Position numbers and translations under genes: made by a program | Assembly: GCF_014651495.1 (NCBI RefSeq) | Contig: NZ_BMWZ01000006.1 | Location: 74,697 to 138,696, forward strand | Reading direction: 5' to 3' | Length of the DNA stretch: 64,000 nucleotides | Origin: Algibacter mikhailovii | GTDB taxonomy: Bacteria > Bacteroidota > Bacteroidia > Flavobacteriales > Flavobacteriaceae | The notes under the pieces: model-generated | Seen by the model: only the letters and a program-made list of their open reading frames with translations | The model's database searches: none | Told to the model about the DNA's origin: nothing | Shown here: positions 1 through 64,000 of the stretch, piece after piece | How the letters are laid out: each line of letters opens with the position of its first letter | Position numbering within the stretch: position 1 is the stretch's first letter

Positions 1-2449
1 TTGAAGCAACAATCTCTTCGGCCAATGCATCTTCAACATATTTTTGAATTGCTCTTTTAAGAGGCCTAGCTCCGTATTGCTTATCAAAACCTTTTTCTGC
101 GATATAATCTTTAGCTTCTTCTGTAAGCGTTAAGTTATAGCCTAAGTTTTTGATTCTAGCTAAGAGTTTTTCTAATTCAATATCAATAATTTTATTGATA
201 TCTTCTTTTTCTAAAGCATTAAAAACAACAACATCATCAATTCTATTTAAGAATTCTGGTGCGAAAGATTTTTTGAGTGCGTTTTCAATCACACTTCTTG
301 CATTAGCGTCTTCCTGTGCTTTTTGAGAGGCTGTCCCAAAACCAATTCCAGTACCAAAGTCTTTTAGTTTACGAGCACCAATATTTGATGTCATAATAAT
401 TATGGTATTTCTAAAATCAATTTTTCGTCCTAAACTGTCCGTCAAATAACCGTCATCAAGCACTTGCAATAGCATATTGAATACGTCTGGATGTGCTTTT
501 TCAATTTCATCAAGTAAAATAACAGCATAAGGCTTACGTCTTACTTTCTCTGTTAACTGTCCACCTTCTTCATAGCCTACATAGCCTGGAGGTGCTCCAA
601 CAAGTCTTGAAATAGCAAATTTCTCCATGTATTCGCTCATATCAATTCTTACTAGAGAATCTTCACTGTCAAACAGTTCTCTTGATAAAACTTTTGCTAA
701 TTGCGTTTTACCAACACCCGTTTGTCCTAAAAAGATAAACGATCCAATAGGTTTATTGGGGTCTTTAAGGCCTGCTCTGTTACGTTGAATTGCCTTAACC
801 ACTTTAGCTACGGCACTATCTTGGCCAATGACTTTACCTTTTATAAGATTAGGTAATTCTGCAAGTTTATTAATTTCAGTTTGTGCAATTCTATTAACAG
901 GAACTCCTGTCATCATAGAAACAACATCAGCAACATTATCTTCAGTGACAATTTCTCTATGCTGCTTAGTATCTTCCTCCCATTTTTCTTGTGCTGTAGC
1001 TAATTCTTTTTCAATGCGTTTTTCATCATCTCTAAGTTTCGCGGCTTCCTCATACTTTTGTTTTCTTACAACAGCATTTTTGGTTTCCTTTATAGCTTCT
1101 AGCTCCTTTTCAAGTTCTATTATTTGCTTGGGCACGTCAATATTAGTAATATGTACTCGAGACCCTGCTTCATCTAGCGCATCTATAGCTTTGTCTGGTA
1201 GGAAGCGTTCTGTCATATATCTATTGGTTAATTTCACACAAGCTTTAATGGCTTCAGGAGTATAATCAACATTATGATGTTCTTCATATTTCCCTTTGAT
1301 ATTATTCAATATCTCAATGGTTTCTTCAACTGAGGTTGGTTCAACAATAACCTTTTGAAAACGACGTTCTAAAGCACCATCTTTTTCAATATACTGCCTG
1401 TACTCATCTAAAGTTGTTGCACCAATACATTGTATTTCACCTCGTGCTAATGCTGGTTTAAACATATTGGAAGCATCTAAACTACCTGTTGCTCCTCCAG
1501 CGCCAACGATGGTATGGATTTCGTCAATGAATAAAATGACATCGTCATTTTTTTCCAATTCATTCATCACAGCTTTCATGCGCTCTTCAAACTGTCCTCT
1601 ATATTTTGTGCCGGCAACTAAACTAGCTAAGTCTAAAGTAACCACTCTTTTGTTAAAAAGGATTCGAGATACTTTTCTTTTAACTATTCTAAGGGCTAAG
1701 CCTTCAGCAATAGCAGACTTACCTACACCAGGTTCACCAATTAATAAGGGGTTATTTTTCTTTCGTCTACTTAAAACCTGAGAAACACGTTGAATTTCCT
1801 TTTCTCTTCCAACAACAGGGTCAAGCTTCCCTTCTTCAGCCATAGCCGTTAAATCACGTCCAAAATTGTCTAAAACAGGTGTTTTAGACTTCTTGTTAGA
1901 CTTCCCAGCGGGTGCATTAAAAATACTATCCTTGGAAGCATCATCTCCAGAAGTTGTGTCGTCATCCTGAAATTCAGCCTTAGGTTCTATGTAATCATTA
2001 TCGTTTGTAATCATAGATTTAAATTGTTCTTTAACATTATCGTAGTCAACTTTTAACTTATTTAAAAGTTTTGTAGTGGGGTCATTTTCATTTCTTAAAA
2101 TACACAAGAGCAAATGAGCTGTGTTGATAGAGGAACTTTGAAATAATTTGGCCTCTAAAAAAGTTGTTTTTAGGGCACGTTCCGCCTGTCTAGTTAAGTG
2201 TAAATTCTTCTTTTGATTAGAAGCTACTGTAAGCGTTGGGTTTGCTGGACTTAAAATTTCAACCTTCCGTCTGAGATGATTTAAATCTATATCTAAGGCA
2301 TTTAATATACTTATAGCTCTGCCACTGCCATCACGCAGCAAGCCAAGCATTAAATGTTCAGTGCCAATAAAATCATGACCTAAACGAAGTGCTTCTTCTT
2401 TGCTGTAAGCAATAACATCCTTTACCCTTGGTGAAAAATTATCATCCAT
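1..2449 (-). CDS. clpC: ATP-dependent Clp protease ATP-binding subunit ClpC, C-terminus cut by window edge
   Basis: This is a Hsp100/AAA+ unfoldase that feeds substrates to ClpP. The reading frame starts at the ATG at 2449 and is open to the left edge, giving about 816 visible codons; full-length ClpC is about 850. The N-terminus begins MDDNFSPRVKDVIAYSKEEA and continues with a Clp-N repeat containing the GTEHLMLGLL signature. Two AAA+ modules follow. The first has a Walker A around 1690-1760 and Walker B near 1520, and a UvrB/UvrC-like coiled middle domain lies around 950-1130. The second AAA+ has Walker A near 700-740 and Walker B near 520. Only the extreme C-terminus seems to be missing. 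The gene is divergent from gyrA across a 259-base gap. The identification is secure; the frame was read by hand from the reverse strand. Confidence 0.95.
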   Translation of the reverse strand, partial: MDDNFSPRVKDVIAYSKEEALRLGHDFIGTEHLMLGLLRDGSGRAISILNALDIDLNHLRRKVEILSPANPTLTVASNQKKNLHLTRQAERALKTTFLEAKLFQSSSINTAHLLLCILRNENDPTTKLLNKLKVDYDNVKEQFKSMITNDNDYIEPKAEFQDDDTTSGDDASKDSIFNAPAGKSNKKSKTPVLDNFGRDLTAMAEEGKLDPVVGREKEIQRVSQVLSRRKKNNPLLIGEPGVGKSAIAEGLALRIVKRKVSRILFNKRVVTLDLASLVAGTKYRGQFEERMKAVMNELEKNDDVILFIDEIHTIVGAGGATGSLDASNMFKPALARGEIQCIGATTLDEYRQYIEKDGALERRFQKVIVEPTSVEETIEILNNIKGKYEEHHNVDYTPEAIKACVKLTNRYMTERFLPDKAIDALDEAGSRVHITNIDVPKQIIELEKELEAIKETKNAVVRKQKYEEAAKLRDDEKRIEKELATAQEKWEEDTKQHREIVTEDNVADVVSMMTGVPVNRIAQTEINKLAELPNLIKGKVIGQDSAVAKVVKAIQRNRAGLKDPNKPIGSFIFLGQTGVGKTQLAKVLSRELFDSEDSLVRIDMSEYMEKFAISRLVGAPPGYVGYEEGGQLTEKVRRKPYAVILLDEIEKAHPDVFNMLLQVLDDGYLTDSLGRKIDFRNTIIIMTSNIGARKLKDFGTGIGFGTASQKAQEDANARSVIENALKKSFAPEFLNRIDDVVVFNALEKEDINKIIDIELEKLLARIKNLGYNLTLTEEAKDYIAEKGFDKQYGARPLKRAIQKYVEDALAEEIVAS

Positions 2450-2708
2450 AATTGTGTCCTTTCTGCATTAAAAATAATAAAACATTTTACTAACGGCAAA
2501 AACTATACCTAAATTCGTCCGTAAAACGCTAATTGACGAAAAAATCTTTATAAAATCAAAATTTTAACGTGCATATTTATCAACCAATAAAGTCGTAAAA
2601 ATTGTTAATAAATTACACGAAAAATTACGCTTGTTTATCTCACCATGACTACTGAAATAGTTATATTAGCATGTTTTGAAAAATACTTAAAATTAAATTA
2701 AATTATAT

Positions 2709-5270
2709 ATGGCAGAAGGAGAGAAGTTGATCCCTATTAATATTGAGGATGAGATGAAATCAGCCTACATTGATTATTCAATGTCGGTCATTGTGTCACG
2801 TGCTTTACCCGATGTAAGAGATGGGTTAAAACCTGTTCATAGACGTGTACTTTACGGTATGCATGAACTTGGTATTAGAGCAAATTCCGCACATAAGAAA
2901 TCCGCAAGAATAGTTGGAGAGGTTTTAGGTAAGTATCACCCACATGGTGATACCTCAGTGTATGATGCTATGGTGCGTATGGCTCAAGAATGGAGTTTAC
3001 GCTATATGTTGGTAGATGGACAGGGTAACTTTGGGTCTATTGATGGCGATAGTCCTGCAGCGATGCGTTATACTGAGGCCCGAATGAAAAAGATATCTGA
3101 AGACATGCTGGCAGATATTGAAAAAGAAACTGTAGATCATAAATTAAATTTTGATGATACACTTCAGGAGCCAACTGTTTTGCCTACAAGAATACCGGGA
3201 TTATTAGTTAATGGAGCTTCAGGAATTGCTGTAGGTATGGCAACTAATATGCCGCCTCACAACTTAACTGAGGTTGTTAATGGTACTATAGCCTATATTG
3301 AAAACAACGATATTGAAATTGACGAACTTATTCAACATGTTAAGGCACCTGATTTTCCAACTGGTGGAACCATTTATGGTTATGATGGCGTAAAAGAAGC
3401 GTTTCATACTGGTAGAGGTCGTATTGTAATGCGAGGTAAAGCCAATATTGAGGAAGTGAATGGTCGCGAATGTATTATCGTTGATGAAATTCCTTACCAA
3501 GTCAATAAAGCAGATATGATTAAAAAGACTGCCGACTTGATAAATGATAAAAAACTGGAAGGTATTTCTCTGATAAGAGATGAATCTGATAGAAATGGTA
3601 TGCGTATTGTTTATGTTTTAAAACGTGATGCCATCCCAAATATCGTATTAAATAAGCTGTTTAAGTATACAGGATTACAATCATCATTTAGTGTTAATAA
3701 TATAGCCTTAGTAGATGGTAGGCCTCAATTATTAAACTTGAAAGAATTGATTCATTATTTCGTTGAGCATAGACATGAAGTTGTTGTTAGACGTACTACT
3801 TATGAATTACGTAAAGCTGAAGAACGGGCGCATATATTGGAAGGATTAATTATTGCTTCTGATAATATTGATGAGGTAATCAAAATAATAAGGGCCTCAT
3901 CTAATGCCGATGAAGCTCGTGCTAATTTAATAGAGCGTTTTAAATTATCTGAGATTCAGGCCAAGGCGATTGTAGAAATGCGTCTGCGTCAGTTAACAGG
4001 TTTAGAGCAAGATAAATTGCGGGCTGAGTATGAGGAAATCATGAAAACCATCACCGACTTGAAAGATATCCTAGACAAGAAAGAACGTCGTATGGATATC
4101 ATTAAAAATGAATTAGAAGTTGTAAGAGAAAAATATGGTGATGAACGCCGTTCGGTTATAGAATATGCTGGGGGAGATTTAAGTATTGAAGATATGATAC
4201 CTAATGAGCAGGTGGTAATAACTATTTCTCATGCAGGTTATATTAAGCGTACATCTTTAAATGAATATAAGACACAAAATAGAGGAGGGGTTGGACAAAA
4301 GGCCTCTACGACAAGAAATGAAGATTTCTTAGAACATTTATTTATTGGGACGAATCACCAGTATATGTTATTCTTCACGCAAAAAGGGAAATGTTTTTGG
4401 ATGCGTGTTTATGAAATCCCTGAAGGTAGTAAAACATCAAAGGGAAGAGCTATTCAGAATCTAATAAATATTGAACAAGATGATAAGGTTATGGCCTTCA
4501 TTTGTACGCAAGATTTAAAAGATGAAGACTATATCAATAGTCATTATGTTATTATGGCGACTAAGAACGGACAGGTTAAAAAGACGTCATTAGAGCAGTA
4601 TTCTCGTCCTCGTACAAATGGTATTAACGCCATTACCATTAAAGATAACGATGAGTTGTTAGAAGCTAAATTAACGACGGGTAATAGTCAAGTTATGCTA
4701 GCGCTTAAATCAGGAAAGGCCATACGATTTGAAGAAGCAAAAACAAGACCTATGGGTAGAGGGGCTTCCGGAGTAAGAGGTATAACTTTGGCCCATGAAA
4801 ATGATGAAGTGATTGGTATGGTTACTATTGAGAATTCTCAAGAAGAATCTGTACTAGTGGTTTCTGAAAACGGATATGGTAAGCGAACTTATATTGATGA
4901 TCCAGAAGATGGTGAGCCTGTTTACAGAATAACAAACAGAGGTGGTAAAGGTGTGAAAACAATTTCAATCACTGAGAAAACTGGTAACCTTGTAGCGATT
5001 AAAAGTGTAACAGATAACGATGACTTAATGATCATCAATAAATCTGGTATTGCCATTAGAATGGTTATTGAAAACCTTAGGGTTATGGGAAGAGCAACCC
5101 AGGGGGTTAAATTGATTAATTTAAAAGGAAATGATTCCATTGCAGCAGTAGCTAAAGTCATGCATGACGATGATGAAGTAAGCACTGATGAAACCATTGA
5201 AGATGGCGATGCATCTGTTGATGGCACAACTATTGAGAATTCAGATAAAAACGATAACACTGAAAGTTAA
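2709..5270 (+). CDS. gyrA: DNA gyrase subunit A
   Basis: GyrA is the breakage-reunion subunit of type IIA topoisomerase and introduces negative supercoils together with GyrB. The 853 residues match the usual length. The winged-helix/tower domain carries the catalytic tyrosine Y121 in the [10 protein letters not shown] context. The quinolone-determining segment GDTSVYD has Thr82 and Asp86, equivalent to E. coli Ser83 and Asp87. The C-terminal beta-pinwheel contains a GyrA-box variant, QNRGGVG, where the canonical box is QRRGGKG. It ends in a strongly acidic tail of about 35 residues rich in Asp, Glu and Ser. ParC is the alternative, but the GyrA-box and full-length pinwheel favour GyrA. The secreted TPR gene starts 18 bases downstream, so co-transcription is likely. 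Confidence 0.97.
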
Positions 5271-5288
5271 ATTAAATATTATTAAAAA

Positions 5289-6542
5289 ATGAAAAAACAA
5301 ATTATTATAGCTTTGGCAATTGCAATAGGAAGTTTCTCTTTTGCGCAAAAAAAGGAGTTAAAAGCTGCAGAAAAAGCAATCAAGGGTAAAGCGTTTGGAG
5401 ATGCCATTACAGCTTTAAATGCAGTTAAGCCAATGTTGGAGTCATTGGACCCGAAACTTAAGGACAAATATTATTATTTGCATAGTGTAGCCTTATTTGC
5501 AGACGGAAAAGGCTCAGATGAAGACATAGATATGGCTTTAGAGGACCTTAATAATATTGAGAGTTCTTATGGGAGTGAGAAATCAGCATTAAAGACTCAG
5601 ATGACCAATGATTTTTTACAAAAAGGAAACAAGAATTATGAGGCAAAAGACTTTGGTGGAGCTTCTAAATATTTCGAAAAGACTTATGACTTAAATACAA
5701 AAGATACTATTTATTTGTATTATGCAGCAGCTACAGCTGTGAGTGTGCCTGATTATGATAGAGCTTTAGTGCTTTATAATAAATTAAAAGATTTGGGGTA
5801 TACAGGAATTCAAGAAGAGTATATTGCTACTGGTAAAGAGGACGGAGAAATAGAGGTTTTTCAGAATGAGAACCTAAGAGATTTATCTGTAAAATCAGGT
5901 ACGCATATTAAACCAGCTACGCGTAAAACGGAATCTAAAAGAGGTGAGATTGTAAAAAATGTTGCGCTTATATACATTAATAATGGGGATAACGAAAAAG
6001 CTATAGAAGCTATGAAAGAGGCTAGAGCGAGTAATCCTGATGATGTTAATCTCATTTTATCAGAAGCCAATGTGCAGTTTAAAATGGGGAATATGGAAGA
6101 GTTTAGTAGATTGCTTAAGGAAGCTATCGAAGTAGATCCGAATAATGCAGAATTGAGGTACAATTTAGGTGTAATTGCAGCTGAAGCGAAAAAACCAGAA
6201 GAGGCAAGAGCTCATTATGAAAAAGCTATTGAGCTTGATCCAGAATATATCAATGCATATATTAACTTGTCTGCTTTAATTTTAGGAGGTGAGCAAGCTC
6301 TAATTGAAGAAATGAATGGTTTAGGTAATTCTTCTGCTGATAATAAGCGTTATGATGAATTAAAGGAGCAACGTCAGCAGTTATATAGAGATGCTATTCC
6401 TTATTTAACAAAAGCATTAGAATATGCACCAAAGAATATTAATGCCGCTAAAACATTAATGAATATTTATAGTATCCTTGGAGAGACTGATAAGTATAAA
6501 GAAATGAAGGCTAGAGTTGATGAAATTGAAGCTGCTCAGTAG
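5289..6542 (+). CDS. secreted tetratricopeptide-repeat protein
   Basis: This 417-residue protein has a clear signal peptide (residues 1-20, ending SFSFAQ) and is then almost entirely helical repeat. Canonical TPR motifs are visible around residues 215-330, for example the stretches with NNGDNEKAIEAMKEA and LGVIAAEAKKPEEARAHYEKAIELDP. A further motif lies near the C-terminus. TPRs form protein-binding solenoids, and the protein should act in the periplasm or at the outer membrane. It sits 18 bases after gyrA and is followed by a strong hairpin terminator. The partner and exact role cannot be read from the sequence. Confidence 0.9.
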   Translation: MKKQIIIALAIAIGSFSFAQKKELKAAEKAIKGKAFGDAITALNAVKPMLESLDPKLKDKYYYLHSVALFADGKGSDEDIDMALEDLNNIESSYGSEKSALKTQMTNDFLQKGNKNYEAKDFGGASKYFEKTYDLNTKDTIYLYYAAATAVSVPDYDRALVLYNKLKDLGYTGIQEEYIATGKEDGEIEVFQNENLRDLSVKSGTHIKPATRKTESKRGEIVKNVALIYINNGDNEKAIEAMKEARASNPDDVNLILSEANVQFKMGNMEEFSRLLKEAIEVDPNNAELRYNLGVIAAEAKKPEEARAHYEKAIELDPEYINAYINLSALILGGEQALIEEMNGLGNSSADNKRYDELKEQRQQLYRDAIPYLTKALEYAPKNINAAKTLMNIYSILGETDKYKEMKARVDEIEAAQ

Positions 6543-6560
6543 AAATGGAGTCAAGACCCA

Positions 6561-6591
6561 AAAAAAAGCCGCTTTATGAGCGGCTTTTTTT
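6561..6591. terminator. bidirectional rho-independent terminator
   Basis: A perfect hairpin, GCCGCT-TTATG-AGCGGC, is flanked by seven A residues on the left and seven T residues on the right. It can therefore terminate the TPR gene on the plus strand and the NlpC/P60 gene on the minus strand, which converge here. Confidence 0.93.
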
Positions 6592-7339
6592 ATATGATTT
6601 TTTTAATGACGCGCAGTTTGTGCGTATGCATGTTTTTGTCGATATTATAAATGCCTGAATGGTCTAACCTGTCAATTCTTACTTTACCATGAGCATGAAT
6701 AATATAATTGTCTTTCATGATAATACCGACGTGAGTTATAATGCCTTCATTGTTGTCAAAAAAGGCTAAATCACCAGGTTCACTCTCTTCAATAAAACTA
6801 AGAGCTTCGCCTTGAGTAGCTTGTTGCGAGGCATCCCGTAGTAATTTATAACCAATTAATTTATAAACCATTTGGGTAAACCCCGAGCAATCAATACCAA
6901 AAGGTGTCTTTCCGCCCCATAAATAAGGTGAATTAAGGTATAAAATTGATGTTTGAATAAGATTTGATTTATCCACCTGACCTTGTACCGCATTTCCGTC
7001 ATAGGAATGCTTTAGTAATGACAAACCATTTAATGTTGCCCCTAAAGGGATAGGGAATAGTTGTTCATGCTCATCTTCAATAAATTCTACTAAATCTTTG
7101 GAAAGTAGTGTTGTCTCTGTTTCTAAAGCACTGTATTCCTTTTCAGAAATTTTATGGTATTGTTTATTGTCTATCCAACCTTGGTAGCCGTCAAACGAAA
7201 GTCTTATTTTGCTCCAGTTTTTTCGTTCTTCCAATATTTTGAATGATTCACCATATAGAATTTGAGAAACCAATTCACTTCTATCCGAGGGTTCTGCTCT
7301 AAGAGGAACGATACTTAAATGACAAATAGCGTATTGCAT
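6590..7339 (-). CDS. NlpC/P60 family cysteine peptidase with N-terminal SH3 domain
   Basis: This 249-residue protein has an SH3-like domain (about residues 1-65) followed by an NlpC/P60 (C40) domain (about 125-249). The catalytic residues are visible: Cys151 in FGIDCSGF, His203 in THVGIIM and His215 in IIHAHG. Such enzymes cleave gamma-D-glutamyl-diaminopimelate bonds in peptidoglycan peptides. No signal peptide is present at this start, and the SH3-plus-C40 layout resembles YkfC-type cytoplasmic dipeptidyl peptidases. A role in murein peptide recycling is therefore a reasonable inference. The start is 10 bases downstream of the thiolase stop, so the two are probably co-transcribed. Confidence 0.9.
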   Translation of the reverse strand: MQYAICHLSIVPLRAEPSDRSELVSQILYGESFKILEERKNWSKIRLSFDGYQGWIDNKQYHKISEKEYSALETETTLLSKDLVEFIEDEHEQLFPIPLGATLNGLSLLKHSYDGNAVQGQVDKSNLIQTSILYLNSPYLWGGKTPFGIDCSGFTQMVYKLIGYKLLRDASQQATQGEALSFIEESEPGDLAFFDNNEGIITHVGIIMKDNYIIHAHGKVRIDRLDHSGIYNIDKNMHTHKLRVIKKII

Positions 7340-7348
7340 TAAAGGCTC

Positions 7349-8527
7349 CTAGTTTAGTTCAATGATAATTGAAGAAGCACCACCTCCACCATTGCAAATT
7401 GCTGCAGCGCCAATTTTACCACCATTTTGTTCCAGAACGTTCAGTAAGGTTATAATGATTCGAACTCCGGAGCATCCTAAAGGATGTCCTAATGAAACCG
7501 CACCTCCGTTTACATTTACATGTTTATCGTTAAGTCCTAGTAGTTTCATATTTGCTAAACCTACAACAGAAAAAGCTTCATTGAATTCAAAAAAATCTAC
7601 ATCTTCAATTGAAATATTAGCTTTTTTTAAGGCCTTAGGCAAAGCTTTTGCGGGAGCTGTTGTAAACCATTCCGGTTCCTGCGCGGCATCGGCATAACTT
7701 CTTATCCTTGCCAGTGGTTTTAGGCCCAACTCTTGCGCTTTTTCCTTGCTCATTAAAACCATAGCTCCTGCACCATCATTTATTGTAGAAGCATTTGCAG
7801 CTGTTACCGTACCGTTTTTAGTGAAAGCCGGTCGTAGCTGAGGAATTTTTTCTATTTTGACATTTGAGAATTCTTCATCTGTAGTTACCATTATTGGTGT
7901 TCCCCGGCGCTGTGGCACCTCCACAGGAACAACTTCATTCTGAAACTTCCCAGCTTCCCATGCTTTTTTAGACCTATTATAGGACTGTATTGCATAGGCG
8001 TCTTGATCCTCCCTAGAAAAGTCATATTTATCGGCACAAGCATCTGCGCAAACTCCCATCGCCAGTTCGTCATAGGCATCTACTAAACCGTCTTTTTGCA
8101 TACCATCGATTAAAGTTGTAGGACCAAATTTTGTTCCTACCCGAGCATGCATATAATGAGGAATAAGGCTCATGTTTTCCATACCTCCTGCAACAACAAT
8201 TTCGGCATCACCAAGAGCTATGCTTTGAGCAGCTTGCATTACAGCTTTCATCCCCGATGCACATACCTTATTTACGGTGGTACAAGGTACATTGTCTCCA
8301 ATACCAGCATAAATAGCAGCTTGTCTTGCCGGTGCCTGTCCAGTTCCTGCTTGAACAACATTGCCCATTAAAACTTCATCAACCAACTTGGTGTCAAGAT
8401 TAATTTTATCTAAGGCCCCTTTTATAGCTATTGCGCCTAATCTTGGTGCAGGAATAGTTGATAAACTACCCATAAAGCTTCCAATAGGCGTTCTTGCTGC
8501 AGACACGATAACTACTTCTTTAATCAT
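7349..8527 (-). CDS. acetyl-CoA C-acetyltransferase (thiolase)
   Basis: This biosynthetic-type thiolase condenses two acetyl-CoA to acetoacetyl-CoA, or runs in reverse in beta-oxidation. The 392 residues match the family. All catalytic landmarks are present: the acyl-accepting Cys89 in [10 protein letters not shown], the NEAF motif near residue 316, His348 in [14 protein letters not shown], and Cys378 in [12 protein letters not shown]. It is cytoplasmic. Substrate chain length cannot be fixed from sequence, so AtoB/PhaA-like and FadA-like use both remain possible. It is upstream of and close to the NlpC/P60 gene, and a good -7 element lies 28 bases before the ATG. Confidence 0.95.
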
Positions 8528-8554
8528 TAATTAAGTAATTTAGTTTAGTACTTG

Positions 8555-8562
8555 CGAAAATA
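8555..8562 (-). promoter_or_regulatory. putative -7 promoter element for thiolase/NlpC operon
   Basis: On the minus strand this reads TATTTTCG, a TAnnTTyG match to the Bacteroidota -7 box, about 28 bases upstream of the thiolase ATG. A -33 TTG was not firmly placed. Confidence 0.45.
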
Positions 8563-8629
8563 ACGATTTTTAGTAGAAAAATGAACGATTCCTTCATTAT
8601 ATAATAATGCTTTGGGTTGATAATTTTAT

Positions 8630-8637
8630 TACATTTG
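8630..8637 (+). promoter_or_regulatory. putative -7 promoter element for the 7TM-HD gene
   Basis: TACATTTG is a perfect TAnnTTTG box, 97 bases upstream of the ATG at 8735. A TTG lies at 8612-8614, but its spacing of 15 bases is shorter than usual. Confidence 0.45.
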
Positions 8638-8734
8638 ATTTTTAGATGAAATAGATATTGCTCAGAATTTTGTGATATTCAAATTGATGAACAGCTACTA
8701 TATTTTTCAATTATAAAGGAATGCCCGAAAGACT

Positions 8735-10789
8735 ATGAAAGACTTCATAAATAAATTATACAAAAATCATTCCTTAATGTATAAGGCATTATTGTTTGTT
8801 TTTACGACTTTCTTGATCGTTTATTTATTTCCTAAAAGTGGCAAGTTTAAATATAATTTTGAAAAGGGAAAACCTTGGCAATCAGAAAACTTATATGCCC
8901 CTTTTGATTTTGCGATCAAAAAAAGTGAGTCTGAGATTGCATTAGAGCAAAAGACGGTAACGGATAATAGTGTTTTATATTTTGATGTTGATGCTAGCGT
9001 TTATTCTAAAGTTAGTGGTGATTTCGGGAAACTCTTTGAAAATCAGTTTTTAGATTCATTCCCAAGGCCTACCTATAGGAAATTATTCAAGGCAGGGGAG
9101 GCTATTATTTCAGAGGTTTATTTGTTTGGTATGCCAAGTGAAAAGTATGCCTATGAAGCGGATAGAGGTATTATTATACTAGATGGTCGAGAGAAAAAAC
9201 AAGAAGGTGTTTTTAGTGATTTGGTATTACAGGATGAACTAACGCCTGTTATACGCAAGGTTTTAGTAGAAAGTAACTTATCTGAATATGAAGCGACTTT
9301 TGTGGCATTGTTTTTCGATTTTGTAACCCCCAACTTAGAGTTTAATAAAACGTTTACAGAGAAAGCGCTTCAAGATCAGTTAGGAAAAATAGCCTTTTCT
9401 CGGGGTAGTGTTGCCCGAGAGACCTTGATTGTTTCTAAAGGAGAAGTTGTAGAGGGAGACAAATTTCAAATATTAAAGTCATTACAGTCTGAGTATGAAT
9501 CACAAGTTTGGAGTGAGTCGAATTACAACTGGGTTCTCTTTGCATATACGCTTTTAGTTGCTTTGGCTTTGCTCATGTTATTGCTGTTTTTACGAAAATA
9601 CAGAAAAGAGGTTTTTGAGAACAATACCAAAGTTACTTTTATATTCTTCAATATTTCTTTGCTAATTTTTATTACAACTCTGGTAGTAAATTATAATTCA
9701 AAATATATATATGTTGTTCCTATTTGCGTCCTACCTTTAGTTTTTAAAGCATTTTTTGATGCCAGATTGGGTCTTTTTGCCCATGTTCTAACGGTACTAT
9801 TGCTAGGTTTTGTAGTTCCAAATAGTTATGAATATATGTTCTTGCAAATAATTGCGGGGATTGTAACTATTTTAACAGTGTCAGAGTTATATAAGCGTGC
9901 AAATTTGTTTATTTCTGTAGGTCAAATTACGCTTATATATATAGTCGCTTACTTTGCGTTTTTTGTTATCCACGAGGGAAGTATTGATACCCTTAAATGG
10001 GAAACTTTTATCTGGTTTATTTTATGTGGGTTAGCTACTTTGTTTGTGCAGCCCTTAATTTATGCCTATGAAAAGTTGTTTGGGTTAGTTTCTGATGTAT
10101 CACTATTAGAATTATCAGATACAAACACTAAATTACTGAAAGAACTTGCGAATAAAGCACCAGGCACGTTTCATCACTCATTGAATGTTGCTAACCTAGC
10201 AGAAGCTTCCGCTAATGAAATTGGCGCTAATGCTATGTTAGTTAGAGTAGGGGCTTTGTATCATGATATTGGTAAAATGAAAAACCCAACATATTATACA
10301 GAGAATCAGTCTACAGGTATTAATCCTCATGATGAGTTATCTTCCAAGGAAAGCGCGAGAATAATAACAGATCATGTTATAAATGGTATTGAGATTGCTA
10401 GAAAGAATAACTTGCCAGATAGGGTTATTGATTTTATAAGAACCCACCATGGAACAAGCGTTGTTTATTATTTCTATATGCAAGAGAAAAAGGCATTTCC
10501 TAATGATGAGGTTGATAAAGCACTTTTTTGTTATCCTGGGCCAAAACCATTCAGTAAAGAAACAGCCATTTTGATGATGTGTGATAGTATAGAAGCGGCT
10601 TCAAAAAGTTTAAAAGAACCAACTTCTACAAAAATTGAAGCTTTTGTTGAAAATATCATTAATAAGCAGATTGAGGAAGAGCAGTTTCTGAATGCGGACA
10701 TTACTTTTAAGGAAATTCGGTCTATAAAAAAAGTGCTAAAGCACAAGCTTGCAAATATTTATCATTTAAGAATTGAATACCCAGAATAA
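8735..10789 (+). CDS. 7TM-HD family phosphohydrolase (PgpH-like)
   Basis: The protein is membrane anchored, with one N-terminal helix (residues about 16-33), a large extracytoplasmic 7TMR-HDED domain (about 40-260), a block of seven membrane helices (about 265-460) and a cytoplasmic HD domain (about 475-640). The metal-binding motifs are visible: HH at 480-481 in the FHHSLNVANLAEA segment, His510-Asp511 in YHDIGKM, and a later THHGTSVVYY. PgpH-type proteins hydrolyse cyclic di-AMP, and that is the best-supported function by homology. The 684-residue length is normal for this family. It stands alone, upstream of two tRNAs. Confidence 0.92.
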   Translation: MKDFINKLYKNHSLMYKALLFVFTTFLIVYLFPKSGKFKYNFEKGKPWQSENLYAPFDFAIKKSESEIALEQKTVTDNSVLYFDVDASVYSKVSGDFGKLFENQFLDSFPRPTYRKLFKAGEAIISEVYLFGMPSEKYAYEADRGIIILDGREKKQEGVFSDLVLQDELTPVIRKVLVESNLSEYEATFVALFFDFVTPNLEFNKTFTEKALQDQLGKIAFSRGSVARETLIVSKGEVVEGDKFQILKSLQSEYESQVWSESNYNWVLFAYTLLVALALLMLLLFLRKYRKEVFENNTKVTFIFFNISLLIFITTLVVNYNSKYIYVVPICVLPLVFKAFFDARLGLFAHVLTVLLLGFVVPNSYEYMFLQIIAGIVTILTVSELYKRANLFISVGQITLIYIVAYFAFFVIHEGSIDTLKWETFIWFILCGLATLFVQPLIYAYEKLFGLVSDVSLLELSDTNTKLLKELANKAPGTFHHSLNVANLAEASANEIGANAMLVRVGALYHDIGKMKNPTYYTENQSTGINPHDELSSKESARIITDHVINGIEIARKNNLPDRVIDFIRTHHGTSVVYYFYMQEKKAFPNDEVDKALFCYPGPKPFSKETAILMMCDSIEAASKSLKEPTSTKIEAFVENIINKQIEEEQFLNADITFKEIRSIKKVLKHKLANIYHLRIEYPE

Positions 10790-10814
10790 AATCAAAAAAA
10801 ATCAAAAAAAATAC

Positions 10815-10845
10815 TTGTGTTCTTTAAGATGAAAAGCTACATTTG
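10815..10845 (+). promoter_or_regulatory. promoter of the tRNA-Ser/tRNA-Pro unit
   Basis: A -33 TTG at 10815-10817 and a perfect -7 box TACATTTG at 10838-10845 are separated by 20 bases, which matches the Bacteroidota consensus. It lies 45 bases before the tRNA-Ser gene. Confidence 0.75.
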
Positions 10846-10890
10846 CATCCGCATTTAAGATAAATGTAAAGTTCTTAATAAAATATTACT

Positions 10891-10979
10891 GGAGAGGTGC
10901 CTGAGTGGCCGAAAGGAGCGGTTTGCTAAATCGTCGTACCTAGAAATAGGTACCCAGGGTTCGAATCCCTGTCTCTCCG
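10891..10979 (+). tRNA. tRNA-Ser (anticodon GCU)
   Basis: This is a full cloverleaf with a seven-base acceptor stem (GGAGAGG with TCTCTCC), discriminator G, an extended variable arm (GTACCTAGAAATAGGTAC) and a GGTTCGAATCC T-arm. The anticodon GCT is at 10925-10927. The long variable arm is typical of tRNA-Ser. CCA is not encoded. tRNA-Pro follows 17 bases later. Confidence 0.97.
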
Positions 10980-10996
10980 CAACAGATAACCACAAT

Positions 10997-11071
10997 CGGG
11001 GTGTAGCGTAGCCCGGTTATCGCGCCGCGTTTGGGACGCGGAGGTCGCAGGTTCGAATCCTGCCACCCCGA
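10997..11071 (+). tRNA. tRNA-Pro (anticodon UGG)
   Basis: The 75-base cloverleaf has acceptor stem CGGGGTG with CACCCCG, discriminator A, anticodon stem CCGCG/CGCGG and loop TTTGGGA, giving anticodon TGG at 11032-11034. CCA is not encoded. It shares a promoter with the tRNA-Ser and is followed by a strong terminator. Confidence 0.97.
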
Positions 11072-11072
11072 C

Positions 11073-11109
11073 AAAAAGTCGAACTTATTTCAAGTTCGAC
11101 TTTTTTTTT
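11073..11109 (+). terminator. rho-independent terminator of the tRNA unit
   Basis: A perfect nine-base-pair stem, GTCGAACTT-ATTTC-AAGTTCGAC, is preceded by A5 and followed by a nine-base T tract. Confidence 0.93.
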
Positions 11110-11514
11110 GCTACTTTTTATTAGGATTTAGTTCCCTACAAAGGGGTAAATCTGTGTTCTCAATGGGACAAGTGTCTTTACTATTTTTAAATGTCTCATA
11201 TAAGAGTATTTGCAGTCAATCAAAATAAAATTTGTGTCTAGTTTAAAGCTTTTGGTTATTGAGCTAAGAATACTATTATTTTATGATTTTTTGTAAACAA
11301 ATACAACAAATATTAGAGTAGTGTAGCTAGAAAATTACAAGTCTTAGTTCGTCTATCAATCCTTTAATAATAGACAATTATTGTATTTATAGTCCTAAGA
11401 ATTACCGCAGTGAGTTTTGTATAACTGCCTGATTATCTTGTGAAAAAGAATAAATAAGTAGGTTTGTCAGGAATATTTTCCTAAATTTAACAATGAAGAC
11501 GAACTTATTAATAC
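11110..11514. other. intergenic region, no gene recognised
   Basis: These 405 A+T-rich bases lie between the tRNA terminator and the first cyclase. No convincing coding frame or hairpin is seen. TAAATTTA near 11482 could be the -7 box of the cyclase gene, but the only nearby TTG (11464) has a spacing of about 15, so this is weak. Confidence 0.4.
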
Positions 11515-13479
11515 GTGACCTTGATTAATCGATTCATTCCTTATTTCTTTATTCTACTTTTTTGTGTACTAAATACTTATGGTCAAAATGACCAAAGTAT
11601 ATTAGAACTTAAGCATCTTGCTAGCCAACAAGCCAATGATAGTACAAAAGTTAATTTATATTTAGAAATAGCCTCTAAGCTTTATGCATCAGAACCAGAT
11701 TCATCCATGGTTTATTCCAGAAAGGCAATTGACCTTGCTACAGATATTGAATTTCAGAAAGGATTAGCATATGCCCATAAAAATATGGGGCTTGCTTATT
11801 ATATGAAAGGAGAATTTCTTGATGTTTTAAGGCATTGGGAAACGTCATTATCTATTTTTGAAGAAATCAATGATGAAAACGGGGTCAGTAATTTACTAAG
11901 TAATCTAGGGGCCGTTTATCAAACAAAAGGTGATGATCCTACCGCTTTAGACTATTTTATAAGGTCTGCTAAGATTGCTGAAGAGATACAAGATTCTCTT
12001 AGGCTAGGAACAGTTTATTTAAATATAGGTGGGGTTTATTCTAATGAAGAAATGACCTATGACGATGCATTTGAATCATTTGAAAAATCCAAGATTATCT
12101 TTAGTAATATGAATTATGATGATGGGGTAGGTGCTGTTGCAATCAATATGGCCGATTTACTTTTAAAAAGTAATAGACAAGAAGAGGCCTTGCCTCATCT
12201 TAATGAAGCCTTAGAAGCCTATACCAGATCAGGGAGTAATTTATCTTATACTTATAACCTCTTTGGTAAGGCTTACCTCGAACTCAAGCAATATGACATG
12301 GCCAAAGGTTATCAGATTAAGGCGATAGATGCAGCAGACCGCAATGATGCTAAATTGGAGAAAACTAAGGCTTTGATTAGCTTAGGTGAAATTTTTATAG
12401 CGCAGAAGTCTTACTCACAGGCCATAGCTTATATAAAGAAGGGGCTTAAAATTACAGAGATTACGGGTGTTAACAGGGATAAAAAGAATGCGTATGAGGC
12501 GCTGGTTAAAGCGTATTCAGGTATTGAGGATTATGAAAATGCGTTTAACTACCAACAACTTGTTACTTCAATAAGTGAGATTATTAAAGATGAATCTTAC
12601 GAAGAAACTTTAGGGGTAATGCGTTTACAGTTTGATCTTGAAAATAAGCAACGAGAAATCCTTCTTCTAAATGCAGATAACGAATTGAAACAAACTCAAA
12701 TTGAAAGTACAACAGCGTCTAAAAGGTTACTATATGCGCTTGCTGCACTGCTTTTGGCCATGGTAGGAGGGGTTTTTTCACGGTATCGATTCATCCAAAA
12801 ATCTAATTTGCGTATTGCGGAAGAACGTAATAAAAGTGAAAATATTTTATTAAACATCCTTCCCAAAGAAACAGCAGAAGAACTCAAAGAACACGGTTCT
12901 ATTAAGGCAAAATTCTTTAAAGAAGTTACTGTGCTTTTTACAGATTTCAAGGAATTCTCAGTGGTTGCTGAAGGTATTTCACCAGAACATTTAGTGAAAA
13001 ATTTAGATTATTTTTTTAAGAAATTTGATGATATTACGGAAAAACACAATTTAGAGAAAATTAAAACTATTGGTGACGCGTATATGTGTGCTGGAGGACT
13101 TCCTACCGAGAATTCAACACATGCAGAAGACACTGTTTTTGCTGCCTTAGAAATATTGGAGTTTGTTAAGGAAACAAAAAAGAATCCGCCTAAGGGTATA
13201 TATCCTTTTGAGGTTCGTATAGGTATTAACACAGGGCCTGTAGTGGCGGGGGTGGTTGGTACTAAAAAGTTTCAGTATGACCTTTGGGGGAATACCGTTA
13301 ATATTGCTGCACGTATGGAAAGCAATTCAGAACCGGGTAAAATTAATGTTTCAGAGTACACGTATCAACTTTTAAAAGATAGACATCGCTTTAAGTATAG
13401 AGGGGTGATTAAGGCAAAGAATGATAAATTGCTTAAAATGTATTATGCCGAAGAAAAAGCTGATGATATAATCTCATAA
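11515..13479 (+). CDS. TPR-sensor class III adenylate cyclase, membrane-bound
   Basis: The 654 residues run as a signal peptide (1-23), TPR repeats (about 60-345) placed outside the membrane, a coiled segment, one membrane helix (about 401-422), and a cytoplasmic class III cyclase domain (about 465-640). Metal-binding Asp477 (VLFTDF) and Asp521 (IGDAYM) are present. Lys517 and Asp589 (QYDLWG) are the pair that selects adenine, and Asn596 and Arg600 stabilise the transition state, so cAMP production is expected. The start is GTG at 11515; the ATG at 11493 is out of frame. A close paralogue lies at 24761. The HD hydrolase downstream may belong to the same unit. Confidence 0.92.
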   Translation: MTLINRFIPYFFILLFCVLNTYGQNDQSILELKHLASQQANDSTKVNLYLEIASKLYASEPDSSMVYSRKAIDLATDIEFQKGLAYAHKNMGLAYYMKGEFLDVLRHWETSLSIFEEINDENGVSNLLSNLGAVYQTKGDDPTALDYFIRSAKIAEEIQDSLRLGTVYLNIGGVYSNEEMTYDDAFESFEKSKIIFSNMNYDDGVGAVAINMADLLLKSNRQEEALPHLNEALEAYTRSGSNLSYTYNLFGKAYLELKQYDMAKGYQIKAIDAADRNDAKLEKTKALISLGEIFIAQKSYSQAIAYIKKGLKITEITGVNRDKKNAYEALVKAYSGIEDYENAFNYQQLVTSISEIIKDESYEETLGVMRLQFDLENKQREILLLNADNELKQTQIESTTASKRLLYALAALLLAMVGGVFSRYRFIQKSNLRIAEERNKSENILLNILPKETAEELKEHGSIKAKFFKEVTVLFTDFKEFSVVAEGISPEHLVKNLDYFFKKFDDITEKHNLEKIKTIGDAYMCAGGLPTENSTHAEDTVFAALEILEFVKETKKNPPKGIYPFEVRIGINTGPVVAGVVGTKKFQYDLWGNTVNIAARMESNSEPGKINVSEYTYQLLKDRHRFKYRGVIKAKNDKLLKMYYAEEKADDIIS

Positions 13480-13596
13480 AATATTATTTTAATATATTGC
13501 TATTACAAATGAGTATTAATTTTAATCGATTTTTGGGATAATCGAGAAATGTAAATTAGAGAATTGATAGATTACTATACTAAGAATCGCGACTAC

Positions 13597-14208
13597 ATGA
13601 CCCTTGAAAACAAAAATGCATATCCAGACGTCTGTTTCCAAATTCTAGATGAATTAAAGCAGAAATTAGCGCCCTATTTGAGCTATCACTGCTATGATCA
13701 TATTATAGATGTTTCGAATGTATGTGATAAATATATTAAGATTTATAAGGTTGATGACCATATGGCAAAACTCATCAGAATTGCTGCAGTAGGACATGAT
13801 TTTGGGTATACGGTGTCATCAATTGACCACGAAGAACTTAGTATCCAGTTACTAGAACCCATGCTTAAACCTGTACTTACAACTGAAGAAATAGATATTG
13901 TAAACGGGATGATACGGGCCACAGAGGTGCCCCAGAAACCAAAGACCTTTTATGAAAAGATTATAGCAGATGCAGACTTGGATTACTTGGGTAGAGAACA
14001 TTACGATGATCTTAGTGAAAATTTGCATCAAGAGTTATTGCATTTCGGTCTTATTAAGTCCGATAGGGAATGGTTGGATTTACAAATTAGCTTTTTAGAA
14101 AGTCATGAATTCCATACCCTTTATGCTAAATGGAACAGACGGAAACTAAAGTTAATAAAACTGAAAGAACTCAAGGCTATACAGCTCGAACAAATTAATG
14201 ATAAGTAG
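13597..14208 (+). CDS. HD-domain phosphohydrolase
   Basis: This small cytoplasmic protein (203 residues from the ATG at 13597) has HD-superfamily metal ligands: His in SYHCYDHIIDV, the His-Asp pair in VGHDFGYT, and a downstream Asp in IIADADLDYLG. The family hydrolyses nucleotides or phosphodiesters. The frame is open upstream to a TTG at 13564 that would add 11 residues; I prefer the ATG. The gene begins 117 bases after the adenylate cyclase on the same strand. Turnover of the cyclase product is a tempting guess, but it is not shown by any residue. Confidence 0.82.
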   Translation: MTLENKNAYPDVCFQILDELKQKLAPYLSYHCYDHIIDVSNVCDKYIKIYKVDDHMAKLIRIAAVGHDFGYTVSSIDHEELSIQLLEPMLKPVLTTEEIDIVNGMIRATEVPQKPKTFYEKIIADADLDYLGREHYDDLSENLHQELLHFGLIKSDREWLDLQISFLESHEFHTLYAKWNRRKLKLIKLKELKAIQLEQINDK

Positions 14209-14574
14209 TAGGTTTTTAGAACAAATCCAAGGCCTTACCTTATAGAAATATTATAGAGAACTTCAGACTATAATATATTCTTTCCATGAATTACAAAGTA
14301 TTTATTGCAACGTTGTATTAGTTTGTGCGCAACGAATGATAAAATGTTATCTACGGATTCATGAATTTAATGAGTTTTAGGAATACAGGTGGTTCACCCT
14401 ATTTTTGCATATAATTATGATTAATTATAGAATAAAATTTATGATATGTATTTATGGCTTAGTTTTTAACTGAATTTATTCTTCAAATAATTTTTTTTTA
14501 GCTTGATAAGCATTATCTTGTTTCTTCCTAAGTAGTATATATAGCAACACGCTCCATTCTAGATTTAACTTAAA
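14209..14574. other. intergenic region, no gene recognised
   Basis: These 366 A+T-rich bases lie upstream of the large secreted protease. A short imperfect CGTTG/CAACG inverted pair around 14310-14335 is the only structure noticed. No confident promoter was placed. Confidence 0.4.
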
Positions 14575-17500
14575 ATGTCTTTTCTAAGCTTTGTTAGAAA
14601 AGGATATGGTATAACTGTTAAATCAAAAGCTATGTATTCAACAATTACACAATTCTCTTTTTTAACCAAAATGAAACTTTCCCTTAGTTTAGCAAGTTTC
14701 ATTTTTTTTATGAGTCCCTTGTTATTAAATGGGCAGAATTATACCACTACAGGATTATCTACCAACTGGGAAGACCCTGCAGCATGGAATTGTTCAGGAG
14801 GTGACTGTAATGCTAATCCTTATCCAAATAGTGTGGTGGATAATTGCACAATAACTATTAATCATAATATCGTCTACACGTCTAATATTCCAATAAAGTT
14901 AAACAATAAGGCGAAACTGAAAGTATTAAATAATGCCAAGTTCACTAGTATGTGCAACATGGAGATTGATAGTGGCGCCTTGTTATTAGCGGATCATGCC
15001 CAGATTGAAATGGGGCCAGGCGATCTAATCAATAAAGGCATTATTGAATTGACCAAAGCGTTATTTGTAAAAAAAGGTGGTTTTATTAATAATTGCCAAT
15101 TGATATTGAGTGATGCCTGTGTTAGACTATCAGATGGCGATTTTATAAGTAAGGATAGAGTGTCAGGTAATGGAAGTATAAAAAGTGAGAACGGCAATAT
15201 AAAGAATACTGGTTCTTGGGAGGGTAGTGTTCTTTATTTTTATAGTAAAGATGGACTTGGTCTGCCCGGCGCTCCAAGTACAGAGGCCGACGTTGACCAA
15301 GTTTGTGAGTGTATCGTTGTTAATTGTGATATTCGTCCTGCATACCCGGCCGAAATTAAGGTTGATGATATCATAGGATCCGCTTTGACATCCCTTTTAG
15401 AAAATTATGATGAAGAGGCGTCTGCCAATAAGTTAATTTACCTTGTCAATGAGAATGATGAGGTTTTGATAGAAATTGTTACATTCAACGGTCAATTCGA
15501 TGCTGTGGTATCTTTTTTAAGCACCTTTGGAATCAGCACTTCTGATTTTATTGAAGATGTTTATAATCCTAAAGATGATGAAAGGGTTATTACCGTATTT
15601 TTTCCTGTAGAAAATTTAGCGGCGCTTAATCCAAGATCTGATATTATTAATCAAGTTTATGAGGTGTCTCCCCCATTAACTAATGAAGGACTTATTGAAA
15701 GTCAAGGTGATATTGCCCAAAATTCCAATTTGGCCAGACAAGGATGGGGGGTAAGTGGGTCAGGTGTTAAAGTAGGTGTGATATCTGATAGCTATGATAG
15801 AAAATCTGGATTAATTAGTGGATTTAGCACTACTGTTCAAACAGATATTAATAATGGAGATCTGCCTGGAGCTTCAAATCCTGTCACCGTTGTGAGAGAC
15901 TATCCTTTTGGCGTTGCAAGTGATGAAGGACGTGCCATGCTACAGATTGTTCATGACGTGGCTCCAGATGCAGAGTTGTACTTTAGAACTGGATTTATTT
16001 CTGAAGGAAATATGGCCGCTGCTATCGCAGAATTGGTGGCTTTAAATTGCGATGTTATTGTAGATGACCTCACCTATATTAAGGCGCCTTATTTTAGGGA
16101 TGGTATTGTAGCTAAAGCAATCAATGAAGCCACAGCAAATGGAGTGAGCTATTTGACATCCGCGGGAAATTTTGGTTCAAGGTCTTATGAGTCTACTTTT
16201 ATGGCGTCTTCCGAAAATCCTGTACGCCATGATTTTGGTGGTAATAATGCAATGCAACAGCTCCAATTGGAAGAGGGATCTTATATTATTGCCTTGCAGT
16301 GGGACGACGACTTTTATTCATTAGGTGCCAATAACGGTGCTGTGAATGATTTAGATATTTATCTAGCCGGTGATACTGGTGCTATTGAGTATGGGTTTAA
16401 CCGGAATAATACGGGGGCAGATCCAATAGAAATTATGCCATTTACAGTAATTAATCCCACAACGACCAATATTATTATAGAGCGGGTGGGTGGCTCTGGT
16501 CCTCCTCCAATGTTTAAATATGTTGTTTTTAGGGCAGGTGAAAGTGGAAACTTTGAAGCTGTTCCGCAGGCCAATAGCTCAACCATTGTTGGTCATGCCA
16601 ACGCGGAAAGTGCTATAACCGTTGGAGCTGTGCGCTATGACAATACGCCAAATTTTGGAGGGGCACTTATGGCGCAGCAATCATCCTCTTTGGGCGGTAC
16701 TTTAACTAATGGGCAGCTAAGAAATAAACCGGATATAATGGCGCCTACAGGAGGAGATACCTCAGTGAATTTAGGTGCTCCAGATTTAGAAGGAAATTCA
16801 TTACCTAATTTCTTTGGTACGTCTGCTTCAGCACCACATGCCGCTGGGGCTGTGGCTTTGATTATTGAAGCTAAAGCAAAATTTGGTGTTGACCTTACTA
16901 ATTCAGATGCAGATTTAAGTATTCGTAGTTTACTTACTAGCAGCGCTACTGATATGGGGATCCCCGGATTTGATACCAAGACAGGTCATGGATTTTTATC
17001 TACAGATAAGGCCATTGGTACTTTTTCTAACCCTACTCCAAAGCTCAATGCTTTTAATCTTGAAAATTTGGATACGACTCAATATGCCCCAGGTGAAATA
17101 TCCTTTGAGCTTGTTTTGGAAGGCGATTCTTTTATGGAATCTTCTGTGGTTCAATTTAGAGGTGATGCATTGGAAACAACATTCGTAGACAAGAAGACAT
17201 TGAAGGCTACTATACCTGAATTCTATGGTAATCCGTCAATTTCTGTTTTAACTAAACCTGCACCATCTACCAATGGATTAGACGGAGGCGCTTCAGAAGA
17301 ATTAACTTTTAACACGCCTACATTAACCGATGTGGTAGTGCAAGTTAATAATGCTTCAAGAAGGTATGGGGAAGAAAATCCGGAGTTTACTTTCACCACC
17401 AAGGTTGGGGATACAGATACTTCACTTTCTCCGGAAGAGTTAGAACTATTATTACCATCAGTTTCACTTACAACGGCGGCAGATGCTATTGCTAATGTTG

Positions 17501-20500
17501 GTATTTATGCCATCGAATTAGAATTGGCCAATGTGGATATGGGGTTATTGGAATTATATAATTTAATTATTGAACCCGGCGTACTGAATATAACACCCAT
17601 GCAAGTCACCATCAAACCCAAAGTTATGGATGATATAATTTATGGCGACCCATTACCAGAAATAGATTTTGACTATATTTTTGGTAATCCGGATGAAACA
17701 GATCTTGTTATAGATGCAGAAGTGGCCAATAACTTTGTAGCCAGCCATGTAACCGCACAGTCCTTGGTCAATGGTATATCCTTGGTTAATGGTATTTCAT
17801 TGGTAAATGGTATTTCCTTAGTGAATAACGAACCAACTATCAACGGTATTTCTCTAGTTAATAAAACATTTTTTGTCTCACAAAGTACTATTGAGCAGTC
17901 AGAAACAGTAGAACAGAATGGTTTTTCACTTGTTAATGGTACCGGTACAGAAAAGGTTGTGGAATTTGGTGCAGATCTCTTTTCTAATGATAATGCCAAT
18001 GGTAATTTTTCATCAATTACAGATGGTATATCCTTGGTTAATGGATTTTCGTTGGTAAACGGGTTTTCCTTGGTTAATGGTATTTCATTGGTCAATGGTA
18101 TTTCATTAGTAAACGGGATTTCATTGGTCAATGGTATATCATTGGTAAATGGTATTTCTTTGGTGAATGGTTCCGCTTTTGTAAATGGCATTTCTTTGGT
18201 GAATAGTGAAAGCGCTCCAGTTTTTAATGCCTTCCAAAATATAGATGTCATATTGAACGGCGATGACGCCTTAAGTGATGTACCCATAGATATTAGACCA
18301 ATAAATGTCCTTACTGGGATAGAGGCGGGTACGCAATATGTTATGGCTGGAGGTGTCTTAGATTCTAATTTTGAAATAAAATATGAACCAACCCCACTTA
18401 AAATCTTGCCCGCAGACCTCACATTTACAACAGAGGATTTAGACATTACTTATGGTGATGAGCCTATTACTCCAAGTGGAACTTTAGAGGGCTTGCGATA
18501 TAATGATACTTTTGAAGATGTTTTTCCCGATGGAATAAATTACAATTTAGACAATGGACCTTACTCAGTTTCAGGAAGTCCATATCCTATTAAAGGGGCG
18601 GCAAGCAATAGTTCTTCTAATTATGATATAACGTTTGTAAATACAGGTTTGCTAAAGGTTAAACCATTTTGCCTTACTATTACGCCGGATGACGCCGTTA
18701 TTACGTACGGAGCTGAACTACCTGTTTTTACAGTTAGTACAAGTCCAGAAGTTTTGCCCTATAATGATAAAATTTCTGATATTTTATGTGATCTGAAATT
18801 CACACCGACGGACTCCTGTACTTCGGATACTACTATTACGGTAAGTACTGAATTAATGAACAATAATTACACTATTACGTATAAAACAGGAAATTTGATA
18901 GTTAATAAGACCAAGCTCCATATTGAAATGGAATCGGTTGTTATTACTCATGGAGATCCTTTGCCAAATTTTAAAGTGTCAGCAAATGGGCTGGTCTGTG
19001 AAGACCAGTGTCCTTCTATAACTGATTTCATTATCAAAGACCAAAACGGGGTAGTTCAATCTGGTCCTTTGAATTGTGGAACTTATAATGTTTATGCAGA
19101 TTTATCTAAAGTATGGGGTTATGAAAACTACGAAATCACACAGTCACCTACGGTCTTATTTATTAATCCAAAAGTAAAATGTGATGATCATATCATGATT
19201 ACCGGATTATGTCAAAGTAAAGCTTCGCTGGCCAATAACCCCAACATGGTCAACGTATTACGATTTGAATATACCAACAAATTAAATGTTCCAATTTACG
19301 TTCCTAATGGTTCTAATAATCGTTTTGTTGGAGATGCTGAATTTGTTGGGAATCCTCCTGAGGAATTTTTACAAGGAACGCACACCTTTGAAATTTACAC
19401 CAATGGTGGAGCACTAAAATGGGAAATACTTACACCAGGATGTGAATATGCTTCCGAATCGGATATGAGTTCCAATGCGGAATCATGTGATGAATCCATC
19501 CCATCCGCACCGCCAATGGCTGTAGCTGAATCAGATGTTACTGGTGGAACTGCACCTTTAACGGTTATGTTTAATGCCAGTAAATCAAAAGATGACAATA
19601 GAATTACGGGGTATTTATGGGAGTTTTGTGATGAAGAAACAAGTGATTCAGAGTTAGCTACATATATTTTTACAGAACCCGGAGAATATTTGGTAACGCT
19701 AACTGTTTATGATGAGGAAGGACAAAGTGATAAGGATACAGTAAAAATTTTGGTAGAAGCACCTAAAGCAAATGAAGCTCCAACAGCAGCCATAAACTCA
19801 GAGGTTATAGTGGGGACAGAATCAATAGCAGTTGCTTTTGATGCGGATGGATCTAAAGATGATAAAGCTATTTCGGCCTATTTATGGGATTTTGGAGATG
19901 GTTCAACAAGTGATTTAGAATCGCCGATTCATGAATTTGTAGCCGGTATGGTATACACGGTAACCTTAACAGTATATGATGAGGAAGGTGAAAGCGATAC
20001 CATTAGCATTGCAGTAGATGTACCAATAGAATTTGCACTGCGCTTAAATACTGGGGGCTCCGAAGGGAATATGGAAGGGAAAACCTTTGACTCCGATGAA
20101 TTCTTTTCAGGTGGACAAGTTTATAAGAACTCCATGGCTGCGGTACCTAACTTTTATCAAACGCAACGAATTTCGAATACCTCAGAATTTGATTATAGCA
20201 TACCGTTAGAAGATGGGGTTTATGTTGTGAAATTGCATTTTGTTGAGATTTATTGGGGTGTAGTAGGTTTTGGAATAGGAGGGGCTGGTAATCGTGTTTT
20301 TGATGTTACCATAGAAGGAAAAAAAGAACTGGAAAATTATGATATCTATGCCGAAATTGGGGCTGAGACCGTAGTCGTCAAAACGTTTAATGTCAATGTT
20401 TCAGGTGGGGCCTTAGATATAAACTTTAATGCGCTTGGAGAACATAGCGCAGGTCAGCCAACCGTTTCAGCCATAGAGATTATTGGACGATCTGCTACTA

Positions 20501-20784
20501 TTTCGGGAGTATTGTCGGTTGAGCCTGAGGTTATAGTTAATGAATTTGCACTGTTCCCAAACCCTGCAAAACATGAAGTAAACCTGAGTTTTAATAATCC
20601 GGTTAATATCAATTCTTATGAATTGTATGATTTATCTGGAAGAATGATAAAAAGAATACCTGTCAATAAAATAATTAATGCCGATAGGATTAATATCAAT
20701 ACGTTGTCTAATGGTTCATACTTTATATTGATTCTAGGTAAAGACGGTGAACGATATCAAAAACAAATCGTCGTAAAAAAGTAA
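14575..20784 (+). CDS. giant subtilase-like T9SS-secreted protein with MBG, PKD and malectin-like domains
   Basis: The 2069-residue protein is exported and probably carried over the outer membrane by type IX secretion. A hydrophobic signal runs from Met33 (ATG at 14671, a possible true start) to about residue 53. A subtilase-like domain covers about 385-810, with Asp405, oxyanion Asn532 and nucleophile Ser750 in GTSASAPHAAG. At the usual His position there is Glu451 (SDEGRAML). Five MBG-type 'YGX' repeats follow (starts near 931, 1023, 1293, 1378, 1459). The second is interrupted by a Gly-Ile-Ser-Leu-Val-Asn repeat tract. Two PKD domains (about 1645-1728 and 1736-1816), a malectin-like lectin domain (about 1820-1975) and a type A T9SS sorting domain (about 1990-2069) complete it. 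The substrate is unknown; adhesion or matrix processing is plausible. Confidence 0.9.
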   Translation: MSFLSFVRKGYGITVKSKAMYSTITQFSFLTKMKLSLSLASFIFFMSPLLLNGQNYTTTGLSTNWEDPAAWNCSGGDCNANPYPNSVVDNCTITINHNIVYTSNIPIKLNNKAKLKVLNNAKFTSMCNMEIDSGALLLADHAQIEMGPGDLINKGIIELTKALFVKKGGFINNCQLILSDACVRLSDGDFISKDRVSGNGSIKSENGNIKNTGSWEGSVLYFYSKDGLGLPGAPSTEADVDQVCECIVVNCDIRPAYPAEIKVDDIIGSALTSLLENYDEEASANKLIYLVNENDEVLIEIVTFNGQFDAVVSFLSTFGISTSDFIEDVYNPKDDERVITVFFPVENLAALNPRSDIINQVYEVSPPLTNEGLIESQGDIAQNSNLARQGWGVSGSGVKVGVISDSYDRKSGLISGFSTTVQTDINNGDLPGASNPVTVVRDYPFGVASDEGRAMLQIVHDVAPDAELYFRTGFISEGNMAAAIAELVALNCDVIVDDLTYIKAPYFRDGIVAKAINEATANGVSYLTSAGNFGSRSYESTFMASSENPVRHDFGGNNAMQQLQLEEGSYIIALQWDDDFYSLGANNGAVNDLDIYLAGDTGAIEYGFNRNNTGADPIEIMPFTVINPTTTNIIIERVGGSGPPPMFKYVVFRAGESGNFEAVPQANSSTIVGHANAESAITVGAVRYDNTPNFGGALMAQQSSSLGGTLTNGQLRNKPDIMAPTGGDTSVNLGAPDLEGNSLPNFFGTSASAPHAAGAVALIIEAKAKFGVDLTNSDADLSIRSLLTSSATDMGIPGFDTKTGHGFLSTDKAIGTFSNPTPKLNAFNLENLDTTQYAPGEISFELVLEGDSFMESSVVQFRGDALETTFVDKKTLKATIPEFYGNPSISVLTKPAPSTNGLDGGASEELTFNTPTLTDVVVQVNNASRRYGEENPEFTFTTKVGDTDTSLSPEELELLLPSVSLTTAADAIANVGIYAIELELANVDMGLLELYNLIIEPGVLNITPMQVTIKPKVMDDIIYGDPLPEIDFDYIFGNPDETDLVIDAEVANNFVASHVTAQSLVNGISLVNGISLVNGISLVNNEPTINGISLVNKTFFVSQSTIEQSETVEQNGFSLVNGTGTEKVVEFGADLFSNDNANGNFSSITDGISLVNGFSLVNGFSLVNGISLVNGISLVNGISLVNGISLVNGISLVNGSAFVNGISLVNSESAPVFNAFQNIDVILNGDDALSDVPIDIRPINVLTGIEAGTQYVMAGGVLDSNFEIKYEPTPLKILPADLTFTTEDLDITYGDEPITPSGTLEGLRYNDTFEDVFPDGINYNLDNGPYSVSGSPYPIKGAASNSSSNYDITFVNTGLLKVKPFCLTITPDDAVITYGAELPVFTVSTSPEVLPYNDKISDILCDLKFTPTDSCTSDTTITVSTELMNNNYTITYKTGNLIVNKTKLHIEMESVVITHGDPLPNFKVSANGLVCEDQCPSITDFIIKDQNGVVQSGPLNCGTYNVYADLSKVWGYENYEITQSPTVLFINPKVKCDDHIMITGLCQSKASLANNPNMVNVLRFEYTNKLNVPIYVPNGSNNRFVGDAEFVGNPPEEFLQGTHTFEIYTNGGALKWEILTPGCEYASESDMSSNAESCDESIPSAPPMAVAESDVTGGTAPLTVMFNASKSKDDNRITGYLWEFCDEETSDSELATYIFTEPGEYLVTLTVYDEEGQSDKDTVKILVEAPKANEAPTAAINSEVIVGTESIAVAFDADGSKDDKAISAYLWDFGDGSTSDLESPIHEFVAGMVYTVTLTVYDEEGESDTISIAVDVPIEFALRLNTGGSEGNMEGKTFDSDEFFSGGQVYKNSMAAVPNFYQTQRISNTSEFDYSIPLEDGVYVVKLHFVEIYWGVVGFGIGGAGNRVFDVTIEGKKELENYDIYAEIGAETVVVKTFNVNVSGGALDINFNALGEHSAGQPTVSAIEIIGRSATISGVLSVEPEVIVNEFALFPNPAKHEVNLSFNNPVNINSYELYDLSGRMIKRIPVNKIINADRININTLSNGSYFILILGKDGERYQKQIVVKK
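17761..18204 (+). repeat. in-frame hexapeptide repeat tract (Gly-Ile/Phe-Ser-Leu-Val-Asn)
   Basis: Residues 1063-1085 hold four SLVN units and residues 1151-1210 hold ten consecutive six-residue units (one degenerate, GSAFVN). Two single copies lie between them at 1090-1096 and 1116-1122. The DNA copies differ by many synonymous changes while the protein stays constant, so this is a protein-level repeat and not a recent DNA slippage product. It interrupts an MBG domain of the large T9SS protein. Confidence 0.95.
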
Positions 20785-20864
20785 TATATAATATAAAATG
20801 AATTGTTTTAAAATTTAAAATGTTAATAATATGGATAAAACAAAATAAAAAGTAAAGAAGGGTA

Positions 20865-21542
20865 TTATCTGGAAATTTTAAAATTATCTAAGTTAATATC
20901 ATCTGTACCTATATTATCAAAAGGGTATTCCAGGTCGTCTTGAATATTATATAAGGAGATAAGTATAAACTCGGTAAGAATAACAACGATATAAACAACC
21001 CAGTATAAGGATTCTGAGTCTACGGCGTAGATAATGGTTGGTGCATAGATGAAAGGAAAGACATAAACAAAGACCCCACAGTAGGCTTTTAAACTAATTG
21101 GAGTTCTGTGAGAGTGTATGGAGTGCAAATTCTCGATAGAGCGATGCACATCCCTCATAAATCGAAATACTTTATCGCGCAGACTCCTTTTCAAGGAGGA
21201 ATCTTTCTCTAATGTAAATTGAAATACCTTATCAGTAATGATGTCTAATTCTTTTAATGAATATGTGGTTTTTGCCAAGTGCTGCAGTACGGTTTCATTA
21301 ATTTCAATTAAGATATCTACGCTTTCAGTTTTTTCTTGTTCTGTTAACCCGTTATTGCTCATCAAGAAGGCCTGAACGGTTTTTAAGTTAGAACGGAAGG
21401 CGCTAAGATGCTCTAAGGCTTTTTCGCGACGTCTAAAAGAGCCACGAATGGTAAAAACAAGTGGAAAGATTATGGCAATATGTAATAATGTGAGATCCAC
21501 ATTAAAACGAATATTAAAAGAATACGCCAGAAATGTAACCAC
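20865..21542 (-). CDS. hypothetical integral membrane protein
   Basis: The 225 residues contain an N-terminal hydrophobic segment (about 1-32), a long soluble helical stretch with many charged residues (about 35-145), and two C-terminal membrane helices (about 150-170 and 178-198), then an Asp-rich tail. I do not recognise the family. The listed start is GTG at 21542. The frame stays open and protein-like for another 25 codons upstream (to a TAA at 21623) and would complete a first membrane helix, but it has no ATG, GTG or TTG. It is convergent with the protease and divergent from the CotH-like gene. Confidence 0.7.
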   Translation of the reverse strand: MVTFLAYSFNIRFNVDLTLLHIAIIFPLVFTIRGSFRRREKALEHLSAFRSNLKTVQAFLMSNNGLTEQEKTESVDILIEINETVLQHLAKTTYSLKELDIITDKVFQFTLEKDSSLKRSLRDKVFRFMRDVHRSIENLHSIHSHRTPISLKAYCGVFVYVFPFIYAPTIIYAVDSESLYWVVYIVVILTEFILISLYNIQDDLEYPFDNIGTDDINLDNFKISR

Positions 21543-21649
21543 AATTGAAATAATTGTAACAATTACAGTTCTGTGATTTAATATGGAAATATATTGGTTA
21601 ATGTGCTTAAAATTAATATTTTATAATATCTAAATTTAATTACAATCTT

Positions 21650-22711
21650 ATGAAAAAACAAATAATCTCTATACTGGTTTTTTATTATTTTTTCTACGGC
21701 ATGCCCGGTTTCGCTCAAATTGATTCTGATAGCATTAAAATTCCTGAGGTTGCAAAACTTTTTCGAAGTGAACGCGTGGTTCCTGTTAAAATGAGCTATT
21801 CTAGTAAAGCCATAAAAAGAGAGACAAATGACAGTGTTTATATTCCCACTATTTTTGAGTATCAGACTTCTAAAGGGAAATGGAAAACATTACAATTGAA
21901 TTTGCGAGGTAGGGGGGAATTCAGATATAAGAATTGTACTTATACACCATTAAAATTAAAAATTAAAAAAGACTCTGCTAAAGGCACAATTTTTAAGGGG
22001 AGCAAGCAATTGAAAATGGTGATGCCATGTTATGTGCGTTCTGGTAATAGTAATAAGGTGGTTAAAGAGTATATGGCTTATAAGTTTTATGAGCAACTTT
22101 CACCCTATCATTTTAAAACGCGGTTGTTGGATATAGATTATATAGATGTTAAGAGTAAAAAGCCAAAAAAACATGAGTTTATGGGGTTTTTAATTGAAGA
22201 TGATAAGGTAGTTGCTAAAAGACATAATGGTAATGTGTTGAACATTAAAGTCCATCCTTTAGGGCAGGAAGGCCTATGCTCTGTTAGGAATGCTCTTTTT
22301 CAGTACATGATTGGTAATACTGACTATTCCTCGGCATATGGACATAATGTTAAGCTTTTTTTTATAGATAAAAATACAATACCGGTACCTTATGATTTTG
22401 ACATGTCTGGTTTGGTAAATGCTAATTATGCCGTAGTATCACAAATTGGCAATAAAACATTACCAATAGACAATGTTCGCCATCGCCTTTATCGCGGTTT
22501 TAAACATCCGGAAGATGTCTTTCAAACAGTAAGACAAGAATTCTTAAGTCAGAAAGACGCTATTTTTAATATAATGGAAGCATGTAAACCTTTCTTTGAT
22601 AGCAATACCGAATATGAGCACGCTAAAAGTTATATCGCAGAATTTTATGAAATTTTAAATAGTGATACCAAATTTTCAAATAACATTGTTAGGGTAGCAC
22701 GCACTAAATAG
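21650..22711 (+). CDS. secreted CotH-like protein (putative atypical kinase fold)
   Basis: This is a 353-residue exported protein with signal peptide 1-22 (ending PGFAQ). The central part resembles the CotH/HipA-type kinase-like fold: a basic beta-rich start (LNLRGRGEFRYKNC), then IGNTDYSSAYGHN at about 221-233, resembling the catalytic GN.D....N loop, and PVPYDFDMSGL at about 245-255, resembling the metal-binding DxD. CotH proteins phosphorylate other proteins, but that activity is only inferred here because the motifs are divergent. It converges on a secreted PPP-type phosphatase gene. Confidence 0.75.
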   Translation: MKKQIISILVFYYFFYGMPGFAQIDSDSIKIPEVAKLFRSERVVPVKMSYSSKAIKRETNDSVYIPTIFEYQTSKGKWKTLQLNLRGRGEFRYKNCTYTPLKLKIKKDSAKGTIFKGSKQLKMVMPCYVRSGNSNKVVKEYMAYKFYEQLSPYHFKTRLLDIDYIDVKSKKPKKHEFMGFLIEDDKVVAKRHNGNVLNIKVHPLGQEGLCSVRNALFQYMIGNTDYSSAYGHNVKLFFIDKNTIPVPYDFDMSGLVNANYAVVSQIGNKTLPIDNVRHRLYRGFKHPEDVFQTVRQEFLSQKDAIFNIMEACKPFFDSNTEYEHAKSYIAEFYEILNSDTKFSNNIVRVARTK

Positions 22712-22729
22712 AACACCGGAACATCTTCT

Positions 22730-22779
22730 CGCAATGGCTATTCTACTTTCGATATAGTGTAGAATGTTGGCGTTTTTTA
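22730..22779. terminator. putative terminator between convergent genes
   Basis: Inverted repeat ATTCTAC (22740-22746) and GTAGAAT (22759-22765), with imperfect extension outward, is followed by GTTGGCG and a T6 run. It lies between the CotH-like gene and the phosphatase gene. Confidence 0.55.
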
Positions 22780-23853
22780 TTTTACTATTTCAACTTTCTT
22801 ACCATTTTTTAGTCCGCGATAAAAAAGACCATTTTCTATAAAAAGAATTTCCCCAGAAACCCCATTTTTTATACTGGTATCCACTGCCAAAATCTTATTA
22901 TTAAATAAAGATTCTATTTGTTCTTGTGAGGTATGCCCAACAATGATGTGATCCACCTTTAAAGATTTAAGTATTTTTTTTAGTTCCCCTTTTTTAAAGG
23001 CTTCACTAAAATAACCACGGTACCAAATAGGGCTCTCTGTATTATTATATTCGAAGTAAATGGAATCCCATGTAGCTCCAGTCGCTTCGTCTAATAAAGA
23101 CGCCCTCATCTTTTGATTCGCTGTTTCAATAGTAACCCCGCTATCTATGAAATCTAATGATATACCGCCATGCACAAAAAGATAATTGTCTATTTGTAAT
23201 ATGGTGGCTTTAGAGCGGAGCCATCTTCCTAAAAGGGTTTCATTCCCATAAAGTTCGTTATAATGCGTTCTTAATATCCTTTCGGTCTTTCTATATTTCT
23301 TATTAATATATCGCAAATCGTTTCGCATTACCATATATTCGTGGTTGCCCAAAAGATAATGAACTTTGCCTCCAGCTTGTTCAGCTTGTTTTTCCAGTTT
23401 GTAAATTAACCACAGCAGTTCGGTGACTTTAGGACCACGATCAAAAACATCACCTACAATTACCAAATGGCCATCTCCATAGGCCCAATTTTCATCCGCA
23501 TCAATAATGCTATTATTGACTAAAATGGTTTTTGTTAAATCAAATTGACCGTGTACATCACTTAGTGCAGCAATCTTAGAAGCATTAGTATAAGTTGAAG
23601 ATGCGTTGTCAAATTGAGATTTTATAGAGCTCAAAGCAGACGATTGCGTCTTTAATACGCCATTATTGATTTTCTTTTCTATAATGCTATCACCAGTAAT
23701 AAAAACATATGGACCATCTGTAACGGGTATGGTATCAAATCGAGCTGATTTAAAAACTGTTTTTTCTGAAGCCTTTCTAGAATAAGTCTTACCAGAAGAA
23801 ATTAAAGCGAATGCGAAAAGGCAAAATAAGAGAAGGCTAATAATTTTAATCAT
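22777..23853 (-). CDS. secreted calcineurin-like (PPP-type) metallophosphoesterase
   Basis: The 358 residues start with an export signal (about 1-20). The dinuclear metal site is complete: Asp99 and His101 in SDVHGQFD, Asp135 and Asp138 in GDVFDRG, Asn170-His171-Glu172 in LLGNHEYM, a later FVHGGIS, and VDHIIVGHTS. The motif order and extracytoplasmic location resemble Shewanella-like protein phosphatases, which act on phosphorylated proteins. Its substrate is unknown. It converges on the CotH-like gene, which suggests but does not prove a kinase/phosphatase relation. Confidence 0.88.
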   Translation of the reverse strand: MIKIISLLLFCLFAFALISSGKTYSRKASEKTVFKSARFDTIPVTDGPYVFITGDSIIEKKINNGVLKTQSSALSSIKSQFDNASSTYTNASKIAALSDVHGQFDLTKTILVNNSIIDADENWAYGDGHLVIVGDVFDRGPKVTELLWLIYKLEKQAEQAGGKVHYLLGNHEYMVMRNDLRYINKKYRKTERILRTHYNELYGNETLLGRWLRSKATILQIDNYLFVHGGISLDFIDSGVTIETANQKMRASLLDEATGATWDSIYFEYNNTESPIWYRGYFSEAFKKGELKKILKSLKVDHIIVGHTSQEQIESLFNNKILAVDTSIKNGVSGEILFIENGLFYRGLKNGKKVEIVK

Positions 23854-24180
23854 TATAATGCTGTTTATTTAATGGCGTTACTAGTTAGCTTTAAACAAAG
23901 TTAAGATATTTAGATTAAGTGTTAAGTGTCACATTTTTAAGTAAATACGTTTTAGTTCATTTTGTATCTTTTTTTTGCTTATGCTTTTGATGCTGAGAAT
24001 TTATATGAAGACGGTCATTGTTTTTTTTGACAATTTATTTCTTTTCTAGCGCTTTAGAAAACCTTTTAATAGATCCTTTGATTATTTTTTTAAGTCTATG
24101 GTTTTCACTATATTGTAGGAAATAAATACATTTTATTGAGTATGTAGTAAACTGTTTATTAACTAATTGATCCACCTCTC
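23854..24180. other. intergenic region, no gene recognised
   Basis: These 327 A+T-rich bases separate two divergent genes. No coding frame, hairpin or convincing promoter pair was identified. Confidence 0.4.
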
Positions 24181-24744
24181 ATGAATTCACTTGTTAAAAC
24201 ATTTTCAATTGTTGCCCTCTACTTTTTATTTCCTTTTTTTTGTTTCTCGCAACCTACTCCCAAACCAGATCCTGATCCCGACCCCGTAACCATTACTATT
24301 TCGTTGGTAGTCGATACAAAAAACTTTGATCCTACTGATTGGCAGAAGTCATGCCATTTTGAAGCCAAAAGGTCAGATAGTGTAAGAGTTAACCCCTCAG
24401 TTCCTGGACAATTGGAGGATTTTAATGTTAATGCTTGGCCCGGAGATATTATTATATGGAAAGGAAAGCCTTCTTATTTTTTTAAAAACACGGTGAATAT
24501 AAAAAAAGTAAAGTATAATAAAGGTGATAGGATATTTAAACATAAAGATCATGGTTCCCCATTCTGGTCTAAGAAAGTGGATGCTAAAGTCATGGGAGGT
24601 GCTAAAGATGGCTCTGATTATGAGTATGACATTATTTTTAAAATAAAAAGAGCTAAAAGAGCTAATGGCCATTATAAAATAGATCCTAAAATAAGTATTA
24701 GACCAAGGCCAGGCATTCTTACTGATTCTTTATCCGATAAATAA
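24181..24744 (+). CDS. hypothetical secreted protein
   Basis: This 187-residue protein has signal peptide 1-24 (ending FCFSQ) and a Pro-Asp-rich linker (PKPDPDPDPDP, about 27-37), then a beta-rich domain with an ending rich in Lys and Arg. The stretch AWPGDIIIWKG is reminiscent of cupredoxin-like folds, but no copper ligands are evident. I do not recognise the family. The gene ends 16 bases before the second TPR adenylate cyclase and is probably co-transcribed with it. A ligand or partner of the cyclase sensor domain is one possibility. Confidence 0.7.
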   Translation: MNSLVKTFSIVALYFLFPFFCFSQPTPKPDPDPDPVTITISLVVDTKNFDPTDWQKSCHFEAKRSDSVRVNPSVPGQLEDFNVNAWPGDIIIWKGKPSYFFKNTVNIKKVKYNKGDRIFKHKDHGSPFWSKKVDAKVMGGAKDGSDYEYDIIFKIKRAKRANGHYKIDPKISIRPRPGILTDSLSDK

Positions 24745-24760
24745 GTTAAACTTATCTAAT

Positions 24761-26590
24761 GTGCCTTTGCAACCAAACAAACTTTTCAGATTTATTTTTG
24801 TTATTCTCTTTTTGGGTTTAGTCACAGAAGGATGGAGTCAATATAAATCTATAATAGATAGTTTAGAAAATAGATATCTTAATCCTAATCTTAGTGTTTC
24901 TGAGCAGATGTCTGTTTTAGAAGGGCTAGCTGTAAAACATCCAGACCCAGATAAAAGCATATTTTATAGCGATAAATTGTTGCTTTTAGCGAAATCTCAA
25001 AATTCTAAGGAAGATATCATTACAGCTCTGCAGGCAAAAGGATATGCTTTAACTATTAAGGGGGATTTAAGCCTTGCTATAGAAGTGTTTATGCAAGGTA
25101 TTGCATTAAGTAAGGAAATAAATGACACTGAACTTTTAGGAGGTTTGTATATATCTATTGCTGCTGTGTATTCGGTTATGGAGAACAAGAATAATACCAT
25201 CCTTTATTACAAAAAAGCTATAGATGTTCTTAAAAATATTGACGATAAAGGCTATTATGCAGCGGCCATTGAGAATTTAGGTGACGAGTACAATTTAAAT
25301 TTGGCTCAACCAGATTCAGCGCTTTATTATTTTGAAGAATCAGGAAAAATATGGCGGGCATTAGAGGATAAACGAGGGCTAGCTTTTAACATCGGAAATA
25401 AAGGGTTGGCTTATGCCCAGCTGAAGAGGACTGAAGAGGCTGAAGTTAATATTAACAAGGCAATCCATTTATTAGAGGAACTCGGAGAATATTATGCCAT
25501 TAGTGTATTCTTTATGTATATGTCTGATATTTACTTGGAGCGAGGAGATAACACGCAAGCACTGTCCTATACTTCAAATAGTTTAAACATTGCCAAGAAA
25601 TATGGTCTGAAAGACCAGATAGCAGATGCCTATTTGAAATTGTCAGAACTTCATGAAAACAATGGAAATATTAAACGCTCATTTGATAATTATAAGAATT
25701 ACATCGTATACAGAGATAGTGTAAAGAACATTGGAGCCGTTAGAGAAATCGCAAAAATTAGGCATGAAAGTGATTTGGCTCAGAAACAAAAAGAACTGGA
25801 TTTGGCAAGAGAAAAAGAGCAAAACAAAGGAAATATAGCCATAGCTATTGGTGTGGCTTTGTTTTTAATAGTCATTCTCGCCATTGGTTTATACCGCAGG
25901 ACAATTTTTATAAGTAAAACTAAAAAGATCATTGAAAAAGAGCGTAATCGGTCTGATAAACTTTTATTAAATATTCTACCAGAGCAAACGGCACAAGAGT
26001 TAAAAGATTCTGGCAGTGTAAAGGCTATGAAGTTCGATTCGGTGAGTGTGCTGTTTACTGATTTTAAAGGGTTCACAAATTATGCAGAGGAGCTATCACC
26101 CGAACTTTTGGTAAAGAGTCTTGGGTTTTATTTTTCTGAATTTGATAATATAATAGATAAATACGGACTGGAAAAAATAAAGACCATTGGTGATGCTTAT
26201 ATGTGCGCAGGCGGCCTACCTTATCCATCTAAAAACCATGCCAAACAGACTATACGTGCTGCCATGGAAATGAATGATTTTGTGAATAAAGTGCGGGAAG
26301 ACGTGTCAAAAGATTATGCAAACTTTGATATTCGTGTAGGGATAAACTCTGGGCCTGTTGTTGCCGGAGTAGTAGGTACAAAAAAAATAGCTTATGATAT
26401 TTGGGGTGATACGGTTAATGTGGCTTCAAGAATGGAGTCCATGTCAGATATTGGAAGAATTAATATTGGGGAATTAACGTATCAATTAATTAAAGATGAT
26501 TTTGAATGTGAATATAGGGGTGAATTTGACGTTAAGAATCGAGGTAAAATGAAAATGTACTTTGTAAATGCCGACTTGAAGAAGGGGTAG
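24761..26590 (+). CDS. TPR-sensor class III adenylate cyclase, membrane-bound (second copy)
   Basis: The 609 residues have the same layout as the cyclase at 11515: signal peptide (1-26), TPR repeats (about 60-315), coiled segment, membrane helix (about 362-381) and class III cyclase (about 420-600). The catalytic set is complete: Asp434 and Asp478 for metals, Lys474 and Asp546 (AYDIWG) for adenine choice, Asn553 and Arg557. It should make cAMP in the cytoplasm in response to something bound by the periplasmic TPRs. The start is GTG at 24761, directly after the small secreted protein gene. The cyclase domain is well conserved with the other copy, while the TPR part is more divergent. Confidence 0.92.
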   Translation: MPLQPNKLFRFIFVILFLGLVTEGWSQYKSIIDSLENRYLNPNLSVSEQMSVLEGLAVKHPDPDKSIFYSDKLLLLAKSQNSKEDIITALQAKGYALTIKGDLSLAIEVFMQGIALSKEINDTELLGGLYISIAAVYSVMENKNNTILYYKKAIDVLKNIDDKGYYAAAIENLGDEYNLNLAQPDSALYYFEESGKIWRALEDKRGLAFNIGNKGLAYAQLKRTEEAEVNINKAIHLLEELGEYYAISVFFMYMSDIYLERGDNTQALSYTSNSLNIAKKYGLKDQIADAYLKLSELHENNGNIKRSFDNYKNYIVYRDSVKNIGAVREIAKIRHESDLAQKQKELDLAREKEQNKGNIAIAIGVALFLIVILAIGLYRRTIFISKTKKIIEKERNRSDKLLLNILPEQTAQELKDSGSVKAMKFDSVSVLFTDFKGFTNYAEELSPELLVKSLGFYFSEFDNIIDKYGLEKIKTIGDAYMCAGGLPYPSKNHAKQTIRAAMEMNDFVNKVREDVSKDYANFDIRVGINSGPVVAGVVGTKKIAYDIWGDTVNVASRMESMSDIGRINIGELTYQLIKDDFECEYRGEFDVKNRGKMKMYFVNADLKKG

Positions 26591-26825
26591 TAGAAATTCA
26601 TGAATCAATAGGTCTATCATTACTGCTATTGCGGAACTTTTGGGGTAACCTTACTTCTAGACATAATGACTATTGTTGCCAACACAAAGCTGAATGTGTA
26701 TGAAGATCCTAGTAAATGCGCAGTTAATGCCGATGAAGACAGATAGTTTATAGCAGAGTTTATTCTGTTTTTAAGTGTTGCATGCGCAACTACTGCAATA
26801 CTAAATATTGATCAGTGATATGGAC

Positions 26826-27485
26826 TTAGTCTATTTTTTTAGGGATAATATTGTTCTTCTCTAGAGCTTTTAGAAGTTTTGCGATATACGTACTAATCGC
26901 TTTAGAATTGTTTTCTGGATCGACCAAATCGAAAGTAGCTCTCCACGCCAATGTATTTTCAGAATCTTTTTTTAAATCGTAAACAGAGGTTTCAATATTA
27001 TAAACTTTATACTTGTTGTAGTCATCTTGAGTGAAATAAGCGTCTTGATATGCTAAATAGTAGCCTATAAACTTTCTTAAGTGGTAATCCGTTTTTGGGG
27101 AATCGGCGGCATAAGATTCATTATCGTCAATACCTTTTACGAGAGACACTAGTGCGGTATCGTATCCATTAGATAATAGTTTATCTACTTGATCTTTAAT
27201 TTCTTTTTTGGTTTGCCAGGAATCTTGAAATGATTCTTCAAATACTACGGCACTTTGTAAGGCCTTTATGTTTCTTGCATTCAATGCTGTTATGAGTTGA
27301 AACTCATAAGCTTTGCGTGCTTCATAATTGGGTGTTACACCAACAACTAATATTTTTTTTGGATTAAAATGTTTGTAATCAGGGTTTTGCCAGTTTGTAA
27401 TTAGTTTTGATGAAGAACATCCAAGTACCATTGATAGTAAAATCAAGACTATGCTAGTACTAATTTGTGATTGGAAATTATTCAA
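26826..27485 (-). CDS. hypothetical lipoprotein (paralogue of the upstream gene)
   Basis: This 219-residue protein has a lipoprotein signal with lipobox MVLGC (Cys23). After it comes the segment KLITNWQNPDYKHFNPKKILVVG. The same pattern, ELTENWKNPDIDTYSPTKVLLVG, occurs in the preceding gene, and both share the spacing of Tyr-rich central and DP-containing C-terminal parts. The two are therefore diverged tandem duplicates. The reading frames overlap by eight bases, so they are co-transcribed. Function is unknown; they sit at the edge of a stress-gene cluster. Confidence 0.82.
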   Translation of the reverse strand: MNNFQSQISTSIVLILLSMVLGCSSSKLITNWQNPDYKHFNPKKILVVGVTPNYEARKAYEFQLITALNARNIKALQSAVVFEESFQDSWQTKKEIKDQVDKLLSNGYDTALVSLVKGIDDNESYAADSPKTDYHLRKFIGYYLAYQDAYFTQDDYNKYKVYNIETSVYDLKKDSENTLAWRATFDLVDPENNSKAISTYIAKLLKALEKNNIIPKKID

Positions 27486-28146
27486 TAGCTTCCTCTTTTA
27501 ATTGGTCTTTCAAATACATAGATTCTATAAGTTGCTGCTCTTCTAAAACAACTATAACAAGTCTTACAAAATCATTTACACTCTCACTAATAGATGTTGG
27601 ATCCATAACATCTATATACCCTTTCCAAATAAGTTCGCGTTCTTTTGTTGGGCATATACAATACATAGATGTTTCGGTATGATAAACTGTATACTCTTTA
27701 TAATAATCTGGGTTATAAAAAGCATCTTGATATTTTAAGTAATCGTCGCTAAATCGCCTATAAGTCGCATCATAACCATCATAATTTTCTTTGTACGCAA
27801 TTTGGTCTTCTACACCTATTACTTTTGTGAACAATACCGTGTCAAAACCACCTTTGATAAGTTTGTTTTCCAAGGTTTTTAATTGTTTTGTAGTCTTCTT
27901 TTCAGTGGTAAATGATGGGGCGAAAAGATCTAAACTCCTAACAGATTCTATGCCTCTAGAAGTATATTCATCTTGTAACTGTTTTTCAAATTGCTGTCTG
28001 GCTTCCATATTTGAAGTCATGCCAACCAATAAAACTTTAGTAGGGCTGTAGGTATCTATATCTGGGTTTTTCCAGTTTTCAGTTAACTCTGTTGTAGAGC
28101 AACTAAAGATTAGTACACCAAGTAATATGGAGGTTATTAATTTCAT
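27478..28146 (-). CDS. hypothetical lipoprotein (first of a tandem pair)
   Basis: The 222 residues begin with a lipoprotein signal peptide (lipobox IFSC, Cys16), followed by a domain shared with the next gene: an ENWKNPD start, a VLLVGMTSNMEAR strand-turn-helix and a C-terminal WKGYIDVMDP stretch. The family is not one I can name. It is placed 10 bases after a small helical protein gene and overlaps its paralogue by eight bases, giving a likely three-gene transcript. Confidence 0.82.
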   Translation of the reverse strand: MKLITSILLGVLIFSCSTTELTENWKNPDIDTYSPTKVLLVGMTSNMEARQQFEKQLQDEYTSRGIESVRSLDLFAPSFTTEKKTTKQLKTLENKLIKGGFDTVLFTKVIGVEDQIAYKENYDGYDATYRRFSDDYLKYQDAFYNPDYYKEYTVYHTETSMYCICPTKERELIWKGYIDVMDPTSISESVNDFVRLVIVVLEEQQLIESMYLKDQLKEEAIE

Positions 28147-28156
28147 TTTTATGGTA

Positions 28157-28600
28157 TTATGGTAGTAAACGTTTTTGTTTATACTCCTTTAAAACACCTT
28201 TAACAAGGGCAAATAATTGTGATTTAAATATTCTGTAGCGAGTTAAAAAATCGGATATTTTAATAATAAGTTTGCCGTGTTCATCTTTATAAGCATTTTC
28301 TAATGTAATTTGGTTTATGCCATCTACCATAATATTAAGCCCTTTTTCATGCTTTTTCACCGTATCAATGAACGCATTGGTTTCTTTTTTGAACTTACTT
28401 AATTCGTTTACAATGATTTTACTTTCATTAAAATGTTTTGAATCAATAAGTTGAAGTGTGTATGATTTTACTAAATCAGCAAAAAAAAGTTGTTCATCCT
28501 TAGCAAACTCTAATTCAGACAACCATTTTTTCGATGTATTATGCATGCTTTCCGGACTTAACCAAGCTACATATTTTGGGGTTTTGATTTTAGTTTTCAT
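28157..28600 (-). CDS. hypothetical cytoplasmic helical protein
   Basis: This 147-residue protein has no signal peptide, is predicted largely helical, and is rich in Lys and Glu. I do not recognise its family. It is the first gene of a unit with the two tandem lipoproteins (10-base gap) and lies just downstream of the hsp20 terminator. Its upstream region contains only a half copy of the palindrome that precedes other genes of the island. Confidence 0.65.
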   Translation of the reverse strand: MKTKIKTPKYVAWLSPESMHNTSKKWLSELEFAKDEQLFFADLVKSYTLQLIDSKHFNESKIIVNELSKFKKETNAFIDTVKKHEKGLNIMVDGINQITLENAYKDEHGKLIIKISDFLTRYRIFKSQLFALVKGVLKEYKQKRLLP

Positions 28601-28714
28601 CTTTTGAAGTGTTAATATTAAAAATATATCAGATCTAATGCGCCATAAATCATTTTGGTGGGGAATACCGTTTCGTTATTATAGTTCATTTTCTTGTTTT
28701 CAAATTTTAGAATT

Positions 28715-28758
28715 TAAAAGCGCAGAAAGTAACCCATAGATTACAGACTACTTTCTGC
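28715..28758 (-). terminator. putative terminator of hsp20
   Basis: A ten-base inverted repeat, GCAGAAAGTA (28722-28731) and TACTTTCTGC (28749-28758), lies just after the hsp20 stop. On the minus strand the stem is followed by CGCTTTTAAATT, a short T run. Confidence 0.6.
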
Positions 28759-28767
28759 TTGAGGGAA

Positions 28768-29295
28768 TTAATTAACTTCAATCACTTTTTTTTCAGGTTC
28801 TTGAGTCATTTCTGCTTCTTCTTTTTTAAGAAGTTTCACTGTTAAAATTCCATTTTTGTAAAGTGCTTTTACATCTTGGTCTAAATCTACCGAAGTAGGA
28901 AGCATCATAGATCTTTTAAAGGATTTATAACTAAACTCTTTACGAGAATATTCGCCATCCTTTTCTTCTTCGTTTTTAAGTTCTTTTTCACCGTTAACAT
29001 AAAGAACATCATCCTGTATGGTAACTTCAAAATCTTTTTTGCTAAAGCCAGGAGCTGCTAATTCAATTTCAAAATCTTCGTCATGTTCTATAACATTTAC
29101 AGGAGGCATCAAGCTATCATCTTCAAAGAAATCATCTTGAAAAATATCGTCAAATCTTCCCATGCTATTAAAATTGGAAGGGAATAATCTACTACTCCAA
29201 GGTCTTAAAAGACTATGACTCCAGGGCGTTAACAATTGACTTTCAAATGGCGAAAATCTATTTCTTTTTCTTTTGTGTTTTGTTAATGTTGTCAT
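28768..29295 (-). CDS. Hsp20/alpha-crystallin small heat-shock protein
   Basis: Small heat-shock proteins are ATP-independent holdases. From the ATG at 29295 the protein is 175 residues. An Arg/Lys-rich, Phe-rich N-terminal arm is followed by the alpha-crystallin domain (about 65-160), with the typical VIEHDEDFEIELAAPGF start, the DDVLYVNGEK strand and the core motif ALYKNGILTVKLLKK. The open frame extends further upstream to 29385, but those residues overlap the -7 box and activator-like site of its promoter, so the shorter start is right. It carries its own copy of the shared promoter type found across the island. Confidence 0.95.
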   Translation of the reverse strand: MTTLTKHKRKRNRFSPFESQLLTPWSHSLLRPWSSRLFPSNFNSMGRFDDIFQDDFFEDDSLMPPVNVIEHDEDFEIELAAPGFSKKDFEVTIQDDVLYVNGEKELKNEEEKDGEYSRKEFSYKSFKRSMMLPTSVDLDQDVKALYKNGILTVKLLKKEEAEMTQEPEKKVIEVN

Positions 29296-29329
29296 GATAC
29301 ATATTTTTAGGTTAAACATATTTTCATAA

Positions 29330-29372
29330 CTAATATATTTACTATAACAAGGTTGTACAATGATATGCATCA
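29330..29372 (-). promoter_or_regulatory. Fnr-like activator site plus -7 box of hsp20 (site 1)
   Basis: In gene direction: CTGATGCATATCATT with core TGAT-N4-ATCA at 29372-29361, then exactly 23 bases, then TATATTAG at 29337-29330. The ATG is 34 bases further on. The layout puts the palindrome near -41.5. Confidence 0.8.
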
Positions 29373-29409
29373 GTCCGTTACCCAAATTCAGAATTATGTT
29401 TCCAACCTT

Positions 29410-30786
29410 TTAGTTGATACTAATTTGTTCTATATCATTAAGTTTAGGAATAGTCACATGCCAGTTATAAGTGTCTTTTAGTTTTACACGCAACGCATCT
29501 AGAGCCATTGGTTCACCATGGATTAAATAGACGTTTTCTGGAATATTTTTAATGTTACTTAACCAATGCAATAAATCGTTTTGGTCTGCATGCGCAGAAA
29601 GGCTTTCAATATTTTTAACGGTTGCTTTCACAGGATAATATTTTCCAAAAAAGCGAATTTCGTGAGCCCCTTCTTGTAACTGTCGCCCCCGAGTGCCTTC
29701 TGCTTGATAACCTACTAGTAAAACCGTAGTTGATGCTTGGCCTATAAGTTGTTGCATATAAGTAAGTACACGTCCTCCCGTGACCATACCACTACCAGCA
29801 ATAATTATTTTAGAACGCTTATCATCAATGGTTTCCCAAGTTTCTTTATAAGATTCAATAATATTCATATGGTTGCACATGGCTCGATACTCTGCTGTTG
29901 ATAATTTATGCCAATTTGGAAATCGCTCAAACACCTCTAAAACATTATTACCCATAGGGCTATCTATAAAAATAGGAATGTTTGGAATTCTATTTTCCTT
30001 ATATAGTTTCCAAAGTAGATACATGAGCATTTGTAAACGCTCCACAGCAAAACTTGGAATGATTAAATTTCCTTTTTTATGGATGGTTTCGTTAATGAGC
30101 CTTGATAACACCTCTTGAATATTGTCCTTTGGATGTAACTTATTGCCGTAGGTACTTTCCATAAACAAAAAATCTGCCCACTCTGGTTTTTTGGGAGCTT
30201 CTAATAAATGGTCATTAGTCCTGCCAATGTCTCCAGAAAACACAAAGCGTTTGCCGTATACATCTAATTCAATGAAAGTAGCACCAATAATGTGGCCGTT
30301 ATATTGAAAGCGATATGATATATGTTCTGACAGCCATATCCATTTATCTGGTGCTTCTACTTGAAATTGCGCTATGGTTTTTTCTGCTTCAATTTTTGTG
30401 TAAAATGGCAATGCAGGATCATGTTTTGTGAATTTTTCATCATTTGCTTTTTTAGTAAATTCTTCATGAATTTTAGCACTGTCTTTTAAAATAATTTCAG
30501 CAATGGCTAGAGTAGGAGCTGTACCAATAATTTTACCTGTAAAACCTTGTTTTAATAATCTTGGTAAATACCCTACATGATCTAAATGCCCATGGGTTAG
30601 TATTACCAGATCAATGGTTGAGACATCTATTGGTAAATCAATCCAATTTAGTTCCCTGAGTTCCTTTATACCTTGAAACATGCCACAGTCTATCAATATT
30701 TTTTTATCTGCAGTTTCTATAAGAAATTTAGAACCAGTAACAATACCTGCGGCTCCTAAAAAATGGATGTTTACAAAATGGTTCAT
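29410..30786 (-). CDS. MBL-fold/beta-CASP RNA-processing exonuclease-like protein
   Basis: This 458-residue cytoplasmic protein is a metallo-beta-lactamase fold with an inserted beta-CASP domain, as in CPSF73/Ysh1-type and bacterial RNA nucleases. Visible motifs are HGHLDHVGYLPRL (motif 2, about 65-77), GHIIGATFIEL, FSGDIGR, a beta-CASP segment around 205-370 with GSGMVTGGR, SLSAHADQNDLL, and a C-terminal LIHGEP. The zinc ligands look complete, so it is probably an active nuclease. It is second to last in a long minus-strand stress operon, between a Mrr-like nuclease and hsp20, with a 12-base gap to the former. Confidence 0.9.
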   Translation of the reverse strand: MNHFVNIHFLGAAGIVTGSKFLIETADKKILIDCGMFQGIKELRELNWIDLPIDVSTIDLVILTHGHLDHVGYLPRLLKQGFTGKIIGTAPTLAIAEIILKDSAKIHEEFTKKANDEKFTKHDPALPFYTKIEAEKTIAQFQVEAPDKWIWLSEHISYRFQYNGHIIGATFIELDVYGKRFVFSGDIGRTNDHLLEAPKKPEWADFLFMESTYGNKLHPKDNIQEVLSRLINETIHKKGNLIIPSFAVERLQMLMYLLWKLYKENRIPNIPIFIDSPMGNNVLEVFERFPNWHKLSTAEYRAMCNHMNIIESYKETWETIDDKRSKIIIAGSGMVTGGRVLTYMQQLIGQASTTVLLVGYQAEGTRGRQLQEGAHEIRFFGKYYPVKATVKNIESLSAHADQNDLLHWLSNIKNIPENVYLIHGEPMALDALRVKLKDTYNWHVTIPKLNDIEQISIN

Positions 30787-30797
30787 CAGTGACTGTT

Positions 30798-31640
30798 TTA
30801 AAGGTTACACAGCATTTTTATTTCTTTCAATATTTTTTCTTTTCTGATTTCCGATATGCCTAAATGGTCTAAATAAAAGGTGTCTCCAACCAACATTCTG
30901 CATAGCACCACATCTCGACTTAGTAAAAACTGTTTTTCTCTTTTGGTTAATAACGTGGATACGGTAATTGGATACAATCCCAAGCGGTCTATACGATCTT
31001 TTAATCCATCATTCTCAGGGTAATCCCAACTTAGTAAATAGAGGTTTATGCATTTGCCGTATTTAAGCGCATCTGCTGTAAATCTTGTATTTGTGACTAC
31101 CCAGCCTTTGCTATTTAAAGGTGTCTTTTTTGCATTAATATGCCAATGCGCTTTTATATCATTGTAGCGAGAGTGTATATAAAGCGGAATTTTAACATTG
31201 CAATTAAGCCCTTGCACGCTATGGAATTTACATTCAATAACCGTAGTTTCATTATTTTTATGAGCCATGACATCAATTTCGTGAGTAACACATTGTCCTT
31301 GTAGAATTTTATTGAACTCAACGTCATATCCTGAATATTTCAGTATTGCACCAATAAAGCGTTCAAAAGGAAAACCTGTTGGGCCGAGCTCGTATATGGC
31401 CTTTTTTAACTTGTATTTTGAAGCTAAATAACTTTTCTTCTTTTTAAGTAGTGCAAATGCCCTGTTGTAAATTTCTTTTGTGGAAATACCTTGATATAAT
31501 TCATCTCTAACTTTATCAATTATTTGATTAACCGTTTTCTGATCGGCCCCGGTACGTTTCAAAGAATTTTTTAATTTTTCCAATGAAAACTTTACTTTTT
31601 CTCCTGAGGATTTAATAATATCTATTGTACCCGTTTCCAT
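30798..31640 (-). CDS. ATP-cone / Mrr-type restriction endonuclease fusion
   Basis: The 280 residues begin with an ATP-cone domain (about 6-85), a nucleotide-sensing module best known from ribonucleotide reductases and NrdR. A Mrr-type PD-(D/E)xK nuclease follows (about 88-190), with Glu93 in PFERFIGAIL, Asp123 in HEIDVMA and Glu136-Cys137-Lys138 in IECKF. A small C-terminal helical part (about 225-280) resembles a helix-hairpin-helix DNA-binding element. No methyltransferase is near, so it is not an ordinary restriction system. It is embedded in the universal-stress operon, and nucleotide-controlled DNA cleavage or repair is an inference. Confidence 0.82.
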   Translation of the reverse strand: METGTIDIIKSSGEKVKFSLEKLKNSLKRTGADQKTVNQIIDKVRDELYQGISTKEIYNRAFALLKKKKSYLASKYKLKKAIYELGPTGFPFERFIGAILKYSGYDVEFNKILQGQCVTHEIDVMAHKNNETTVIECKFHSVQGLNCNVKIPLYIHSRYNDIKAHWHINAKKTPLNSKGWVVTNTRFTADALKYGKCINLYLLSWDYPENDGLKDRIDRLGLYPITVSTLLTKREKQFLLSRDVVLCRMLVGDTFYLDHLGISEIRKEKILKEIKMLCNL

Positions 31641-31669
31641 AATGCTATAACATTTGAGTTTTTAAATAA

Positions 31670-32080
31670 CTACAAGCTCTTTTCTTTGAAAAAAGCCTTG
31701 ATCCTAGCTTTAGCTTGTGGTTTAGTCATACTATCCATTTTTACAACATCTTGAACTTTATCACTTAGTTCTTTATGTTTATCAATTATAAATCTATTCA
31801 ATTTTAAACAGGTTTCTGCCGGACCAAATAGCACAATAGCTTGAGCTTCTTTAATTTCTGAAATGATAGTTTCAAAATATTTTCTAAATTGATGTTTTTC
31901 ACGTTCCAAGTATTTACTGTCTTGTACTACATCTTGCGGACCGCCTTTAAACCGAGTGCCAGATCCCCCATGAATCCGGTAGTTTTCTATATTTGACATT
32001 ATTGTTTTTTCACTAATTTCCTTATTTCCAAGGGTAACAAGGAAGGCCTCTTTTTTATCTAACCAAATTCCTACTTTCAT
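31670..32080 (-). CDS. conserved hypothetical protein, eRF1-domain-like
   Basis: This 136-residue cytoplasmic protein begins MKVGIWLDKKEAFLVTL and contains QAIVLFGPAETCLKLNRFI at about 90-108. That pattern of strand, Gly-Pro and helix resembles domain 2 of eRF1-like bacterial release-factor-related proteins. The family assignment is tentative, and no catalytic motif is claimed. It lies between the universal stress genes and the ATP-cone nuclease in one minus-strand transcript with gaps of 19 and 29 bases. Confidence 0.65.
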   Translation of the reverse strand: MKVGIWLDKKEAFLVTLGNKEISEKTIMSNIENYRIHGGSGTRFKGGPQDVVQDSKYLEREKHQFRKYFETIISEIKEAQAIVLFGPAETCLKLNRFIIDKHKELSDKVQDVVKMDSMTKPQAKARIKAFFKEKSL

Positions 32081-32099
32081 TTTATTAAGGTTTTGAGTT

Positions 32100-32960
32100 T
32101 TAATATTTATTTCTTAAGTCGTGCATTGCCAAAAGTGGCACTTTTGTATGGTAACCAATTTCCTTTACCAAAGGGTGCGTTAGCAAACTCCCAAAAAGCA
32201 AATGCTTTTTATTAATGAAAGCCACCATATCGCTGTTTCTACTCTGAACAAAACAATTAATTGCTGTGAATATATTCATATGACTTAGGGTATGGAATGA
32301 AAACCTGACCCCTTCAAAATACGCTTCAAGCTTTTTTTTGTTATTGTGTTGTTCCTTATTAAGTTTTTTATGAGTAAAGACGTGCAATACCCGAATTGAG
32401 GCATTACAGGTTCTTGCTAAATCAATCAAATGGTTTAATTCTCTTCTTTTAAATGGCGTTTTGTAGCCTGTTGGAAAAACGATTTCTTTTGGCAAGGCTA
32501 TATTGGCTATTTCTGGAACCACAATGACAGAGCAGTGTCTAACTTTTTCCATAACATCTATGGATACCGTACCGAATATTTTTTTTCTTGAACCTGTCTT
32601 ACCTTTGGTTCCCATAACAATCATTTCTATGCCCTTTTCTTCTACGATATTCTGAATAGCCTGAACAACACTATTACATGTTGAAATCGTTTTAAAACTA
32701 TGTTTTGCGTTTTCATACTCATTTAAAGAAATCACATCTAGCACTTTAGCCAGTCCGTTTTCAGAATCTAATCGTTCTGTTTCATACATTTCACTCCCAG
32801 GCTCCATACTTATGAACGATTCTAATATATTATGCGTAGCACTAAATGCGTTTAGGATGTAAAAATTACAATGATCTTTTTGATATAATTCTAAAGCATA
32901 GCGCAAGGCATGCCAAGCATTTTTTGAAAAATCTGTTGGTAATAATATGTTACGCCTCAT
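32100..32960 (-). CDS. tandem-domain universal stress protein
   Basis: The 286 residues form two UspA domains. The first has the MRRNILLPTDFSKNAWHAL start and the nucleotide-binding loop G-x2-G-x9-G(S/T) as GTKGKTGSRKKIFGTVS (about 117-133), so ATP binding is expected. The second domain starts KEIVFPTGYKTPFKRREL and lacks the loop. It is the fourth of four consecutive usp genes read from a single promoter at 35.6 kb, 60 bases after the previous one. Confidence 0.92.
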   Translation of the reverse strand: MRRNILLPTDFSKNAWHALRYALELYQKDHCNFYILNAFSATHNILESFISMEPGSEMYETERLDSENGLAKVLDVISLNEYENAKHSFKTISTCNSVVQAIQNIVEEKGIEMIVMGTKGKTGSRKKIFGTVSIDVMEKVRHCSVIVVPEIANIALPKEIVFPTGYKTPFKRRELNHLIDLARTCNASIRVLHVFTHKKLNKEQHNNKKKLEAYFEGVRFSFHTLSHMNIFTAINCFVQSRNSDMVAFINKKHLLFGSLLTHPLVKEIGYHTKVPLLAMHDLRNKY

Positions 32961-33020
32961 GAGATTTTATTGCTTTTAAATTTTGCCTTACAACGTCTAG
33001 TAAGTTCATGAAATAGTCGC

Positions 33021-33851
33021 CTATTCTGGTATAACCAAAAAAGGGACAATGGGATCAAATCCTATTTTTTTTATAACTGGTTCGTTTATAATTTTTTCAA
33101 TAAAACTGTGTTTATAATTTACCATAGCAAGAATATCTATCCCTAATTCTTCAATAAAATCATTGATTTCAACTGTTTTTTTATCATACTTTGGCATCCA
33201 GTGCAGACTGTGTTCATAATCACTTAAATGGCTTTGTAACATATTGATATTGTACTCTTGCACATCGTTAAGCTCTTCCGCTTCATTGATATGTACTATT
33301 CTAATTTTGGAATTGTATAAATCTGCTAATTGTTTTAAAGGGATTAATTCTTTATTGTCATAAAATCGATTAAAATCTGTTGGGAATGCAATTTGTTTTG
33401 GGGTCGTAAAATTGAATTCTTCCGGTACAACCAATACAGGACAGTTTTTAATACTTTTTATGATGTGTACCGTATTACTTCCAAAGAAGTATTCTTTTAG
33501 TCCCGTAGCGCCTTTTGTACCCATTATAAGTAAATCTACCTGAAACTCATCAATAGCTGCTTGAATGGCATTTTTTAGGTCTTTAGTACTTAAAATTATT
33601 TGAAAGTCATGGTTTGCGTTAGTATTGTTATGTTCAATTAAATCTTTCATTTCTAATAACTCCTTTAGGGCATTATTTTCCATGGTTTTAAGTAGTTTAT
33701 TTGAAAGATTGGACATTGTTGATGCTTTTAACCTGACTACATTTAAGAGATAGAATGTACACTCTTCATCTTTAAAGAGTTTCAATCCATAACCTATGGC
33801 GTCCCATGAATTGGTTGAAAAATCGGTTGGAAATAATATATGTCGTTTCAT
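33021..33851 (-). CDS. tandem-domain universal stress protein
   Basis: This 276-residue protein has two UspA domains. Domain 1 begins MKRHILFPTDFSTNSWDAI and carries an intact ATP-binding loop, GTKGATGLKEYFFGSNT. Domain 2 begins KQIAFPTDFNRFYDNKEL and has no loop. It is the third gene of the four-gene usp array and begins 12 bases after the second. Such proteins often work as dimers that sense adenylate levels or bind regulators during stress. Confidence 0.92.
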   Translation of the reverse strand: MKRHILFPTDFSTNSWDAIGYGLKLFKDEECTFYLLNVVRLKASTMSNLSNKLLKTMENNALKELLEMKDLIEHNNTNANHDFQIILSTKDLKNAIQAAIDEFQVDLLIMGTKGATGLKEYFFGSNTVHIIKSIKNCPVLVVPEEFNFTTPKQIAFPTDFNRFYDNKELIPLKQLADLYNSKIRIVHINEAEELNDVQEYNINMLQSHLSDYEHSLHWMPKYDKKTVEINDFIEELGIDILAMVNYKHSFIEKIINEPVIKKIGFDPIVPFLVIPE

Positions 33852-33863
33852 TGCCTTTGGTTT

Positions 33864-34706
33864 TTAAGTTTTTGCTGGAATTACTAAAAATGGAATGTTT
33901 AAATGAAATCCTATTTGATTAATCGTGTTCTTGAAAAACAGATTTTCAAAAAACGAATGTTTATTATTTATCATCACTAATAAATTTACTTTGGCTTTTA
34001 ATTGAAAATGGTTAATGGCTTCTGTCACTGTTTGCCCTGATACATCAGTAAACAATGGTGTTATTTTATTTAAATGTGTCTCTAGATTTTTCTTGTTATT
34101 CTCTTGATTACTAGATAGCTCATAGCCGTATGACGCGTGTAAAACATGGACTCTAGAATTATGTAATGATAGAATATTAATAAGCGGTTTTATATGTTTA
34201 TTTTTGTAATCAAGCTTATAATCTGTTGGAAAAAGGACTTCATGTGGTGCCTCAAAAGCAAAATCTTCTGGGATTGCTAGTACTGGACATTTTGTGTTTT
34301 TAAATACATGAACTGTATTCGTTCCAAACAAAACTTCTTTAATGCCTGTGGCTCCTGTTGTTCCCATTACTATATAGTCAATAGATTGCTTGGTAACAAC
34401 GTCATTCACTTCTGAAATCAAAGTATTAAAAGCCACCATAGTTTCTATGGTATGCTTTGGATTGTTAAATTCTTTTTTAATTCTCGTTTTGAAATCATCT
34501 AACTGTTTTAGCGCATTTTCTCTTACAAGGTCTCCCAGGTCATATTCGGCCGGATGTATTTCAACAAACTCTACCTGATAAATTACAGGCGTGTAGGTGT
34601 TTAATAAGAAAAACGTACAGTACTCGTCTTTGAACAGTTGCAATGCATAAATTATCGCGTTCCAAGAGTTCTTGGAAAAATCGGTGGGAAGCAGAATTTT
34701 TTTCAT
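33864..34706 (-). CDS. tandem-domain universal stress protein
   Basis: These 280 residues make two UspA domains. The first has MKKILLPTDFSKNSWNAI and the loop GTTGATGIKEVLFGTNT, in which Lys is replaced by Thr compared with the sister copies but all glycines are kept. The second starts HEVLFPTDYKLDYKNKHI. It is the second gene of the usp array, 23 bases after the first. Confidence 0.92.
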   Translation of the reverse strand: MKKILLPTDFSKNSWNAIIYALQLFKDEYCTFFLLNTYTPVIYQVEFVEIHPAEYDLGDLVRENALKQLDDFKTRIKKEFNNPKHTIETMVAFNTLISEVNDVVTKQSIDYIVMGTTGATGIKEVLFGTNTVHVFKNTKCPVLAIPEDFAFEAPHEVLFPTDYKLDYKNKHIKPLINILSLHNSRVHVLHASYGYELSSNQENNKKNLETHLNKITPLFTDVSGQTVTEAINHFQLKAKVNLLVMINNKHSFFENLFFKNTINQIGFHLNIPFLVIPAKT

Positions 34707-34729
34707 GGCTTTTTGTTTTAATTTTTACA

Positions 34730-35578
34730 TCATTTGCGTTTAATATTCTGTAATGCTAAAAATGGAATATCAAGATTTAAGCTTAATTCATCTAGTGGGG
34801 ATTGAAAAATAATATTCTCTAAAAAAGAATGCTCTGTGTTAACCATTACTAGCATATCGCTATGTTGTTCTCTTATGTATTTGTATACAGAATTAATAAG
34901 ATGCTTACTGTTTTCTGTTTTAAAATTCACCCTGTTTTTACACAGTTCATCTTTCATAAACCCCTTGTTCTCTTGTTGTCTGCGCGATAGTGTATTGCTT
35001 TTAGAGATGTAGATAACATCTATTATAGCTCTGTATGGAGCGGCGATTTCGCAAAGTAATTTTAGCTCCCTTCTCTTATAGGGTATCATGAAATTTGTTG
35101 GAAAAAGAATATGCTTGGGTTTTATGTATGCATGTCGCTCTGGTATTGCCAAAACTGGACATTGCACATATTTTATAATTTGTAAGGTGTTGCTCCCAAA
35201 GGTTACTTTGGTATTATTAGTTTTTCCTTTAGTTCCCATCACTACAAGGTCAATATTTTCTGCATCTACAAGTCTATCAGTTTCATCTAAAAGCATATTA
35301 TTGGCAGCACATGAGTGAAAAGTATGTCGGGGGTTGGGAGAAATATTAAGAATATCGCTTTTAATTTTTTGTAGCTGCTCTTCAGTTTTTTTACTGGTCA
35401 TTAGGGATACCCTATCTAGTGTTTCCGTAGCCAGCAATTCCTCATCAGAATAAATATCATCTTGATATGCATGCATGATATAAAACTCGCTAACTTCATA
35501 CTTAAATAAGTTTATAGCATAAATTAGAGCGTTCATAGCATTCTCTGAAAAATCGGTAGGAATCAATATTTTTCTCAT
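34730..35578 (-). CDS. tandem-domain universal stress protein, first gene of the usp operon
   Basis: The 282 residues contain two UspA domains. Domain 1 starts MRKILIPTDFSENAMNAL and has the loop GTKGKTNNTKVTFGSNT. Domain 2 starts KHILFPTNFMIPYKRREL. It opens a minus-strand run of seven closely spaced genes: four usp genes, the eRF1-like protein, the ATP-cone nuclease and the beta-CASP nuclease. A copy of the shared Fnr-like promoter lies 49 bases upstream of its ATG, which should set the expression of the whole run. Confidence 0.92.
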   Translation of the reverse strand: MRKILIPTDFSENAMNALIYAINLFKYEVSEFYIMHAYQDDIYSDEELLATETLDRVSLMTSKKTEEQLQKIKSDILNISPNPRHTFHSCAANNMLLDETDRLVDAENIDLVVMGTKGKTNNTKVTFGSNTLQIIKYVQCPVLAIPERHAYIKPKHILFPTNFMIPYKRRELKLLCEIAAPYRAIIDVIYISKSNTLSRRQQENKGFMKDELCKNRVNFKTENSKHLINSVYKYIREQHSDMLVMVNTEHSFLENIIFQSPLDELSLNLDIPFLALQNIKRK

Positions 35579-35596
35579 GGTTACAAGTATTAGTTT

Positions 35597-35639
35597 TAAA
35601 AATAAATACTAAACCGCTAGATTACAATGATATATATCA
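35597..35639 (-). promoter_or_regulatory. Fnr-like activator site plus -7 box of the usp operon (site 2)
   Basis: In gene direction: CTGATATATATCATT with TGAT-N4-ATCA at 35639-35628, 23 bases, then TATTTTTA at 35604-35597. The usp ATG is 18 bases after the -7 box. Confidence 0.8.
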
Positions 35640-35770
35640 GAATTGGAAAGGTGCGAAGTACAAATGGGCTTTCAAAGTATTATACATAAGAAAAGGGAAA
35701 GCACTCTCAAACTTTCCCCTTTCAAATTCAACTTAATATATAAACTGATTAATAGCCAAAACATAAATAA

Positions 35771-35798
35771 AAAACAGGAAGTCAGAACTTCCTGTTTT
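35771..35798 (-). terminator. strong rho-independent terminator
   Basis: A perfect twelve-base-pair stem, AAAACAGGAAGT and ACTTCCTGTTTT, encloses a four-base loop. On the minus strand it ends in a T6 run. It closes the usp/membrane-protein unit and the candidate small RNA, just before the next usp promoter. Confidence 0.9.
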
Positions 35799-35977
35799 TC
35801 CAAAGTATCTAATGTCATCATTTAATTTTCATTTCCCAGTATTATAGTTTGTGTTTTATAAACTATATTGGGCTTATTAGGTCAAATAATAGCTTTAGAT
35901 ACCCTGTTTCAGTACTGCCCTTTAATCCCCGCAATACTTATTATTTTAAAATGCTGTAAAAGAACTTTTCTTTAATG
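35771..35977 (-). ncRNA. candidate regulated small RNA
   Basis: An orphan copy of the island promoter (35981-36023, minus strand) would start transcription near 35977. No open frame of sensible length follows. About 110-135 bases on there is a perfect eight-base-pair hairpin (TATAGTTT at 35843-35850 with AAACTATA at 35860-35867), and then the strong terminator at 35771-35798. The expected transcript is roughly 200 bases. Promoter, structure and terminator support an RNA gene, but no known family is recognised. Expression is untested. Confidence 0.5.
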
Positions 35978-35980
35978 ACA

Positions 35981-36023
35981 CTAAAGTAAATCAATGTGAC
36001 ATAATAGAAAATGATATCCATCA
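35981..36023 (-). promoter_or_regulatory. orphan Fnr-like activator site plus -7 box (site 3)
   Basis: On the minus strand: CTGATGGATATCATT with the core at 36023-36012, 23 bases, then TACTTTAG at 35988-35981. This is the same layout as the six gene-associated copies. No annotated gene starts within 400 bases downstream, before the terminator and the next promoter. Confidence 0.75.
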
Positions 36024-36032
36024 GTTTGGAGT

Positions 36033-36419
36033 TTATACCGGTACAATCCCATAAACAGTATTCAGTAAAAACAAACCTATAAGAAACAATAGTATATAGA
36101 TGACTTGAACCAGTTTTATGTTCGTGTATTTTAGTACGGCTACGGTACGCTTTGGGAAAATAAATAAGAACAGGCCTATTATTAGTGAGCCCCATCCTAT
36201 AAGGGTTATAATCAGTTTCCAATTGGATTCCCAAATATTGTGAAATATAATATTTAACAGCCCTACAATAATGGCTAAAAAGGATGAAATAATTAGAAAT
36301 TTCTCGTCATTTAAATCGTTAAAAATTTGCTTGATTCGCTTGGGGTTAAAAGTTAGTATCACAAAGAATATGATGAGGTACCAGCCCCAAAATTTTGCAA
36401 AAAACATTGAATTATCCAT
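36033..36419 (-). CDS. hypothetical four-helix membrane protein
   Basis: This 128-residue protein has four predicted membrane helices (about 7-22, 42-60, 68-88 and 102-124) separated by short basic loops. No family could be named. It starts 6 bases after the stop of the universal stress gene at 36426, so it is translated from the same transcript. The hydrophobic pattern continues to the C-terminus, and no extramembrane domain is present. Confidence 0.8.
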   Translation of the reverse strand: MDNSMFFAKFWGWYLIIFFVILTFNPKRIKQIFNDLNDEKFLIISSFLAIIVGLLNIIFHNIWESNWKLIITLIGWGSLIIGLFLFIFPKRTVAVLKYTNIKLVQVIYILLFLIGLFLLNTVYGIVPV

Positions 36420-36425
36420 AATAGA

Positions 36426-37274
36426 TTAGTTTTTTTCATGAAGTACTAAAAAAGGAATTTCTGTATGATAGCTAATTTCTTCAACCTTTGAATGAAATAG
36501 AATTTGCTGAAAATAGTTTAAATTTTTTGCAACCATACAGATCATATTTATATCTCTACTTTCTACAAAACACTGGATAGCATCTTCTACTTTTTTATTA
36601 GTCAAAAAATGAAAGCTATGGGGAAGATGACTAAAATAGTCATCTAACAAATCTTTATTTCTATTTTGATCATTGTCTAGAGCATCTTTGTTTTTACAAA
36701 TGTGAAGAATCTTCAGAGCAGATTTACTAGTTCCTAAAATGTCAAGAATAGGTTGTAACACCTGTAAGTTGTAGGTTAAATAAAAATCTGTTGGGAATGC
36801 AATTTCTTCCAGTTTTATAAATTCTGCACTTTCTGGCACGACTAAAGTGGTGCATTTTACTTTAGTAATAACATCGCTTGTGTTGCTCCCAATAATAATT
36901 TTCTTTAAACCAGAAGCCCCTTTGGTTCCCATAACAAGATAATCTATCCGCTTATCTGCTACTTGTTTTCTAATAGATTCGATAAAAAAACCATATTCCG
37001 AAACGGTGTAAAATTTATGCTTTTTATTAGGTGAAAATTGTTCTGTTATCTGCTTTAAGATTTTACGAAGTCCTGCTTTTGCTGGTTTTGTGTAAACAGC
37101 TTCTATCGTTTCTTCTGTAGCTATATAGGGGGCATCATTTAACATAAAGTTATCAAATTTATTTACATGGAGTAAATAAAAATAGCAGGCTTCGTATTCA
37201 AAATAATTGATAGCATACTTAATGGCATTCCAAGAATTTTCTGAAAAATCGGTAAGTAGAAGTATATTTTTCAT
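36426..37274 (-). CDS. tandem-domain universal stress protein
   Basis: The 282 residues make two UspA domains. The first begins MKNILLLTDFSENSWNAI and has the ATP loop GTKGASGLKKIIIGSNT. The second begins EEIAFPTDFYLTYNLQVL. It forms a two-gene unit with the small membrane protein. It has its own Fnr-like promoter (site 4) 52 bases before the ATG and lies directly downstream of the LOV kinase/Crp-type regulator operon on the same strand. Confidence 0.92.
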   Translation of the reverse strand: MKNILLLTDFSENSWNAIKYAINYFEYEACYFYLLHVNKFDNFMLNDAPYIATEETIEAVYTKPAKAGLRKILKQITEQFSPNKKHKFYTVSEYGFFIESIRKQVADKRIDYLVMGTKGASGLKKIIIGSNTSDVITKVKCTTLVVPESAEFIKLEEIAFPTDFYLTYNLQVLQPILDILGTSKSALKILHICKNKDALDNDQNRNKDLLDDYFSHLPHSFHFLTNKKVEDAIQCFVESRDINMICMVAKNLNYFQQILFHSKVEEISYHTEIPFLVLHEKN

Positions 37275-37295
37275 CTAAGTGCATCTTTACAACTA

Positions 37296-37338
37296 CTAAT
37301 GTACAGCTAAGTTGTTTGGGATAAAATGATATTAATCA
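37296..37338 (-). promoter_or_regulatory. Fnr-like activator site plus -7 box of a usp gene (site 4)
   Basis: In gene direction: ATGATTAATATCATT with TGAT-N4-ATCA at 37338-37327, 23 bases, then TACATTAG at 37303-37296. The ATG is 21 bases after the box. Confidence 0.8.
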
Positions 37339-37361
37339 TCTTGAAAAATTGAAAAAATAGG

Positions 37362-38417
37362 CTAAGAAATATGTTCTAATTTTTGAATATCTATAACCTT
37401 AATATTTCGTCCTTCGGCTACAATAATGCCTTGTTTTTTAAATTCTGTCAAGGCTCTTATTAAAGTTTCTGGGGCAATGCCTGCTACACTTGCTAAATCA
37501 TTTCTTGAGATTTTTATGGGGTCCTCTGGTTTACGATTAATTTTTTGTGCAAATTTTAAGATGGTTGCTGCTGTTTTTTGGTTTACTGAACCATAAGCCA
37601 TACGTATAAGTTGCTCCTTCACAACAGATAAGTCTTCTGTTAAAAGATCAACAAGTGCTAATACAACCTTATGGTTTTTATTAAGCATGGCCGTAAAATC
37701 TATAATGGAGATACCCAGAAGACTAGCATCAGCAATGGCAGTTGCAGTTTCTTTATGCGGAATAGTTTGAGTAAACGAGGTATAACCAAATAAATCATCT
37801 TCTTTATATAACGCGGTAACCAGTTCTTTTCCTTGATGGTCTATTCTATGACATTTTACGGCGCCTTTACTAATTAAATAGATGTAGTTTGAATGGTCCT
37901 CTTCCCGATAAATTATGGTATCATTTTTAAACGTAAATTCTTTCCCATTATCATCAAAGAAATTTTTTAAATCATTAAGTGATTTTATGTCGTTTTCGCC
38001 TGAAGGATTTGATTCAAAGTCTTGAGGACTGTTCAATTCTTGTAAAATAGAAACTTTAGCCAATCTACTTTCAATCGCGCTAATAAGTTCATCTTCTGTA
38101 AATGGTTTGGTTATATAATCATCTGCGCCTAAATTCATACCTTTTCTAACATCGGTACGCTCTGTCTTAGCAGATAAAAATATAAAGGGTATAAACTTTG
38201 TTAATTCACTTTCTGAAAGGGTTTTAAGCGCTGCATATCCGTCAAGTTCAGGCATCATAATATCACACACAATAATATCCGGATGTTGCTTTTTAGCTAA
38301 GGATACGCCAATTTTTCCATTTGAAGCTGTAATCACCTTATAGCCAGAAAGCTCTAAGAGCTCAGCAGTATTTTCTCTTAAAACGGTATCGTCTTCAATA
38401 AGTAAAATAGTTGTCAT
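37362..38417 (-). CDS. response regulator: REC domain fused to Crp/Fnr-type DNA-binding module
   Basis: The 351 residues contain a receiver domain (1-118) with phospho-acceptor Asp52 (IIVCDIMMPELDG), Lys104 and the usual acidic pair. A cyclic-nucleotide-binding-like beta barrel follows (about 145-250), then a dimer helix and a Crp-family helix-turn-helix (about 300-345). In the recognition helix, Glu317 and Arg321 have the same spacing as the base-reading Glu and Arg of CRP and FNR, which contact TGA half-sites. Cysteines for an FNR iron-sulfur cluster are absent. Its ATG overlaps the kinase stop by four bases. I infer that it binds the TGAT-N4-ATCA promoters around it. Confidence 0.93.
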   Translation of the reverse strand: MTTILLIEDDTVLRENTAELLELSGYKVITASNGKIGVSLAKKQHPDIIVCDIMMPELDGYAALKTLSESELTKFIPFIFLSAKTERTDVRKGMNLGADDYITKPFTEDELISAIESRLAKVSILQELNSPQDFESNPSGENDIKSLNDLKNFFDDNGKEFTFKNDTIIYREEDHSNYIYLISKGAVKCHRIDHQGKELVTALYKEDDLFGYTSFTQTIPHKETATAIADASLLGISIIDFTAMLNKNHKVVLALVDLLTEDLSVVKEQLIRMAYGSVNQKTAATILKFAQKINRKPEDPIKISRNDLASVAGIAPETLIRALTEFKKQGIIVAEGRNIKVIDIQKLEHIS

Positions 38418-40294
38418 AGTTTGGCCTTATTTGGAAATTCAATTATAAATGTACTTCCTTTATGTTCCTCACTTTTAAAGGAAATGGTTCCACCTAAGTT
38501 TTCTAAATGGTTTTTAGCAATATTTAAGCCTATACCTGTACCCTGTGAGTTAATCACGTTTTTAGCTCTAAAATAGCGCTCAAAAATACGTTTTTGGTCT
38601 ATTTTAGGAATGCCAATACCTCTATCTTTTACTAAGACCGTTGTATTGGTATTGTCTTGCTTAATATGTAAATCAATAGCTGTTTTTTCAGGCGAATATT
38701 TGATCGCGTTATGTAACAAGTTTGAAAAGATCAATTGAATTATTTTCTCATCTTGATATAGTGAGATTTCATCAATATTTTCAGGGTAATTTATTTTCTG
38801 TCCTTCTTTTAAAAGCATATTGGCATTATATACCACTTCATTAACAACTTTGCTCAGTTTAAAATGATTTAATGTATAATTTACTTTTCCGGTATCTAGT
38901 TTTTCAACAGACAAGAAGTCGTTAAGGATGTTGTTTAAAAAGTGAACCCTTTCATTTATTATTTTTATGTGCTTATTTCTTTTCTCTTGATGTTCGGTAA
39001 GTTGGTATTTACTCAATAATTGGCTTGAGGTTAAAATACCACTTAAGGGGGTTTTAAATTCATGAGACACCAAGGATAAAAAATTTGTTTTTAACTCGTT
39101 AAGCTCTTTTTCATTGCTCAGTGCCATTTTGAGCTGTTGCGTTCTTTCCTCAACTTTGTTTTCTAGTTGAGTGGTATAATTTTTACGATCGGTAATATCT
39201 AATATGATCGCAACAAAAACTTTATTTCCACTCAAATTAGATAATTGCAAATGAACCTCTACGGGATATTTTGAGCCATCTTTACGCTGGTGTTCTGTTT
39301 CAAACTCAACCTTTTCCACCTTTTTATTTAGCAATACATCAATCTTTTTTCTGAATTCATCCTTATTATTATCTGGTTTAATATCCAATGGCGTCATTGT
39401 CTTTAATTCATCAAGACTATAACCTATATTTTTTTGAGCACCATAGTTAGCATTGATAAATTTTAATGTGTCCGAATCAAAAACATAGATTTCATTAAGC
39501 GATTCATTAAAAATTGTGGCAAGATGATTGCGCTCTTCTTCTGACTTTATTCTCAGGGTAACATCATTTTGTATACCTATAAAATTTGTTACATTCCCAT
39601 GTTCATTGGTAATAGGAAAGACATATAAATCATTCCAAAACATGGTGCCATCTTTTTTATAATTACGCAATGTAGCTTGGCAGCTCTCTTTGTTTTTTAT
39701 CGCTTCCCTTAACTTTTTTAGAGGAGGTTGGGCTCTATCTTTACCTTGTAAGAACCTACAATTATGATTAAGTATTTCGGCATCAGAGTATCCTGTAAGG
39801 TTCTGAAATGCAGAATTAAAATAAATCACGGGGTTATCATGCCTCTGCGCATCGGTAATAATAACACCATTTTTTGCCGATTGCAATGCTTGCGTTCTAA
39901 GCATCAAGTTTCTCTCAATGGCTTTTTTTTCTGAAACATCTTTAACCAAAGCCATGACATAGGTTTTGTTATATATTTTAAATGGATTTAATTCAACTTC
40001 AATATGGAAAATAGTACCGTCTTTTTTTAATCCATAAAGGTCCCTTGCTTCACCCATTTTTCGTGGCTTTCCTTTTTGAATAAACTTTTCAAAATATGTC
40101 GCATGCTCTAAATGGTAATTGGAAGGTAATAGCAAGTTCAATTCTCTATCAATAAGTTCACTTTTGGCGTACCCAAAAATACGTTCAGCAGACGCATTAA
40201 CCTCTACTATGATTTGATGACTGTCTACAATGATAACAGCCTCAGAAACAGTTGCTAGTAGAATATTAAATATTTCTTGGTCTTGCTTAAACAT
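38414..40294 (-). CDS. LOV-domain (blue-light type) histidine kinase with three PAS domains
   Basis: The 626-residue soluble kinase has PAS1 (about 8-120), a LOV-type PAS2 (about 130-247), PAS3 (about 258-370), a coiled coil, and HisKA/HATPase domains (about 400-622). Phospho-acceptor His411 lies in VSHEFKTPLSG; Asn529, the DRGIGIP and GTGIGL boxes are intact. PAS2 carries NCRFLQ with Cys179, and Asn211, Asn221 and Gln242 at offsets of 32, 10 and 21 residues, identical to oat phototropin LOV2. Flavin binding and cysteinyl-adduct photochemistry are therefore expected. There are no membrane helices. It is translationally coupled to the REC-Crp regulator. Redox sensing by the same flavin is an alternative. 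Confidence 0.93.
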   Translation of the reverse strand: MFKQDQEIFNILLATVSEAVIIVDSHQIIVEVNASAERIFGYAKSELIDRELNLLLPSNYHLEHATYFEKFIQKGKPRKMGEARDLYGLKKDGTIFHIEVELNPFKIYNKTYVMALVKDVSEKKAIERNLMLRTQALQSAKNGVIITDAQRHDNPVIYFNSAFQNLTGYSDAEILNHNCRFLQGKDRAQPPLKKLREAIKNKESCQATLRNYKKDGTMFWNDLYVFPITNEHGNVTNFIGIQNDVTLRIKSEEERNHLATIFNESLNEIYVFDSDTLKFINANYGAQKNIGYSLDELKTMTPLDIKPDNNKDEFRKKIDVLLNKKVEKVEFETEHQRKDGSKYPVEVHLQLSNLSGNKVFVAIILDITDRKNYTTQLENKVEERTQQLKMALSNEKELNELKTNFLSLVSHEFKTPLSGILTSSQLLSKYQLTEHQEKRNKHIKIINERVHFLNNILNDFLSVEKLDTGKVNYTLNHFKLSKVVNEVVYNANMLLKEGQKINYPENIDEISLYQDEKIIQLIFSNLLHNAIKYSPEKTAIDLHIKQDNTNTTVLVKDRGIGIPKIDQKRIFERYFRAKNVINSQGTGIGLNIAKNHLENLGGTISFKSEEHKGSTFIIEFPNKAKL

Positions 40295-40322
40295 AAAACA
40301 AGGTCTTTTATGAATGGTACTT

Positions 40323-40330
40323 TAAAAATA
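40323..40330 (-). promoter_or_regulatory. possible -7 box of the LOV kinase operon
   Basis: On the minus strand TATTTTTA lies 29 bases before the kinase ATG and 24 bases from the divergent Fnr-like site 5. The shared site could therefore also serve the regulator's own operon, with spacing one base longer than in the other units. Confidence 0.4.
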
Positions 40331-40354
40331 CGAAAAAAGCACTGTTTCTTATAC

Positions 40355-40397
40355 TGACTTATATCATATATATTTAACAAATAAGTACTTAAATTTA
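40355..40397 (+). promoter_or_regulatory. Fnr-like activator site plus -7 box of the terB/thioredoxin/exporter operon (site 5)
   Basis: CTGACTTATATCATA with core TGAC-TTAT-ATCA at 40355-40366, 23 bases, then TAAATTTA at 40390-40397. The gene start is at 40416. The site lies in the divergent gap with the LOV kinase gene. Confidence 0.75.
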
Positions 40398-40415
40398 GTC
40401 TCAGTTTTTCTTGAA

Positions 40416-40811
40416 ATGGAAACTAAAAAGACATTAAAAATTAAATTTTACCAAAACCTAGGTATGTTACTCTATGCCATTGCTGCGGCAGATAAGCAAG
40501 TACGCGAGGAAGAATTTAACAAATTTAAAGTTTTGGTAAAAGAGCACTGGGAAGAAAATAATGATGAAAAAGAAAATACGGTTTATCAAATCGTGAATGC
40601 TTTTGAAAGGTTACATAAAAAAGAAGCCTTGAATGCCGAAAAGTACTTCAACGATTTTGTAAACTATAGAAATGAATATCCAGATTTATTTACAGAAGCC
40701 GTTAGAAAACGTATTATGAAAACAGCTAGTTTAGTAGCTTTATCCTTTTCTAAAGTAAATAAATCGGAACTAATTATCCTGGCCAAATTAGATATGGCCT
40801 TAAAAAAATAA
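40416..40811 (+). CDS. TerB-like protein
   Basis: This 131-residue all-helical cytoplasmic protein has the TerB-type pattern LGMLLYAIAAADKQVREEEFNKF near the N-terminus. TerB-like domains occur in tellurite-resistance and general stress loci, but the biochemical role is uncertain. It is the first gene of a five-gene plus-strand unit with thioredoxin and a MacA/MacB-type exporter. It begins 19 bases after the -7 box of site 5, divergent from the LOV kinase. Confidence 0.75.
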   Translation: METKKTLKIKFYQNLGMLLYAIAAADKQVREEEFNKFKVLVKEHWEENNDEKENTVYQIVNAFERLHKKEALNAEKYFNDFVNYRNEYPDLFTEAVRKRIMKTASLVALSFSKVNKSELIILAKLDMALKK

Positions 40812-40820
40812 ATTAATAAA

Positions 40821-41117
40821 ATGAGCAGTTTTAATAGTATTATAAACACAAGTCAATTGGTACTCATTGATTTTTATGCAAATTGGTGTGGGCCGTGTAA
40901 AGTCTTAGCTCCTATTTTAAAGGAGGTGAAGCATGAACTTGCCGACAAGATCAAAATTTTAAAAATTGATGTTGACAAAAATCAAACTTTGGCCGCCAAA
41001 TATCAAGTTAGAGGGGTGCCAACCATGATACTTTTTAAAGATGGAAAGCAACTTTGGCGTCAATCTGGTGTGTTACAGAAAGACGATATCGTTGCCATTA
41101 TTAACCAACATGCTTAA
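40821..41117 (+). CDS. trxA: thioredoxin
   Basis: A small (98-residue) cytoplasmic thioredoxin with the WCGPC active site (Cys25 and Cys28), preceded by LIDFYAN, and the cis-proline in RGVPTMILF. It reduces protein disulfides. It follows the TerB-like gene after 9 bases and precedes the exporter adaptor by 12, so it belongs to the same stress transcript. Another thioredoxin may be the housekeeping one; the symbol denotes family only. Confidence 0.93.
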   Translation: MSSFNSIINTSQLVLIDFYANWCGPCKVLAPILKEVKHELADKIKILKIDVDKNQTLAAKYQVRGVPTMILFKDGKQLWRQSGVLQKDDIVAIINQHA

Positions 41118-41129
41118 AGATTATGTGCT

Positions 41130-42209
41130 ATGAGATTATATGTTATGGTGATTCTCGTTTTTACAATAGGGTCTTGCTCTGAATCGCGTTACAAAATCCT
41201 GCCAACGGAGCGTGCTTTAACAGAATCTGTATATTCTTCAGTTACCATTCAACCAGATAGTTTGTACCAAGTGTATGCCATTGTAGCTGGTATTTTGGAT
41301 GAGAATTTGGTTGAAGAGGGTGATGTGGTTTTAAAAGATGATCCTTTGATTCAAATTATCAATAGTGCAACAGAACTAAATGCACAAAACGCAAAATTTA
41401 GTTTAGAATTGGCAAAAGAAAATTATAATGGCAGTTCGGCTATTTTAAATAGTATAAATGAAGAGATTATTGGCGCCAAACTTCAGTATAAAAACGATTC
41501 CATTAACTTCAATAGACAAAAAAACCTCTGGGAACAAAAGATAGGCTCTAAGGTAGACTATGACACGAAAAAACTGAAGTTTGAATTAACTTCAAACACA
41601 TTAAAACTTTTACAAAGTAAATATGATAGAACAAAAAGGGAATTAGAAACTGCAGTTAAGCAATCAGAAAACAATTATAAAACAGCACTAATTACGACTA
41701 AAGATTTTACAGTAAAAAGTAAAATAAACGGTAAAGTATATGCCTTATATAAAGAATCTGGGGAAATTGTAAATACTATGGAACCACTAGCATCTATTGG
41801 CCATACTTCGCGTTTTATTATCAATATGCTGGTAGATGAAGTGGATATTGTGCGCATTAATCTCAATCAAGAGGTATTAGTTCATTTGGATGCTTATAGC
41901 GACAAGGTTTTTAAAGGAACCGTTTCAAAAATATATCCTAAAAAGGATGAGCGCAATCAAACCTTTAAAGTGGAAGCTGTTTTTGAAAATCCTCCTGCTA
42001 TATTGTATCCCGGACTTTCAGGCGAAGCTAATATTATTATTGCAAGAAAGGATAAGGTTTTGACTATTCCCAAAGCCTTTTTGATAGATGATGGCATGGT
42101 AAAAACTGATGCTGGTGTAATACCCATAACCATTGGGCTTCAAAACATGGAATATGTTGAAGTACTCTCAGGAATTACCAAAGATACTCACCTCTATAAG
42201 CCAGAATAA
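41130..42209 (+). CDS. lipoprotein periplasmic adaptor of an ABC exporter (MacA/HlyD family)
   Basis: The 359-residue lipoprotein (lipobox TIGSC, Cys16) has the order expected for membrane-fusion proteins: half-lipoyl segment around 45-70 (AGILDENLVEEGDVVLKDDPLIQI), a long coiled-coil hairpin (about 75-185), a second half-lipoyl (KINGKVYALYKESGEIV) and a beta-barrel (about 225-300). It links an inner-membrane ABC pump to an outer-membrane channel, which is not encoded here. The stop codon overlaps the permease ATG by one base. Confidence 0.88.
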   Translation: MRLYVMVILVFTIGSCSESRYKILPTERALTESVYSSVTIQPDSLYQVYAIVAGILDENLVEEGDVVLKDDPLIQIINSATELNAQNAKFSLELAKENYNGSSAILNSINEEIIGAKLQYKNDSINFNRQKNLWEQKIGSKVDYDTKKLKFELTSNTLKLLQSKYDRTKRELETAVKQSENNYKTALITTKDFTVKSKINGKVYALYKESGEIVNTMEPLASIGHTSRFIINMLVDEVDIVRINLNQEVLVHLDAYSDKVFKGTVSKIYPKKDERNQTFKVEAVFENPPAILYPGLSGEANIIIARKDKVLTIPKAFLIDDGMVKTDAGVIPITIGLQNMEYVEVLSGITKDTHLYKPE

Positions 42210-43471
42210 TGACAAATTGGAGCGTCATATTAGGCATTGCAAAAACCCATTTGCTAACCAAAATTAAGCAAACATCCATTGCCGCTCTTGGGGTTACTTT
42301 TGGTATTGGTTCTTACATCACCCTAGTGTGTTTTATGACTGGTTTAAACGCTATGCTAGATAATTTAATACTAAATCAAACACCGCATATTCATGTTTAT
42401 AATGAGATAGAGCCTTCAAAAAACCAACCCATTTCTCTTTATAACGACGTTGCCGAATCTTTTAACGTAGTTCATTCCATAAAGCCTAAACGAAGTCAGA
42501 AGAAAATTCATAATGCCTTACCCATTATTTCCTATTTAGAAGAGAATAAAGATGTTCGAGGGGCGCTTCCCCAGGTAAAAACTCAAATTTTTTATATAGC
42601 AGGTTCCATTGAATTAGGTGGTAATCTTACTGGTATAAACCCAGTAAGTGAAGCACGCTTATTTAATATGAGCGATTATATTGTTGAAGGCTCTGCTGAG
42701 GCCTTAGAGCATACAGATAATAGTATTTTGTTAGGTATTGGCATTGCAAAAAAAATGTCATTAAAAGTTGGAGACCGTGTACAAGTGAGTCCAATTAATG
42801 GCGGTATTTTTCCACTTAAAATAGTAGGGTTTTATCAAAGTGGTATTGCCGACCTAGATGCGATACAAAGTTTTACAAACATCAAAACTGTTCAACGCAT
42901 TTTAGGCGAAGCCAATAATTATATCACAGACATAAATATTAAACTGTATGATATCGAACGGGCTGTCCCATTAGCAAAAAAAATAGAACAACAATTCAAA
43001 CTTACTGCTATTGATATTAAAACAGCAAATGCACAATTTGAAACAGGTACCACTATTAGAAACTTGATAACTTATGCCGTTTCAATCACATTACTTATTG
43101 TAGCAGGATTTGGAATTTACAACATTTTAAATATGCTTATTTATGAAAAAATGAATGACATTGCGATACTAAAAGCTACAGGGTTTTCTGGTAAAGATGT
43201 CCAACTTATATTTATGAGTCAGGCTATGATCATTGGTTTTGTAGGTGGTGTTTTAGGCTTACTTATTGGCCTAGGGTTAACTAGTCTAATCAGTACCATT
43301 CCGTTTCAAACCGAAGCATTACCCACGGTTGAAACCTACCCCATAAATTTGAATCCCATGTTTTTTGTTATAGGGTTTTTATTTGCCATAATATCTACCT
43401 TTTTAGCTGGTTATTTACCTTCAAAAAAAGCAAAAAAAATAGATCCCGTAAAAATTATTAGAGGCCAATAA
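42209..43471 (+). CDS. ABC transporter permease, MacB/FtsX type
   Basis: The 420 residues show the four-helix FtsX/MacB topology: one helix near 25-47, a large periplasmic domain (about 55-280), then three C-terminal helices (about 290-312, 340-365 and 385-405). It ends with the PSKKAKKIDPVKIIRGQ tail typical of the family. Together with the adaptor and the ATPase it makes a mechanotransmission-type exporter, for example of lipoproteins, peptides or toxic compounds. The cargo cannot be told from sequence. Confidence 0.88.
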   Translation: MTNWSVILGIAKTHLLTKIKQTSIAALGVTFGIGSYITLVCFMTGLNAMLDNLILNQTPHIHVYNEIEPSKNQPISLYNDVAESFNVVHSIKPKRSQKKIHNALPIISYLEENKDVRGALPQVKTQIFYIAGSIELGGNLTGINPVSEARLFNMSDYIVEGSAEALEHTDNSILLGIGIAKKMSLKVGDRVQVSPINGGIFPLKIVGFYQSGIADLDAIQSFTNIKTVQRILGEANNYITDINIKLYDIERAVPLAKKIEQQFKLTAIDIKTANAQFETGTTIRNLITYAVSITLLIVAGFGIYNILNMLIYEKMNDIAILKATGFSGKDVQLIFMSQAMIIGFVGGVLGLLIGLGLTSLISTIPFQTEALPTVETYPINLNPMFFVIGFLFAIISTFLAGYLPSKKAKKIDPVKIIRGQ

Positions 43472-43472
43472 A

Positions 43473-44144
43473 ATGAATATTGTATTAGAAGCAAATCATA
43501 TTAATAAGTACTTTAAAAAACCGGTATTATTCCATGTTTTGAAGGATATTAGTTTTCAGATTAAAAAAGGAGAATTTGCCTCAATTATGGGGAAATCAGG
43601 TTGTGGAAAATCTACTTTACTCTACATTTTATCTACTATGGATACCGATTATGATGGTGAACTTTATTTAAATAATCAATTGGTTACAAATCAAGATCGA
43701 GACCACTTGTCATACATAAGGAATAAGCATATCGGGTTCGTGTTTCAGTTTCATTATTTATTATCTGAATTTTCAGTGTTAGAAAACGTAATGCTTCCCG
43801 CTAAAAAACTGGCCGAAAAATCATATCAGGAGATAGAGTATGATGCATTTGAAAAATTAAAAATGTTGAATATTGAGCATTTAGCAAAAAAACGAGCCTC
43901 ACAAGTTTCTGGGGGCGAAAAACAACGCATCGCCATAGCCCGAGCTTTAATTAATAATCCTTCTATTATTATGGGTGATGAACCTACCGGAAACCTAGAC
44001 AGCCACAATGCAGAGAATGTATTCAATATCTTCAAAAAGCTTAGTATAGAACAAGGGCTATCCCTTTTAATTGTTACTCATGATGATGATTTTGCCAATA
44101 AAACGGATCGCATTATTCAAATGGCTGATGGTAAAATTATATAA
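43473..44144 (+). CDS. ABC transporter ATP-binding protein, MacB/LolD type
   Basis: This is a 223-residue ATPase with Walker A GKSGCGKST (about 39-47), signature VSGGEKQR, Walker B IIMGDEPTGNLDS and a switch His in LLIVTHDDDF. The GNLDS variant is typical of the LolD/MacB group. The start is one base after the permease stop. It energises the adaptor/permease pair and ends the operon that starts with the TerB-like gene. Confidence 0.92.
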   Translation: MNIVLEANHINKYFKKPVLFHVLKDISFQIKKGEFASIMGKSGCGKSTLLYILSTMDTDYDGELYLNNQLVTNQDRDHLSYIRNKHIGFVFQFHYLLSEFSVLENVMLPAKKLAEKSYQEIEYDAFEKLKMLNIEHLAKKRASQVSGGEKQRIAIARALINNPSIIMGDEPTGNLDSHNAENVFNIFKKLSIEQGLSLLIVTHDDDFANKTDRIIQMADGKII

Positions 44145-44208
44145 TTTTATTTTTAGCCTATGTTATAGGTTATAACCTTGTCTCAACGTTTAAATTACTT
44201 TATTGGAC

Positions 44209-44251
44209 TGATTTATATCATTGACCAAAAGCTAAATACGAAGTAGATTAG
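44209..44251 (+). promoter_or_regulatory. Fnr-like activator site plus -7 box of a PNPOx-like gene (site 6)
   Basis: CTGATTTATATCATT with TGAT-N4-ATCA at 44209-44220, 23 bases, then TAGATTAG at 44244-44251. The gene start is at 44278. Confidence 0.8.
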
Positions 44252-44277
44252 AGAAGTCATTAAATACTTCGTGAATC

Positions 44278-44826
44278 ATGATTACTAATTTAAATAAACA
44301 GGAATGCCTCAAAATACTTAATAATAATTATATAGGTCATCTAGCTTACGTCTATAACAACTTGCCATTTGTAATACCTATTACGTATTTTTTCGATAAA
44401 AAAAACATGACTATTATTGGGTATACTGGTGAAGGTCATAAAACCAAAGCATTGAAACAGAACAATGCCATAGCACTTGAAATTGCAGAGATTTCGTCTG
44501 TAAATAAATGGAAATCTATCTTAATTCAGGGTGATTTTGAAATACTGGATGGGCCAGACGCAAAGAGTGAACTACATAAATTTGCTGTAGGCGTAAAAAA
44601 ACTAATTACACAAAATGAAAACAAAACATTTCATTTTATTCCTGATTTTTCTGGTAAAACAAATTCTGAAGTTGCACCTATAGTTTACCATATAAACATT
44701 CATGAAATAACGGGGAAGGAACGTAATTCTCAGGAGAATGACTTTTTAAAGCGGTATTCAATGGGACATGAAAAAGGTTTAAGGAAGATAAAAACTGATG
44801 TAGTGAATTATTTAAAAATCAGTTGA
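44278..44826 (+). CDS. pyridoxamine 5'-phosphate oxidase-like flavin-binding protein
   Basis: The 182 residues form a split-barrel FMN-binding fold of the PNPOx-like/NimA-like group, with NNYIGHLAYVYNNLPFVIPITYFFD at the N-terminus and TGEGHKTKALKQNN typical of the flavin-binding region. Members reduce nitro compounds or bind flavin or haem; the exact reaction is unknown. A close homologue lies at 45456. It has the shared Fnr-like promoter and is followed by a small secreted PepSY-like gene. Confidence 0.82.
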   Translation: MITNLNKQECLKILNNNYIGHLAYVYNNLPFVIPITYFFDKKNMTIIGYTGEGHKTKALKQNNAIALEIAEISSVNKWKSILIQGDFEILDGPDAKSELHKFAVGVKKLITQNENKTFHFIPDFSGKTNSEVAPIVYHINIHEITGKERNSQENDFLKRYSMGHEKGLRKIKTDVVNYLKIS

Positions 44827-44861
44827 CGAAACATAGTTTTTTTAACATAAAAATTTGAATC

Positions 44862-45359
44862 ATGAAAACTTTAATTTTTGGTTTATTAATATTGGGATTA
44901 ACCACCCAAATTTATGCTCAAAACACTGAAACAATGGAACCCGTTTACATTGTGCATAACTATAAGTATTTGAGTGACGTTAACGCTGCAGAAACGGCTA
45001 TTCCTGTTGAAGAACTCCATTTAAAAGTAAGTGATTTTAGTGTGGAAGAATTAGATGTATATGCAGATGAACATGAATTCTATGATGTGTACTTCTTTAT
45101 TCCGGAAGGAAAAATATTGGCTTCTTATGATAAGGACAGTAATTTATTAAGCACTGTAGAACGATATAAAGACATAGATTTACCGCCCTCTGTTTTAGAA
45201 GCGTTAGAAACGAGATTCCCAAATTGGTCCATATCAAAAAACGTTTACCTGGTGGATTATAAAGATTCGCGCTTCACAAAACAACTTTATAAACTCACAC
45301 TTGAGAATAACGACAAACGGATTAAGGTTAAAGTAAACGAAAATGGTGTTTTTCTATAG
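44862..45359 (+). CDS. secreted PepSY-like protein
   Basis: This is a 165-residue exported protein with signal peptide 1-19 (ending TQIYAQ). The C-terminal half, with DLPPSVLEALETRFPNWSISKNVYLVDY and a final basic beta hairpin ending VKVNENGVFL, has the pattern of the periplasmic PepSY-like beta/alpha domains common in Bacteroidota. Those domains are often near stress or two-component genes. Its function is unknown. It starts 35 bases after the flavin-binding gene and ends just before a strong hairpin. Confidence 0.7.
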   Translation: MKTLIFGLLILGLTTQIYAQNTETMEPVYIVHNYKYLSDVNAAETAIPVEELHLKVSDFSVEELDVYADEHEFYDVYFFIPEGKILASYDKDSNLLSTVERYKDIDLPPSVLEALETRFPNWSISKNVYLVDYKDSRFTKQLYKLTLENNDKRIKVKVNENGVFL

Positions 45360-45389
45360 ATCTTTAGTATTTATAGTAATAAAACACCA

Positions 45390-45432
45390 TTAAGAAAAGC
45401 ACTTCTAAGATAGCTAGAGGTGCTTTTCTTAA
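45390..45432. terminator. long hairpin terminator between two units
   Basis: An eighteen-base stem, from TTAAGAAAAGCACTTCTA (45390-45407) to TAGAGGTGCTTTTCTTAA (45415-45432), has one G-T pair and a seven-base loop. The right arm ends in a T-rich run. It probably ends the PNPOx/PepSY-like unit. Confidence 0.75.
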
Positions 45433-45434
45433 AA

Positions 45435-45442
45435 TAATTTTG
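45435..45442 (+). promoter_or_regulatory. putative -7 box of the second PNPOx-like gene
   Basis: TAATTTTG matches TAnnTTTG and lies 13 bases before the ATG at 45456. No Fnr-like palindrome is present at the usual distance, so this gene seems outside the shared promoter set. Confidence 0.45.
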
Positions 45443-45455
45443 AAGAACAAGAGCA

Positions 45456-45905
45456 ATGAAGGATCTAAAAACATTTGAGGCCATTTACATTCTAAAAAAT
45501 AATTATATCGGTAATTTATCATACGTATGGAAAAACAAACCCTATGTAATACCAATTACGTATTACTTTGATGAAGAGTCATATAGTCTAATTAGTTATT
45601 CGGGTGAAGGTCATAAGATAGAGGCTATGCGAACAAATAATTTTGTTTCAATGGGTCTAGCCGAAATAGAGTCTGCAAATAAATGGGAAAGTGTATTAGC
45701 ACATGGCGAGTTTGAAGAACTTAATGGAGCTTATGCTAAGCAGGTATTGCATAAGTTCGCAAACGGTGTAAAAAAAGTCATGTTTATTAAAGAAGATAAA
45801 TACCCAGATTTAATAAGTGATTTTTCGAGTAAAACTTTGTCTAGGAAACCAATAATTTATCGCATCAAAATTTCTGAAATTACTGGTAAGGTTAGAACGT
45901 ACTAA
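45456..45905 (+). CDS. pyridoxamine 5'-phosphate oxidase-like flavin-binding protein (second copy)
   Basis: The 149 residues are clearly related to the protein at 44278: NNYIGNLSYVWKNKPYVIPITYYFD and YSGEGHKIEAMRTNN match its N-terminal half, and the YRIKISEITGK ending matches too. It is about 30 residues shorter because the basic C-terminal extension is missing. A flavin-dependent reductase or flavin-storage role is likely. It follows the long hairpin and is followed 16 bases later by a small membrane protein gene. Confidence 0.82.
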   Translation: MKDLKTFEAIYILKNNYIGNLSYVWKNKPYVIPITYYFDEESYSLISYSGEGHKIEAMRTNNFVSMGLAEIESANKWESVLAHGEFEELNGAYAKQVLHKFANGVKKVMFIKEDKYPDLISDFSSKTLSRKPIIYRIKISEITGKVRTY

Positions 45906-45921
45906 ATCAATATTTGTCCTT

Positions 45922-46254
45922 ATGAAACTTGCTTTTGGAATATTACTAATTATTCATGGAGCAATGCATTTAATGGGGTTTGCAACAGCAATTTACGCAA
46001 GTCCAATACCAATGCAAGCGCTAGGTATTTCAAAACCTATAGGCACAGTGTGGCTCATTACTTTTATTTTGTTCATAGTATCAGCTACTCAATTATTCAA
46101 CAATAAGAAATGGTTTTACATTGCTTTTATCGCGGTTTTAATGTCTCAAGTTCTTATTATATTAGCTTGGAAAGAAGCTAAATATAATACTATTGCAAAT
46201 TGTATTATAGTGTTAGTAAGCATTTCTGCTTTGGCAAATAACGGATATCAGTAG
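45922..46254 (+). CDS. small hypothetical membrane protein
   Basis: The 110 residues contain four hydrophobic helices (about 3-22, 40-58, 65-82 and 88-105) with a conserved-looking N-terminal HGAMHLMGF segment. No family name is offered. It is probably co-transcribed with the preceding flavin-binding gene. Confidence 0.75.
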   Translation: MKLAFGILLIIHGAMHLMGFATAIYASPIPMQALGISKPIGTVWLITFILFIVSATQLFNNKKWFYIAFIAVLMSQVLIILAWKEAKYNTIANCIIVLVSISALANNGYQ

Positions 46255-46300
46255 TAATACCTTTTCCTCCTATAACCAGTTGCTTTTAAATATAACAACC

Positions 46301-46343
46301 TGATAAATATCATTTCAAAAAAAGGCAGGTCTTTTTAAATTCG
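46301..46343 (+). promoter_or_regulatory. Fnr-like activator site plus -7 box of a usp gene (site 7)
   Basis: CTGATAAATATCATT with TGAT-N4-ATCA at 46301-46312, 23 bases, then TAAATTCG at 46336-46343. The usp ATG is at 46364. Confidence 0.8.
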
Positions 46344-46363
46344 TCTAGTTAAAACGTCCCGTT

Positions 46364-47263
46364 ATGAAAACAATTCTATATGCTACAAATTGCACAGATA
46401 ACGATGCCCATGCATTAAAATACGCTTACAGATTTAGTAGTATTCTGGGTGCTAATTTACATGTATTGCATGTTTATAATTTACCACCAATTGCCTTTTC
46501 TACTATTAATCCAACTGGATCACTAAAAAAAAGAATGCATGAAGAACGCATGCATCTGCTAGAAAAATATTGCAAGAAACATCTTAAAAACGAATTTCAT
46601 CAAAATCCTATAACGACCCACGTTGTGGAAAGTGATTCTGTTTCAGCCAGTATTTCACGGCTTTCAAAAGTAATCACTCCAGATTTAGTTATCATTGGTA
46701 TGAAAGACTCCCATAGTAACAGAGGTTATTTTGCCGGTAATATTGCAAATACACTTTTAGATACTATTACTGTGCCTTTGCTAATTGTGCCAAATAGCTT
46801 AGTTTATGAAACCATATCTACCATAGTATACGCCACAGATTTTGAAGAAGTTGATATCTTATCTTTACAGAAAATCACAGAAATTGCTAAGCCGTTTTCG
46901 GCGCTTATAGAAGTTGTACATGTATATGAAACGGATGACTACCCAGCCAATAAATATATGGAACGGTTTAAGGAAGCCTTTTTAAAAGATAGAGCTTATC
47001 CAGAAATAATCTTTAAAACCATGGCGTCTAGCAGCATTAAATCTGGCTTGTTGCGTGTACTAAATAATGAAAAAGCTAGTATGCTAACTATGTTAGAGCG
47101 TAAGCACGATTGGAGTTTTTCCAATATTTTTCAAAAGGATCTAGTAAAAGATATGGAAATGTCTTTAAAGATTCCTTTACTCGTATTTAATAAACATAAT
47201 AAAACATTTCAAAACGAAGGCCACGAGTATTTTAGTGAGAATGAAATGCTAAGTATGCCATAA
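46364..47263 (+). CDS. tandem-domain universal stress protein with degenerate nucleotide loop
   Basis: The 299 residues contain two UspA domains, beginning MKTILYATNCTDNDAHAL and, in the second, STIVYATDFEEVDILSL. The loop equivalent to G-x2-G-x9-G(S/T) reads GMKDSHSNRGYFAGNIA, so one glycine and the terminal Ser/Thr are lost and ATP binding is doubtful. It is the most divergent of the six copies and stands alone with its own site 7 promoter. It is convergent with the Mla-type operon. Confidence 0.9.
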   Translation: MKTILYATNCTDNDAHALKYAYRFSSILGANLHVLHVYNLPPIAFSTINPTGSLKKRMHEERMHLLEKYCKKHLKNEFHQNPITTHVVESDSVSASISRLSKVITPDLVIIGMKDSHSNRGYFAGNIANTLLDTITVPLLIVPNSLVYETISTIVYATDFEEVDILSLQKITEIAKPFSALIEVVHVYETDDYPANKYMERFKEAFLKDRAYPEIIFKTMASSSIKSGLLRVLNNEKASMLTMLERKHDWSFSNIFQKDLVKDMEMSLKIPLLVFNKHNKTFQNEGHEYFSENEMLSMP

Positions 47264-47285
47264 GCACATTATTTTAATGAAATTT

Positions 47286-47316
47286 AGGAGGATTAAAGCC
47301 GAACGTTAATTCTCCT
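47286..47316. terminator. weak hairpin between convergent genes
   Basis: AGGAGGATTAA and TTAATTCTCCT pair over eleven bases with one mismatch and a nine-base loop, overlapping the mlaD-type stop. No long T run follows, so termination is uncertain. Confidence 0.35.
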
Positions 47317-48280
47317 TGGCTTCCTGAGCTTCCAATTTTTTAAAATAGCGCCTGGTTAAAGGGCTATGCTTCAACGCTTCCATGTTTTGATTAAATTTTT
47401 CAGTACCCTCATTAATGTTTTCAATGGATTGTTGCAGATGTTTTACAAACGCTTCATCATTAGTTAAGTAATTAATAGTGCCCTTGCCTTCCTTCATATT
47501 TATTAATATGTCATCCATATGAGTAACGACCTTTTTTATGTCTTGGCTGCTTTCATCTAGGTTAGCTATAATTCGCTTTACTTTTTGTGCTTCGATAGAA
47601 TCGTTGAATAATACACCTGCCACACTTTCATCTAAATTAATAGATTTAATAAGTGCATGAATTTCGCTAATAGCCTGATGCGTTTCAACACTTGCTAATT
47701 TTAAATTAAAAATGGTTTGCTTTACATGCTTGGCAGTAAGTGAATCGTTAATAAGCATGCTTATTGTGCCCTTTCCATTAGTTATTGTATTGGTAATATC
47801 TAAAAGCTTTGCAGTTAATAAGGCGGCATTTTCATTGGTTACGTTTAATGTGCTTAACATGTCATCTGTACCTATTTTTGTGTAAGATTGAATAATATCT
47901 CCCTGAGAAATTATTTCACCATGACCATGTCCAGGTATGATATTTACAATCATATTTCCTACAAGACCATCAGTCCCAATGGTGGCAATAGCATCTTTTT
48001 TTATGTGTAGTACCATCTTTTCCTCAATGGTCATAACAACATTTATGGTAGAATCATTTAACATTGTTATTGTTTTAACCGTGCCAATATTTATGCCAGA
48101 GTACCTTACATTATTGCCTTTTAAAAGCCCGTTGACGTGATTAAAATTTGCACTTATAGTAAAAGTTTTTACAAACATATTTTGTCTATTTCCAATTAAA
48201 AAAATAGCTACTACAAACAAGACTAATCCAGTAATGACAAGTATGCCTAATCTCAATTTTTCATTTCCTGTTTTCTGCAT
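47306..48280 (-). CDS. MlaD/MCE-family lipid-transport substrate-binding protein
   Basis: The 324 residues have one N-terminal membrane helix (about 10-28), an MCE domain (about 35-120) with VNGLLKGNNVRYSGINIGTVKTI, and a long C-terminal helical region (about 150-310). MCE proteins carry phospholipids across the periplasm. It is the last gene of an mlaE-mlaF-mlaD order, 12 bases after the ATPase gene. The long helical tail resembles tunnel-forming MCE proteins more than the short E. coli MlaD. Confidence 0.88.
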   Translation of the reverse strand: MQKTGNEKLRLGILVITGLVLFVVAIFLIGNRQNMFVKTFTISANFNHVNGLLKGNNVRYSGINIGTVKTITMLNDSTINVVMTIEEKMVLHIKKDAIATIGTDGLVGNMIVNIIPGHGHGEIISQGDIIQSYTKIGTDDMLSTLNVTNENAALLTAKLLDITNTITNGKGTISMLINDSLTAKHVKQTIFNLKLASVETHQAISEIHALIKSINLDESVAGVLFNDSIEAQKVKRIIANLDESSQDIKKVVTHMDDILINMKEGKGTINYLTNDEAFVKHLQQSIENINEGTEKFNQNMEALKHSPLTRRYFKKLEAQEAKEN

Positions 48281-48292
48281 GATTCCTAGATT

Positions 48293-49072
48293 TTATTTAA
48301 AAAATGCTTTTACCTTTTTATCGTTAGATGTTTTTAATTCATCAAAAGTGCCTTCAGCATAATTAATCCCATCTATTAATAAAATCATGCGCTCAGATAC
48401 CACCCGAGCACAGTCAACATCATGTGTTATTATAAGTGATGATGTATTATATTTATTCTGAATAGAGCGCATGAGTTCAATAATTTCTTTAGAGGTTATA
48501 GGATCCAAACCACTTGTGGGTTCATCGTATAAAATAATTTTTGGCTTTAATATAAGAGTTCTGGCTAAGGCTACTCGACGCTTCATGCCCCCAGAAAGTT
48601 CGGAAGGCATTAGGTTTAATGCATGAACTAATCCAACACTATCAAGAGCTTCTTGTACTAATGGTGTGGTATCTGTTAAATCTCCAAATTTGTGTTTGTG
48701 TCTACGCAAAGGGAATTCTAAATTTTCTTTCACAGTCATAGAGTCGTATAGAGCACTTCCTTGAAAAAGGAATCCTATTTCCGATCGTAACTCATCTAAG
48801 GCTCTTTGATCTAGTCCTAAAAGGTTTCTATCCATAATTTTTATAGTCCCAGAATCTGGTGCCATTAAGCCCACCAAGCATTTTATCATTACAGATTTTC
48901 CAGAACCCGATTTACCCATGATAACAATATTTTCGCCTTCAAAAAGTTCTAAATTAAAACCGTTTAACACATGATTATCCCCAAAGCTTTTTCGTAAATC
49001 TTTAATTTCTAGCATGAGCTTTTTTGACTTATTAGCTTCTGCTTTTTTCCGTGTATGTTTTGTTTCATCCAT
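48293..49072 (-). CDS. ABC transporter ATP-binding protein, MlaF type
   Basis: This 259-residue ATPase has a short basic N-terminal extension, Walker A GKSGSGKSV, signature LSGGMKRR, Walker B IILYDEPTSGLDP and switch His in LIITHDVDC. The LSGGMKRR variant is typical of Mla/Ttg2 ATPases. It drives lipid movement with the neighbouring permease and MCE protein, and begins 3 bases after the permease stop. Confidence 0.92.
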   Translation of the reverse strand: MDETKHTRKKAEANKSKKLMLEIKDLRKSFGDNHVLNGFNLELFEGENIVIMGKSGSGKSVMIKCLVGLMAPDSGTIKIMDRNLLGLDQRALDELRSEIGFLFQGSALYDSMTVKENLEFPLRRHKHKFGDLTDTTPLVQEALDSVGLVHALNLMPSELSGGMKRRVALARTLILKPKIILYDEPTSGLDPITSKEIIELMRSIQNKYNTSSLIITHDVDCARVVSERMILLIDGINYAEGTFDELKTSNDKKVKAFFK

Positions 49073-49075
49073 CTT

Positions 49076-49888
49076 TTAAATTTCAAAGAATATATCCGTT
49101 ACAAAAACCGCAATGAAGTCAATAACAAAAAGAAGCATTGATGAAGAAACTACAGCCGAGTTTGCAGCTAAGCCCACACCAACCGTTCCTTTTTTACAAT
49201 AATACCCTTTAAAACAGCCAACCAACCCAATAGCAAATCCAAAGAAAAAGGTTTTAATAGTTGCGGGTATAATATCTCCGAAAGCCAATACGTTAAATAC
49301 TTTATTAAAGTATAATTGAAACGAAACATCGCCTTTAGTATTTTCAATTAAGTAAGAGCCATATAGCGCAATGGTGTCACCCAAAATAACTAGAATGGGA
49401 AGCATCAGAGTGGCAGCCAAAACCCTGGTTACCACTAAGTATTTAAAAGGATTTGTGCCAGATACTTCCATAGCATCAATTTGTTCTGTAACGCGCATAG
49501 AACCCAATTCTGCACCAATACCTGATGCAATGCGTCCTGCAAAGGTTAAGGCAATAATAACAGGGCCAATCTCGCGGATTATAGATATACTCACCATTGA
49601 CGGCATCCAAGATTCTGCTCCAAATTCTTCCAATGTTGGCCTAGTTTGTAACGTAATTACCAAACCAATTATAAATCCTGTAACGCCAACGAGTAAAAGC
49701 GATTTATTCCCAATATTATAACATTGCCTTAGAAGCTCTTTAAACTCAAAAGGCTTTGAAAATAATTCTTTAAAAAACCGATGTGCGAAATAAGTGAGTT
49801 CACCAATTTCTACAAAGAATGACTTTATTTGGATTGTCCTAATCATAATACTGAGCACATCTTTAAAGTTATGCCATTGACAATACAT
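49076..49888 (-). CDS. lipid-transport permease, MlaE type
   Basis: The 270 residues (or 256 from Met15 at 49846) show the MlaE fold: an interfacial N-terminal helix, five or six membrane helices, and motifs such as RIASGIGAELGSMRVTEQIDAMEVSG (about 122-147) and GCFKGYYCKKGTVGVG. It is the first gene of the mlaEFD-type operon for glycerophospholipid traffic between inner and outer membranes. Direction of transport is not evident. The alternative start is equally plausible. Confidence 0.9.
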   Translation of the reverse strand: MYCQWHNFKDVLSIMIRTIQIKSFFVEIGELTYFAHRFFKELFSKPFEFKELLRQCYNIGNKSLLLVGVTGFIIGLVITLQTRPTLEEFGAESWMPSMVSISIIREIGPVIIALTFAGRIASGIGAELGSMRVTEQIDAMEVSGTNPFKYLVVTRVLAATLMLPILVILGDTIALYGSYLIENTKGDVSFQLYFNKVFNVLAFGDIIPATIKTFFFGFAIGLVGCFKGYYCKKGTVGVGLAANSAVVSSSMLLFVIDFIAVFVTDIFFEI

Positions 49889-50349
49889 ATAAAATGATTA
49901 AAGTCATTTTAACTATTTGAAACATAATATTTTATGTGGGTTGGGTTTTAGGTAAATACTATATCGTTTGTTCAGCTAAAAAACGAGTTGTCTCTTAATT
50001 GTGCTACATAGTGTGAGATTAAATGGGCAGGTTACGTCTAATAAACTCACTTAAAATCGGGAGGGCGCAAGTATCTAAACAGGATAGGACTAAACACTGA
50101 TTTACTGAAGTCCTCAATTTAAATTTAAAATTGGTTTTTTTGAATTTGATTAAATGTACGTCTAAGTATTATATAAAAAATGTTTAATAATAAGTTCACT
50201 TGTTTACAACCTGATAAATGTTGATATATCACGGGTAGTTTCTGCAAGATAACTGAACCAAAGAATTACAATATTTGTTTTGTAAATTTGGAATAACCCT
50301 TTTACCAAAGTTATGCGATAATAATCCTTAATTAAACAAATCAGTATCA
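49889..50349. other. divergent intergenic region between mlaE-type and GH2 genes
   Basis: These 461 bases contain no convincing coding frame. CTGATAAATGTTGATATATCAC at 50211-50232 resembles the island's palindrome but breaks its symmetry and has no -7 box at the required 23 bases on either strand. TAAATTTG at 50283 is a good -7 box for the GH2 gene. Confidence 0.5.
50283..50290 (+). promoter_or_regulatory. putative -7 box of the GH2/GH78-like/GH16 unit
   Basis: TAAATTTG is a perfect TAnnTTTG box, 59 bases before the GH2 ATG. No TTG is found 17-23 bases upstream, so an activator may be needed. Confidence 0.5.
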
Positions 50350-53283
50350 ATGAAAATTTTCTGTAAATCAGTTTTAATTGTATTAATTGAAATCATTAGT
50401 GCTAATTGTTTTTCACAAACAAATTCAGCGATGACATTGTCGTTAGATGGTTCTTGGGATATTATTTATGATGATGCCAATTTGGGAATTGCTAATGATT
50501 GGTATTTAAACGAGAATTTTGAGAAACAAGATTTTGAGAAAATAGATGTTCCAAGTTGCTGGGAGTCGGTTAAGGAAAACTATGAAGGTGTAGGGATTTA
50601 TAGAACTAAATTTATTATTCCGGAAGCTTGGAATGATAAAATTGTACAGTTGAATTTTGAAGCTGTAAATTATAAAACAGAAGTTTGGATAAACGATCAG
50701 GTTGTTGGTTTTCACGAAGGGGGTTATACACCATTTAATTTTAGGGTTGATAAATTGATTGAGGCAGGAAAAGAAAATACTTTGGTGGTGCGGGTTATAA
50801 GTCCAATAATTTTAACAGATAAATATATAGATGGGCTAGGAAGACAGGAAGTCCCAATGTGGAGAGGTGCCATTGCAGGCGGAATTTGGCAATCTGTATC
50901 TATTGAAGCTAAAGGCACATTAGGGCTTCAAGACGTTTTTATAGAGCCTAAAATTGATTCTAATACCGCTACGTTCAATATTGAAATAGAAAATACAGAA
51001 ATAGATATAGCACAAGCTGAAGTACTTGTTAAAGTGCTATCGAAAAAGGGGGAACTTGTTGTGTCCAAAAAAGAATTGGTAGAAACTTTTCCTGGAAAAA
51101 ACAATTTACAATGGGTTTTAAACATTCCAGATGCAAAATACTGGTCAACAACTAATCCTTATTTGTACAAGGCATCGGTTGTTGTGAAAAAAAGTGGAGA
51201 AGTTTCAGACCAATGGACTCATAAATTTGGGATGCGTGAATTTACTGTAGTCAATGATCAATTCTACCTAAATAATGAACCTATTTATTTAAAAGCTGCT
51301 TTTTTCGAAGGACTTTATCCAGTTGGTTTAGCCTATCCTGATAGTAAGGAGATGGCCATAAAAGAAATAAGGCTTGCTAAGGAGGCAGGTTTTAATATGA
51401 TAAGACCCTGGCGAAAACCAGCTCCAAAAATGTGGTTAGATTTATGTGATGAAATGGGGGTTTTGACTGTTGGAAGTTTGGTGGTAGAATGCATGCATAG
51501 ACCAATTTCTTCTCCTCGCTTACCATTTGTGGTGGAAAACGAATTACGTAAAACTATTATGAATAATAGAAATCGGACTTGTATTGTACAATGGGAATTG
51601 TTTAATGAGATTAACCGCCCAATATTAGCTCAAATGCTTAATTCCATGTCTGTTTTAGCCAGAGAATTAGATCCTACTCGAATGATTTTGGACGAATCTG
51701 GAGGTTGGGGTGAAGGGGCGAATATTTATTTGCCTTTTGAACGTACTCCTAAAAAATTCAATGACATCCATCATTATAGCGGGTCACAGGTTGATGAAGA
51801 TGAATTTAATGGTTACTTGGCTACTGCTCAAAATAAAGAAGAATTAGAGGGATCAAAATTAGAAGGTGTAAAAGGTTATGGTAAAAATGTAGTCCCCGGA
51901 ATGATGACCTATATTTCAGAATTAGGATACGGGAGTACACCAAACTTAACAGCAAATAATAAGGAGTTTTCGGAAAAAGGTAATCCAATAGTGGCGCCAA
52001 CCGTGTACCATAAGGCCCTCGATACGGGTTATAAAACGGCTCTAGAAAAAACAGGTTTTAATACAATTTACCCAGATATAACCAGCTTTTATTTGGAACA
52101 GCAAAAAATGCATGGTATTGCCAATAAACGAATGATTGAAGCTACTCGTTTAAATGATATTGTAAAGGGGTACTGTGTACATGCCCTAGTTGGTGGAGAT
52201 TGGGTCATTGGTGCAGGTTTATTGGACTTATGGCGCAATCCAAAAACTTTAGTTTATGATATGACTAAAGAGGCTAACCAAGAACAAATTACCCCCATTC
52301 GTATAATGCCTAGGAATGTATACGCCAATAAAGGCACTTTAGTAGAAGTATACGGTGTTAGTGAGTTGGCTTCTGAAGATGCTAATATTTTAATTAAGAT
52401 TATTTCAGAAAACGGAAAAGAAGTATTTCGAAAAACCATTAAAAATACCTTTTATAATGGTATATCTGCCATCTATAAAACCCAATTGAATACTGAAGGT
52501 TTTAAAGGAAGTTATACCGTTAATGTAGAAGTGAAAAATGATATTGGAAAAATAGTTGCGAGTAATTATCAATCCTTTGATGTGTTTTCAGAACAACAAT
52601 TAGAAGCTCCCAAAGCTAAAATAGCTGTTATCGATTTTGATAATACCTTAACCTCATTTTTGAATGCCAAGGGCGTTGAATTTGTGGCATTTCATCCAGA
52701 ATTAGATAAGAGTATTCCAGTATTAGTTGGTAAAGCAAAGAAAAAAGATAAGAACTATAAAGCATCAGTTGAACAATTACGCAAGCATGCTCAGGGTGGA
52801 GGATATGTGGTGTTTTTTGAAGTATTAGGAGAACGGGTAGCTGGACCAGAAGATCCTTTGGTATTAAAAGAGACAGATAGTAGTAAGCTTCCATTTGGTA
52901 CACAGATGTTCCAAAAATGGGACACTAGGGGAGGTTGGGCTGCAAAATCTCACATTGTTACTAAACATCCAATATTTGATGGATTGCCTACAGAAATGAT
53001 TATGTATGGTCTTTATGAAAATGTACATCCCGTAGTTGCCATGGCGAAACAGCAAGGTACATATATTGCCGGAGCAATAGGGTATGATCATTTTCCTGAT
53101 AAAGATAATATGAGAAGACACTATGTTGGTCCTGGGGATGTTTGGTGGGCTGCTGATGTTTTAGAAACGCCTTTTGGTAAAGGTAAAATGTTATTGTCAA
53201 CCATGAGAATTGTGGAGTTCCTTGATAAGGATCCGGTTGCTGAAAAATTACTTTATAACATCATTAATCACATCAATAGGTAA
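50350..53283 (+). CDS. glycoside hydrolase family 2 protein with C-terminal GATase1-like domain
   Basis: The 977-residue exported enzyme has signal peptide 1-22 (ending NCFSQ). Its sugar-binding jelly-roll domain covers about 30-190, an Ig-like domain about 195-300, and a GH2 TIM barrel about 305-640 with acid/base Glu420 (WELFNEI) and nucleophile Glu524 (SELGYG). After an Ig-like segment, residues about 755-977 resemble the GATase1-like trimerisation fold of some beta-galactosidases. Beta-galactosidase or beta-glucuronidase activity is possible. The stop overlaps the next gene's start by one base. Confidence 0.9.
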   Translation: MKIFCKSVLIVLIEIISANCFSQTNSAMTLSLDGSWDIIYDDANLGIANDWYLNENFEKQDFEKIDVPSCWESVKENYEGVGIYRTKFIIPEAWNDKIVQLNFEAVNYKTEVWINDQVVGFHEGGYTPFNFRVDKLIEAGKENTLVVRVISPIILTDKYIDGLGRQEVPMWRGAIAGGIWQSVSIEAKGTLGLQDVFIEPKIDSNTATFNIEIENTEIDIAQAEVLVKVLSKKGELVVSKKELVETFPGKNNLQWVLNIPDAKYWSTTNPYLYKASVVVKKSGEVSDQWTHKFGMREFTVVNDQFYLNNEPIYLKAAFFEGLYPVGLAYPDSKEMAIKEIRLAKEAGFNMIRPWRKPAPKMWLDLCDEMGVLTVGSLVVECMHRPISSPRLPFVVENELRKTIMNNRNRTCIVQWELFNEINRPILAQMLNSMSVLARELDPTRMILDESGGWGEGANIYLPFERTPKKFNDIHHYSGSQVDEDEFNGYLATAQNKEELEGSKLEGVKGYGKNVVPGMMTYISELGYGSTPNLTANNKEFSEKGNPIVAPTVYHKALDTGYKTALEKTGFNTIYPDITSFYLEQQKMHGIANKRMIEATRLNDIVKGYCVHALVGGDWVIGAGLLDLWRNPKTLVYDMTKEANQEQITPIRIMPRNVYANKGTLVEVYGVSELASEDANILIKIISENGKEVFRKTIKNTFYNGISAIYKTQLNTEGFKGSYTVNVEVKNDIGKIVASNYQSFDVFSEQQLEAPKAKIAVIDFDNTLTSFLNAKGVEFVAFHPELDKSIPVLVGKAKKKDKNYKASVEQLRKHAQGGGYVVFFEVLGERVAGPEDPLVLKETDSSKLPFGTQMFQKWDTRGGWAAKSHIVTKHPIFDGLPTEMIMYGLYENVHPVVAMAKQQGTYIAGAIGYDHFPDKDNMRRHYVGPGDVWWAADVLETPFGKGKMLLSTMRIVEFLDKDPVAEKLLYNIINHINR

Positions 53284-55877
53284 TGCTTGAGAAAATTAAA
53301 GAATTATGGTGGAAACTGATTGTGTTATGTACATTTTGTTTGCACTTTAGTGGTTTTGGACAAGAGGTTTCTGATTTAGAAAATGGGGTTAAAGGTTTTT
53401 GGTCTGCAGATGCTTTTGAAACGCATTTTTTAAATGATTGGAAGGCCCAGTGGATATGGATGCCAGAAAATGTTGAAAATGACGTTATGTTGGCTAGACA
53501 AAATTTTAATATTGAGAACGAGCCAATATCAACAAAGCTTCGTATTTCAGCTTCTTCAAAATATGAACTGTACATTAATGGTACTTACATTTGTCAAGGT
53601 CCCGCAAGATCTGCTCCACATCATCAATCCTATGATGTTTTAGATGTTTCTTCGGTGTTGAAACAAGGACAAAACAGTATTGCCATTAGGGTACATTATC
53701 AACGAGGAACAAGGTCGTATCATTTAGAAGGAAGAGCTGGTTTATTGGTTCAATTAGACATAGTAAACGGGCATGATACAAAAACAATAATTAGCGATGC
53801 CAATTGGAACGTGTTTCCGGACAAGTCATGGGACAATAATTCAAAAGCTATAAGCAGATTCCAATTAGTAGTTAATGATCATATAGATTTTAATCACAAA
53901 ACAGAATTTTTTGAGAACATAGATTTTGATGATTCTAAATGGTTTAAGGCTAAACCTCTATTACGGAATTCTGGTTGGCCTGCTCCCAAAATGAATGAAA
54001 AAGCAAGAACGTTAACCACACCATGGACAAGTTTAGTGCCAAGAGATATTCCATATTTAAATGAAACACAAACAGCTCCAATTAAATTAATTGAAGCTAA
54101 GCAGGTGCCCTTTAATGCCATAGAAAAAGCCTCGATAATACTTACCAAGACTATTGAAAAAGAAGTTGATAAAAGTCATAAGAATTACTTGAAAGGTAAA
54201 TCGCCTTTATCAATTAACTCAAGTGAATCGGATAACGTTTGGTTTTTACTTTTTGATTTTGGAAAGGTCCTTAACGGTATGGCGAAATTGCAAATAAAAG
54301 GAAACAAGAACACCGAAGTACGTGTGCTTTCTGCGCCGTTTATAATTGGAGATACGTTTACGCATCATATTGTGGCTTCAGATTTTGAAGATAAGTTGAT
54401 TTTATCTGGCAAAATAGATTTGTGGCAAGCTATGTATTTTAAACCAACGCGTTACATGGCGCTTGCAGTCAAAGGTAGCCCAGTAGAAATTCATGAATTG
54501 GCTATTCATCAATTAGAATACCCGTTTGAGTTAAAAGGAAAAATTTCAACCCCTGAAGCACCTTGGATAGAAGCGTTATGGGATGCTTCAATAAAAACGT
54601 TAAACACTTGTACAACCGATGCTTTTACTGATAATTATAGGGAGCGAAGACAGTATGCCCAAACAGGGTTTTATGCAGCAAAAGGCAATTATTTTACCTA
54701 TGGAGACACCGCCTTACAAAGGCGTTACCTGATACAGGTTGCTCAAGAACAGCAAGCAGACGGATTAATGCCTGCATATGCGCCACTCACTGCAGGTGAT
54801 TATATGGTGATTTTAGATTCCAATTGTTTGTGGATTAGAAGTTTGCACGATTATTTGCTTTATACTGGAGATTATGAAACTGTTAGAGCACTTTTACCCG
54901 CAGCTAAAAACATGATGACTTTACTATATACCTATACCAATGAAGACGGAGTTTTAGGTAACCCACCATTTTCCTATTGGTTGGATCATGCTTTGAATGA
55001 TAGAACAGGAGCTAACCTTTGCCTCAATGGGCACTACCATGGGGCTTTAAAGGATTTTAGTAAACTACTTATGTGGATGGGTGAAGAGGAGTCTTCAGAT
55101 GTATTTAGTAATAGAGCGGCACTTTTAGCAAATACCATTAGGACAAAGTTTTGGAATAGTGATAGGCAGTTGTTTGCGGATGCGTTTGTTGATGGTAAAC
55201 AATCCAAAATGTTTAGTGAACATGCTAACGCCATGGCTTTAGCAGAAGGGATTGCCACTACAGAACAAGCAGATGCGATTTCAAAAATAGTATTAGCCAA
55301 TGATAATCATAATTTTATTAAAAGAGAAAATGGTATTACCATGGTAACTCCTGCCATGTCATATTTCCTTCATAAGGGATTGGCCGATTACGGGTATGAA
55401 GAAGCTTCACTTAATATGTTGTATTCCCGTTTTAAGCATATGCTAGCGCCTCATACTAATGGAACTTTATGGGAAGAATGGTGGCGTAATGGTACTGGAC
55501 GTATAGGAAAGTTTCAAGAAAGAACACGAAGTGATGCTCAGACGGAAAGTGCGTTTTCTCCAGCGCTTTTTGCAAAGTATGTATTGGGAATAGAGGTAAC
55601 AAAACCTGGTATGCACGAAATAATTATTAAGTGTCCAAAATTTAATTTATCTCAGGCTTCAGGTAATATACCCAGTCCATTAGGGAACTTATCCGTTAAT
55701 TGGAATATAGGAAATAAGTCGTCTTTAAGTATTCAAGTGCCAGAGGGTATGACAGTAAAACTTGATTTGCATAGTTTTAATTTGAAAGATGATGATGAAA
55801 TTACGCTTAATGGCAAAGGCATTAGATTAACAAAATCTATAGAATTGAATAGTGGGCAACATAAATTTACTTTCTAG
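53283..55877 (+). CDS. GH78-like (alpha-L-rhamnosidase-type) glycoside hydrolase
   Basis: The 864 residues have an export signal (about 1-28), an N-terminal carbohydrate-binding region typical of alpha-L-rhamnosidases (WKAQWIWMPE, then LRISASSKYELYINGTYICQGPARS, about 55-170), an (alpha/alpha)6 barrel (about 415-770) and a C-terminal beta domain. The acid-bearing loop reads DAFTDNYRERRQYAQTG (446-462), a departure from the usual D-x-P-x-R-D-E-R. Glu454 is the likely acid and Glu731/732 in LWEEWW the likely base region. The specificity may therefore differ from classical rhamnosidase. It is translationally coupled to the GH2 gene. Confidence 0.82.
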   Translation: MLEKIKELWWKLIVLCTFCLHFSGFGQEVSDLENGVKGFWSADAFETHFLNDWKAQWIWMPENVENDVMLARQNFNIENEPISTKLRISASSKYELYINGTYICQGPARSAPHHQSYDVLDVSSVLKQGQNSIAIRVHYQRGTRSYHLEGRAGLLVQLDIVNGHDTKTIISDANWNVFPDKSWDNNSKAISRFQLVVNDHIDFNHKTEFFENIDFDDSKWFKAKPLLRNSGWPAPKMNEKARTLTTPWTSLVPRDIPYLNETQTAPIKLIEAKQVPFNAIEKASIILTKTIEKEVDKSHKNYLKGKSPLSINSSESDNVWFLLFDFGKVLNGMAKLQIKGNKNTEVRVLSAPFIIGDTFTHHIVASDFEDKLILSGKIDLWQAMYFKPTRYMALAVKGSPVEIHELAIHQLEYPFELKGKISTPEAPWIEALWDASIKTLNTCTTDAFTDNYRERRQYAQTGFYAAKGNYFTYGDTALQRRYLIQVAQEQQADGLMPAYAPLTAGDYMVILDSNCLWIRSLHDYLLYTGDYETVRALLPAAKNMMTLLYTYTNEDGVLGNPPFSYWLDHALNDRTGANLCLNGHYHGALKDFSKLLMWMGEEESSDVFSNRAALLANTIRTKFWNSDRQLFADAFVDGKQSKMFSEHANAMALAEGIATTEQADAISKIVLANDNHNFIKRENGITMVTPAMSYFLHKGLADYGYEEASLNMLYSRFKHMLAPHTNGTLWEEWWRNGTGRIGKFQERTRSDAQTESAFSPALFAKYVLGIEVTKPGMHEIIIKCPKFNLSQASGNIPSPLGNLSVNWNIGNKSSLSIQVPEGMTVKLDLHSFNLKDDDEITLNGKGIRLTKSIELNSGQHKFTF

Positions 55878-55929
55878 TGTTTTAACAGCTATTGTGACAT
55901 ATTTACCTCATAAAATTCATGCTTATATT

Positions 55930-56847
55930 ATGAATAGAACTTTCGTATTTAGTATCGCTTTGTGTTGCTTTTATTCTATGTCTTCTTGTCAGGATAATGA
56001 ATCAGAGGTTGTGGCAGAGATTAAAGAAACATTGGAACAAATAGAATATGTTCCAGAGGATTACCATTTGGTGTTAACCGATGATTTTAATACGTTTAGT
56101 AGTCAAAATTGGTCTAAAGGATTAACACATGATGAAGATCCTTCAATAAAGATGATTTGGAATAAAAATAAGGGAGGGCGAAATTTATTAAATGACAATT
56201 ATGCTGGTTATCTTATTGATGATAATGTGTACATCAATCAAGGGTACCTTTATTTAGAAAACAGGAAAGAAACAATTCAAGGAGCTGACCCAGACAGAAC
56301 TTTCGAATATTCTACGGGTTGGATAAATTCACTGCAAAAAATCAATTTCAATGGTAGTAGAAAAGGTGTCTATATTGAAGTAAAAGCTAAATTCCCTAAA
56401 GGAGATAAGGTATGGCCTGCTATTTGGCTTATCGATGATTCTTTAAGTAGAGCTTGGCCACCTGAAGTTGACATTTGGGAATACTTTGGTAAATTCTTCA
56501 ACACCACAAAAAAAGATCAAATGTATATGCGGTTTATTTATGGCAAATGGAATGACAAGCATGATCACAGTGTACCCATTAATAACTTTCAAAAGAACTA
56601 TAAGGCATCTGAAGATTGGCATATATATGGCTACCAATGGACTAAAACTAGCATGAAGTGGTTTATTGATGGGCAATTACTACATACAAAAACAAAAGGC
56701 GTTGATGTTCTTGCTCAAGACTGGCCAGATAAAACCATGTGTTTAGTTATTAATAACGGTTTACTAAATGTTGTTAATGAGGGTAATACGGTTTTTCCTA
56801 ATGCCTTGGTTTTAGATTATTTAAAGGTGTTTGAGTACAAAGAATAG
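55930..56847 (+). CDS. GH16 family endo-glycanase lipoprotein
   Basis: From the ATG at 55930 the protein is 305 residues, with a lipoprotein signal (lipobox SMSSC, Cys20) that should anchor it to a membrane surface. The open frame reaches 55852, but that start would give no export signal and would overlap the preceding gene. The GH16 jelly roll carries the beta-bulge motif E-x-D-x-x-E as Glu179, Asp181 and Glu184 in PPEVDIWEYFG, as in agarase, porphyranase and carrageenase branches. The precise substrate cannot be assigned. It ends the GH2/GH78-like/GH16 unit. Confidence 0.87.
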   Translation: MNRTFVFSIALCCFYSMSSCQDNESEVVAEIKETLEQIEYVPEDYHLVLTDDFNTFSSQNWSKGLTHDEDPSIKMIWNKNKGGRNLLNDNYAGYLIDDNVYINQGYLYLENRKETIQGADPDRTFEYSTGWINSLQKINFNGSRKGVYIEVKAKFPKGDKVWPAIWLIDDSLSRAWPPEVDIWEYFGKFFNTTKKDQMYMRFIYGKWNDKHDHSVPINNFQKNYKASEDWHIYGYQWTKTSMKWFIDGQLLHTKTKGVDVLAQDWPDKTMCLVINNGLLNVVNEGNTVFPNALVLDYLKVFEYKE

Positions 56848-57252
56848 TGTTTTTTAAGTTTAATTATTTAGATTTTAATGGTAAGCAGAATTATTTATTG
56901 AGATGTAAATAATCTCATAATAGTGCTTTAATGCCATCTGTTTAAAAGATTTTTCGTTAGAATTCCTGTAGGAAGAAATTATTCACATATTAAATGAATA
57001 TTAGTATGTAGTTGGTAATTACAGCATAGTTAAGCGGTCGTAATGTAGTCTGCTGACTTATATTCGTTACGTTTAATTAATAATGATTTATTACACGTAT
57101 TTTACTATAGATATCTGCATGAATATTTTTTTGTCTGTTACTCTAAAACCAAGAAAAAAATATAGTTTAAATCTTAAAAATAGTAGATAAAGAAAATGGG
57201 CAGAATTCTAGTAAGAATCCTACCCAATTTTGTTTTTACTGTAATGAGTTAT
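56848..57252. other. intergenic region between convergent genes
   Basis: These 405 A+T-rich bases hold no gene that I can support. The only structure seen is the hairpin at 57193-57231. Confidence 0.45.
57193..57231. terminator. putative bidirectional terminator
   Basis: The hairpin TGGGcAGaATTCT-AGTA-AGAATcCTaCCCA has two mismatches and is flanked by AAAA on the left and TTTTG on the right. It lies between the GH16 and sulfatase genes, which converge. Confidence 0.6.
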
Positions 57253-58818
57253 TTATTTTAATTCTATCTGTTCTGTTTTAATTTCAGTATTGCCTAAAAT
57301 AAGCTCAAAGGCAACAATCAATTCTTTTAGTTTTTCTGGGTTTGAATTGGCCAGATTATGGTGTTGACCAATATCTTCTTTAAGATTATAAAGTTGATAT
57401 TTTTTTGAGTTACCAGTTTCAATATTTACTTGTTTATTGATAGCAGAACCTTTATATGGCGGGATCATAGCCCAATCTCCTTTTCTAAAAGCTGTTCTAG
57501 AAGTAGCTTCAATAACTAATTCTTCTCTGCCATCTTTACTTTTACCTAAAAGAACATCCAATAACTCTTTGCTATCATCAACTCTGGTATCGCTGTCAAC
57601 AAGCTTAGCAAATGATGATAATAAGTCTATTTGACAAACCATAGCGTCAGAAACATTTGGTTGAATTTGCCCTTTCCAATAGGTAATAAAAGGCACACGA
57701 GTTCCTGCTTCAAATAAGCTGTATTTACCACCTCTTAAAGGGCCGGCTGGTGTGTGATTCCCTATTTTTTCAACGGCATCATCAAAATACCCATCATTAA
57801 GTACGGGGCCATTATCACTTGAGAAAACAATCAATGTGTTTTCTAGTAATCCTTCTGCTTCCAAAGTTTTAATGAATTCACCAACAATCCAATCGGCCTC
57901 GACAATTACGTCGCCTCTTGGTCCCATACCCGAAACTCCAACAAAACGTGGGTGTGGTGTTCTTGGTACGTGAGGTTGTTGTAAGGCATAGTATAAAAAG
58001 AAAGGTTCATTTTTATGCTGTTTCACATAGTCTTGAGCGCCTTTTAAAAAGTGATCTGCCATATCAACATCGCTCCATTTTGCCGCGTCTCCCCCTTTCA
58101 TATAGCCTATTCTTGGTATACCATTTACTATACTACTGTTGTGTCCATGATGCCATTTCATGGTTGTTAACTCCGGATTGTCTTTTCCGGTTGGTTGGCC
58201 TTCAAAATTCTTCTTATAATTGATTTCAATAGGATCATTAGGATCTAAGCCTACTACATGCCCGTTTTCAATATAAACCGTTGGCACACGGTCTTGCGTG
58301 GCAGCCATGATATAGGAGTAGTCAAATCCAACTTCATTAGGTCCAGGAGAAACTTTTTCGTTCCAATTGACGTGGCCAGTACCTAGTCCTAAATGCCATT
58401 TACCAACAATGCCAGTATGGTATCCTTTAGCTTTAAGCATTTTAGGGATTGTCATTTGAGTAGTATCTATAATTAATGGGGCAGTTCCAGGTAGGATTTT
58501 TGCGTTTTTGTTTTTCCATGGGTATACTCCGGTAAGCAAAGCATAACGACTAGGAGTACATGTAGCTGAACTGGCATAACCATTTGTAAATCTTACACCG
58601 CCATTGGCTAAGGCGTCAATATTTGGTGTTTTAATTTCAGTAGCACCATTGGCTCCAATATCTCCGTAACCCAAATCATCAGTATATATAACAATGATGT
58701 TAGGTTTGACAGATTCGTCCTGGTTTACGGCTAAATCTTTAGTGTTTGTTTTACATGATATAACACTAATTGTTGTTGTTAGAATTAAGGTGATTTTTTT
58801 AAGGTTATTTAAATGCAT
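57253..58818 (-). CDS. S1-family sulfatase lipoprotein
   Basis: The 521 residues start with a lipoprotein signal (lipobox VISC, Cys22) followed by the sulfatase core: metal-binding TDDLGYGD (46-53) and the C-x-P-S-R motif CTPSR at 87-91, whose cysteine must be turned into formylglycine. GKWHLGLG and FSSDNGP are further family marks. It removes sulfate esters from a sulfated glycan. The maturation enzyme is not in the window. It is transcribed opposite to the other two sulfatases, across a 298-base divergent promoter region. Subfamily is not assigned. Confidence 0.92.
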   Translation of the reverse strand: MHLNNLKKITLILTTTISVISCKTNTKDLAVNQDESVKPNIIVIYTDDLGYGDIGANGATEIKTPNIDALANGGVRFTNGYASSATCTPSRYALLTGVYPWKNKNAKILPGTAPLIIDTTQMTIPKMLKAKGYHTGIVGKWHLGLGTGHVNWNEKVSPGPNEVGFDYSYIMAATQDRVPTVYIENGHVVGLDPNDPIEINYKKNFEGQPTGKDNPELTTMKWHHGHNSSIVNGIPRIGYMKGGDAAKWSDVDMADHFLKGAQDYVKQHKNEPFFLYYALQQPHVPRTPHPRFVGVSGMGPRGDVIVEADWIVGEFIKTLEAEGLLENTLIVFSSDNGPVLNDGYFDDAVEKIGNHTPAGPLRGGKYSLFEAGTRVPFITYWKGQIQPNVSDAMVCQIDLLSSFAKLVDSDTRVDDSKELLDVLLGKSKDGREELVIEATSRTAFRKGDWAMIPPYKGSAINKQVNIETGNSKKYQLYNLKEDIGQHHNLANSNPEKLKELIVAFELILGNTEIKTEQIELK

Positions 58819-59067
58819 CGATTAGATTTTAAAAATTGAATTGTAGCGGTTAAATCTGGGTAAAAATATAAAATGTCCAATTCATTTTTGATTGAATAAT
58901 TACCAGTTTTCAATCAGAAATTATCAATGATAAAAACTACTTTATGATGGATAATAACTACACCATAATTAGTCTATGTAATTACCATATTTGTTAAAAC
59001 TAATTTCAATGCGATATGGTTTTGGAAGTAGATGTATAATAACCAATTCCTGTCAGTTAAGTATTGG

Positions 59068-59099
59068 TTGATTTAAGTCTCTAAGAACAAGTATTTTTT
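59068..59099 (+). promoter_or_regulatory. putative promoter of the beta-helix/sulfatase unit
   Basis: TTG at 59068-59070 and TATTTTTT at 59092-59099 (followed by G, one base off the ideal box) are 21 bases apart and lie 17 bases before the ATG at 59117. Confidence 0.45.
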
Positions 59100-59116
59100 G
59101 AAGAAAAACTAAAGAA

Positions 59117-60874
59117 ATGAAGCCTATAAAAGTTGGTGTGATTTGTCAAATGCTATCATTTATATTAACCATAGTGACAACGGCATATTCCTGTAATGGC
59201 GAAAATATGACCTTTACAGAAATAGATGAAAAGCCCCAGCCTATTACAGATGTGTACACCGGAATTTATTTTGTTGATAGTGAAAATGGATCTGATAAAA
59301 ATAGCGGGTACACTAAAGATACGGCTTGGAAAAGTCTTTCAAAAGTAAGTAGTTCTAAATTTAAGCCAGGAGATCAAATAAAATTCAAAAAGGGGCAAAG
59401 ATTTAATGGGCACTTGGTTTTTAGTAATTCAGGAACAGCGAATAATCCTATTGTAATCACCTCGTATGGCGAAGGATCAAAGCCCATTATAACGGGAGAA
59501 GTAGGTAGTGCTGAAGGTGGCGATTTTCAAGAGGCTATTTTAGTAGAAAACAACGATAATTTTGTTTTTGAAGATTTAGAGGTCCAAAATGAACGTATAT
59601 TTTCAAGAGAAGGGGTTGACGATTTAGATGCCTATGGAATTTATATTTTAAATTCCGGTACTAGGATTATGAAGAATTTCATATTTAGGAACCTTACATT
59701 TAGAAATGTTTATGCACCTAAGCCAATTTTAAAAAGTGAAGGCGAGTCTGCTTTTAATGGTTTAGAAGTTGCAGCAGTTAGACTGTTTAGCACACAGAAT
59801 AGAGTTTCAGGTCAAGAAAAAAGAATTGATAATGTATTAGTAGAGGATTGTTATTTTACAGATTTGCAAAGACTAGGTGTTCATATAAAGCATGGTGGTG
59901 GTAAATTAGATATTGGTACAGATGAAACCAATAGAAATACTAATATGGTGTTTAGAAATAACGAATTTCATAATACCGGTGGAACATGCATCTTACCTAT
60001 TAGGACATATAACTGCCTTATTGAAAACAATATTTTTGATAAGCCCGGTGATGATTCAGATCCAAGAATGCCAAATAGAGGAAGTGCGGTGTGGACCTGG
60101 GGCTGTGTGAACACTGTTATTCAAAATAATCAATGTTTGCATATTAGAGGGTATTTAGATTCGCATGGTGTTCACATAGATCATAATAATGTGAATACAT
60201 TCATTCAGTATAATTATATGGAAGATTGTGAAGGTGGTTTTGTTGAAATTTTAGGTGGAAATGTGAACGCTGTTTATAGGTTTAATGTTAGTGTTAATGA
60301 TGGTTGGAGAAACAACCCCAATTGGAAAAATAGCAATCACACACTTTGGATTAATGAAGTGGTTCCAAGTGGTAAACATGTTTCAGATCAAAGTTACATT
60401 TACAACAATACCATTTTTATGGATAAAAACTATGCTACAGCAATAGATATGGATGGGAAAAACACACACATTTATAATAATATTTTCTATGCCGTAAATG
60501 GTGCAAATATAGGGGGGAAACAAGTTGTAGTTAAGAATAATGATACACCATTGCAAATGCAAAACAACTTGTTTTTTGGAACAATAAACACGAAATTTAT
60601 TAATATGGATTCCAATGCTGTTAATGGAAATCCTCTTTTTAGTGGTAAAAATGCGGGTACAAAATTTGGATACCAATTAAAATCTGGAAGTCCTGCAATA
60701 AATGCTGGAATAGCTAAGCCAGGTCCTCAAATTCAGGGTGCAGGTACTGGGGTTTTTAAGGATCTTAGCGCATATCCAACTGAAGATTTTTATGGAAATC
60801 CTATAGACCTTTTTTCTGGAACACCAAATATTGGAGCTTGTAATGCGAAACATGGAGAAGCTAAAACAAATTAA
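59117..60874 (+). CDS. right-handed parallel beta-helix protein, putative polysaccharide-active lipoprotein
   Basis: The 585 residues begin with an export signal and possible lipobox AYSC (Cys26). The N-terminal segment YFVDSENGSDKNSGYTKDTAWKSL is the usual entry to secreted beta-helix enzymes. From about residue 90 to 540 there are repeated short beta strands with Asn ladders (for example NNEFHNTGGTCILPIRTYNCLIENNIF). Such folds include lyases and glycosidases of several families, and I cannot choose among them. The position directly before two sulfatase genes supports a role on a sulfated algal glycan. Confidence 0.8.
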   Translation: MKPIKVGVICQMLSFILTIVTTAYSCNGENMTFTEIDEKPQPITDVYTGIYFVDSENGSDKNSGYTKDTAWKSLSKVSSSKFKPGDQIKFKKGQRFNGHLVFSNSGTANNPIVITSYGEGSKPIITGEVGSAEGGDFQEAILVENNDNFVFEDLEVQNERIFSREGVDDLDAYGIYILNSGTRIMKNFIFRNLTFRNVYAPKPILKSEGESAFNGLEVAAVRLFSTQNRVSGQEKRIDNVLVEDCYFTDLQRLGVHIKHGGGKLDIGTDETNRNTNMVFRNNEFHNTGGTCILPIRTYNCLIENNIFDKPGDDSDPRMPNRGSAVWTWGCVNTVIQNNQCLHIRGYLDSHGVHIDHNNVNTFIQYNYMEDCEGGFVEILGGNVNAVYRFNVSVNDGWRNNPNWKNSNHTLWINEVVPSGKHVSDQSYIYNNTIFMDKNYATAIDMDGKNTHIYNNIFYAVNGANIGGKQVVVKNNDTPLQMQNNLFFGTINTKFINMDSNAVNGNPLFSGKNAGTKFGYQLKSGSPAINAGIAKPGPQIQGAGTGVFKDLSAYPTEDFYGNPIDLFSGTPNIGACNAKHGEAKTN

Positions 60875-60888
60875 TATTGATACGCATA

Positions 60889-62451
60889 ATGAAACGATTT
60901 AAATTAATCTCTATTCTTTGTTTAAGTCTGTCACTAGCTATTTGTAAAGGAGGGATAGCTCAAAATGATGAAAAACTCAATGTTATTCTTATTATGTGCG
61001 ATGACTTGAATGATTACCAAGGTGTTTTTGGGGGGCATCCTCAAGCTAAAACACCAAATATTGATAAGCTGGCTAAATCTGGGGTGCAGTTTATAAATGC
61101 TCAATCAAATGTACCTGTTTGTCAACCTTCAAGAAATAGTTTGTTTACGGGCGTGTATGCTCATGCCTCAAAAGATTTTGGCTGGACACCATTATTAAAA
61201 CAACCTGTATTAAAAAATAACAAAACATTGATGAGGCTCTTTAAAGAGAATGGTTATAAAACCTTAGGTTCTGGGAAATTAACACATGGAAAACCGCCAC
61301 AAGAATGGGATGAATGGGGAGCTAATTATAAACATAACTACGGTCCATCATATAATAATGGAGAAACCAATGTTGCCCATCCTGCTGTTCCAGAGCCTTA
61401 CAGATCAATAGGACCTGTTGATGGTTCGTATGGACGGTTATCAACCGCTGGAGAATCCACAGGAGAAAGAGGTAAGCCTGGTTGGGTTTATGGATGGGAT
61501 AAAAAACCTTTTAGGTATACCAATGATAAGGATCGTGATTTGTTACAAGATGAAAAACATGCCAAATGGGCTAAAGAAAAATTAAAAGCCTTAGAAAATC
61601 AAGAGCAACCATTTTTCATGGGAATTGGTTTTGTGAGGCCACACACGCCATTGCATGCTCCAGATAAGTATTTTGATATGTTCCCTATAGACGAATTAGA
61701 ATTAAATCCTTGGATACCTGAAGACACAGAGGATACCTATTGGCTTGAAAATTTTGATTCCAAAAAGAAAGGTCCCAAGTATTACAGAATGTTATTGGAA
61801 TCTTATGGTGGTAATAGAGAAAAAGCATTAAAGCACTTTTTACAAGCCTATTTAGCCTGCGTCGCTTTTGTAGATGAGCAGATTGGTAAAGTTATGGATG
61901 CCTTGGATAATAGTAGGTTTAGGAATAATACCATTGTGGTTTTTACAAGTGATCATGGATGGCAAATGGGAGAAAAGGATTATATTTTTAAAAATTCGCC
62001 TTGGGAAGAAAGCACAAGAATACCGCTAATTGTAAGAGCCCCTATTATGAAGGCTGCAGTTAAGGTGGAACAGCCTGTATCATTAATAGACGTATTTCCC
62101 ACGTTGGTTGACTTATGTAACTTAAAGGGAGGTAATAAATTGAATGATAAAGGCGGTAATATAGGTGGCTATAGTATGAAACCTTTATTTAATGGTTCAG
62201 AAAAATGGAATGGACCAAATGGGGCATTAACCATGGTAGGAAACTATGGGAAAACAATTCCTGTTGAAAAGCAAAACTTTTCATATAGAACAAAAGATTG
62301 GAGATTTATACTTTATAGTAACGGTCAAGAAGAATTATACAATCATAAAAAAGATGCTTTTGAATGGCATAACGTAGCTAATCAAAAAAAATATAAAAAG
62401 ATTAAGAAACAACTACGTTCAGAAATGAATGAAATTATTCAAAACCGTTAA
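60889..62451 (+). CDS. S1-family sulfatase, iduronate-2-sulfatase-like
   Basis: From the ATG at 60889 (a TTG at 60877 is less likely) the protein is 520 residues with signal peptide 1-25. Metal-binding MCDDLND (36-42) and the formylglycine motif CQPSR (Cys78) are present, with SGKLTHGKPP and FTSDHGWQMGEK downstream. The MCDDLN and DHGWQMGEK patterns resemble the iduronate-2-sulfatase/S1_7-type branch. It is expected in the periplasm. The gap to the beta-helix gene is short (14 bases) and to the next sulfatase 8 bases, so all three are one transcript. Confidence 0.92.
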   Translation: MKRFKLISILCLSLSLAICKGGIAQNDEKLNVILIMCDDLNDYQGVFGGHPQAKTPNIDKLAKSGVQFINAQSNVPVCQPSRNSLFTGVYAHASKDFGWTPLLKQPVLKNNKTLMRLFKENGYKTLGSGKLTHGKPPQEWDEWGANYKHNYGPSYNNGETNVAHPAVPEPYRSIGPVDGSYGRLSTAGESTGERGKPGWVYGWDKKPFRYTNDKDRDLLQDEKHAKWAKEKLKALENQEQPFFMGIGFVRPHTPLHAPDKYFDMFPIDELELNPWIPEDTEDTYWLENFDSKKKGPKYYRMLLESYGGNREKALKHFLQAYLACVAFVDEQIGKVMDALDNSRFRNNTIVVFTSDHGWQMGEKDYIFKNSPWEESTRIPLIVRAPIMKAAVKVEQPVSLIDVFPTLVDLCNLKGGNKLNDKGGNIGGYSMKPLFNGSEKWNGPNGALTMVGNYGKTIPVEKQNFSYRTKDWRFILYSNGQEELYNHKKDAFEWHNVANQKKYKKIKKQLRSEMNEIIQNR

Positions 62452-62459
62452 TTTAGAAT

Positions 62460-63923
62460 ATGAAAAAGTTAGTTTTATTATTTGGCTTAATTATTAGCAT
62501 TGTGGTAAATGCTCAAACTAAAAAGCCCAATTTGATTGTGATTATGACCGATGATTTAGGTTATAATGACGTTGGTTTTAACGGCTGTAAAGATATTGCC
62601 ACACCAAATATTGATAGAATAGCTAATAATGGCGTAAAATTCACAAATGGATATACGTCGTACTCTGTTTGCGGTCCTAGTAGGGCCGGGTTTATCACAG
62701 GGAGGTATCAGCAGCGATTTGGTTTTGAGAGAAATCCGCAATACAAATCAGATGATCCTAATATGGGGTTGCCAAAAGAAGAGAAAACTATAGCTGAACA
62801 TTTAAAGACAGTAGGTTATACCTCTGGCGTTATTGGTAAATGGCATTTGGGGGCTCATAGTTCTAATCATCCTTTAAATAGAGGTTTCAGCGAATTCTAT
62901 GGTCATTTAGGGGGCGGGCATAATTATTTTCCTGAAAACTTAGTCATAAAAGATAGTTATTTGACTGGGGATTATGTTCAAATACCATCTGAAGAGGAAG
63001 GAGGAAAATCATGGAAAGGATCTATTGAAATGGCAAGTTACAGAACTTGGATTATGAGAAACCATAAACCAGTTCAAACTTCAAAATATTTAACTGATGA
63101 ATTCTCAGATGAAGCTGTAAGCTTTGTTGAACGTAATAAGGACCAACCGTTCTTTTTGTTTTTATCCTACAACGCACCACATTCCCCATTACAAGCCCCA
63201 GAGAAATATTTAAATAGATTTCAAAATATTAAGAACAAAAAAAGAAAAACATATGCAGCCATGATCAGTGCTGTTGATGATGGTGTTGGACAGATTTTAG
63301 ATACTTTAGAAAAATTAAAACTTGATGAAAATACTATAGTTGTATTTTTATCAGATAATGGTGGGCCTGAAACAAAAAATGGTTCAGATAATGGTTTATT
63401 AAGAGAAGGAAAGAGTTCTATTTATGAAGGTGGGTTTAGAGTGCCATTTGCCATGCAGTGGAAAGGTTCAATAAAAAGTGGTGTTTATGATCACCCTGTA
63501 TCATCATTAGATATTTTAGGAACTATATCTAGTTTATCAAATGTTCAAGTAAGTAATGAAAAACAATTAGATGGTGTTAACTTGATGCCTTACTTACGGG
63601 TAACGAAAAAAGGAGTACCACATCAAAATATTTATTTGAGAAAATTTGATCAAGATCTTCATACGGTTCGTGATGGCCCTTTAAAATTAATTGTTAAATG
63701 GAAAGGTTCAAAAAAGGAATTGTACAATTTAGATCAAGATATAAGTGAAAAAAATGATTTGGCAAATCAATTTCCTGAAGAAGTAAAGCGCTTGCACGGT
63801 ATTTTAAAAAAATGGGAATCTGAATTAGTTGAGCCTACATTTCTTGGGTTAATTCATACAGCAGCTTGGGTGAAAAAAAGCAAAAACAAAAAAAGTAAGA
63901 CGAATAAGAGTTCATTAAATTGA
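62460..63923 (+). CDS. S1-family sulfatase, arylsulfatase-like
   Basis: The 487 residues have signal peptide 1-19 (ending VNAQ), metal-binding MTDDLGYNDVGFNG (29-42), formylglycine motif CGPSR (Cys71), GKWHLGAHSSNHPLNRGF and LSDNGGPE. It ends in a Lys/Ser-rich tail. The overall pattern is the arylsulfatase branch, in which many enzymes acting on algal galactans are found. It is a periplasmic enzyme, unless the tail or the missing lipobox says otherwise. It is last in the visible operon; the cluster may go on beyond the right edge. Confidence 0.92.
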   Translation: MKKLVLLFGLIISIVVNAQTKKPNLIVIMTDDLGYNDVGFNGCKDIATPNIDRIANNGVKFTNGYTSYSVCGPSRAGFITGRYQQRFGFERNPQYKSDDPNMGLPKEEKTIAEHLKTVGYTSGVIGKWHLGAHSSNHPLNRGFSEFYGHLGGGHNYFPENLVIKDSYLTGDYVQIPSEEEGGKSWKGSIEMASYRTWIMRNHKPVQTSKYLTDEFSDEAVSFVERNKDQPFFLFLSYNAPHSPLQAPEKYLNRFQNIKNKKRKTYAAMISAVDDGVGQILDTLEKLKLDENTIVVFLSDNGGPETKNGSDNGLLREGKSSIYEGGFRVPFAMQWKGSIKSGVYDHPVSSLDILGTISSLSNVQVSNEKQLDGVNLMPYLRVTKKGVPHQNIYLRKFDQDLHTVRDGPLKLIVKWKGSKKELYNLDQDISEKNDLANQFPEEVKRLHGILKKWESELVEPTFLGLIHTAAWVKKSKNKKSKTNKSSLN

Positions 63924-64000
63924 GTGTAAATTCAATATATTTGAAAAGCCACCTAAATCTTAAAATCGTAATTTTTCAATTGCTATAATCTATGAGTGTT

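Follow-up and report, generated by a model that had tools for sequence, protein, structure and literature searches.

The main reading proposed here, to which we assign a probability of about 0.58, is that two overlapping genes of the marine bacterium Algibacter mikhailovii encode a natural oxygen-plus-blue-light kinase and, as its target, a fused regulator of the FNR type that controls a stress regulon. The genes lie in a window of 64,000 nt, meaning the whole stretch of DNA that was analysed (assembly GCF_014651495.1, contig NZ_BMWZ01000006.1, positions 74,697-138,696, forward strand). One encodes a sensor kinase of 626 aa with the order PAS1 (heme-type)-LOV-PAS3-HisKA-HATPase (38414..40294, minus strand; Pfam and PDB sequence comparison), and the other a response regulator of 351 aa in which a REC domain is joined to a Crp/Fnr module (37362..38417, minus strand; Pfam). 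What the sequence itself shows is the domain make-up, the intactness of the key residues, the conservation of synteny and the placing of the dyads.

From these features we infer that the two genes form one signalling unit whose kinase takes two inputs, and in which heme binding, flavin binding, a photocycle, phosphotransfer, a link between regulator and dyads, and the sign of each signal are predicted. PAS1 would bind heme and read oxygen (or NO, CO or redox state) in a FixL-like manner, and the LOV domain would hold flavin and form a photo-adduct at Cys179 under blue light. Linker helices would pass both signals via PAS3 to the kinase core, which would donate a phosphoryl group through His411 to Asp52 of the adjacent regulator. 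Once its REC domain is phosphorylated, the regulator would be able to bind, through its Crp/Fnr module, TGAT-N4-ATCA dyads located about 55 bp ahead of start codons, and would there activate universal stress protein (Usp), Hsp20 and energy-metabolism genes as a stress/low-oxygen survival programme. Each step of this candidate route, from the sensor to the promoter sites, can be specified and tested.

Domains and residues of the kinase and its partner

According to the first-pass annotation, the two genes overlap by four bases and the partner of the kinase unites a REC domain with a Crp/Fnr module. The ORF coordinates confirm the overlap, and Response_reg, cNMP_binding and HTH_Crp_2 were all matched in the regulator (PF00027, 54.2 bits against a cut-off of 27.5; PF13545, 51.4 against 27). 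In the kinase, Pfam matched PAS stretches (three for PAS_9), HisKA and HATPase. The residues of a two-component pair are intact: the phospho-His and the N and G boxes in the kinase core (about residues 375-626; 38414..39172, minus strand; Pfam and family alignment), and the acidic pair, Asp, Ser/Thr and Lys in the receiver. His411, already named as the phospho-accepting residue, is invariant in 174/174 rows of the family alignment, and the receiver Asp52 is kept in 164/164, alongside D9 (164), D10 (163), S/T82 (164) and K104 (164).

Both the residues and the spacing bear out the earlier claim that the second PAS domain is a genuine LOV domain (about residues 131-250; 39545..39904, minus strand). 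It carries NCRFLQ, with C179, N211, N221 and Q242 at offsets of 32, 10 and 21, the same as in oat phototropin LOV2 (residues 450, 482, 492 and 513). Among solved LOV proteins, the region matched 7r5n (PF5-LOV) with E 2.7e-34, and YtvA and phototropin entries were also matched. The usual LOV motif is GxNCRFLQ; here Asn replaces its Gly, giving NHNCRFLQ. Of the 86 unique LOV kinases, 71 have all four photochemical residues (C/N/N/Q) and 4 lack the Cys; LOVs without the Gln also occur. A chance LOV-like motif was ruled out by the matches to solved LOV proteins together with this conservation, and the domain is predicted to bind flavin and form the Cys179 photo-adduct in blue light.

PAS1 (residues 1-125; 39920..40294, minus strand) proved to be FixL/DosP-like by PDB sequence comparison, alignment and Foldseek. 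Its 13 best sequences in the PDB were FixL (7) and DosP/EcDOS (6, two of them listed under older names), with E from 4.5e-15 to 3.5e-11, and the first PAS domains of any other kind followed at 6.5e-6. With the PAS1-LOV-PAS3 model, DosP chains ranked 1-5 in Foldseek. H64 and R84 align with the proximal His and distal Arg positions of FixL (which we take to be H200 and R220 in BjFixL) and lie 20 residues apart, as in FixL; H64 falls inside a predicted helix (58-74), where the pLDDT of the block is just 58-76. Once rows with identical kinase C-termini had been removed (174 to 164), the proximal His was found in 152 of 164 unique rows (78/78 LOV-less and 74/86 LOV kinases, with row L047, which has no detectable PAS1, scored as His-less), and the distal Arg in 91 of 164 overall and 24 of 86 LOV kinases. 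The equivalent of R84 is absent from the nearest relatives of the window kinase, though present in the window kinase; the oxygen chemistry may therefore be altered or fading.

Light is probably not the sole input of the kinase, since PAS1 probably binds heme. The first-pass annotation had not recognised this domain as FixL/DosP-like when it proposed that light or flavin redox state controls a Crp-type regulator through phosphotransfer. The rest of that proposal agrees with the sequence, the synteny and the conserved residues, and phosphotransfer from the LOV kinase to the Crp-type regulator is a well supported prediction.

PAS3 (about residues 255-374; 39173..39532, minus strand; Pfam and PDB sequence comparison) had a sole solved match, 3bwl, named 'Sensor protein'. 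For the kinase as a whole, the generic sensory_box alone exceeded its cut-off within the best 25 of 88 NCBIfam families. The kinase reached 116 bits against 850 for NF041777 (FixL sensor protein), and is therefore not filed as FixL; it also fell below the cut-offs of NF052652 and NF052306 (YtvA family, blue-light-activated histidine kinase), with 187 against 250 and 126.8 against 450 bits. Predicted structure models had moderate inter-domain confidence (pTM 0.46 and 0.48).

For the regulator, none of the best 25 of 108 NCBIfam families scored above its cut-off. The best PDB match of its Crp half was FixK2 (E 7.4e-12), with a Crp/Fnr protein, FNR and CAP close behind, and with FixK2 thus narrowly nearest, a FixL-FixJ-FixK-like arrangement seems to be contained in just these two genes. 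The recognition helix contains E317 and R321, and this E and R, invariant in 163/163 filled rows, fit a TGA-type half-site of the Crp/Fnr family. A cyclic-nucleotide Arg-Ser signature is diagnostic of CRP, and an N-terminal Cys cluster of Fe-S FNR. Read by eye, the former is missing from DLFGYTSFTQTIPHKETATA and no such cluster is seen across the 351 aa, so a cAMP-responsive CRP and an Fe-S FNR were both rejected and the input of the regulator probably arrives via REC. Four further Crp-type proteins over the cut-off are encoded in the same genome, two of them with similar-looking recognition helices.

Stress genes and FNR-like dyads around the pair

The pair belongs to an island that also contains six Usp genes, one Hsp20 gene and one gene for a flavin-fold protein. 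The next gene after the regulator encodes a Usp of 282 aa (36426..37274, minus strand; Pfam), and the same strand holds four further Usp genes (34730-35578, 33864-34706, 33021-33851 and 32100-32960; PF00582 in all four) and the gene for the small heat-shock protein Hsp20 (28768..29298). On the plus strand are a pyridoxamine-oxidase-fold (flavin) protein (44278..44826) and another Usp (46364..47263).

The strict FNR box TTGAT-N4-ATCAA has no exact match in the window and was replaced by TGAT-N4-ATCA, a dyad that came from unbiased dyad enumeration; with up to one mismatch, the strict box occurs 10 times in the window against 8.1 expected, which is no more than chance. Five of the six FNR-like dyads (TGATNNATATCAT) in the island are positioned 47-63 bp before starts. 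Their centres lie 58 bp upstream of the Usp gene at 36426-37274 (dyad at 37327..37338), 55 bp upstream of that at 34730-35578 (35628..35639), 57 bp upstream of that at 46364-47263 (46301..46312), 63 bp upstream of the flavin-fold gene at 44278-44826 (44209..44220), and 47 bp ahead of the earliest Met codon in the Hsp20 frame, the likely start of which is further down (29361..29372). The sixth dyad (36012..36023) has no start codon of a frame of at least 60 aa within 160 bp.

Across the genome of A. mikhailovii, TGATNNATATCAT has 28 matches, against 5 for the reversed pattern; as two sites match on both strands, the 28 correspond to 26 different places. Six of the 26 places fall within the island, 17 kb around the regulator, and 12 of the 28 matches lie under open frames of at least 150 aa. 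In genomes with the regulator, dyads were found in 121 of 358 Usp upstream regions, compared to 3.0 in shuffles of two-base blocks, and 106 of 127 dyad sites were centred 50-69 bp ahead of the start. A dyad at 45-75 bp precedes 105 of 356 Usp genes but only 25 of 576 other ORFs. By eye, ATGATANNTATCAT counts over 299 genomes did not separate regulator-bearing from regulator-less genomes.

Distribution of the pair and alternative explanations

The kinase-regulator pair occurs in 139 of the 299 genomes of the family-wide set. The kinase gene lies directly upstream in all 100 fetched regulator loci (the 60 best listed and 40 weaker ones, not a random draw), and in 95 of these a same-strand Usp frame starts at most 500 bp after the regulator. 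A LOV scan of named genomes placed a REC-Crp gene directly downstream in 73 of the best 80 of 284 confirmed loci; these loci overlap in part with the 100 regulator loci and are biased to this kinase family, because the scan was seeded with its LOV domains. Since the pair recurs in both sets, it is far beyond chance. A Crp-type output, described earlier as unusual, may be so for LOV kinases elsewhere, but within this family it is the standing partner of the kinase whether or not a LOV domain is present.

LOV is present in 22 of the 100 regulator loci and missing from 78. The tree comes from a quick search under LG+G4, with good support for 74 of its 161 inner branches and an extremely long branch for row L176. 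Parsimony on this tree requires 14 or more changes in LOV presence, a count that does not tell gain from loss. The LOVs of the family nearly hold together (2 changes versus 7 outside LOVs) and their distances track those of kinase plus regulator (r 0.74, 0/999 permutations as high), which favours a LOV domain that is old in the kinase family and has been repeatedly lost.

LOV presence goes with loss of the heme Arg across the kinase family, as would be expected if PAS1, derived from a heme PAS, no longer bound heme or sensed gas in LOV-bearing members and the kinase answered to light (or flavin redox) only. The Arg equivalent is gone in 62/86 LOV and 11/78 LOV-less kinases, and the His in 12/86 and 0/78; in ten phylogenetically independent comparisons, Arg was lost on the LOV side in a mean of 4.9 and on the opposite side in 0.3, the corresponding values for His being 1.2 and 0.0. 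The independent-pairs sign test, however, gave a median p of 0.0625 for Arg and was uninformative for His, most LOV kinases still have the His, and the window kinase has both residues; this explanation appears unlikely. The converse, an oxygen-only kinase in which the LOV serves a structural purpose or senses flavin redox state and plays no part in responses to light, would account for the dispensability of the domain and for the Cys-less and Gln-less LOVs of the family. We regard it as quite improbable in view of the complete set of photochemical residues in the window LOV and in most LOV kinases, and of the light signalling shown for Cys-less and Gln-less variants in other systems in excerpts of PMC4682037 and PMC9098866.

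At the output end, the dyads may also be recognised by other proteins of the Crp type, and the regulator itself could control something else. Among the Usp upstream regions of regulator-less genomes, 6 of 30 carry a dyad, a share not significantly lower than in genomes with the regulator (Fisher p 0.16), and the genome of A. mikhailovii offers four candidate readers. A one-component-sized Crp-type gene is also found directly upstream of a same-strand Usp gene in 5 of 30 regulator-less genomes, but these genes look like a different Crp-type protein doing the same job. With the dyad places gathered around the regulator, and an invariant E and R that match the TGA-type half-site, a different reader for the Usp and Hsp20 dyads seems rather unlikely. 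Keeping to the main reading, in which oxygen and blue light both feed the kinase, a broader proposal can be made that we hold tentatively, slightly short of even odds. The kinase, with its FixL-type heme PAS and LOV, would be a natural coincidence detector for oxygen and blue light, and the fused FixJ-FixK-like regulator that it drives would govern a Usp regulon of the hypoxia/dormancy type. In the Flavobacteriaceae, repeated loss (or gain) of the LOV cassette would have turned the light input off (or on), and the heme site would be decaying in those members that retain LOV.

Relation to known sensor systems

FixL-FixJ-FixK2 of Bradyrhizobium and Sinorhizobium shares with the pair a soluble histidine kinase that carries a heme PAS of the FixL kind, a Crp/Fnr-type final regulator and FNR-like target dyads. 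In contrast, the window pair would fuse the roles of FixJ and FixK in one REC-Crp protein, its kinase has an inserted LOV and a third PAS, and its targets look like Usp and Hsp20 genes, whereas those of FixL-FixJ-FixK2 serve nitrogen fixation and respiration. DosP and other heme-PAS sensors resemble PAS1 in fold and sequence, but DosP is a c-di-GMP phosphodiesterase (NCBIfam name) rather than a kinase and has, to our knowledge, no LOV.

Brucella LOV-HK and Caulobacter LovK have the same LOV-PAS-kinase order, and Foldseek retrieves Brucella LOV-PAS structures. Their core is of the HWE type and their partner regulators are not known to be of the Crp type, whereas the window kinase has a HisKA-type core (Pfam) and a Crp-type DNA-binding partner. 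For many bacterial LOV proteins no output is known. The LOV histidine kinases of Brucella and Caulobacter are tied to general stress responses in excerpts of PMC4844311 and PMC4438053.

The engineered kinases YF1 and YHF (YtvA LOV on FixL; YHF with LOV plus heme PAS) resemble the window kinase in joining LOV and, in YHF, a heme PAS to a FixL-type kinase, and according to an excerpt of a review (PMC6798134), blue light and oxygen act cooperatively on YHF. That kinase is a chimera made in the laboratory, whereas the window kinase is natural, runs in the order heme-type PAS, LOV and further PAS, and has its own REC-Crp partner. It would be a natural counterpart of this laboratory-built light-plus-oxygen kinase, and optogenetic parts with an FNR-type promoter might be drawn from it. 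In many relatives the circuit persists but lacks the light sensor, and those with and without the light module form ready-made natural controls for the addition or loss of a sensor domain in a working kinase.

A kinase with FixL/DosP-like and LOV sensor domains

The pair consists of a 626-residue kinase (38414-40294, minus strand) and a 351-residue regulator (37362-38417, minus strand) whose open reading frames overlap by four bases, in an Algibacter mikhailovii genome of 39 contigs and 4.44 Mb. Pfam assigned PAS stretches, HisKA and HATPase domains to the kinase; in the regulator it recognised a receiver domain, a cNMP-fold and a Crp helix-turn-helix. The first-pass annotation had read the kinase as a light sensor from C179, N211, N221 and Q242 (offsets 32, 10 and 21); these residues were confirmed when the sequence was re-read, but a PDB sequence search revealed that a FixL/DosP-like first PAS domain (PAS1) had been overlooked.

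In that search, PAS1 first matched FixL (1dp6, E 4.5e-15), and the top 13 matches, down to E 3.5e-11, were all FixL and DosP/EcDOS entries, the first other PAS domain following at E 6.5e-6. H64 aligns with the proximal His of FixL and R84 with its distal Arg (H200 and R220 in BjFixL), with a spacing of 20 residues in both proteins. H64 is carried by helix 58-74 of the AlphaFold2 model, a stretch of moderate confidence. When a model of all three PAS domains was searched with Foldseek, DosP chains occupied ranks 1-5, followed by Brucella LOV-PAS structures, and FixL PAS dimers entered from rank 24. We infer that PAS1 binds heme.

The best solved match of the LOV domain was 7r5n (E 2.7e-34), with YtvA and phototropins also matched, and its nearest named relatives came from Flavivirga, Algibacter, Seonamhaeicola and Hyunsoonleella, marine Flavobacteriaceae. 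Of 86 unique family kinases with a LOV domain, 82 have the Cys and 75 the Gln (replaced by Leu in 9 and His in 2), the two Asn are found in 85 and 86, and 71 have all four residues. Rows of the family alignment with Leu or His for Gln242 include L044, L052, L066, L114, L117 and L118, among others. According to PMC9098866, engineered YF1 with the Gln-to-Leu exchange still undergoes a photocycle and signals, with attenuation, and the Gln-to-His variant has no photocycle. The photoactive Cys is replaced by Ile, Ser, Leu and Leu in kinase rows L046, L130, L172 and L177, respectively, each adjoined by the usual regulator. These four are candidates for natural flavin-redox sensing proteins; photoreduction allows Cys-less LOVs to signal (PMC4682037).

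In the regulator, receiver residues D9, D52 and K104 are found in all 164 rows of the family alignment. D10 occurs in 163 of them, and every one of the 164 has Ser or Thr at position 82. By sequence, the best solved relative of the Crp half was FixK2 (7.4e-12), with a narrow lead over a Crp/Fnr protein (1.6e-11), FNR (1.9e-11) and CAP (3.7e-11); by fold, CRP proteins ranked first, FixK2 41st and FNR 47th-48th. Neither the cyclic-nucleotide Arg-Ser signature nor the FNR cysteine cluster is present in the 351 residues. Two TPR plus adenylate/guanylate-cyclase proteins (Pfam; 11515-13479 and 24761-26590) represent a cyclic-nucleotide route in the same genome as this regulator without the nucleotide signature.

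With a FixL-like PAS1 and a Crp half that by sequence lies narrowly nearest FixK2, the pair resembles a FixL-FixJ-FixK system in which the FixJ and FixK roles are fused; this is a resemblance only. The kinase scored 116 bits against the NCBIfam FixL model (cut-off 850) and is thus not filed as FixL. The most likely reading is a two-input kinase driving a fused FNR-type regulator: oxygen would enter through the heme PAS and blue light through the LOV domain of the same kinase, and the regulator would control a stress/low-oxygen survival regulon. Each part by itself is of a known kind. What is new to us is their combination, together with the way it is conserved and has repeatedly been gained or lost. 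According to review PMC6798134, the engineered kinase YHF combines LOV and heme PAS domains and answers cooperatively to blue light and oxygen. No description of a natural LOV plus heme-PAS kinase, or of a LOV kinase paired with a REC-Crp regulator, was found among the open-licence PMC papers listed by the searches, which does not prove novelty.

Family distribution and LOV turnover

Of 299 genomes sampled from the bacterial family to which the window belongs, 139 carried the regulator (E 1e-30 or better). A kinase lies directly upstream in all 100 loci fetched (the 60 best listed and 40 weaker), and a same-strand frame for a universal stress protein (Usp) starts within 500 bp past the regulator in 95. 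The kinases were PAS1-kinase (64), PAS1-PAS3-kinase (14) or LOV-bearing (22), the LOV lying between PAS1 and PAS3, with one of the 22 lacking a detectable PAS1. When named genomes were searched with the LOV domain, 284 loci were confirmed and the best 80 kept; a REC-Crp gene was directly downstream in 73 of these and not in the other 7. As the scan was seeded with this family, it is no measure of LOV outputs at large. Two family kinases of more than 800 residues, L057 and L164, retain PAS1-LOV-PAS3, and L057 has by eye a GAF-like stretch between PAS3 and the kinase core.

LOV presence switches at least 14 times on the 164-row tree, with 10 independent LOV/LOV-less pairs on well-supported branches. 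Compared with seven outside LOVs, those of the family form nearly one group (two changes), and the distances among them track those of kinase plus regulator (r 0.74, 0/999 permutations), which together favour repeated loss of an old LOV. The heme site is weaker where a LOV is present, with Arg in 24/86 kinases with LOV against 67/78 without, and His in 74/86 against 78/78, both raw contrasts that ignore relatedness. Across the independent pairs, Arg followed the direction of the raw counts with a median p of only 0.0625, and His against LOV was uninformative. The window kinase retains both residues, the Arg being missing from its nearest relatives.

Dyads and candidate targets

In the fetched loci, dyad enumeration ranked the FNR-like inverted repeat TGAT-N4-ATCA first, in 121 of 358 Usp upstream regions against 3.0 in shuffles, and its centre lay 50-69 bp before the start codon at 106 of 127 sites. 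At 45-75 bp, it preceded 105/356 Usp genes against 25/576 other ORFs in these loci, and 104/318 against 48/420 in the partly overlapping set of named genomes; a control dyad occurred 0-2 times per set.

The window holds six dyads against 2.1 expected, a number reached by 1 of 100 shuffles; they span 29361 to 46312 only and all fit TGATNNATATCAT. Five precede genes for an Hsp20, two Usp proteins, a pyridoxamine-oxidase-fold protein and another Usp. The sixth (36012-36023) had no gene start in reach; this perfect dyad lies about 10 bases past the end of a 128-residue membrane-protein-like ORF, and possibly serves a small RNA or short gene. Genome-wide, TGATNNATATCAT matched 28 times at 26 distinct places (two read on both strands), against 5 for the reversed pattern. 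Intergenic dyads elsewhere lie 63-83 bp upstream of genes assigned by Pfam as lactate/malate dehydrogenase, pyruvate-phosphate dikinase, SPFH/Band-7 and TonB-type proteins, and also of a YceI protein and a CitMHS-type transporter, where both dyads are oriented away from the gene. Of the 28 matches, 12 fall under an open frame of at least 150 residues, among them the Hsp20 site, where that frame runs on the opposite strand; many such matches are probably chance.

Whether this regulator reads the dyads was approached through the 160 genomes lacking it: a search of 60 of them, of our choice, gave the 30 loci used here. The dyad was present in 6 of these 30 Usp upstream regions, which was not significantly fewer than 121/358 with the regulator (Fisher p 0.16); other Crp-type proteins are therefore probably able to read it. 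Four more Crp-type proteins exceed the cut-off in the Algibacter mikhailovii genome itself, and the recognition helices of two look similar. In 5 of the 30 regulator-less genomes, a Usp gene is directly preceded by a Crp-type gene of one-component size. This suggests that Usp genes are often under the control of a Crp-type regulator encoded next to them, and that the two-component version in the window does the same job.

A minus-strand island (26826-32080) runs on from the Usp genes. Its 136-residue protein and two proteins that appear lipoprotein-like by eye had no Pfam match at 0.001. It also encodes an ATP-cone plus Mrr-type nuclease (30798-31640, minus strand) and a beta-CASP metallo-RNase (29410-30786, minus strand), for which the type VII CRISPR Cas14 MBL model was the best NCBIfam match, below its cut-off. 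Elsewhere, 14575-20784 encodes a 2069-residue protein, by eye secreted and protease-like, that includes a tract of short, near-perfect repeats (NGISLVNGISLVN...).
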